A DNA stretch of 33,233 nucleotides from Fibrobacterota bacterium (GTDB taxonomy: Bacteria > Fibrobacterota > Fibrobacteria > UBA11236): contig JAHFCH010000053.1 of assembly GCA_023249635.1 (NCBI GenBank), positions 1 through 33,233 of the forward strand, written 5' to 3'. A program made the position numbers and the translations under genes. This document shows positions 1 through 33,233 of this stretch, in pieces; position 1 is the stretch's first letter; each line of letters opens with the position of its first letter. The notes beneath the pieces were generated by a model that worked only from the letters and a program-made list of their open reading frames with translations, did no database searches and was not told where the DNA came from.

Positions 1-2
1 TG

Positions 3-2072
3 TGGGATCTGGACTCGGGAACAAAGATCCTCGCCTATCGGGGTCACGAGGACGAAGTCACCTGCGTAGCGCAGAGCGAGGACGGGAAGCTTGCCCTGTC
101 CGGTTCAAAAGATATGACCTTAAAACTGTGGAGGGTAAGCTCCGGAGAAGTGGTCCGTACGCTGAGAGAATTCACGATTCCAACTACCCTTGCAGAAGCA
201 TTCGCTCCTGCGCCCATGGTGACTTGCTTGGCGATGTCCGCGGACGGAAAAATCGCCGTGTCCGGATTTATGGACCGTTCTCTCAAGGTCTGGGATCTTG
301 GTTCCGGAAAGGTTTTGCAATCCTTGCTCGGGCACAAGGGGACCGTTTCTTCGCTTGCGATGAGTGCAAACGGAATGACCGCGCTTTCCGGCTCTAAGGA
401 GGGAACCCTCATACACTGGGATCTGAATTCCGGGAAAGCCCGCTGGACTCATATTGCCCACTCGGGCTCAATCAACTCGATAGCCGTATCCCGTGACGGT
501 AAAATCGGGATCTCCGCTTCCGGCAGTGAGGCAATAAGGCATTGGGATCTTGACAGTGGTCGTGAAATCCAGGCAATCGAGCTTGAAAGTCTAAATACCG
601 TACGTTCGTTGGCGATCAGCGAGGACGGGAAAATCGCGCTGGCTGCTTCAGACTATCTGAACATTTCCCTGCTCGACCTGGATTCGGGAAAGGTGTTGCG
701 TTCTTTCAAGGAGCAGTCCTATTCCACGATTGGTGACATTGCAATGAGCCGGGACGGAAAAACGGCCTTATCAGGTGCAGAAGACATGCAGTTAAAGCTG
801 TGGGACATTTCCCCAGGCCCGAGAATGTTCGAGTCCCGTTCGCAATACGTTCCGCTGGTTACCGACGTGGCCATCAGCGCGGACGGCAAGACCGCATTGT
901 CCGGTTCCGTCGGCGGTCTCACCGGCGAGGGCGGAAACCTAAAATTGTGGGATCTCCAATCCAATCGATTGATAGCCAATCTGGCTGGTCACTCCAAAAT
1001 GGTTACTTCGGTAGCCATAAGCGCGGATGCTGAATTCGCTCTTTCGGGATCACATGATCGGACCCTCAAGTTATGGCACCTGAGATCAAGAAAAACGATT
1101 CGCAGTCTCACTGATCGATGCGGGAGAATTGGAAGCGTCGCGTTGAGCGACGATTGCAAGCGCGCCCTTTCGGGCGCATCCGGCACCGTAAGCATCTGGG
1201 ACCTCGAATCCGGCAGCCTCGTACGGATATTGGTGGACCACAAAGGGGACATCACCGCCTTGGCTTTTGGATCGGATGGGATCACAGCTCTTTCCGGTTC
1301 CGAGGACAAAACTTTCAAATTGTGGACTTTGGAAACCGGATTGGTACGGAAAACCTTTTCAGGCCATACGGGGGGCGTGACCTCGGTGGCATATTGCATC
1401 GGCGGGCGCATGGCCTTGTCAGGCTCGGAAGATAGGACCCTGAAATTATGGGACCTGGAATCGGGCCGAACCCTTCGGACCTATTCAGGCCATACGGAAA
1501 CTGTAATGTCGATAGCGGTACTCGCGGATGGATTGACCGCTCTTTCCTGCTCCTTCGATGGCACCTTGAAAGTGTGGGAACTGGCTTCGGGACGGGCTTT
1601 GGCCACTTATACAGCCGATTTCCCATTCAGGAGCGCCAGAGTCGCGCGCAATGCCAACACTGTTGCAGCCGGAGGCGGGACCGGTCGCATTCATGTACTC
1701 GAATTATTGTTGGAGCAGCCGATTCCTGTTTCCCAAGTTGCAAGGCATGGGGTCAGTGAGCTAACGAAGGCGAATCTCTTGCAGAACTCGAATCAAATCG
1801 ATAAACGAGATCCCGGAAATGCAGCCTTATCCCCCGAAAAAAAATCCACCGTTCCGGTAAGTCTTAAGCGCATTAGAATCACGAGTGATCCTCCCGGTGC
1901 CGAAGTACTGCTTAACTTCCGCAAGGTTGGTTTTACCCCGGTAGAGATCCGCTTAGAACGCCCCCTAAACGGGCTTATCGTGAAGTTGAAAGGGTACTCA
2001 CGCTTCCAATGCAACCTTCCGCTGAACCATCCCGAGGAAAGCCTTACCATTCAACTTGAAAAAGAGGGATGA
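3..2072 (+). CDS. WD40-repeat protein with C-terminal PEGA domain, 5' end outside window
   Basis: The frame is open from the first bases of the window, so the start lies outside; 689 codons are visible. It begins inside a blade (WDLDSG) and continues through about 13 further blades ending in LKLWDL-type strands, with the recurring pattern SADGKTALSGS and GHxxxVxS. That is close to 14 blades, enough for two seven-bladed propellers. The last blade ends in a hydrophobic HVLEL strand. After a polar linker (about 1730-1850) comes a PEGA-like domain (ITSDPPGAEVLLN, then GFTPVEIRL), a small beta domain common in surface or kinase-associated proteins. Bacterial proteins of this build often carry a Ser/Thr kinase, TIR, caspase or STAND NTPase domain N-terminally; which one cannot be seen here. 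Base composition is lower in G+C than the operon to its right. Repeat and PEGA assignments are seen in the sequence; the missing N-terminal domain is inference. Confidence 0.9.
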   Translation, partial: WDLDSGTKILAYRGHEDEVTCVAQSEDGKLALSGSKDMTLKLWRVSSGEVVRTLREFTIPTTLAEAFAPAPMVTCLAMSADGKIAVSGFMDRSLKVWDLGSGKVLQSLLGHKGTVSSLAMSANGMTALSGSKEGTLIHWDLNSGKARWTHIAHSGSINSIAVSRDGKIGISASGSEAIRHWDLDSGREIQAIELESLNTVRSLAISEDGKIALAASDYLNISLLDLDSGKVLRSFKEQSYSTIGDIAMSRDGKTALSGAEDMQLKLWDISPGPRMFESRSQYVPLVTDVAISADGKTALSGSVGGLTGEGGNLKLWDLQSNRLIANLAGHSKMVTSVAISADAEFALSGSHDRTLKLWHLRSRKTIRSLTDRCGRIGSVALSDDCKRALSGASGTVSIWDLESGSLVRILVDHKGDITALAFGSDGITALSGSEDKTFKLWTLETGLVRKTFSGHTGGVTSVAYCIGGRMALSGSEDRTLKLWDLESGRTLRTYSGHTETVMSIAVLADGLTALSCSFDGTLKVWELASGRALATYTADFPFRSARVARNANTVAAGGGTGRIHVLELLLEQPIPVSQVARHGVSELTKANLLQNSNQIDKRDPGNAALSPEKKSTVPVSLKRIRITSDPPGAEVLLNFRKVGFTPVEIRLERPLNGLIVKLKGYSRFQCNLPLNHPEESLTIQLEKEG

Positions 2073-2079
2073 GTTGCGA

Positions 2080-2406
2080 ATGACCCTTGATCAAGCCAAT
2101 CTAATCTATCGGGAAATCCTGGCCTCAAAATCATCTGAGCCGAGGGCCTTCTTGCTGCTGGCCGCGGTTCGCTATGCGCGATTCCGGACTGATTGGCAGA
2201 TGGGGGATGCCGAGCAGCGGAAAGCGATGGATCAAGAACGGACTGCTGCACACAACGCCTTCATCGATAGCTGCAATATCCTAAGCCGCGACATGGCCAC
2301 GCGCGGGGAGAGCATATCCTGGCGGGAGGCAATGGGCAAAGACCGGAAGGATATCGGGGATTTTGCGTGTTACCTTCACCTCCTACTCGGTTTGGCTGCC
2401 AGGTGA
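2080..2406 (+). CDS. small hypothetical protein (108 aa) downstream of the WD40 gene
   Basis: A short soluble, largely helical protein with no signal peptide, membrane segment or metal-binding motif. I do not recognise the family. The centre (HNAFIDSCNILSR) and the C-terminus (IGDFACYLHLLLGLAAR) look like a folded, conserved helical domain rather than random frame. I chose ATG 2080, 7 bases after the WD40 stop codon, because a GAGGG lies about 11 bases upstream. A TTG at 2056 would instead overlap the WD40 gene. The spacing implies co-transcription with the WD40 gene and possibly a joint function. A terminator follows at 2449. Coding status is supported by the tight coupling and the terminator placement; function is unknown. 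Confidence 0.65.
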   Translation: MTLDQANLIYREILASKSSEPRAFLLLAAVRYARFRTDWQMGDAEQRKAMDQERTAAHNAFIDSCNILSRDMATRGESISWREAMGKDRKDIGDFACYLHLLLGLAAR

Positions 2407-2448
2407 AAGCGATATCCAACCTTGGAAAGCGTCTGCCGCGAGAGAGTT

Positions 2449-2478
2449 CAGTGGAATTTCTCCCACTGGGTTTTTCTT
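2449..2478 (+). terminator. intrinsic terminator after the WD40 operon
   Basis: Stem CAGTGG (2449-2454), 8-base loop, CCACTG (2463-2468), followed by GGTTTTTCTT. It lies 42 bases past the stop of the small gene and ends the plus-strand unit before the convergent minus-strand operon, whose last stop is at 2545. Confidence 0.75.
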
Positions 2479-2544
2479 CGCTTTCTAAGGGGCCTTTTGC
2501 TATCCGCCCGCTTCCGACTTGAAAATGCGGGGATCTCTGGATGC

Positions 2545-3531
2545 CTACTGCTCCTGCATCTGGCCTTCGGTATCCGGCGACAGGGAGAAAAAAGTGGCGT
2601 CAAGGGCCGCTCCCACGCCGTTCAGGCGGGTCTGAAGTCGATCCAGGAATTCATGCAAACCGCCGTTAAGCACTTCCAGTACGGAAGCGTAAGCCAGATC
2701 CGATCTCAGGCGCGAGAGCAGTTTTTCGGGCTCGAGGCGATAGGTGCCGGCTGGGGTGCCTGAGAGCGCAAGCAAATTGCGCTCCGCCTCCTCCAGGCAG
2801 AACAGGACCGAACGGGGGAATTGCCGGGAGAGCAGCAAGAAGCCGGCTACCCTTTCCGGAGTGATGCGGCCGTGGGCGCGCCGGAACAGATCGTATCCGG
2901 ATACCGAATGCAGCAGTACGCCCCAGAGCAGATCGTCCACCACTGAACCCACGTCACTGGGCTTGGGCAACAGGATGAAGTATTTCACGTCCAGGATACG
3001 CGATGTCTTGTCGGCGCGTTCCAGCCAGCGGCCCAATTGCATGAAGTGCCAGCTCTCGTCCCGCGCCAGATTGGCTTCGGCGACGCCGGCGAAAAGCTGG
3101 GCGGATTCGCGCACGCGCCGGAAAAAATCGGAGGGATCAGTCTCGGCCTCGATCGGGGCGGCCGGATCGTGCAAGCGCAGGAAGAAAGTGTTCAGGGCCT
3201 CCCACATCTCCACGCTTACGATTTGGCGGACCTGGCGGACGTTCTCGCGCGCCCGGGCCACGCAAGAAATGATGCTATTGGGGTTGCCCTCGTCGAAGGT
3301 TAGGAAGCGGAGGACGTTGGCTTTGGTGGCGTTGGCGGAGGGATCTCCGTAACGTTCCGTGAACAGGGCCTGATCTCCCGTGGTCGTGACCAGGGGCTCC
3401 CATTGCTCCCGGAAGCCTAAGGGCAAATCCAGCAAAGCCTGCAGGTTCACGGAAATGAAGCGCGCCACGTTCTCGGCGCGTTCCATGTAGCGGCCTGTCC
3501 AATAGATGCTGTCGGCGGTGCGGCTGAGCAT
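2545..3531 (-). CDS. alpha-E domain protein (DUF403, COG2307)
   Basis: A 328-residue all-helical protein that fills the whole alpha-E family. The hallmark N-terminus is present (MLSRTADSIYWTGRYMERAE), as are the conserved inner helices (LGRWLERADKTSRIL, then DVKYFILL). Alpha-E proteins have no known chemistry. They are almost always encoded beside, or fused to, a circularly permuted ATP-grasp and a transglutaminase, and are thought to bind the ligase's substrate or product. Here it is the last gene of the operon, 6 bases after the ATP-grasp stop, with GAGG about 5 bases before the ATG. A second copy of the domain is the C-terminal part of the fused gene at 6060-8630. Cytoplasmic by sequence. 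Confidence 0.92.
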   Translation of the reverse strand: MLSRTADSIYWTGRYMERAENVARFISVNLQALLDLPLGFREQWEPLVTTTGDQALFTERYGDPSANATKANVLRFLTFDEGNPNSIISCVARARENVRQVRQIVSVEMWEALNTFFLRLHDPAAPIEAETDPSDFFRRVRESAQLFAGVAEANLARDESWHFMQLGRWLERADKTSRILDVKYFILLPKPSDVGSVVDDLLWGVLLHSVSGYDLFRRAHGRITPERVAGFLLLSRQFPRSVLFCLEEAERNLLALSGTPAGTYRLEPEKLLSRLRSDLAYASVLEVLNGGLHEFLDRLQTRLNGVGAALDATFFSLSPDTEGQMQEQ

Positions 3532-3537
3532 GCGGCC

Positions 3538-5022
3538 TCAGATCGCTGCCGCGGCGATGGCGCCGTCACGGAAGATCGGGGAGCCCCGCCTGGGAGTAGG
3601 GACCACCCAGGTGTCCTTGCTGCCGCCGCCCTGGGAACTGTTCACCACCAGGCTGCCCTTGCGCAAGGCCACGCGGGTGAGTCCGCCGGGAAGGATGTAA
3701 ATGGATTTGCCGAACAGGGCGAAGGGGCGCAGATCGATATGGCGGCCTTCCCATGCGCCGTCGACGAGCACGGGGCTGCGGGAAAGGGAGAGCGTAGTCT
3801 GGGCGATGTAGCCGGAGGGATTTTCCGCCACGCGCTTGCGCCAGGTTTCCAGGGTCGACTGGTCGGCATGCGGTCCGATGAGCACGCCGTAGCCGCCCGA
3901 ACCTTCCGCGGTTTTGATTACCAGTTTACCCAGGTTTTCCATGATATAAACCAGGTCGGCGGGCTCATGCCCCACCCAGGTCTCAACGTTGGGCAGGATC
4001 GCATCCTCCCCCAGGTAGTACTTGATCATCTTAGGCAGGTAGGCATAGACCACCTTGTCGTCGGCTACGCCGGTGCCCGGCGCGTTCACCAGGGCCACCT
4101 TGCCTCGGCGATACGCATCCATCAAACCCGCCACGCCCAATACGGATTCCGGGCGGAACTCCTTGGGATCCAGGAAGTCATCATCGATGCGCCGGTAAAG
4201 CACGTCGATACGCAGATAGCCGCTGGTGGTGCGCATGTACACCATGCCGTCGCGCACCCGCAAATCGGCGCCGGTCACCAGTTCCACGCCCATCTGCTGG
4301 GCCAGGAAACAATGTTCGAAATAGGCGGAGTTGTACATGCCCGGCGTCAGCAGGGCTACGCGGGGGCTGTCGCTCCAGGGGGCCAGGGATTGCAGGGTTT
4401 CCAGCAGGCGGCTGGAATAATCGTCCACGGGGCGCGGTTCAACGGCCTCGAAGATGCGCGGGAAGGTGCGTTTCATGACCGCGCGATTGCCCAGCACGTA
4501 GGAAACGCCCGAAGGGCAGCGCAGGTTGTCTTCCAGTACGGTGAACACGCCCTTACCGTCGCGTACCAGATCGGTCCCGGAGATATGGCACCATACGCCC
4601 AACGGAGGGCGGATACCCTTGCAGGGCTTGCAATAGCCTAGCGAATTTTCCACTACGGCGCGAGGCACCACCTTGTCGGCCAGGATCCTCTGTTCGTGGT
4701 AAACGTCGTCCAGGAACATGTTGAGGGCTTGCAGGCGCTGCTTGAGCCCCCGTTCCACGCCTTCCCATTCGGATTCTTCGATTACCCGGGGCAGAATGTC
4801 GAAAGGGAAAATCTTCTCCATGCCGCGCTTGTCGCCATACACGTTGAAGGTTATCCCCAGATGCAGGAAGGCGCGTTCGGCCGCCTGCCGGCGCGCCGCG
4901 ATTTCCTCGGCGGGAAGCGCATCAAGGATTTGGAAAAGGGTGCGGGTGCTCTCCCTGGGCTCTCCAGGCGCCGAGAACATCTCGTCATAGTACCCGTCCA
5001 GGCGATAATCTTGGAATCCCAT
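3538..5022 (-). CDS. circularly permuted type-2 ATP-grasp protein (COG2308)
   Basis: Predicted ATP-dependent carboxylate-amine/peptide ligase of the circularly permuted ATP-grasp family (formerly DUF404/DUF407), 494 residues, the usual length. The family start YYDEMFSAPGEPR is followed by NVYGD and by the nucleotide-binding part with an intact glycine-rich loop (VIKTAEGSGGYGV). The C-terminal catalytic block has DLRPFALFG, LPGGLTRVALRKG and NSSQGGGSKDTWV. I chose ATG 5022 because GAGGG stands 4 bases upstream and the family motif follows at once. In-frame starts at 5037 and 5109 would add up to 29 residues without family support. A perfect 10-bp inverted repeat lies just before this ribosome site. 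Lies between the transglutaminase and alpha-E genes, the classic order. Substrate unknown; peptide ligation is a prediction for the family, not shown. Confidence 0.93.
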   Translation of the reverse strand: MGFQDYRLDGYYDEMFSAPGEPRESTRTLFQILDALPAEEIAARRQAAERAFLHLGITFNVYGDKRGMEKIFPFDILPRVIEESEWEGVERGLKQRLQALNMFLDDVYHEQRILADKVVPRAVVENSLGYCKPCKGIRPPLGVWCHISGTDLVRDGKGVFTVLEDNLRCPSGVSYVLGNRAVMKRTFPRIFEAVEPRPVDDYSSRLLETLQSLAPWSDSPRVALLTPGMYNSAYFEHCFLAQQMGVELVTGADLRVRDGMVYMRTTSGYLRIDVLYRRIDDDFLDPKEFRPESVLGVAGLMDAYRRGKVALVNAPGTGVADDKVVYAYLPKMIKYYLGEDAILPNVETWVGHEPADLVYIMENLGKLVIKTAEGSGGYGVLIGPHADQSTLETWRKRVAENPSGYIAQTTLSLSRSPVLVDGAWEGRHIDLRPFALFGKSIYILPGGLTRVALRKGSLVVNSSQGGGSKDTWVVPTPRRGSPIFRDGAIAAAAI

Positions 5023-5033
5023 ATTTCCCTCGG

Positions 5034-5057
5034 CCATGTTCCCCATTGGGAACATGG
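5034..5057 (-). promoter_or_regulatory. perfect 10-bp inverted repeat in the leader of the ATP-grasp gene
   Basis: Arms CCATGTTCCC (5034-5043) and GGGAACATGG (5048-5057) are exact reverse complements around a 4-base loop. In the minus-strand transcript the hairpin ends two bases before the GAGGG ribosome site at 5027-5031. It could control translation of the ATP-grasp and alpha-E genes, stabilise the 3' processed RNA, or serve as an operator. The role is inference; the symmetry is seen directly. Confidence 0.6.
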
Positions 5058-5181
5058 ATAACAAGCAAGCTCCGATCCAAGGCCAAATCCCCGTAAATCC
5101 GCGGAACACGGATCGAGAAGCCGGCTATTGGGAAAAAGTGTCGTGAAATGTCGAGGGTGCCGGGACCAGCGGATGCAAGTG

Positions 5182-6057
5182 TCAATTCCGCAAAACGTCG
5201 ACTTCCACTTTCAGGGTCTGGGTTCCACCCCCGTATAGGACCCCCCGCAAAGGGCTTACGTCGGAAAAATCCCGACCCCAGGCCACGGTTACGTGGCGGG
5301 GGCCGGGGAGCATTTCGTTGGTGGGATCGAAATCCACCCAACCGCCGCCGGAAACGTACACGGAGACCCAGGCATGGGAGGCGTCCGTGCCCATGAGCTT
5401 CGGCTTACCGGGCGGGGGCAGGGTTTCCAGGTAGCCGCTTACGTAACGGGCCGGTAACCCCAAAGCGCGCAGGCCTCCGATCATGAGATGGGAAAAATCC
5501 TGGCACACGCCGCTGCGGTTCTGGAACACCGTTTCCAGGGCCGTGGAAGGATTCGTGGAACCGGGACGGAATCGGAAGTCGCGGTGGATGCGCTGCATCA
5601 AGTGCGCGGCGGCTTCGCCCAGCGGACGGCCCGCCGGAAAGGACCGCACCGCATACTCCTTGAGTCCCGGGAAAGTGCGCACCATCGGCGACTCCAGGGC
5701 GAATTGCAGAGCGTCGCGGGCCTCGTCGCTTTCGGCGTGCTGGGACCGGCGGACCGCTTCTTCCCAGGCAGGCGCGGGGGGCGGTGCATCGGCTTCCGCC
5801 CACGAGACATCGACGCGGCTGGAAGCCGTAATGGTAAAAGTCTTGTGTGGCCGCTGCAGCAGAAAGAAGGAGGTGGGGTTTCCGAAGCAATCCTCGGCTT
5901 CCTCATACCCCTCTAATCCGGGATCCGATTCCAGCGAGAAGTTCAAGAGACGCTGGCCGGGCAAATCCCGCGGCCGCAGACGCGCCTGGTTGACGCTGGC
6001 GTCCACTTCGTCCGCGTAGGCATATACGGTGCGGTGGCGGATGGAGAGAATCGGCAT
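5182..6057 (-). CDS. bacterial transglutaminase-like cysteine protein (COG1305)
   Basis: A 291-residue protein with the two usual parts: a bacterial transglutaminase N-terminal beta domain (residues 1-85, starting MPILSIRHRTVYAY) and a papain-like transglutaminase core. The triad is visible as Cys185 in SGVCQDFSH, His228 in DASHAWVSVY and Asp244 in WVDFDPTN. No signal peptide, so cytoplasmic. Such proteins act as peptidases or acyl transferases; beside ATP-grasp and alpha-E genes they are predicted to cleave or transfer the peptide the ligase makes. ATG 6057 lies 2 bases after the stop of the fused ATP-grasp gene; ATG 6069 would overlap it by 10 bases and adds MGLS, which the family lacks. 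About 160 bases without a gene separate it from the next start. Confidence 0.93.
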   Translation of the reverse strand: MPILSIRHRTVYAYADEVDASVNQARLRPRDLPGQRLLNFSLESDPGLEGYEEAEDCFGNPTSFFLLQRPHKTFTITASSRVDVSWAEADAPPPAPAWEEAVRRSQHAESDEARDALQFALESPMVRTFPGLKEYAVRSFPAGRPLGEAAAHLMQRIHRDFRFRPGSTNPSTALETVFQNRSGVCQDFSHLMIGGLRALGLPARYVSGYLETLPPPGKPKLMGTDASHAWVSVYVSGGGWVDFDPTNEMLPGPRHVTVAWGRDFSDVSPLRGVLYGGGTQTLKVEVDVLRN

Positions 6058-6059
6058 GC

Positions 6060-8630
6060 TCAGGCCCATTCCTTGAGGGTTTGCGTGAGCGGGCGCTGCC
6101 GGAAATATTCCGCGGCCAAACGATTCGAGACTTCGCCCAGGGAAGCCTCAACGTGCTTGACCACATGCTCAAAGGCTTCGTTGCCGCCCGGGGAAAGGAT
6201 GCCTTCCTGGGCGGCCGGGTCGTAGACGCGTAGGGCGGCCAAGGCAAGCAGGGCGTGCTTTTCCGTTTCCGTGGATCGGCCGGGCACGGGGCGCGGCAGG
6301 GCGGCGAGATCTTCCAGTAATCGCGCCAGCGGCGCGGCGGCCGAGCGCGGATTGCCCTCGTCGCGCAGAAGCACGTCGGCGACGGCGGAGGGAAGCAGAT
6401 CCACGCCGTACTTGTTATGATAAGCGATGTCGCTGTCATGGGTGGCCAGCAGTGCCTGAAGCAGGCCGCGATCGGCCGCGGCACCCGGCGGGAAGGCCGC
6501 CAATAGGGAGCGGCAGATGGCTTGCGCGCGTTCCAGGCGGCGCCCCATCTGCAAAAAGCGCTGTACCGGACCCAAGGTCATGCCCTCGGTAACCATACCG
6601 GTGAATCCCGCCAGGCCCACCACCAGGCGATCCAGGTGGAGCAACGCCGAGCCCGCATCGGGAAGCGGGCCGATGCCTTCGTCACCCGCATCCGCTTCGG
6701 GGCCGCCTTCTTCCCAGGCGTGCAGGCTATGCCACGCATCGCGGGAAAGCAGTTCCCGCACTACGCGCGCGGCACGGCGCAGGGACGCGAGGTTGAACGC
6801 GGGCGAACCCAGATCCTCCCGTTGCGTGAGCGATCGGATAAGCTGGGACTCCCAGCCGGAGCCGTCGGATAAAAGCCCGGGTTGGCAGGCGCGCAGCAGG
6901 CGCAACTCGCCTGCAGGCAGCGAGCCGTCGGTACCGCCCTCCTGGGAAACGCGCCCGATGGCTTCCCGCCATAGCCGGGCCTGGGCTTCCAAGCGCTCCT
7001 GGTAGCGGCCCAACCAGAAAAGATTCTCCGCGGCGTATCCCGGCAGGGTCGAGGTTTCGCGTTCGGACCTGGAAGCGGGCGGCGCCAATTCGATGGGCCT
7101 TTCCGATTCGATCGGCTCGGAAGCGATGATCCAGGTATCCTTGCTGATACCCCCTTCCTGCCCCGTGAGCGCGGCGGAATCGGCCCGGACCGAGGCGCGG
7201 GTGAGGCCTCCCGGCATCACCTCGAAAGTCTTGTCGGCGGCGGCGAGGAAGGCCCGCACCACCATGGGCCTGGGCTCCAGGCGCCCCTGGACGAAGCACG
7301 GCAAGGTGGAAAGGTCGGCGCGTTCCTGGATGACGTATAGATGGGGCTTGGCGCGGATGCGGGCCAGCAGCCGTTCGCGCTGCTCCCGGCCCAGGTCGGA
7401 AACGAACCAGGTGCTGCGCTTGGGGCCCTGGTACAGGGGCTTAACCACCATGGAGTCGAAACGGGACATGGCCTCTTCGCGCATGGCTTCATCGCCGCAC
7501 CACCAGGTGCGGGAGGAAGGCAGCCGCAGGTCTTGGCCGAGCACCCGTCGGCACAGGGCGGGCAGGAAGGCCATCAGGCCCGAGCCCGTGAGCACGCCGC
7601 TGCCCAGGGCGTTGGCCACGGCGACGCGTCGGCGGCGCACGGCTTGCAGCATTCCCGGCACGCCTATCAGGGAGGCGCCTTCCAATTCCAGGGGATCGCA
7701 CCAGGCATCGTCCACGCGGCGCAGTACCACGTCCACGCGGCGGGAGCCGCCCAGGCCATCGAGCCAGATGCCGTCGGCGCGTGCGCTCAGATCACCGCCC
7801 CGGACGAGCGGTATGCCGAGGTAACTCGCGAGGTACGCCTGCTCGAAGAATGTCTCGTTCTCGGGGCCTGGGCTCAGCAGCACGGTATTCGGGTTTTCGG
7901 TGCCAGGGGGGGCGGCCTGCTTCAGGCCCCGCCGTAAGGCCTGAAAGAAAGGCGCCAGGCGGTGCACGCCCAGGGTGCGGAACAGGCTGGGCAGGGCGCG
8001 TCCGAGTACTACGCGGTTCTCCAGGGCATAGCCGTATCCGGAAGGGTTCTGGCAGCGATCGCTGACCACGCGGAATTCCCCGTCTCGACCGCGCGCGAGG
8101 TCGGCCGAATACACCTGCAGCAGGCGGGAGGCCGGATCCAGGGAGCCGATGCAAGCCCGTTGGAACCCGGGATGGGAATACAGGAGGAGAGGGGGGAGCA
8201 AGCCCTCCTTCATCAAGAGGCGCGGTCCGTAGATATCGCGGAGGATGGCTTCGAGCAATTCCGCGCGCTGGATGAGGCCGCGTTCCAGCCCGCTCCAGGT
8301 GGCGCTGTCGATCACGGCGGGAACCGGATCCAGGGCCCATTGGCGATCGGCCCCGCGTGGTCCCCCATAAACGTGGTAGGTGACGCCGTTGAAGCGCAGT
8401 TGCTCTTTGACCTCTTCGGTGCGGCGGGCCAGGGTCTCCGGACCCATGGCCTCCAGGGCGTCGGCCAGGCCCTGCCAGGCTGGGCGGATCGCGCCTGCCG
8501 CATCCCGCATTTCGTCCCAGCCTCCGGGCGAAGGGGCATAGGCCGAGACCAAACCTTTGGGGCCGGCGGTGTTCAGGGACGCGGCCGCCGCAGGCGCGGC
8601 CTTGGAAGGGGCTGATTCGGGAGCCGGCAT
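6060..8630 (-). CDS. fused circularly permuted ATP-grasp + alpha-E protein
   Basis: An 856-residue fusion. After an Ala/Pro-rich leader of about 35 residues, residues 35-515 are a circularly permuted ATP-grasp (GWDEMRDAAGAIRP, TYHVYGGPRG, NPSGYGYALENR, MPGGLTRASV, GGISKDTWI). Residues 525-856 are an alpha-E domain (YAAENLFWLGRYQERLEAQ). It thus duplicates in one chain the two separate genes further down. The nucleotide loop is not canonical: where the stand-alone copy has EGSGGYG, this one reads YQGPKRSTW. The Asn of NSSQGGG is also not kept (TGQEGG). That is seen directly and may mean a different nucleotide use or a non-catalytic copy. It follows the DUF2126 gene by 16 bases; no strong ribosome site is seen before ATG 8630, so translational coupling is likely. 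Confidence 0.92.
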   Translation of the reverse strand: MPAPESAPSKAAPAAAASLNTAGPKGLVSAYAPSPGGWDEMRDAAGAIRPAWQGLADALEAMGPETLARRTEEVKEQLRFNGVTYHVYGGPRGADRQWALDPVPAVIDSATWSGLERGLIQRAELLEAILRDIYGPRLLMKEGLLPPLLLYSHPGFQRACIGSLDPASRLLQVYSADLARGRDGEFRVVSDRCQNPSGYGYALENRVVLGRALPSLFRTLGVHRLAPFFQALRRGLKQAAPPGTENPNTVLLSPGPENETFFEQAYLASYLGIPLVRGGDLSARADGIWLDGLGGSRRVDVVLRRVDDAWCDPLELEGASLIGVPGMLQAVRRRRVAVANALGSGVLTGSGLMAFLPALCRRVLGQDLRLPSSRTWWCGDEAMREEAMSRFDSMVVKPLYQGPKRSTWFVSDLGREQRERLLARIRAKPHLYVIQERADLSTLPCFVQGRLEPRPMVVRAFLAAADKTFEVMPGGLTRASVRADSAALTGQEGGISKDTWIIASEPIESERPIELAPPASRSERETSTLPGYAAENLFWLGRYQERLEAQARLWREAIGRVSQEGGTDGSLPAGELRLLRACQPGLLSDGSGWESQLIRSLTQREDLGSPAFNLASLRRAARVVRELLSRDAWHSLHAWEEGGPEADAGDEGIGPLPDAGSALLHLDRLVVGLAGFTGMVTEGMTLGPVQRFLQMGRRLERAQAICRSLLAAFPPGAAADRGLLQALLATHDSDIAYHNKYGVDLLPSAVADVLLRDEGNPRSAAAPLARLLEDLAALPRPVPGRSTETEKHALLALAALRVYDPAAQEGILSPGGNEAFEHVVKHVEASLGEVSNRLAAEYFRQRPLTQTLKEWA

Positions 8631-8646
8631 GGGAGAGTCAATAATA

Positions 8647-11600
8647 CTACACCGGTTCCCGCATATCGAGGGTGAAGGGATGATCCCGATGGTTCCGGAT
8701 TTCCGGAAAGACCACCACGCCCGGGGTGTGTCCGAATTCTTCGAAGCGCGCGGCCCGGCGCGCCTCGGCCTCGGACGCGTTCACCGGGAAGCTGGCGTAA
8801 TTGCGACCCGCGGGGTGCGCCACATGGTAGGTGCATCCGCCCAGCGAGGATCCATTCCAGATGTCCACCAGTTCGAAGGTCAGCGGCGCGTGCAGCCCGA
8901 TGAGGGGATGCAGGGCGGAATGGGGTTGCCAAGCGCGGTAGCGGAGGCCCGCCACGGATTCGCCGCGCACGCCGGTATCGGTTAGCGGCAGGGGCCGGCC
9001 ATTGCAATGGACCCGATGCCGTCGATTCAGGATGCCTTCGACCTTTATCTGCAAACGCTCCAAGGAGGAATCCACGAAGCGCGAAGTGCCTTGGCCGGAA
9101 GCTTCCTCGCCCAGCACGGGCCAGGGTTCCCCGGCCGCGCGCAACTCCAGCTTCACCCCGTCGACCATGGTTTCCCCCGCGACCGGGAAACGGAATTCCA
9201 GAAAGGGGCGGTACCAAGATGGATTCAGATCATGTCCGCCCTGGGAAAGGTAGGCGAGGATGTCCAGTAGATCCTTCCATAAGAAATGCGGCAGCATCCA
9301 GCGATCATGGAGCGAAGCGCCGAAGGGCTGCAGCGGGGCCGCGTACGGCTTGTCCCAGAAGCGCGCGATCAGGGCCCGCACCAAGAGGCATTGGGCGGCA
9401 TTCATGCGCGCATGCGGGGGCATCTCGAAGCCGCGCAACTCGACCAGGCCCAACCTTCCGGTAAGGCTGTCGGGGCTATGCAGCTTGTCGATGCAGATCT
9501 CCGCCCGATGGGTGTTTCCCGTCAAGTCCACCAACAGGTTGCGGAAGATGCGATCCACCTGCCACGGGAAAGGCGCGGCGGTCCCGGCCGGGGAATGCGC
9601 GTCCACCTGGGAGAAGGCCAGCGCCATTTCGGAAAGCATGTCGTCACGGGCTTCGTCCGCTCGGGGCGATTGGCTGGTGGGCCCTATGAAGAGCCCCGAG
9701 AAGAGGTAGGACAGGCTGGGGTGGTTCTGCCAGAAATTCACTACGCTGCGCAAAAGGTCCGGGCGCTTGAGGAAGGGGCTATCGGCGGGGCGTTGGGCCC
9801 CGAGGACGATATGGTTGCCTCCCCCGGTGCCGGTATGCCGTCCATCCAGCATGAACTTCTCCGCGCCCAGGCGACATTCGCGCGCTTCCTCGTAGAGGAT
9901 TTCCTGCCGGGTCACCAGTTCGCGCCATGTCGAGGCGGGATGGATATTGACTTCGATGACGCCCGGATCCGGGGTGATGGAATACCGGATCAGGCGGTCG
10001 TCATGGGGCGGCGCATAGCCTTCCACCCGCACGGGCAGGGCCGATTCCGACGCCGCGGCCTCGATGGCGGCCGTCAGATCCAGGAAGGATTCCAGATCCG
10101 GCACCGGGGGCAGGAATACCCACAGGAACCCTTCCCGCGCTTCCACGCATAATGCGGTACGCACGGTTTTCCCGGGTACCAACGGCTCGGCCGGATTCTC
10201 CTTGCGTGCGCCGGATAGGATGGGAGCGGCCACTCGCATTGACTCGGTCTCCGCCGGCTTTTCTAGCGGTACGGGCAGCTCGGGCCGGTCGGCGAGGGGA
10301 GAGAGTTCCGCCGCAAAAGCGGAATCCGCGTCGGCGGGCAGGCTGGCCAGGGGCAGGCGGAAACCCAAGGGTGAATCCCCCGGCAACAGGAAAATATGGC
10401 CGCGACGCATTTCCCAAGTACTGGATTCCCACCGCGTGCGGTTTCCGTCGAAGCGGGCGCGCAAGGGGAGGATGTATCCGGCGGCTTTCTCAAGTCCCCC
10501 TTCCAGCAGCTTGAAAAGCCGGCTGCGTTCGGAATGATCCTTGAGATCGGATTTCAAAGGATCGATATCGACCGGGAGCTTGCCCTCTTGCCACAGATAA
10601 TGGTAGACGTCTTCGAATGCGGGCTGCGGCCATTTTTCCTCAAGGCCCAGGCGGCGGGCCAACGCACGGGAAAACCGCTTGGCGTCCTCGGATGTAAGAC
10701 CGGGAGAAGGTACCCGCGCCTGCCATCGATCGGAATTCCATACGGGGCGGCCGTCGCGGCGCCAGTATGTCGTCAGGGCCCAGCGGGGAAGGGGCTCGCC
10801 GGGGTACCATTTCCCCTGACCGTAATGGATGAGCGAACCCGGAGCGTAGCGGCTCTTGAGCCGCCAAAGCAGATCTTGGGCCAGGGCATACTTGCGGGTC
10901 CCCAACGCGGCGGTATTCCATTCCGGCGCGTTGCGATCGTCGATGGATACGAAGGTGGGTTCGCCGCCCTGGGTGAGCCCCAGGCCGGAGGCACGCATGG
11001 CTTCGTCCACGCTGTCCCCGGCCCGCAAGAGACTTTCCCACTCCGCTTCGGTATAGGGCGCGGTTACCCGCGGAGCGCCTTCCAGGCGCCGGAGTTCCAT
11101 CTCGAACCCGAATTCGGTTTTGCAATCCGAGGTGCTTCCGGTGATGGGCGCCGCGTCCTCGGGCGAAGGCGTGCAGCTCAAGGGGATATGGCCTTCTCCC
11201 GCCATCAGGCCCGAAGTGGGATCCAGCCCAACCCATCCCGCGCCTGGTACGAAGGCCTCGGTCCAGGCGTGCAGGTCGGTGAAATCCTGCCCGGGCCCCG
11301 CGTCCCCCTCCAAAGGTTTCTGATCGGGCCGTAGTTGGATCAGGTAACCGGATACGAAACGCGCGGCGATGCCCAAGCGTCGCAAGGTATGCACCAGCAG
11401 CCAGGCGGAGTCGCGGCAGGAGCCTGAGCCCTTGGACAGGGTCTCTTCGCAGGTCTGCACACCGGCTTCCATGCGTATCGTATAGCGCACCTGTCCCAGT
11501 ACCTTCTGGTTGATGCGCACCAGGAAGTCCACCAGGTTGCCGCCGCTGCGGTCGAGTCCGTCCATCCACTCCTTGAAGCGGGCGCCTTCTTCACGTTTTT

Positions 11601-11955
11601 CCAGGTAGGGGCGCAGGGATTCGCGCAACTCGGGCGCATACGTGAAGGGGTATTTCTCCGCTTCCGGTTCCACGAAGAAATCGAAGGGATTGATGACGGT
11701 GGTATCGGCGATAAGGCCGACTTCGATATGGAACCGGCGCACCTCTTTGGGAAAGACCACACGCGCGATATGATTGCCGTATGGGTCCTGCTGCCAATTG
11801 ATGAAGTGGCCTTCCGGCTCGATTTTGAGCGAATAGGCCTCGATGGGGGTGCGGGTATGCGCTGCCGGACGCAGGCGGATCCACTGGGGCGACAGCGTTA
11901 CCGGTCGATCGTAGCTGTAGGTCGTTTTGTGGCGGAGGGAAACCCGAATTGACAT
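8647..11955 (-). CDS. transglutaminase-like protein with DUF2126 domain
   Basis: A large cytoplasmic protein of 1102 residues and the first gene of the operon. Residues 1-85 form the transglutaminase N-terminal domain (MSIRVSLRHKTTYSYDRPV). The catalytic core has Cys180 (GSGSCRDSAW), His229 (DLHAWTEAF) and Asp245 (GWVGLDPTSG). From about residue 300 to the end is DUF2126, with TQGGEPTFVSIDDRN at its start and TGTGGGNHIVLG in the middle. Proteins of this build are a standard member of the ATP-grasp/alpha-E operons. The role of DUF2126 is unknown; its many conserved acidic and His residues hint at a metal-dependent or ligase-like fold, which is inference. Start ATG 11955 fits the family; there is no good ribosome site. 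A TTG at 12000 would add 15 residues. Confidence 0.93.
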   Translation of the reverse strand: MSIRVSLRHKTTYSYDRPVTLSPQWIRLRPAAHTRTPIEAYSLKIEPEGHFINWQQDPYGNHIARVVFPKEVRRFHIEVGLIADTTVINPFDFFVEPEAEKYPFTYAPELRESLRPYLEKREEGARFKEWMDGLDRSGGNLVDFLVRINQKVLGQVRYTIRMEAGVQTCEETLSKGSGSCRDSAWLLVHTLRRLGIAARFVSGYLIQLRPDQKPLEGDAGPGQDFTDLHAWTEAFVPGAGWVGLDPTSGLMAGEGHIPLSCTPSPEDAAPITGSTSDCKTEFGFEMELRRLEGAPRVTAPYTEAEWESLLRAGDSVDEAMRASGLGLTQGGEPTFVSIDDRNAPEWNTAALGTRKYALAQDLLWRLKSRYAPGSLIHYGQGKWYPGEPLPRWALTTYWRRDGRPVWNSDRWQARVPSPGLTSEDAKRFSRALARRLGLEEKWPQPAFEDVYHYLWQEGKLPVDIDPLKSDLKDHSERSRLFKLLEGGLEKAAGYILPLRARFDGNRTRWESSTWEMRRGHIFLLPGDSPLGFRLPLASLPADADSAFAAELSPLADRPELPVPLEKPAETESMRVAAPILSGARKENPAEPLVPGKTVRTALCVEAREGFLWVFLPPVPDLESFLDLTAAIEAAASESALPVRVEGYAPPHDDRLIRYSITPDPGVIEVNIHPASTWRELVTRQEILYEEARECRLGAEKFMLDGRHTGTGGGNHIVLGAQRPADSPFLKRPDLLRSVVNFWQNHPSLSYLFSGLFIGPTSQSPRADEARDDMLSEMALAFSQVDAHSPAGTAAPFPWQVDRIFRNLLVDLTGNTHRAEICIDKLHSPDSLTGRLGLVELRGFEMPPHARMNAAQCLLVRALIARFWDKPYAAPLQPFGASLHDRWMLPHFLWKDLLDILAYLSQGGHDLNPSWYRPFLEFRFPVAGETMVDGVKLELRAAGEPWPVLGEEASGQGTSRFVDSSLERLQIKVEGILNRRHRVHCNGRPLPLTDTGVRGESVAGLRYRAWQPHSALHPLIGLHAPLTFELVDIWNGSSLGGCTYHVAHPAGRNYASFPVNASEAEARRAARFEEFGHTPGVVVFPEIRNHRDHPFTLDMREPV

Positions 11956-12083
11956 GGAAAAACGCAAGCGCAAGTCTTGGGCCAGCCCCCCTGATGACAA
12001 AACGACCCGATTGTCAGGAGATGGGGAGAATTTGCCATATTGGGGTTGACGCTAACCTACACTTCGGGACAATTGCTCCGGGG

Positions 12084-12119
12084 CCTCAGCAGGTGCTGAG
12101 GCTTGCGCCGGATTTCCGG
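12084..12119 (-). other. two adjacent hairpins between di-heme gene and ATP-grasp operon
   Basis: CCTCAGCA/TGCTGAGG (12084-12091 and 12094-12101) and CCGGA/TCCGG (12108-12112 and 12115-12119) lie just after the TAG stop of the di-heme gene. Neither is followed by a T-run on the minus strand, so they are not classic intrinsic terminators. They could end transcription with Rho or protect the 3' end. No convincing -35/-10 pair was found for the downstream operon in the 175-base gap. Confidence 0.45.
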
Positions 12120-12130
12120 ACCTCGGTAGC

Positions 12131-14638
12131 CTAGAGCGTGTTCAGGAACCGGATGACGGCATCGGCGTCGGCCGGCGGCATCGCCTTGAAGGCGTTCGCC
12201 GACTTCTCCGCTTCGCCGCCATGCCATAGGATGGCTTCCTTGATTGTCCGGGCGCGGCCATCGTGCAGGAAGCTGGCGCCGCCGCTCACGCTGTCCGAGA
12301 GGCTGATGCTCCATAGCGGCGCGGTGCGCCATTCCGCTCCGGTGGCCATGCCCTCGGGCAGATTGTCGGCGAGGCCGGGGCCCATGTCGTGCAGTAGCAG
12401 ATCGGTATAGGGATGGATGGTCTGGTTGCGGAGTTCCGCTTTGGGGTGATAAGCGCCAGTCGTCGCCGTGGGCACGTGGCAGGCCGCGCAACCCGCGGTC
12501 GCGAAGAGGGTTTCGCCATGCAGCGCTACGGGATCCGCGTAGTCGCGGCGGGCTGCGACACCGAGCAGGCTGACATAGTCCACGAGGTGGGTAAGATTGC
12601 TGTCGGCGAGTTCACTACCGGAGGCATTGCCGCAATCGGTCTGTTCCGAACCGCAGTCGGGCTTGGGCATGATGGAAGTCATCACGCCCATGTCGCTGTT
12701 GAAGGCGCCTGCCACCTGGTGCGCGACGGCGGCTTTGCCGGCCTTCCACCCGAAGCGGCCCATGCGCGGTAGTCCCGATTGCGGGTCGGCGACGATGTTC
12801 ACGCGTCCCGAGATCCCGTCGCCGTTGGCATCGTCCGGATCGGCAAGCCCTTGCACGAAGGTTTCCGGGATGGCTTCCAGCAATCCCAGCCCGACCAGTT
12901 GCGGCGAGGAGCGGACCGAGAAATTGCTGGGTACGGGTCCGCCTTCGAAGGAGTAGGTAGGCTTGCGCAGGCCGTTGCTTTCGACCCAGGCTGCGAGCTT
13001 GGCGTAGCCTTCGGCGCTGACGCCGGCGCTTTGCGGCTGCAGTACCGAGCCCAGCTTGGGATGGGGATTGCCGTTGGCGTCGCCCACCTTGACCACGGAT
13101 GTATACAGGGCCGCGCCGGCGACGGGAGGCAGGGAGCGTCCGTTGCGGGTATGGCATGAGCTGCAGGATGCGTTGATGTAGTGAGGGCCGGATTTGCCGG
13201 CGTTTTCGGTCCACACGGGATTGTCCGGCTCGTCATGGGCGCCGGTGGTGAATTGGGTATGCAGGACGCGGCGACCCAATACGAAATTCTGCCCGTTGAG
13301 GGAGGAGAGGTTCTGGGCCAGTTCCATGAACCGGAACGGGGGCTCATTGGAGTATTGGTAGGGTAGGGTGGTACGTCCGCCCATCCAGGCCACCTCCGGC
13401 AAAGGATAGGAGTCTTCCCGTTCCGTGGTCAGATCGCCGAATACGCCTTTGGTTTCGAACGGCACGAAGCCTTTGCCTACGATATAGAGCACGGCGGTGC
13501 CGTAATAGTTCTTGCGGCCCTCCAGCTTGTCGCCTTTGGAATCGACTTCGGCGAGGAACTGGCTGATCTCCATTTCGATCTTGTCCCCGACTTTCAGGGG
13601 GCGCTTCACGGCGTCGCGGTTGTTGGGCCCCAGGGAATAGAAACCGTCGATGGTGTTGGTGTACTTGAAGCGTTCGCCGGGAACGAGTTTCATGTGCGGC
13701 GCGTAGATGTACTCGGCGACCGTGCCTACCCCGCGGTAGAAGGCGCGGAACTCTTCCGTGCCGGGGTTCAGCTCCCATTGGGTGGTCATTTTCACGTCGA
13801 TATGGTCCCCGCCCTTGGCCACGTAGTCGATGAATTCGAAGGCCGCCGTGCGGTGCGCCCAGTAATGGGGCAGGTAATGATCGTAGATGTGGTACTGGTC
13901 TTCGCGGGCATGGCGATCGCGCGCGCGATCGGACCAGCGGGTGATGAAGGCGGTGGGCGTCTCCTCGTACACGTCCGGTTCCCGTGTGGTGCTGTTGTCG
14001 AACAAGGGAACCAGGGTCAGCTTGCTGAAGTCAATTGTCAGGGAAGTGCCGTCCTTGATCTGGTAGACCTGGGTGGGAAGTCCGGATTTTCCGCAAGTGA
14101 TGACGGCGCCTTCGGACGCGGACGCGGCGGTCTTGGCGGCAATGGATCCCATCCCTAAGCCGGCGGGGACGCTTTCGAAATCGATCCCTTTGCCGAGATT
14201 CACGAATCGGCCTTTGGCCGCAAAGGAGGGACTGGTGATCGATACGAGGTATATGCCTTTGTCATTGCGCGGGAATGCGACGCGTTCGCCCAGGGAGAAT
14301 TTTCGGCGCAGCATTTCCTGGCCGCGCAGATTCGAGAGAATGATCGTGGCCGCCTCTCCGGGTGCCAGAGGGATGCGGGAAAGCAAACGTCCATCAGCGG
14401 CCGCGCGTTGCGTCCGGAAGAGGGAGACGATATTCGCCAGCTTCAGCTTCCCCGCGGCATCGGATACCGCGGCCGAGCCCCCGGCCTGACTGCAACTGAC
14501 GCCCGCGATGGGAACGCCTTTGCCGTCTTGGATCAGGATGTCAATGTCGCACCAGGCGTTCCTTGATCCCATCCCGAGCAGAAAAATCGTGGTTGCAGTC
14601 CGAAAAAACGAGCGCGTTCCAGCCATGGTGTTACCCAT
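12131..14638 (-). CDS. exported di-heme cytochrome c oxidoreductase (DHOR, DUF1111 type)
   Basis: An 835-residue exported protein. The C-terminal half matches the di-heme oxidoreductase family. Two heme c sites are visible: CSSCH near residue 490 (INASCSSCHTRNGRSLPP) and CAACH near residue 715 (TAGCAACHVPTATTG). Family blocks FGWKAGKAAVAHQ, FLHDGRARTI and ILWHGGEA are also present. The family is thought to act as a periplasmic peroxidase-like or thiol-oxidoreductase-like electron carrier. The N-terminal half is unusual: after the signal peptide comes a carboxypeptidase-regulatory-like beta domain (about 25-110), then about 250 residues I cannot place (HIYDHYLPHYWAHR, YIYAPHMKLVPGERF). ATG 14638 has AGGA 7 bases upstream and starts a signal peptide (FFRTATTIFLLGMG). 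A longer frame upstream adds 55 residues of no merit. Separated from the fibro-slime gene by 216 bases. Confidence 0.88.
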   Translation of the reverse strand: MGNTMAGTRSFFRTATTIFLLGMGSRNAWCDIDILIQDGKGVPIAGVSCSQAGGSAAVSDAAGKLKLANIVSLFRTQRAAADGRLLSRIPLAPGEAATIILSNLRGQEMLRRKFSLGERVAFPRNDKGIYLVSITSPSFAAKGRFVNLGKGIDFESVPAGLGMGSIAAKTAASASEGAVITCGKSGLPTQVYQIKDGTSLTIDFSKLTLVPLFDNSTTREPDVYEETPTAFITRWSDRARDRHAREDQYHIYDHYLPHYWAHRTAAFEFIDYVAKGGDHIDVKMTTQWELNPGTEEFRAFYRGVGTVAEYIYAPHMKLVPGERFKYTNTIDGFYSLGPNNRDAVKRPLKVGDKIEMEISQFLAEVDSKGDKLEGRKNYYGTAVLYIVGKGFVPFETKGVFGDLTTEREDSYPLPEVAWMGGRTTLPYQYSNEPPFRFMELAQNLSSLNGQNFVLGRRVLHTQFTTGAHDEPDNPVWTENAGKSGPHYINASCSSCHTRNGRSLPPVAGAALYTSVVKVGDANGNPHPKLGSVLQPQSAGVSAEGYAKLAAWVESNGLRKPTYSFEGGPVPSNFSVRSSPQLVGLGLLEAIPETFVQGLADPDDANGDGISGRVNIVADPQSGLPRMGRFGWKAGKAAVAHQVAGAFNSDMGVMTSIMPKPDCGSEQTDCGNASGSELADSNLTHLVDYVSLLGVAARRDYADPVALHGETLFATAGCAACHVPTATTGAYHPKAELRNQTIHPYTDLLLHDMGPGLADNLPEGMATGAEWRTAPLWSISLSDSVSGGASFLHDGRARTIKEAILWHGGEAEKSANAFKAMPPADADAVIRFLNTL

Positions 14639-14854
14639 CCCTCTATCCTGTAGTCCCCCCGGACCCGGTCCGACCCTCCCGCGCATGGGAATCGATCGAA
14701 CCCGCCTATGATGATAGGGGCGATTGAGAGCAAATTGTGAGCGGCACTTGCGCTTGGGCGGGGTCAAGAGGGCCCGGTACCCTGCGCGATATCGAGGGAG
14801 CAATTCGCCGCTACGTCGGCGATCGGTTTCCGGATGCCAAGCCGGCCGCGCCGG

Positions 14855-17272
14855 TCACCGGGTGACGAGCGGAAGGTTGGTCGTGATGGCGCAGCTCGAT
14901 CCGTTCACGTGCCGCTCGGCAAAGAAGAAGTCGAGCGGGTAAAACTTGTTGTTCACCAGACCCAGCGCGGCCGCCCTCGCATCCAGGCTCACGGAGGCGC
15001 TTTGGGGCCCGTGTATGCCGCCCAAATCCACGGCCAACTTGCCGTTGATATAGACCCACGCGTCGTCGTCGCCGGTGAAGTTGAACACCTGGCCCGCGCC
15101 CGCCTTATAAGTGAAGCCGGCATGGAGCTCCAGTGTGAATCCGAAATTATGGGCCGCATCGGGTCCGGTGCTCAGGTGCCCATAAGGGGTGAGGTTCTTG
15201 CCGGGCAGGTTGTACCAGGTACCGGTTACGGGATTGTCCAAGGGGAAGAACAGGGGACTGCTGAATTCATACATGCCGGTGACCAGGCGACTGAAGCGGA
15301 GGTCCATCAGGAATGGCCGGTTCAGGGACGTGTCCTTGTCGTTGTACCACTCCTCGAACCGGGCCGCGCTGGTGTAACAGGCTTTGCCGTCCGAAGCGCG
15401 CGTGGTGCGGATCAGCTTGGGGGTGCGGTTGTCCGACTTGAATGCGGAAGAATCCACGGCGCCGTCTAGTGCGATCAGGGAATCCACGTATCCGGTCGCT
15501 TCACAGGTACTGAACTTGTCATTGTTGAAATCGGGATGGGACCAGGCCGGCGGCGCGAATTGCGATTGATCGGGAATCTCGCGGAAGTCGCGGAGCTTGG
15601 CGGTGAGCAGCAGGCTCGAGGGCGGAGTGGTATCCAGGACCGCCACCTGGAAGGTATCGATCCTTGCCCCATCCAGGGTTGCGAGCGCGATATCGGCATT
15701 GCCCGCGGCCACCGCATGCACCATCCCATTGGCGATCGATGCGACGGTGGTGTCCAGGGAACGCAGGGTAACGCGCCTGTCGCTGGCATCGGCCGGGAAC
15801 CAGGTTATCTCCGGTGCCTTATCCTTGCCGCCCACGGTAAGGCCCATGGCTGCGACGGCGACGGAATCAACCAAGGTGGAGAATGCGGCCGTAAGCGCGG
15901 CGCCCGCGGCAGGCGCGGCGAAGGCATGCGAAACGGGGAGCCCATCGGACCAGCCCGCGAAGGCGTAGTTCTTGCCGCCGGATCGCTGCGGGCTCAGGGC
16001 TTCGATTTGATGGCGGACGCCAGGCACCGCCGTGAACAGGAAGGGCGCCGATACCGGATTCCCGTCCAGGATCAGCAGCAGCCCCGGAGGATTGCTCAAC
16101 AGCGCCATAGCCGCGGTGGCAGGCGCCAAATCGAGGGAATCATTTCCCTTCAGGCCCAGGGAATCGCGCACGGTGAGGTAGAGGCGGCAAAGGAAATCCG
16201 GCGAGGTTTCGCCCACGCTCGGAACGGTGAAACTCCCTGAACGGCCGCTCACCGGGCCGAAGAAAACCGTAGTCGTAAAGGGTGCCTTGGTACGGACCAA
16301 GGCCGCCCTCCACATACATGCGTTCGCGTTCAGGTTTCCCTCCTCGGGATCCGTGCCGGTGCCGCTGAATGCGACCACTTGCCCGCCGGAGGGGTTGAAC
16401 GGCAGCGGGGTGTTGATTGCGGCCGTGGGCGCCTGGTTGGGGTCGGGAATCGTATCGGTATGGACCAGGGTGTCGGGATGGACAATCGTGTCCGGAGGGA
16501 TCAGGGTATCCGGTAACTTGACGGCTACCTCCACGCTGACCGTGAAGGTGGCTTGGGCGCCTCCATCCCAGGCACGCGCCACGATGCGGGCCGAACCGGA
16601 GCGCACCGCCCGGACATGGTTATCGAGGATGATAGCCGCCGCGGGATCCTGGCTGGTCAGGGAATAATCCCGGTATTCCGCGTTCGCGGGCAGCCAACCC
16701 AGGATGGGCTGCCCGTCGTCCCCGGGCTTGAGATGCAAATCGGCGGCGGTCAACGACTGTACCGGCTTGCCGCCGGAAACCACCCGTACCATGCACGAGG
16801 CGGAAAGGGAATCTTCCCGCAAGCGGACCTTGAGGCGCGCGTAACCTAAGGCTTTGGCGAAAACTCGAGTGCCGTCGGTCCGGAGTTTGGCGGTATCGGA
16901 GCTGCTCCAGGACCAGCCGCGCAAGGCCAGCTCGGGCGGAGTGAAAACCGGTTGCAGCCCCGCGGACGATCCGCCCAGGCGGAGTACCGCGTCCGGACAG
17001 GCCAGCGTGCGCGGCTTGTCCCATACCGCGCTCAAGGCCTTCGCGTTGCTTAAGCAGGTTTCCGGTCCATCACTACAACCGGGAAGGTACTTGGCCAGGC
17101 TATCGGAAACCCCGTCCCCGTTCTGGTCCCGGGACCAGGCTTCGCCGGCATAGCCGGGGCTTCCCGGCGAGAAAGGGTTGTCGAACGATTCGCGGCAGGC
17201 GATGGCGAACAAGCCCGCCATGGGAAAAATCATCCACATCGGGATCGCTACGGAAGGACGGTGCCTTTCCAT
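14855..17272 (-). CDS. fibro-slime domain lipoprotein with Ig-like repeats
   Basis: An 805-residue envelope protein. The N-terminus has a hydrophobic stretch ending in GLFAIAC, a lipoprotein-type cleavage site. Next is an acidic Asn/Asp loop (DQNGDGVSDS), like calcium-binding thrombospondin-3 repeats. Bacterial Ig-like (BIG2-type) segments follow around residues 90-270 and 475-545. A Thr/Pro/Asp linker with repeated PDT units lies near residue 245-280 (16440-16520). The last 245 residues match the fibro-slime domain: KLRDFREI at the start, then FTGDDDAWVYINGKLAVDLGG and LDFFFAERHV, a PA14-like carbohydrate-binding-type beta fold. Fibro-slime domains are found in Fibrobacter and in slime-mould-like adhesins, so a role in cell-surface adhesion is inferred. 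ATG 17272 lies about 9 bases after GGGGA; a GTG 17278 is also possible. Starts 30 bases after the end of the upstream gene, so probably one transcript. Confidence 0.87.
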   Translation of the reverse strand: MERHRPSVAIPMWMIFPMAGLFAIACRESFDNPFSPGSPGYAGEAWSRDQNGDGVSDSLAKYLPGCSDGPETCLSNAKALSAVWDKPRTLACPDAVLRLGGSSAGLQPVFTPPELALRGWSWSSSDTAKLRTDGTRVFAKALGYARLKVRLREDSLSASCMVRVVSGGKPVQSLTAADLHLKPGDDGQPILGWLPANAEYRDYSLTSQDPAAAIILDNHVRAVRSGSARIVARAWDGGAQATFTVSVEVAVKLPDTLIPPDTIVHPDTLVHTDTIPDPNQAPTAAINTPLPFNPSGGQVVAFSGTGTDPEEGNLNANACMWRAALVRTKAPFTTTVFFGPVSGRSGSFTVPSVGETSPDFLCRLYLTVRDSLGLKGNDSLDLAPATAAMALLSNPPGLLLILDGNPVSAPFLFTAVPGVRHQIEALSPQRSGGKNYAFAGWSDGLPVSHAFAAPAAGAALTAAFSTLVDSVAVAAMGLTVGGKDKAPEITWFPADASDRRVTLRSLDTTVASIANGMVHAVAAGNADIALATLDGARIDTFQVAVLDTTPPSSLLLTAKLRDFREIPDQSQFAPPAWSHPDFNNDKFSTCEATGYVDSLIALDGAVDSSAFKSDNRTPKLIRTTRASDGKACYTSAARFEEWYNDKDTSLNRPFLMDLRFSRLVTGMYEFSSPLFFPLDNPVTGTWYNLPGKNLTPYGHLSTGPDAAHNFGFTLELHAGFTYKAGAGQVFNFTGDDDAWVYINGKLAVDLGGIHGPQSASVSLDARAAALGLVNNKFYPLDFFFAERHVNGSSCAITTNLPLVTR

Positions 17273-17302
17273 TGTCACTTTTCCCCGCCTCTCTTCATGC
17301 CA

Positions 17303-18533
17303 TCAGAAGGAAAACGTTATGCTTGCGGCGGCCACCAGCAAACCCAAACCGGCCGCGCTTCCGAAAATCAAAGCCTCGCGTTCCCGGCGCTGTACCCGAT
17401 CCTGGTGGATGGCCGCGCTGTGGGAAGAAAGCGCCTGACGGTATAGGGTGTATTGCCTGTCGGCTTCGCGCTGGGAAGCCAAGGTCGCGTAGGCGGAATA
17501 CGCCGTCAAGGCCAGGCCCGCGCCGGCGGCGGCCCAATGCCAACGCGGTTGACCAAGTGGGCGCGGCTTTTCCGCGGCCACTTGCGGTATGAATAGTCCG
17601 GCGAAAAATTTGTCTTCGGTGAGCAGGAGTTTGCGGAAATCCCCCATCGATCGGGAAGGCCACTCGCGTAGCTTGCGGCGCGTCTGTATGTCGTAGAGCG
17701 CGAGACCCAGGGAATAGTCGGGATCCTTACCGGCCAAGCGCGTGTACAGCAGATGGGAAACCCCCATCTTGGCGCCGAGCCAGAATATCCCGGAATCGGA
17801 TGGCGTGAACTTGGCCAGATTAATCTCCAAGGCCGACAATAATTCCCGCTGCTCGAGCTGGGTCATGATGTCGAAATTGCGGGTAGACTGGAGGTGGTTG
17901 GAAAGCCGCGCGCTCAGGACGCGCGAGGCGGCCATGCCCGGGCTCAGGTTCAAAACCGTAATCAGGCCATGCTTCTCCTTCCGCACGCTGGCCAGTTTCG
18001 CCGGGTCCAATCCTTCCAGCATCCGCCGGAAGACGCTTTCCAGGGCGGCGCCGGGATTCGCGTCCGTTCCGCGGCGTACTTCGCCGGCTTCCGAGAACAC
18101 CGTCTGCGACGATTGCATATGCACGATTTCCAGGGTGAAGGCGAGCCAATCATCCACCCGCGTTACCGTCCCATAGGCGACGAATTCGGACATCATGTAA
18201 TTGCCCGCATCGAAAGCGCATTGGAATTCCCGGCACGCATTGGAAGGGGGTACGTTGTATTCCCTGAACTTGGATTCCATGATCTCCCTGGGGAAGGGTT
18301 TCCAGGCCGGCAGTCCCGAGAAGATGCGGCGCAGCGCCGTTCCCCATTCCCCATTCCCGGTCAGGCGAGTCCCAGGCCAGATCGACCGGATCCATGATGA
18401 CCAGGGTATGCCCCGGTAGCGGTCGGGCGGCGGCCACGGGGGTGGGGGCCCCGGCGGCAAACTGGGCGAGACCCAAACCGAACGCCAGCGACGCTGCGCG
18501 CCCGGAAATTCCGGAAGTAAGGATGCGGATCAT
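17303..18533 (-). pseudogene. exported CsgG/TolB-N-like protein, frameshifted at a heptamer repeat
   Basis: The frame is broken. From ATG 18533 the frame encodes a signal peptide (residues 1-30) and the first strand of a domain (GHTLVIMDPVDLAW). The continuation (GTALRRIFSGLPAWKPFP and everything to 17303) lies in another frame. The two are joined by a 7-bp tandem repeat at 18338-18358. Taking out one unit gives a single frame reading DSPDREWGTALRRIF, 407 residues long, which fits well. The restored protein has two copies of a CsgG/TolB-N-like alpha-beta unit (residues about 40-165, and from GLITVLNLSPG to REWPSR). Two C-terminal membrane helices (WAAAGAGLALTAYSAYAT and LIFGSAAGLGLLVAAAS) follow. 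Such proteins assemble or stabilise envelope structures; family placement is by pattern, not search. Upstream of the fibro-slime gene by 30 bases. Confidence 0.7.
18338..18358. repeat. three heptamer units at the frameshift point
   Basis: Plus strand units CGTTCCC, CATTCCC, CATTCCC: two perfect copies and one with a single mismatch. Seven bases is one more than a multiple of three, so gain or loss of one copy shifts the frame. Loss of one copy restores the gene. Confidence 0.85.
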
Positions 18534-18914
18534 GTCGTCTCTCACAAGTCGAAGTGCGGGTGTCAACGATCTACTCTCGCGATTTTACCGGGGCAAGCCC
18601 TCAATCCCCCCGGTTGCGCCTGCACGTCACGAATACTTTAGTTGTGCGCGCCGTAACGAAAACGATCCAACAAACGAATCCCGCGAATCGCGGAGAATTC
18701 TAGGAATCGCTTTCGGATTTATAGAATCCCGGGTAACCGGGCGTGGGGCCAAGACGACCCTGGCTTCTTTCAGGGTCAGTTGGAAGTGCCGGAAGGGGGT
18801 GACTCCGGAGTTACCTAATAATCCTTTCGCGTCGTGCCGCACGGCGCGAATCGTTTTATTCCCGTTTCACTGCTGGTCAATCTGCACACGGTTCGCGCGG
18901 GTCGCAGCCAGGGG
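18534..18914. other. 381-base gap without a supported gene
   Basis: Lies between the CPBP protease stop and the frameshifted gene start, both minus strand. Composition is less G+C-rich than the genes on either side. It holds a 13-base palindrome CCGCGA-A-TCGCGG (18681-18693) and a TTGACA on the minus strand (18566-18561), for which no -10 box stands at the right distance. Short open frames here have no ribosome site or family pattern. It probably carries the promoter of the downstream operon, but I cannot place it. Confidence 0.4.
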
Positions 18915-20768
18915 CTAGCGGGTCTTGGACAGTTTTTCCAGAATCAGCCAGAGCGCGGATACAGCGATCAGGTTGTTCGCGGCATGCATGAGCATTGGCG
19001 CCAGGAGGCTGCCGGATTTGCGCGCCAACCAACCCAGGGCCAGGCCCATGGCGAAGAGAGTGGGGAATTGCCGGAGGCTATCGTGCAGGCCGGCGAAGAC
19101 GGAAGCTTGCACCAGGTTCACGATCCAGAACGGCAGGTATTTTCCGAGCGATTCCTGGAACACGGCCCGGAAGAGCAGCTCTTCGTAAAGGGGCACCATG
19201 CCCGCCGCGATCAGGATGGTTGGCGCGTATCCCAGGCTGCCCAGGCAGGATTTGAGCAGGGCAATCACTGAACCTTCGAGCAATTCGGTGCGGAGCGTAT
19301 TCGGATCTTCCGGGAAAACCGCGAGGTTGAGCCGGCGCACCATGTATACCAAGGCCAGGCAGCCGGCGATCCGGCACAGGGTACGGGCGGGCGAGGCCAT
19401 GGGGCGGAACAGGAATTGCGAACCCGTTGCGCGTACGAAGGCTACGGCAAAGACGAACATGAGTCCGGAAAAGCTGGCGAGGAACAGGGCGTTTTCCCAT
19501 TCCGAAACCTCGTTTTGCGTCCCGTAGGCCACCGATCCCAGTGCGTGGCTGATGGCGTGATGCCGGAAAAATCCCGTGGCCAGGAAACTGGCGATTAACA
19601 GCGCGGCGCTGCATATCCACATGTGTTTGAGATTGAAGCGGGAATCCCGCGGCGTTCCGCTACGCGCGAACCAACGTGACCCCACGTAGAAGAGGGGAAG
19701 CACCCATAGGTAGGGGGCCAGCAGCAGTGCAGCTAACGCAAGGATCAACAATCCCAGGCCCCCCAGATCCCGGAGCATGATACGCTGGAAAGGGTGGAGC
19801 ACGAACAATTTGAGGCGATAGAACGCGAAGGGATCCATCTTGAACCCCAGATCGCGGAAGTCCCGGTACGAAGCCGCGGCCACGGGGCCGGAGGAGTGGC
19901 GCAAATCGAACTCGAATTGCCGTTTCCTGGCCTGGACTTTACCATAGGAATTGCCGAGCGTCTTGGCGTGGATGATCCGGGCGCTATCGATTTCCCCGGA
20001 TTTTTCCAATGCCTTCGCCAGCCCCTCATAGTTGATGTACTTGGTGGTGTCTCCCAGGTTTTTCCCGTAAAAGCGCGCTGCGTGCTTGGGATACCCCAGA
20101 CGCAACAAGAGATCGCCGGCCTGGCTGTATTCCCAGGAGAGCATGCGCGCCTCGCCCCGTAGCAAGGCGGTCAAGGCCGGATCCTTTTGCCCTAATGCGG
20201 CCATCTGCCTCGCCATGGCCAGGCTCAGTTCCAGGGTGTCGTCATAGCGCAAGGCGGCACGGTACTCGTCCAGGGCCGTGCGCGCGCTGTCCAGATTGTC
20301 GTAAGCCCTGGCGAGCGAGAGATGGATGGCGGCCAGAACGGCGGTATCCGCGTTGACGAGGGTTCCCTTGGGAATCCGATCCAGCGCGGCACGGGCGGTG
20401 GCGATCACGCTGTCGCCGTAGAGGTGTTGCAGGTGGAAAGCGAGTACGCGCCCGTCATCGGGGTACCGTTTCAGCAACTCCTGGTAGCAGGAATCCGCCG
20501 CCTCGGACTTCGGGTTTTCCTCCGACTCGGCATCATAGAGCGCCGACTCCATGAACTTGCACTTCTCGATGTGGATCGCGGGGTTCCGTTTCACCGCGAG
20601 CAAGGAGTCGTAGTGGCGGACCACTTCGGTAAACAGGATTTCTTGGGAATGGTGGACCCGATCCAGGAAATATCCGCTCCGGTATTCCCCGGGTTTTACC
20701 GGGCCCGCGGATAATGCCGAGCCCAAGGCCGACAAGGCGAGGAGGGGGGAAATGGACAAGCGCGGCAT
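18915..20768 (-). CDS. TPR-containing CPBP-family intramembrane protease
   Basis: A 617-residue integral membrane protein. ATG 20768 starts a signal peptide (PLLALSALGSALSAG); longer starts at 20786 or 20792 spoil it. Residues 25-325 are helical, TPR-like and exported (LAFHLQHLYGDS, LSLARAYDNLDSARTALDEYR). From about residue 335 there are about eight hydrophobic segments. The CPBP (Abi, Rce1-like) glutamic protease motifs are intact: YEELLFR near residue 527, FAGLH, and HAANNLI near the C-terminus. CPBP proteases cleave substrates inside the membrane; bacterial examples act in bacteriocin self-protection, prenyl-protein processing and stress signalling. The substrate here is unknown. Fusion with a large periplasmic TPR domain is unusual, as most CPBP proteins are 200-300 residues. 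TAG stop. Confidence 0.88.
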   Translation of the reverse strand: MPRLSISPLLALSALGSALSAGPVKPGEYRSGYFLDRVHHSQEILFTEVVRHYDSLLAVKRNPAIHIEKCKFMESALYDAESEENPKSEAADSCYQELLKRYPDDGRVLAFHLQHLYGDSVIATARAALDRIPKGTLVNADTAVLAAIHLSLARAYDNLDSARTALDEYRAALRYDDTLELSLAMARQMAALGQKDPALTALLRGEARMLSWEYSQAGDLLLRLGYPKHAARFYGKNLGDTTKYINYEGLAKALEKSGEIDSARIIHAKTLGNSYGKVQARKRQFEFDLRHSSGPVAAASYRDFRDLGFKMDPFAFYRLKLFVLHPFQRIMLRDLGGLGLLILALAALLLAPYLWVLPLFYVGSRWFARSGTPRDSRFNLKHMWICSAALLIASFLATGFFRHHAISHALGSVAYGTQNEVSEWENALFLASFSGLMFVFAVAFVRATGSQFLFRPMASPARTLCRIAGCLALVYMVRRLNLAVFPEDPNTLRTELLEGSVIALLKSCLGSLGYAPTILIAAGMVPLYEELLFRAVFQESLGKYLPFWIVNLVQASVFAGLHDSLRQFPTLFAMGLALGWLARKSGSLLAPMLMHAANNLIAVSALWLILEKLSKTR

Positions 20769-20875
20769 GCTTCCGCAAATGTACATCCGCAACGGCCCCT
20801 GCCCCGCGGAGGAATTCCGGACATGCTTGCCGGCCTCAAGGACAAGGGCCGCATGCAGCGGATGGAATCACCGCC

Positions 20876-22456
20876 TCAAACGTCCCGCGCGGCGTCGGCG
20901 GGCTGCGCTTGCGGATGCAGATGGGCCAGATCGGTATTCGCCGGTCCATTGATGACATGCCCGCGGCAATCGAAACGCGAACCGTGGAAAGGGCAATCCC
21001 AGGTGCGCTCCGAGGCATTCCAGGTCACGATGGCTTTCATATGCGGGCACACTGCGGACATGCGGTGCAGAGTCCCGTTTTCGTCCCGGTAGGCGGCGAT
21101 ATGCTTCAGGCCGTGGCGCACCACCGCGCCGGAACAGAGCGGCAGGTCCCGTTCATCTCCCGTCTCATGCCCTTTGACCCAATCGGCCAGGTGGGCCGCG
21201 GCCTTCAGGTTCGAGCGCGCGAATCCGCCGGCCGCTTTCAGGGTTACCCGCGCGGGGGAATAAGTCGCTTCCCAGGGGTTGGCCTTGCCTTCGATCAAGT
21301 CGGGGATGAGCAAACCTGCGATGGTGCCATGGGTGAGGCCGTTACCGGAATCCCCCGTGGCGATGTAGACATTCGCATGATCGCCCGGGTTGCGCCCGAT
21401 ATAGGCCATACCGTCGAGGGTTTCGATGATCTGTCCCGACCAGCGTGAATGCAGCACGCCGGCTTCGGGATAACGGGAACGCATCCACATTTTCAGACGC
21501 ACGTAACGCGCTTCGAAATCATCCGCTTGGCCGGTAGGATGATCTTCCCCGCCCACCAGCAGCAATTCCTGTCCGGCGGTATTGTCCGCGCCTGCCGCGG
21601 TGCGCACGTAGTGGTAGGGATACGCCGAATCCTACAGCAGGCCCTTGGGGATTTGCCCTTCGGGGATATGCGCGGCGATGACAGAACTGCGATGGGGGGA
21701 CATCTTGGTATGCATGGTGAACATATCGTTCACGGGTACGTTGGTGCAGACCACGATATGCCTGGGTCGGATGGCGTGGCCGGATTTCAGGGTAACCTTG
21801 GCGGAAAGGCCACCGCGTATCTCCAGCGCGTGCGCGCCGCAGAAAATGCGGCCGCCCATGCGCTCGATGGCTTCGGCCAGGCCGGTCAGATATCGCAGGG
21901 GATGGAATTGCGCCTGTCCGGGGAACTCCAGCGCGGGTCCGGTCGCGAAGTTCGGGATGGGAGCGCGGGGCAGGAGTACGGGCGAGAGTTCCGCGCGCAG
22001 GGCGGCTTCCCTTTCCCGATCCAGGAAGGGCGCGTCTTCGTCCGGGGTGGCGAACAGATAACCCGGCACGCGTTCTAAGCCGCAGTCGATGCCCTCGCGC
22101 GTGACGATGGATTCGATGCGGTCGATGGCGGCGGTATGGCTCTCCGCCACCACGTGCGACTTGTCGCGACCGTGCATGGCCTCCAGCACGTAATAGCGAT
22201 CGTCGACGGCATTGGAAAGATGGGCCGAGCTGCGGCCGGTTTCGCCGCTGCCGATGGCGCCATCATCGATGACGACTACGGAATGGCCGCGTTCGGCCAG
22301 CGTATAGGCCACGCTAAGCCCGGCGATGCCCGCCCCGATGAGGCAAACTTCCGGGTTGAGGCCGTCCGGGACTGCGGGATACATGGGGGTTTGCGCGGAG
22401 CGGGTCCAGATGGACACTTTGGCTCCCGATGTGCTGTCCCTTTTTCCCGTGTGCAT
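20876..22456 (-). pseudogene. FAD-dependent oxidoreductase with C-terminal Rieske domain, interrupted by an amber codon
   Basis: One 526-codon frame is cut by TAG at codon 275 (21634-21632). Either side is a perfect continuation of one protein in the same frame. N-terminal part: dinucleotide-binding motif GAGIAGLS (residues 41-48) and SGETGRSSAHLSN, as in glycine-oxidase/DAO-type flavoproteins. C-terminal part: Rieske [2Fe-2S] ligands Cys470-x-His472 (CPH) and Cys488-x-x-His491 (CPFH). The stop falls at GLL-stop-DSAYPYHYVRT, where relatives have Trp (WDTADPYHY). A single TGG to TAG change therefore explains it. ATG 22456 has a strong GAGGAGG 5 bases upstream. TAG also ends normal genes here (12131, 18915), so recoding is unlikely. 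May be a pseudogene, a recent mutation or a sequence error; a truncated FAD domain might still be made. Confidence 0.85.
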
Positions 22457-22595
22457 GCGGCCCTCCTCGGCGGGGGGACTGTCATGTTCCGGCCCCTCAA
22501 GGGAAACAAGCTTTGGGCCCGCCCGAGGCAAGCCCGCCGCCATTTCCGTTTAGGAATCCGACGCTTCCCGCGGCTGGCGATTGCGGAAGGAGGGA

Positions 22596-24161
22596 TCAGG
22601 GCGAGGGGGAGCGGCGGAGGATGCCCAGTCCCGAAAACCCGGGTCCGGCGCGGCGTCCGCGGAGATCATGGATCGGATAATCCGCGGAGTACGCCTCGCA
22701 CCCCGGTTCCGGGCATAGAACCAGCCGGTATCCGCGCGGGTCGGTAAGGCGTTCAGCGCGATGACCGGAGGCCGCATGGGGTAACCCCGTAGTTACCTTG
22801 CCTCCCTTCAGGACCAGGGCCGGGCTCTTGGCGCCGGCGAGCCCGGACCAGTTTACCGTGGCCACCTGATAGCTATAGGTGGCGGTGTCGTTGAGGTTCG
22901 CATCGGCATAGGCCATGGCGGGAGCCTGGGAGGGCGCGGGCTGGTCGCCATCCTGCCAACGCTGGAACCCCTTCTCCGTGGTGAAATACGTGCTGGTGCC
23001 TTCGAATTTCAAGGTGGTCAGCAATACGCCATTGCGGTAGATTTGGAAAGTCTTGATGCCCGTCTCCAGATCCGCGTCCGCATCCCATTTCAAACCCAGT
23101 TGCCGACCGGCATAGGTTCCGGTGAGGTTCGCCGGCGGCGGGGGAGGCGAGGTATCGTTGAGGGTACCCTGCTCCATGTATTCCGCCCATTTGGCCGCGA
23201 AGCCGCGGTTGGGCAGCCAGCAGGCGCCTTGCCGCCCGCCCGCGAAGTCGGCCACGGCCGCGATGGCGCGCGTTCCCTTGTCCCCCAGCCAGGCCGAAGC
23301 CGTATCCATCTCCTTCAGCTTCGCGGCTCCCGGCGAATCGGGAAGCCGCGCGGCCAGTCCCGCTTCGAGCCAGGGGATGGCGATCATTCGTAGGTCATGG
23401 GGAGCGTGGCCTTCCACGTCGGCGGGAAAAGCGGTAGGGGCGGTGACCCAGAGTGGATTGGGATTGACGGCATGGGCCCACAGTGCGCCCTTGGCGCGCC
23501 CGGCGGCGAAGTAGGTGTCGTTGTAGCACATGTCCTGCTTGCCGTTATGGTGGAGGATGGGCACCCGTAACGCGCCGGGTACCCCGGATACGTCGCGGCC
23601 GCAGGCTTCCGCCACTCCGGCCGCCACCCGCTCCGGGTATTTCCCCGTCATCGAGGTGATCCACATGGAACCGCCCGAATGCCCCCACAAGGCCCAAGGC
23701 ACGGTCTTGATCTCGGGGTGGCCCGAGCGCCGCGCCAGGGAATCCAAGGCGGCCAGGAAGGTGGATTCGCTGCCGTTGGCGGGATCGTTCCAGTTGCTGC
23801 ATTGCGAGCTGCCCGATCCGGGCGCGCCCGTGATCAGCTTGGGGGCGATGAAAACGGAATGCCATTTCTTCGCGAAGCTCAACCATTGCAGGTCGCCCAG
23901 CATCTGTTGCGCGTCCCCTTCGCGGGTGCAACCATGCTGATGCACGATGATGCTGCGCACCGTGCCGACCTCGGCGGGAACCCAGCAATAATAATAGGCG
24001 TCCGCGTATAGGGTGCCTTGCTTGGGAACGCCGAACTGGATGACGGTGCCTTGCGGTCCGGCAGCCTGGGCTGAGAGGACGGCCGCGGCCAGGACCGAGG
24101 CGGAAAATGCAGTGGACAATCCAGCGGACAATACCCAAGGCCGGCTTTGGAAAATGCGCAT
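22596..24161 (-). CDS. secreted alpha/beta hydrolase (depolymerase/feruloyl-esterase-like) with Fn3-like domain
   Basis: A 521-residue exported protein. A signal peptide ends near SAQAAG. The hydrolase core has the oxyanion-side HQHGCTREGD block and the nucleophile elbow WGHSGGSMW (Ser near residue 162). Candidate Asp (HHNGKQDMCYND) and His (VEGHAPHDL) residues follow. This matches PHB-depolymerase/feruloyl-esterase-like secreted esterases; the substrate is uncertain. A Pro-rich linker (SPPPPPANLTG) leads to a fibronectin-III-like domain (LGLKWDADADLETGIKTFQ, then TATYSYQVATVNWSG). The last 70 residues do not look like Fn3; they end with IHDLRGRRAGPG, similar to a secretion-sorting tail. ATG 24161 has GGGAGG 5 bases upstream. 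It ends 139 bases before the FAD gene. Confidence 0.85.
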   Translation of the reverse strand: MRIFQSRPWVLSAGLSTAFSASVLAAAVLSAQAAGPQGTVIQFGVPKQGTLYADAYYYCWVPAEVGTVRSIIVHQHGCTREGDAQQMLGDLQWLSFAKKWHSVFIAPKLITGAPGSGSSQCSNWNDPANGSESTFLAALDSLARRSGHPEIKTVPWALWGHSGGSMWITSMTGKYPERVAAGVAEACGRDVSGVPGALRVPILHHNGKQDMCYNDTYFAAGRAKGALWAHAVNPNPLWVTAPTAFPADVEGHAPHDLRMIAIPWLEAGLAARLPDSPGAAKLKEMDTASAWLGDKGTRAIAAVADFAGGRQGACWLPNRGFAAKWAEYMEQGTLNDTSPPPPPANLTGTYAGRQLGLKWDADADLETGIKTFQIYRNGVLLTTLKFEGTSTYFTTEKGFQRWQDGDQPAPSQAPAMAYADANLNDTATYSYQVATVNWSGLAGAKSPALVLKGGKVTTGLPHAASGHRAERLTDPRGYRLVLCPEPGCEAYSADYPIHDLRGRRAGPGFSGLGILRRSPSP

Positions 24162-24231
24162 AGGAACCTCCCTGAGCCCGCAAGGTAGCCGGGGAAAGGG
24201 CCTACCGGGCGGAACCCCGGGAACCGGTGTT

Positions 24232-24310
24232 TACAATTGTATCCATCAGGGGTGATTTCCATCGGATTTTCGCGGATCCGCCTGTATAAGCAGGGGTGCG
24301 GCTTTATACA
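24232..24310. promoter_or_regulatory. divergent intergenic region with two inverted repeats
   Basis: The 175-base gap between the divergent hydrolase (-) and ThuA (+) genes must hold both promoters. It contains a perfect 10-base palindrome TACAATTGTA (24232-24241). It also has an inverted repeat TGTATAA (24283-24289) / TTATACA (24304-24310), whose centres are 21 bp apart, two helical turns. TATA-like hexamers in the arms could double as -10 boxes. No convincing -35 was found, so roles are inference. Confidence 0.4.
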
Positions 24311-24336
24311 TTTCCTGCCCTGGGGGGCTCCGGCAA

Positions 24337-25248
24337 ATGAGGACCATGAAAATCATGAACATCCGTCGCACCACTGCATTGCTGCTCGGCGCCTTGGGCG
24401 CCTCTAGCCTGGGTTGCGCCGCCTCGGCGTTCGCCGCCGATCGCATCCTCATTTTCACGCGCACGGAAAAATACCGCGAGGACAATATCACGCCGACCCG
24501 CGCCATGCTGCGCAACTTCTACGCGGGAAAAGGCCTGACCGTGGATACCTCGGAGACGGCGGGCCTCTTCACCGATACCACCCTGGCCAAGTACAAGGCG
24601 GTGGTCTTTCTCAAGACCAGTGGCAACGCCCTGAGCGATGAGCAGCAGGCCGCCTTCGAGAAATGGTTCAAGGCCGGCGGCGGTTTCCAGGCCATCCATT
24701 CGGCGTTGGATACCGAATACGATTGGCCCTTCTACGGAAAGATGATCGGCGGCGCCTGGTTCAAGTCCCTGCCCGGCGACATGAACACCAAGCAAACCGA
24801 AGTGGTCGAGGATAGCACCGACATTTCCACCAAGGCCTTGCCGCGCAAATGGGAACGCACCGACGAGATCTACGCCTTCAAGGCCAACCCCCGCGCTGCC
24901 GTCGATCCCGTCCAGCATATTCTCGTGACGGTGGACGAATCCACTTTCAAGAACGGGGTGCCGGGAACGGATCATCCCATGAGCTGGTATTGCGCGTATC
25001 AGGGCGGTAGGGCCTGGACCACGGCCATGGGGCATGTGACCGGGGCCTATGCCGATAGCTTGTTCTTGGGACACCTGTGGGGCGGGATGCAGTACTTGCT
25101 CGGGCGTACCACTTCTGTTTCGGCCAATACGGGCGGCGTCAAGCACACGCCCGAAGCTAAACGTGCATGGATGCCTTCCGGGGTCCGCTTTGGCGTGGAG
25201 TTCTTTGAAGACGCAGTTGGCCGGAAAAGAAACAAAAACGCGCGCTGA
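24337..25248 (+). CDS. exported ThuA-domain protein
   Basis: A 303-residue protein with a signal peptide (ALLLGALGASSLGCAASAFAAD) and a ThuA (class I glutamine-amidotransferase-like) domain. Seen: DRILIFTRTEKYREDN at the first strand, VVFLKTSGNALSDEQQAAFE, then GGGFQAIHSALDTEYDW, and near the end WYCAYQGGRAWTTAMGHV and LGHLWGGMQYLLG. ThuA proteins are linked to sugar catabolism; catalysis is not settled, though 3-keto-glycoside metabolism is proposed. SPI cleavage after AFA is more likely than lipoprotein cleavage at SLGC. Starts at 24337 and 24346 are both possible; the second has GAGGACC directly before it. The dehydrogenase and DUF1080 genes 2 kb downstream, across an inserted-looking gene, belong to the same functional theme. 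The tail (VGRKRNKNAR) has no sorting motif. Confidence 0.9.
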   Translation: MRTMKIMNIRRTTALLLGALGASSLGCAASAFAADRILIFTRTEKYREDNITPTRAMLRNFYAGKGLTVDTSETAGLFTDTTLAKYKAVVFLKTSGNALSDEQQAAFEKWFKAGGGFQAIHSALDTEYDWPFYGKMIGGAWFKSLPGDMNTKQTEVVEDSTDISTKALPRKWERTDEIYAFKANPRAAVDPVQHILVTVDESTFKNGVPGTDHPMSWYCAYQGGRAWTTAMGHVTGAYADSLFLGHLWGGMQYLLGRTTSVSANTGGVKHTPEAKRAWMPSGVRFGVEFFEDAVGRKRNKNAR

Positions 25249-25375
25249 GCATCAGGCCACTCGATTAATTAATACTCCATCGTGTTAGGCCTGGTTTACA
25301 GAATCGAAGGTCTTTTCAGAATCGTCACTCTTTGGAAAACCCAAAAGTGCCAATGTGGGTATTGAACCAACACAA

Positions 25376-25403
25376 TTGACTATTTTCAGTCGAGTAGTAA
25401 TTT
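25376..25403 (+). promoter_or_regulatory. weak promoter candidate upstream of the lipase-like gene
   Basis: TTGACT (25376-25381), 16-base spacer, TAATTT (25398-25403), in an AT-rich 188-base gap that begins after the ThuA stop. The -10 match is poor, so this is only a candidate. Confidence 0.25.
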
Positions 25404-25436
25404 CGAAATCTTACTCTAATTTTTATTGGGGATTAT

Positions 25437-26870
25437 GTGAACGCAAGAATTTTGGTAAAGCTTGCTTTTTGGTTGAGCGTTTTTTGCATTCCTGTACTAT
25501 CCAGCGACGAAATCTATACTCAAAGTTTTTTCGAGAAAAAATCCGCGGGTACCAAAAACCTCGTCGTATTCCTCCACGGAGTGCTTGGGGACGCAAGAAC
25601 GACTTGGACGGATGAAGGCACAAAAAGATTCTGGCCGATGCTGGTCAGGTATGATTCGTTGTTCAATTCCTTTGATGTCCTTTGTCTTGGCTACCACACT
25701 CCGTTCTTTAGCCGCTCCTTAACAATCGAGGAGACTGCGACAAAGCTCCTATCGGACTTCACGGACGAGACATCACGATATAGGAATATCGTGTTTGTGT
25801 GCCACAGTATGGGTGGCATTCTTGCAAAACGAATGTTGATTTGCGCTAGCCGGAGCGAACCAGACTTATACGCAAAGATAAAAGGCGTGGTATTTCTTTC
25901 GAATCCTGCGAACGGATCCGAAGTCGCTCATCTCGCGGCCTTCATAAAGGTTAGTCCTCAAATGCACGGCATGGATCCAATTGTCTTTAATGACTATTTG
26001 CAATCCGTTGAGAATGATTGGTTTGCCTTGATGCGAAATAGAACCCAGCCAAAAATGTATCCAATGGCTTTTTGCGCGTATGAAAAGTTGAAGTACTTGG
26101 GCGTAGTTGTCGTTGACAGGGATCTCGCGATTTCAACTTGCGATAATCCACTTTACGCTTTCCCCAGGAACCATTCCACCATTGTAAAACCGGTTGGATA
26201 TAGCGACGAGGTGTACAGATGGACTCGGTACAGGATTTTCGAATCGATGAACATGACTTCAAAACTATCGCTCACCGCGAAATCAGAGCAGATCCCGTTG
26301 CCACAGGATACCGGGGGTACCCTGATTCCTATTTCTGGAACGGAGATGGAAAAAATCTCCTCTTTAGGGTCAGAAATAATTGATTTCCGACCTGACCCTC
26401 ATTCCAAAAATTTTTCTGAGGACGTGGTGCGGAATTACCCTATCCGAGCAGAAAAAATCGAATGCAAACAAGGAGCTTGCGACTTATTTGTCGGAAAGAT
26501 AGAGCAATTAACTGAAAATTCCTTTCGTGTAAGAATTGTTTTTTCGACCGCTAAAATACCCGGTACTCGATTATCGGGGGCGAACCTAAATGAATTACCA
26601 ACCAGTTGGCAGGTTACCGCCGAGAAGTATGAACGTACGTTGAGCGTGAAATACGATACCCTGCAAGCGGTACCTTGGAACAGGGGAAAGCCTGCTGTTG
26701 TCGTTTATCCGAACGCGGCAAAGTTTATGAGCTTGGTTCTAAAATCCATGGATGTCAACTATGTGGCCGACCTTCAAAACCTTGTTGGGAAGGAACCATT
26801 TTTCGTTCTAGATAAAAGCACGGCTACGGATGGGGTCCATTACATACTCCAAACCAGAAAAGCCGAATAA
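25437..26870 (+). CDS. exported alpha/beta-hydrolase (PGAP1/DUF676-like), AT-rich
   Basis: A 477-residue protein from a GTG start with GGGGA 4 bases upstream. An N-terminal hydrophobic stretch (residues 6-22) acts as a signal. The hydrolase fold shows the oxyanion motif LVVFLHGVLGD (HG at 47-48), the nucleophile elbow FVCHSMGGILAKRM (Ser124), Asp227 (VVVDRDLA) and His246 (RNHSTIVKP), a complete triad. This resembles lipase/PGAP1-like serine esterases acting on lipids or lipid-linked esters. The last 200 residues (from about 275) are unplaced, with Lys/Glu-rich strands. Base composition is far more AT-rich than both neighbours, and Cys and Lys are more frequent. Both are seen directly and point to transfer from another genome. 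It interrupts an otherwise coherent sugar-metabolism cluster. Substrate unknown. Confidence 0.85.
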   Translation: MNARILVKLAFWLSVFCIPVLSSDEIYTQSFFEKKSAGTKNLVVFLHGVLGDARTTWTDEGTKRFWPMLVRYDSLFNSFDVLCLGYHTPFFSRSLTIEETATKLLSDFTDETSRYRNIVFVCHSMGGILAKRMLICASRSEPDLYAKIKGVVFLSNPANGSEVAHLAAFIKVSPQMHGMDPIVFNDYLQSVENDWFALMRNRTQPKMYPMAFCAYEKLKYLGVVVVDRDLAISTCDNPLYAFPRNHSTIVKPVGYSDEVYRWTRYRIFESMNMTSKLSLTAKSEQIPLPQDTGGTLIPISGTEMEKISSLGSEIIDFRPDPHSKNFSEDVVRNYPIRAEKIECKQGACDLFVGKIEQLTENSFRVRIVFSTAKIPGTRLSGANLNELPTSWQVTAEKYERTLSVKYDTLQAVPWNRGKPAVVVYPNAAKFMSLVLKSMDVNYVADLQNLVGKEPFFVLDKSTATDGVHYILQTRKAE

Positions 26871-27083
26871 GAAATCTCCGGGGCCTCGGCGCAGCCATTA
26901 TCCCTCTTTATATCGGAATTAACTCTTTAGAATTTTTCACCCCCTGAGACCGACCCGCGCCGCTTGGGAAGCTTGGGCGCGCCCGGCGGCGCCACGCATC
27001 CTTTGCTGCGCTTATCGCAACGCTTATTTCCCCTAAGCAATACCGCCCTCTCCACTCGGGCATATATTCACTGCAATCGGAAT

Positions 27084-27088
27084 GGAGG
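27084..27088 (+). promoter_or_regulatory. ribosome binding site deciding a TTG start
   Basis: GGAGG seven bases before TTG 27096 in the sugar dehydrogenase frame; no such site precedes the upstream ATG 26964. Confidence 0.6.
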
Positions 27089-27095
27089 GGGAAGG

Positions 27096-28799
27096 TTGCA
27101 AAGCATTCGCTGGATCGCGATGGTGGTATTCTCGGTTTCGGGCGCGCCGTACTCCCAAAGTTGCCTTGCTCCCGAGACCTATGTCCCGCTGGCGGGGGAT
27201 TTCGACGTGCAAACCATCATCCCGAACAATACCCTTGATCAACCGATGACTATGGCCATCGCGCGCGATGGCCGCGTGTGGGCCGGCCAGCGGGACGGGG
27301 TCATCTACTCCTATGCGCCCGCAGCGGGTTGGAAATCGGATACCGCCGCCGCCTTGGACGTTTACCTCTATGTGGATGGCGCCTATGATATGGGCGGGCT
27401 TTGGGGAATGGCCTTGAGCCCGAGCTTCGCCGCGGACGGCTGGATGTACCTGTACTACCCTCCGCGTTCCTTGTGGAACGGGAAATCCGATCATAGCGGC
27501 CGCCTTACCTATCGTCTCTCCCGGTTCCAGGTGACCTCCGCGAACAAATTGAACGCGGGTTCGGAGCAGGTGCTGCTTAGCGTGGAGCAGATGACGGAAA
27601 CGCATAACGGCGGTTCGCTGAAGTTCGGGAAGAACGGTGACCTGTACCTTTCCACGGGCGACAACCATCGGCCCGGGTGCGGTGACGCGTACCCGCCGAC
27701 GGATGAAAACGATGTCACCTGCGATGATGGCGCTACGACGGCGAATACGGACACCTTGCTGGGAAAGGTGCTGCGCATCCATCCGGAAGCGAACCTGGTG
27801 GCCGGGAAGTATTACACCATCCCCGCCGGTAACCTTTTCCCGATAGGAACACCCAAGGCCCGGCCCGAGATTTACACCATGGGGCATCGTAATCCGTTCA
27901 AGATCTTTCCGGATCCCGTCACGGGAAGGCTTTACGTACCCATGTTCGGGCCGGGCCATGGCGACGATCCCGTGCGCGGGCCCAAGGGCGGCGATGTAGT
28001 CGAGGTGACGGATTCGGCGGCGAATTTCGGATACCCTTATTTCCTCAAGGCCAGGCAGCCGTATTGCCATTGGGACTACGCGGCCAAATCCTGCACCCCC
28101 ATTCCTGGGCATGCGGGCGTCTTCTTCGATCCGGATCATCCGGTAAATCCTTCCAAGAACAATACCGGCTTGGTCGATTTGCCTCCGGTCAAGGCGGCCG
28201 TGATGTGGCAAGGCGACTCCCTTACCGGCATAGGCGGCTGCGGCTGGGGCGCGGGCGAAGTCTACCATTTCGATCCCTCCCTCAACTCGGGCGCCAAGTT
28301 CCCCCCGTATTTCAACGGCAAATGGTTGCTTTTCGATATCGCGGGAGTGGGAAACCATCTGATCAGCATGGCCCCATCGCCGTCGCCGGTGGCAGCCATT
28401 TCCAAAAAGCAGATCGCCAATCCGCCCTGGGGCGGGCTTGGGAATTTCAGCGGCAACATCATGGAAATGCTGTACGGCCCCGGAGACGGCGCGCTCTACG
28501 TGCTCGACTATGGGGCGGCCTTCTATGCCAAGAACCAGAGCGCGTCCCTGAAGAAAATCATCTATAAGGGGTGCCTGCCGGCTACCGCGTTGGCGCACCC
28601 ACGGAAGCAATTGGCGGCGAATGCGGGCATGCTCTCATTCGGCGGGCGCGCATTGTCGCCTCCGGCGGGATCGCGTAAAATGCAGGTGTTCGATCTATCG
28701 GGGAAAATGGTTTTCGGGAAGGATCTGTCGCCGGCCAATCCAGGGCGGATCGAAATGCCCGGTCTGGGCTCCAATCTGCTTTGGGTGGTTTTCCAGTGA
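27096..28799 (+). CDS. exported glucose/sorbosone-dehydrogenase-like beta-propeller protein
   Basis: A 567-residue exported protein, start TTG 27096, with a signal peptide (IRWIAMVVFSVSGAPYSQ). The body is the six-bladed propeller of the glucose/sorbosone dehydrogenase (GSDH) family: PMTMAIARDGRVWAGQRDG, GLWGMALSPSF, NGGSLKFGKNGDLYLSTGD, and IYTMGHRNPFKIFPDPVTG before GGDVVEVTDSAANFGYP. Such proteins oxidise sugars using PQQ or related cofactors in the periplasm. Many Cys residues (YCHWDYAAKSC, GGCGWGAG) suggest disulfides. The last 50 residues (LSPPAGSRKMQVFDLSGKM to the end, GSNLLWVVFQ) resemble a secretion-sorting tail. The stop overlaps the next start (GTGA), so DUF1080 is translationally coupled. 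A 225-base gap without a gene precedes it. Confidence 0.86.
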   Translation: MQSIRWIAMVVFSVSGAPYSQSCLAPETYVPLAGDFDVQTIIPNNTLDQPMTMAIARDGRVWAGQRDGVIYSYAPAAGWKSDTAAALDVYLYVDGAYDMGGLWGMALSPSFAADGWMYLYYPPRSLWNGKSDHSGRLTYRLSRFQVTSANKLNAGSEQVLLSVEQMTETHNGGSLKFGKNGDLYLSTGDNHRPGCGDAYPPTDENDVTCDDGATTANTDTLLGKVLRIHPEANLVAGKYYTIPAGNLFPIGTPKARPEIYTMGHRNPFKIFPDPVTGRLYVPMFGPGHGDDPVRGPKGGDVVEVTDSAANFGYPYFLKARQPYCHWDYAAKSCTPIPGHAGVFFDPDHPVNPSKNNTGLVDLPPVKAAVMWQGDSLTGIGGCGWGAGEVYHFDPSLNSGAKFPPYFNGKWLLFDIAGVGNHLISMAPSPSPVAAISKKQIANPPWGGLGNFSGNIMEMLYGPGDGALYVLDYGAAFYAKNQSASLKKIIYKGCLPATALAHPRKQLAANAGMLSFGGRALSPPAGSRKMQVFDLSGKMVFGKDLSPANPGRIEMPGLGSNLLWVVFQ

Positions 28800-29812
28800 A
28801 GACGCTACCCTTTCTTGGCATGGCGCTGCTGGGAATTTTCTCCGCCGCGCACGAGTCGCCAATGCCCACCGTTCCCGTAAGCGCGGATTCGGGTTGGGTG
28901 AAGCTGTTCAACGGAAAGGACTTCGAAGGCCTGTACGTACGCCGCGGCGCGGTGCTGCAGGATCCCGCCACCCAGACCGTCTATAAGATAGAAGGGGATT
29001 CCATCCATGTGCCAGCGGGCGGTGGGGGTTTGCTGACGACTCGGAAAACCTATTCCCGCTACCAGATGCGGGTGAAATACCGCTATGCGGCGACGGGGAC
29101 GGGACAGAACGCCGGCTTGCAATACCATGTGGAACCCACGGATTTCGATGCGACGGAAAAATCCGGATCCCAGAATACGCAGGTGCCCTATTTCTTCGGG
29201 CGAAGCTTCGTGCAATCCATAGAATTCCAAACCTATGTGGGCAATGCGGGCGCCTATATCGGAATCGGAAACCTCTGGGCCCGGACGACGACCGCGGGCG
29301 GGAAATTCTCCCCGGGCGGATCACCGTTTATCGCCACTCCCGATAAGGGCGGGGGCGGCCGCTATATCAATACGGCCAGCCCTAATCTACCCGTCGACTA
29401 TACGAAGTGGGTGCAATGCCAGATCAACGTGTACGGGGCCGACAGCTCCATCCACATGATCAACGGGCAGGTGGTGGTGAAGGCCTGGAAGCTGAGGAAG
29501 GTGGTGAGAACCGCCGGCGGCGGCGCGGACGATTATGCGGGAGATGCGGATACTTCCGCCGCGGTTCCGAACGATATGGGGCATATCGGGCTGCAGGCGG
29601 AAGGCTCGAATATCTTCTATCGCGATTGGGAGATAAGGCTTTTGGATTCCCAGGGGAACCCCATCCTTACCACCACGCTGGCGCACCCCCGCGAAGCGCG
29701 GCGAACCCGGGCCCTGCCTATCGGGTTCGGATCGGGAGCGATGGCGACGCCGAACGGCATGGTGGATGCGGTAGGCAGACGCCGCTTCCCCGTGATGGAT
29801 GCTTCGCGCTGA
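28796..29812 (+). CDS. exported DUF1080 (3-keto-disaccharide-hydrolase-like) protein
   Basis: A 338-residue protein from GTG 28796, whose codon overlaps the stop of the preceding gene (GTGA). A signal peptide (LPFLGMALLGIFSAA) leads to the DUF1080 jelly roll: WVKLFNGKDFEGLYV, LLTTRKTYSRYQMRVKYRY, GQNAGLQYHV, SIEFQTYVGN, WVQCQINVYGADSSIHMING, and DMGHIGLQAEGSNIFYRDWEI. This family is a concanavalin-like sugar-binding or hydrolase fold; some members hydrolyse 3-keto-glycosides. Its pairing with a GSDH-type dehydrogenase and ThuA suggests oxidise-then-cleave sugar chemistry, which is inference. The tail (TTTLAHPREARR, then MVDAVGRRRFP) echoes that of the dehydrogenase. It ends 61 bases before the convergent SPFH gene. 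Confidence 0.9.
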   Translation: MKTLPFLGMALLGIFSAAHESPMPTVPVSADSGWVKLFNGKDFEGLYVRRGAVLQDPATQTVYKIEGDSIHVPAGGGGLLTTRKTYSRYQMRVKYRYAATGTGQNAGLQYHVEPTDFDATEKSGSQNTQVPYFFGRSFVQSIEFQTYVGNAGAYIGIGNLWARTTTAGGKFSPGGSPFIATPDKGGGGRYINTASPNLPVDYTKWVQCQINVYGADSSIHMINGQVVVKAWKLRKVVRTAGGGADDYAGDADTSAAVPNDMGHIGLQAEGSNIFYRDWEIRLLDSQGNPILTTTLAHPREARRTRALPIGFGSGAMATPNGMVDAVGRRRFPVMDASR

Positions 29813-29820
29813 CGTCCCAA

Positions 29821-29845
29821 GCCCGTAACCCTTAGGGTCACGGGC
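29821..29845. terminator. hairpin between convergent genes
   Basis: GCCCGT-A-ACCCT and AGGGT-C-ACGGGC (29821-29832, 29834-29845) form a stem of 11 pairs with one mismatch. No T-run follows on either strand. It may end both convergent transcripts. Confidence 0.4.
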
Positions 29846-29873
29846 CGGGACTCGAGGGGAGAAAACCCCGGGA

Positions 29874-31802
29874 CTACGCTTTCGGCTTGTTGCCCGCGGG
29901 GCCCTTGCCCCCGTTGCCCGGTTCCATCATCTCCATCAGCTTCAATCCCAGCAGACCATCGATGGCGCTGCCGCCGCCGTTGGACCCGCCGCCGATGAGG
30001 ATGTCGGGGATGAGCTTTATGTGGCCGCGCGAGAGTTCTTCCGTGATCTTGTAACGGGTGAAGTTCTCGCCGCCCAAGGCCTTGACCGCAAGTTCGTAGG
30101 CCTCGGCGGTGGATTTACCGATGGCCAGGATCTTGCCGGCCTCGGCGCTACCGGTGAGGTTGATCTGTTCGGCTTGGGCCGAAGCCTTGAGTTTGGTGGC
30201 TTCCGATTCGGCGCGGGCCTGGGCCATGGTGGCTTCGGCCTGGCCGTGGGCGCGCACCTTGATGGCTTCCGCTTCGGCGCCTACCGCCAGCTTGACGCCG
30301 GAGGCATCGCCCTCGGCCTTCTTGACGGTAGCGTTGGCGGTACGTTCCGCGATTTCCACGCTTTGCTGGGCCCGCACGATGTCCTTTTGCATGTCGGCGA
30401 TGGCGGTTTCCTTTTCCATGCCCTGGCGCGTCTCCTGCGCCTTCTTCTGGGTTTCGTAGGTGATCTTCTGCTCTTCGGCGATCTTGCGATCGGTCAAGGT
30501 CTTCATCAGGGAATCGGGCGGCACGATGTCGCCGATCAGGGTATCCACCGCGTTCACGTTGTACTCGTCCAGTACCCGCTTGATATGCATCTTCGCGGAT
30601 TCCTGCCGCTCCTTACGGGTGCTCAGGAAGGCGATGACGTCGCTATCCTGCGCCGAGTTGCGGAAGTAATTACCGATGGTGGGTTCGAGCACCTGGGATA
30701 CCAGGTTGACCATGTTGCCGAAGCGCGCGATGACCTTGGGCGCTTCGGTGGTGGGTACGTGGATGATCTGGGCCACGTCCAGGTTGAAGGGGAAGCCGTC
30801 CTTGGAACGCACGGTGATGGTGGACAGGTTCTTATCGAGGTTATGCGCCTCGCTGCGGGCCGCGGCCCAGTTGAGCACCAGGTTGGTGGTAGGCACGAGC
30901 TCGACCTTCATGATGTACTTGTTGATGGGATATTTTCCCGGGCCCATGGGTTCCACCCACACGCCCTTTTGGCCCTTCCCGACGATATTGCCATGCTTGA
31001 AATCGCTTCCGGTCAGGTCATGGCCTTCCAGCCCTACATAAGAGATGACCACGCCCACGTAACCGATGGCGATCTCCATCATGGGGATTTCTTCGATCTG
31101 CACGGCCCAGGGGTTGAGGTTATATGAGCCCGCCAGGATCACCTGAGGCTGAAGGCCGCGGTTGCCCCCGCGTTGGATAAAGGCATCGAAATCCTGGAAG
31201 TTGTTATGGCCTTCCACCGTCTTGCCGGCTATCTGCCCGGCTTCTACGGGATAGCCGTCGAGGGTGGTCACGATGCCGACCATGCTTTCCTGGATGCGCA
31301 CCATGTCGGTGATGGAGATTTGGAACTGCATGGTGTTGATACGGTATGAGCCCGCGGTGACATAGGTGGCCTGGCGGCCGCGCTGGCCGCCCGTGCTCAG
31401 GAACTTGACCGCGTCCTGGAAGGTGTCGCAGTCGACGCGGCGGGCCAGGATGCTGCCAGTGGGAATGGCGGCGCCGTCCTTGGCCATGATCAGGCCTATC
31501 TTGCCTTCGGGGATGATGGTGAATTTCTCCATGGTCACGTCGTACTGCCAGAACCATTTCCAGAAGTACAGCCCCGGGGCCAAGGTCTTGCCTTGGAAGC
31601 CGGCTTCGCCTTTGGTGGCGATGATGCGGCCGTCGGGCAGCTCGCGGTTGGCGCCGAGCAACACGAATTTCTTGGTCACCAGGCCGATGCGGTCTTCGGG
31701 CACGATGACCATGCCGAACAATACCCGCAGGATGACCTTATACAGGGCCAGGCATACGACTATGAGCGCGACCCACCAATATTGCAGAATGTCTACTTGC
31801 AT
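29874..31802 (-). CDS. flotillin-like SPFH-domain membrane protein
   Basis: A 642-residue membrane-scaffold protein. ATG 31802 has AAGGA about 4 bases upstream and is followed by a membrane helix (WWVALIVVCLALYKVIL). The SPFH/band-7 region runs from about residue 30 to 400 (VIVPEDRIGLVTKKF, IIATKGEAGFQGKTLAPG, VRSKDGFPFNLDVAQIIHV). A long charged coiled coil follows (residues about 425-565; AAEAEAIKVRAHGQAEATMA-type heptads), as in flotillins. The tail is Gly/Lys/Pro-rich. Flotillins organise membrane microdomains. No NfeD-type partner gene is next to it. Repeat SGG-type blocks (STGGQRGRQATYV and RGGNRGLQPQVIL) hint that the N-terminal region contains two related segments. The sequence further upstream in frame is unsupported. 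Confidence 0.9.
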   Translation of the reverse strand: MQVDILQYWWVALIVVCLALYKVILRVLFGMVIVPEDRIGLVTKKFVLLGANRELPDGRIIATKGEAGFQGKTLAPGLYFWKWFWQYDVTMEKFTIIPEGKIGLIMAKDGAAIPTGSILARRVDCDTFQDAVKFLSTGGQRGRQATYVTAGSYRINTMQFQISITDMVRIQESMVGIVTTLDGYPVEAGQIAGKTVEGHNNFQDFDAFIQRGGNRGLQPQVILAGSYNLNPWAVQIEEIPMMEIAIGYVGVVISYVGLEGHDLTGSDFKHGNIVGKGQKGVWVEPMGPGKYPINKYIMKVELVPTTNLVLNWAAARSEAHNLDKNLSTITVRSKDGFPFNLDVAQIIHVPTTEAPKVIARFGNMVNLVSQVLEPTIGNYFRNSAQDSDVIAFLSTRKERQESAKMHIKRVLDEYNVNAVDTLIGDIVPPDSLMKTLTDRKIAEEQKITYETQKKAQETRQGMEKETAIADMQKDIVRAQQSVEIAERTANATVKKAEGDASGVKLAVGAEAEAIKVRAHGQAEATMAQARAESEATKLKASAQAEQINLTGSAEAGKILAIGKSTAEAYELAVKALGGENFTRYKITEELSRGHIKLIPDILIGGGSNGGGSAIDGLLGLKLMEMMEPGNGGKGPAGNKPKA

Positions 31803-31990
31803 GATTTCCTTCTTTGTGTGGTGTAATGCATGGGATGAAAAGTAGCTACCCGGAGTAGCGCGGAAGCGGAAATCGGCTAGCGCCGAAATCACCACGCTTT
31901 ATGGTGTAGGGGCGAATTCGGGGGGATTTGGGCAGGGAAAACGGGGTAGCCCGCGGGGTCCGGTTGGATTATATTGCGCCGGAAAACGCT

Positions 31991-33233
<1,243 letters not shown>

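Follow-up and report, generated by a model that had tools for sequence, protein, structure and literature searches.

The window analysed here, a stretch of 33,233 nucleotides from a member of the Fibrobacterota, carries four genes whose products begin with signal-peptide-like sequences and end in similar C-terminal tails. These encode a PHB-depolymerase-like alpha/beta hydrolase on the minus strand (22596..24161; NF050058 at E=1.3e-7 and TIGR01840 at E=2.3e-6, neither reaching its curated cut-off) and, on the plus strand, a ThuA-domain protein (24337..25248; PF06283 E=1.1e-55), an exported-like glucose/sorbosone dehydrogenase (GSDH; 26964..28799; PF07995 E=8e-28), for which a start downstream of 26964 is probable (gene caller: 27120-28796), and a DUF1080/3-keto-disaccharide hydrolase family protein (28781..29812; PF06439 E=1.2e-20). 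In translation, all four tails contain D-x-x-G-[RK], the motif B or L-beta3-beta4 loop: DLRGR in the hydrolase (22653..22667, minus strand, D 23 residues from the end), DAVGR in the ThuA protein (25210..25224, plus strand, D 12 residues from the end), DLSGK in the dehydrogenase (28692..28706, plus strand), and DAVGR in the abbreviated tail of the DUF1080 protein (29765..29779, plus strand, D 15 residues from the end). The preliminary description had quoted the tails of the hydrolase, dehydrogenase, and DUF1080 protein, all of which are present in the sequence, and had grouped these three as similar; the grouping holds in part, the likeness being real but short, with the ThuA tail as a fourth member that had been overlooked. 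D..G[RK] falls within the last 60 residues in four of the six exported-like window genes called (shuffle mean 0.24, maximum 2 in 300 shuffles) and in none of the eight cytosolic-like ones; an alpha/beta hydrolase gene at 25437-26870 that the gene caller missed, with a signal-peptide-like start and no such tail, would bring the exported-like count to 4/7.

A second shared feature had been proposed in the pentapeptide LAHPR upstream of the dehydrogenase and DUF1080 tails, and it does occur in both, in the linkers before the tails (28590..28604 and 29678..29692, plus strand), a few bases from the positions first given. It is not conserved: searches with the GSDH, the W-tail, and DUF1080 gathered 92 loci, of which four have it in any frame, namely L126 and the three loci that represent the window, and hence one of the 89 loci outside the window's own. 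LAHPR was accordingly rejected as part of a signal and looks like a linker coincidence.

The tails had been likened, with a loose fit, to the C-terminal sorting domains (CTDs) of the type IX secretion system (T9SS), and this likeness was examined with profiles. None of the window tails matches TIGR04183 at E<=10, and the sole match of that model in the window is internal to another gene. Two further profiles were built from tails chosen by eye: A1 from 21 of 31 distinct GSDH tails (the reduced T9SS-type "W-tails"), and A2, which represents the genome's ordinary CTDs, from 20 of 30 TIGR04183 tails, with nine long ones and one internal one omitted. A2 detects the dehydrogenase tail (E=0.0066) and, weakly, the DUF1080 tail (E=0.026), and has no match to the hydrolase (E=19) or ThuA tails (E=110; Z=1000 throughout). 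A1 gives the dehydrogenase tail 61.8 bits in a genome search, a score that is partly circular because the dehydrogenase sequence is in A1, and hhalign aligns A1 with A2 at 95.1% over 44 columns that include motif B. Since 20 of the 22 proteins of its own genome that A1 matches at E<=1e-3 are GSDH proteins, the W-tail is mainly a family feature, and the idea of one tail profile for the whole genome was rejected.

Motif D and the basic motif E were looked for by eye. The dehydrogenase W-tail (28590..28796, plus strand; matched by A1 and A2) has GSNLLWVVF, with neither GxY nor a basic end, and no last basic strand; the hydrolase shows GLGILRR at most, and after its DLRGR stands RAGPGFSGLGILRR, which may be an eroded GxY region; and no GxY is seen in the DUF1080 and ThuA tails. 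The hydrolase, DUF1080, and ThuA tails have no clear motifs A, D, or E. By profile comparison, the tail of the dehydrogenase appears to be a type A CTD of divergent sequence and the only recognizable T9SS CTD among the tails, which is the part of the earlier comparison that stands; for the DUF1080 protein and the hydrolase, the label of T9SS sorting domain is likely to apply in the sense of descent and function and falls short of membership, because motif B is kept and motifs D and E are unclear. Structural comparison, with the seven-stranded Ig-like beta-sandwich of type A CTDs as the reference, gives a mixed picture, with weak models and no significant fold match. In PDB searches, A2 matches the solved T9SS CTDs 8glj, 8glk, 5hfs, and 8qb1 (E 1.5e-4 to 3.4e-4) below a top match to an NHL-repeat protein, and with A1 a haemolysin-related protein (E=0.012) outranks the RgpB CTD 5hfs (0.029). 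A model of the dehydrogenase tail (pLDDT 65, moderate) has four short strands that flank the DLSG turn on both sides and aligns with 8gl8_D (Z 3.5) and 8glk_D (Z 3.4; rmsd 2.4; 51 and 53 aligned residues) amid many unrelated beta folds; the model of the full dehydrogenase is poor (pLDDT 36), and Foldseek returned no match at E<=0.001.

The 6.75-Mb genome encodes the machinery that such tails would need. A search for T9SS genes of the PorU and SprA kind, suggested in the preliminary description, found SprA (635.2 bits) and PorU (449.5 bits), each joined by adjoining pieces, as well as PorV (154.9 and 107.2 bits); every one of these scores exceeds a curated cut-off that none of 14 control genomes passed. 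Full-length sorting tails are also present, with 26 TIGR04183 tails above the cut-off (two only when adjoining pieces are included; one of the 14 control genomes also passes it), so that neither similar tails nor the machinery is missing from this genome. The motor models for GldM and GldN (TIGR03517, TIGR03523) have no matches here, a silence that is uninformative because the same models match none of the 14 controls.

The motif derived from the window was then counted in a sample of 1,386,099 of 6,751,321 bases (20.5%), which comprised at most the first 20 kb of every sixth contig, together with the chosen contigs C319, C332, and C10. Genes, signal peptides, and membrane segments were called by simple scripts of our own rather than by standard predictors, and the cytosolic-like class includes some missed signal peptides. 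The counts leave out proteins with a predicted membrane segment, genes that were not closed, and bodies shorter than 150 residues. With all tails included, D..G[RK] lies in the last 60 residues of 29/178 exported-like versus 12/228 cytosolic-like proteins in the first sample (p=4e-4) and of 25/129 versus 12/162 in the second (p=0.003), before which this test had been fixed. Under limits chosen post hoc from the tails of both samples, as were the removal of CTD-profile hits and the form D[AL].GR, the motif starts 5-35 residues from the end in 30/266 exported-like versus 11/378 cytosolic-like proteins with CTD-profile hits removed (p=2e-5), and 5-16 residues from the end in 11/266 versus 2/378. 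Counting homology clusters once leaves 25/204 versus 10/316 (p=6.7e-5). The carriers include GH28, GH43, pectate-lyase-like, GDSL, and acetylesterase proteins (Pfam scan, 10/30 carriers), and lipobox proteins carry tails of either kind less often (3/32 vs 68/275, p=0.035).

These counts bear on the simplest alternative, namely that GC-rich exported tails often yield D, G, and R and that the likeness is accidental. The motif consists of three fixed letters only, about 3% of cytosolic-like proteins carry it 5-35 residues from the end, there is a weak excess of N..G[RK] (7/266 vs 3/378, p=0.064), and the relative G005 alone, a smaller sample, gives no significant difference either in the last 60 residues (9/59 vs 10/123, p=0.19) or with CTD hits removed (6/55 vs 7/119, p=0.19). 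Accident is nevertheless very improbable in view of composition-preserving shuffles, which yield a mean of 5.0 and a maximum of 11 in 500 against the 30 observed, of permuted or respaced motifs, which are not significantly enriched, and of 40-residue windows from the interior of these proteins, where D..GR occurs in 34/1578 compared with 30/266 for the final 40 residues (p=2e-10; the interior window at residues -240 to -200 has a raised background of 7/164, p=0.008 vs the tails); moreover, both samples agree. Of the 30 short tails, some 6 to 8 would be expected from the internal or cytosolic rates.

Homologues indicate how such tails may have arisen. Relatives of the GSDH, DUF1080, and ThuA proteins bear full, reduced, or abbreviated tails within one enzyme; in the DUF1080 relatives these are full, W-type, and abbreviated. 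A same-genus homologue of the hydrolase (L130, 64% identity) has a longer tail, DVRGT...RMLIIRSG; ThuA homologues from five same-genus genomes (59-68% identity) read DASGR or DARGR or, without the D, YLPTGR, YQASGR, and WSLSGR, so that only GR is left in three of six, a remainder that G/R-rich tails can yield by chance; and some ThuA relatives have no tail whatever. Such variation would be expected if the tails were vestigial, that is, former full CTDs of enzymes that no longer use the T9SS, with motif B the last part to erode. This main rival is further favoured by the residues after the motif, which appear unconstrained: R and P stand at twice their body frequency, and lengths and sequences vary freely. 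We consider it possible and on the whole unlikely, since two observations count against neutral decay, which predicts neither. Among 19 homologous exported pairs, D..GR is found in both members in five, in one in two, and in neither in 12 (p=0.003, with the test chosen post hoc), which in sequence terms means that the motif tends to be kept while its flanks diverge; and R is strict over K, with 30 D..GR to one D..GK among the abbreviated tails. Nor is there support for a recent frameshift or truncation having produced the short tails, and this too speaks against vestigial tails: GxY in another frame follows 2/33 short-tail genes versus 33/386 controls, and no significant profile match to an out-of-frame CTD remnant was obtained downstream of the short-tail genes.

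The same strictness has a second possible meaning, for GR is stricter in the abbreviated tails than in CTD-profile tails (30:1 vs 16:6, p=0.016) and the motif may start as few as 7 residues from the C-terminal end, as might be the case if DxxGR were an independent C-terminal tag for addressing or processing, unrelated to the T9SS and read by another factor such as a protease or sortase that cuts near GR. That abbreviated tails share enzyme families and positions with full CTDs, and that the L130 homologue shows an intermediate form, makes such a tag improbable.

We favour descent from the T9SS signal: the tails of these exported sugar and ester enzymes may well be reduced descendants of a type A T9SS CTD, abbreviated with motif B kept and still engaged with the T9SS. 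Against this reading, the abbreviated tails mostly lack the basic motif E and also motif D, a loose G-x-[YFWH] being present after the motif in 4/30; the W-tail is nearly confined to one enzyme family; and published findings on motifs D and E, given below, fit it poorly. The dehydrogenase would retain a compact CTD (strand, DxxG turn, strand, and final strand), and the DUF1080 protein, hydrolase, and ThuA protein little beyond the D-x-x-G-R turn of motif B. Each enzyme would be exported by Sec through its predicted signal peptide, the turn of motif B in its periplasmic tail would then serve as the contact for the T9SS, at PorV/SprA or at the motor, and the enzyme would be moved to the surface, perhaps with trimming by PorU. 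A stronger form, that D-[AL]-x-G-R, placed anywhere between a few and some thirty residues before the C-terminus, suffices in Fibrobacterota as a minimal T9SS tag without a folded CTD or motifs D and E, which are currently regarded as essential, is doubtful. If it were true, roughly 100-150 enzymes in this genome would be missed by current profiles (30 per 20.5%, scaled, minus the chance share); the counts suggest that standard searches overlook many proteins with shortened tails, and cargo lists based on TIGR04183 would undercount the secreted polysaccharide enzymes of Fibrobacterota.

What the T9SS recognizes is itself unsettled in the literature, and tails that keep motif B and have lost the rest amount to a natural experiment on what the system reads. 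The DxxGR motif corresponds to the FDMNGRR loop of RgpB, which one study presents as essential, with its replacement or a G699R change blocking secretion; the same study mentions an earlier G699P change without significant effect and notes that T. forsythia mirolase does not conserve the loop motif (PMC11285876). A review instead stresses motifs D and E, reporting the last 13 residues as needed and the last 22 of HBP35, which hold both motifs, as sufficient (PMC10202324), and according to a cryo-EM study, the type A motifs set the fold and make no contact with the translocon save for a C-terminal Lys (PMC10994853). Among the literature matches listed, none describes motif-B-only tails in its title or the start of its abstract.

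Set against known systems, the tails most resemble the T9SS type A CTD (TIGR04183/PF18962) in their C-terminal position on signal-peptide proteins, in the D-x-x-G-[RK] of motif B, and in sharing a genome with the machinery and full examples, and in the dehydrogenase also in the strands retained after motif B; they differ in the missing TIGR04183 match and, for the hydrolase, DUF1080, and ThuA tails, in the lack of clear motifs A, D, and E. The short CTDs of Prevotella intermedia, as described in PMC11969387, run 40-51 residues from the cleavage site, place 1-6 residues between motifs B and D, and retain a basic motif E together with GxY (or GxN). By eye, the hydrolase alone comes near that succession of motifs B, D, and E within such a length, its tail DLRGRRAGPGFSGLGILRR having a similar order; unlike the Prevotella tails, 11/266 proteins here have the D just 5-16 residues from the end. 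A third comparison, made here by description, is with the basic terminal domain (Fpm-1) of Fibrobacter succinogenes, a member of the same phylum in which basic C-termini on secreted polysaccharide enzymes have been proposed as T9SS signals; that domain spans ~90 residues in one example (821-910), far more than the abbreviated tails (PMC6851124).

The three exported proteins whose tails a preliminary description had likened, loosely, to C-terminal domains (CTDs) of type IX secretion (T9SS), namely a hydrolase (PHB-depolymerase-like, from matches below curated cut-offs), a GSDH-type dehydrogenase, and a DUF1080 protein (the latter two from profile matches), do carry these tails in translation, at positions right to within a few bases, and the core common to them is D-x-x-G-[RK], present as DLRGR, DLSGK, and DAVGR, respectively. 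A fourth exported-looking neighbour, a ThuA protein by profile match that was absent from that description, ends DAVGRKRNKNAR. With genes classed by simple in-house scripts, 4 of the window's 6 called exported-like genes carry the core within their final 60 residues (mean 0.24 when their tails are shuffled), against 0 of the 8 cytosolic-like ones; the signal-peptide-like gene at 25437-26870, missed by the gene caller, is without such a tail. The LAHPR peptide said to be shared upstream is indeed the same in both linkers (28590-28604 and 29678-29692) but is not conserved in relatives; the two linkers belong to adjacent, unrelated genes.

Several other features of the window may be recorded here. 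Two low-GC genes, 25437-26870 (+; alpha/beta hydrolase, 45%) and 114-2072 (+; WD40-repeat protein, 53.5%), stand out from the window's 61%, and both were missed by a gene caller trained on the genome, as might happen with recently acquired genes. A run at 2545-12000 (-) holds Alpha-E, circularly permuted ATP-grasp, transglutaminase-like, and DUF2126 amidoligase-like genes, the ATP-grasp, Alpha-E, and transglutaminase-like domains being present in two copies each.

The source genome (6.75 Mb, 95% complete) was found to hold both the secretion genes and the further tails for which the preliminary description had proposed a search: SprA, PorU, and PorV all score over curated cut-offs, as do 26 matches to the CTD model TIGR04183, any such match occurring in 1 of 14 control genomes. 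Because these genes and tails are present, the proposed type IX resemblance survives the search. At E<=10 the genome has 99 TIGR04183 matches, and at that threshold 13 of the 14 controls match too; models of GldM and GldN match neither this genome nor the 14 controls. Two PorU-like genes adjoin on one contig, one over the T9SS_sortase cut-off and the other, at 356 bits, below it. In the window itself, a CTD-like stretch at 14204-14368 (-), within gene 12131-14803, matches TIGR04183 below cut-off (19 bits, E=0.008) and is internal, ahead of a di-haem oxidoreductase domain; at another locus (L029) a match is likewise internal, and similar sequence follows it.

The dehydrogenase tail belongs to a compact type common among its relatives, roughly PxGAxxAxxFDLxGxKxW...P.L..GLxRVRx (the W-tail). 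A profile of it, A1, was built from 21 of 31 distinct tails, the other 10 being ordinary CTDs, shorter tails, or unrelated, and a second profile, A2, from 20 ordinary short CTDs of the same genome, without window sequences. The two align over 44 columns, motif B included, with 95.1% probability, and A2 scores the window's dehydrogenase tail at E=0.0066 (Z=1000). Searched against the PDB, A2 matches solved T9SS CTDs, yet its top match is an NHL-repeat protein, and A1 matches the RgpB CTD weakly, ranked after a haemolysin-related protein. From these profile comparisons, we take the dehydrogenase tail to be a divergent type A CTD lacking the last basic strand. Matches to the W-tail within the genome fall almost entirely on GSDH paralogs (20 of 22 at E<=1e-3), and two DUF1080 relatives (L106 and L110) apparently carry a W-tail as well. 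The paralogs form a large sugar-dehydrogenase-like set of mixed tail types (31 scored matches to the window dehydrogenase, from 75 initial candidates); in named genomes two relatives of the dehydrogenase were found, both in 'Fibrobacteres bacterium' MAGs.

From 1,386,099 sampled bases of the genome came 845 closed genes whose bodies reach 150 residues or more; 307 were classed exported-like and 390 cytosolic-like. When every tail is counted, D..G[RK] is found within the final 60 residues in 29/178 exported-like vs 12/228 cytosolic-like genes of a first sample (p=4e-4) and in 25/129 vs 12/162 of a second (p=0.003). With CTD-profile matches taken out (41 exported-like, 12 cytosolic-like), the motif stands 5-35 residues from the end in 30/266 vs 11/378 (p=2e-5; by sample, 16/153 vs 7/221 and 14/113 vs 4/157), where 500 shuffles gave a mean of 5.0 and a maximum of 11, and 5-16 residues from it in 11/266 vs 2/378. 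Counting homology clusters once leaves 25/204 vs 10/316 (p=6.7e-5). The last 40 residues of exported-like proteins hold 30 D..GR and 1 D..GK, D[AL].GR alone giving 16/266 vs 2/378, and reversed or respaced versions of the motif show no significant enrichment there in the sampled tails. Pooled internal 40-residue windows of the same proteins have D..GR in 34/1578, one single internal window in 7/164; at internal or cytosolic rates, chance would account for about 6 to 8 of the 30 abbreviated tails. Proteins with a lipobox carry a tail of either kind less often (3/32 vs 68/275). In a relative, G005, the excess does not reach significance (all tails 9/59 vs 10/123; CTD-profile matches out, 6/55 vs 7/119). 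A Pfam scan of 10 of the 30 carriers returned acetylesterase, GDSL, LamG, prolyl-oligopeptidase-like, GH28, GH43, GxGYxYP, and pectate-lyase-like matches, and no match for 2.

The DxxGR of these tails is motif B, the L-beta3-beta4 loop. Our preferred reading, given about an even chance, is that the abbreviated tails are reduced T9SS signals still read via motif B, their secretion being putative; that they are instead vestigial is the main rival, which we consider rather unlikely. Among 19 homologous exported pairs (at least 40% identity), D..GR occurs in both members in 5, in one in 2, and in neither in 12 (p=0.003), and in 4 of those 5 the copies align with each other; the closest pair (75% identical, from the source genome and G005) sets DASGR opposite DAAGR, beyond which the two sequences run on, unlike each other, for 10 and 28 residues. 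Past the motif the tails are rich in R and P with few acidic residues, as would be unconstrained GC-rich sequence, and no frame-shifted CTD remnant was found downstream of the abbreviated tails. The tails of DUF1080 relatives form a graded series, with a full CTD at one extreme and DxxGR alone at the other, and those of ThuA relatives do likewise, a tail being absent altogether from some ThuA relatives. A same-genus hydrolase homolog (L130, 64% identity) keeps a longer tail. ThuA homologs from five same-genus genomes (59-68% identity) align poorly outside the core, which reads DAVGR in the window and DASGR or DARGR in three genomes; in the others (LPTGR, QASGR, SLSGR) just GR is left of the motif and the evidence is weak.

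Published work, as far as the available portions of the sources go, differs on motif B. In RgpB, motif B is FDMNGRR, and its replacement, or a glycine-to-arginine change, stops T9SS secretion, while in T. forsythia mirolase motif B is not conserved (PMC11285876). Against a reading via motif B stand cryo-EM work in which the conserved motifs specify the fold, with no translocon binding (PMC10994853), and a review in which, for one cargo, the C-terminal 22 residues, with motifs D and E, suffice (PMC10202324). Prevotella intermedia has short CTDs that contain hardly more than motifs B, D, and E (PMC11969387); compared with T9SS CTDs, the abbreviated tails described here keep motif B, whereas motifs D and E are mostly lost.
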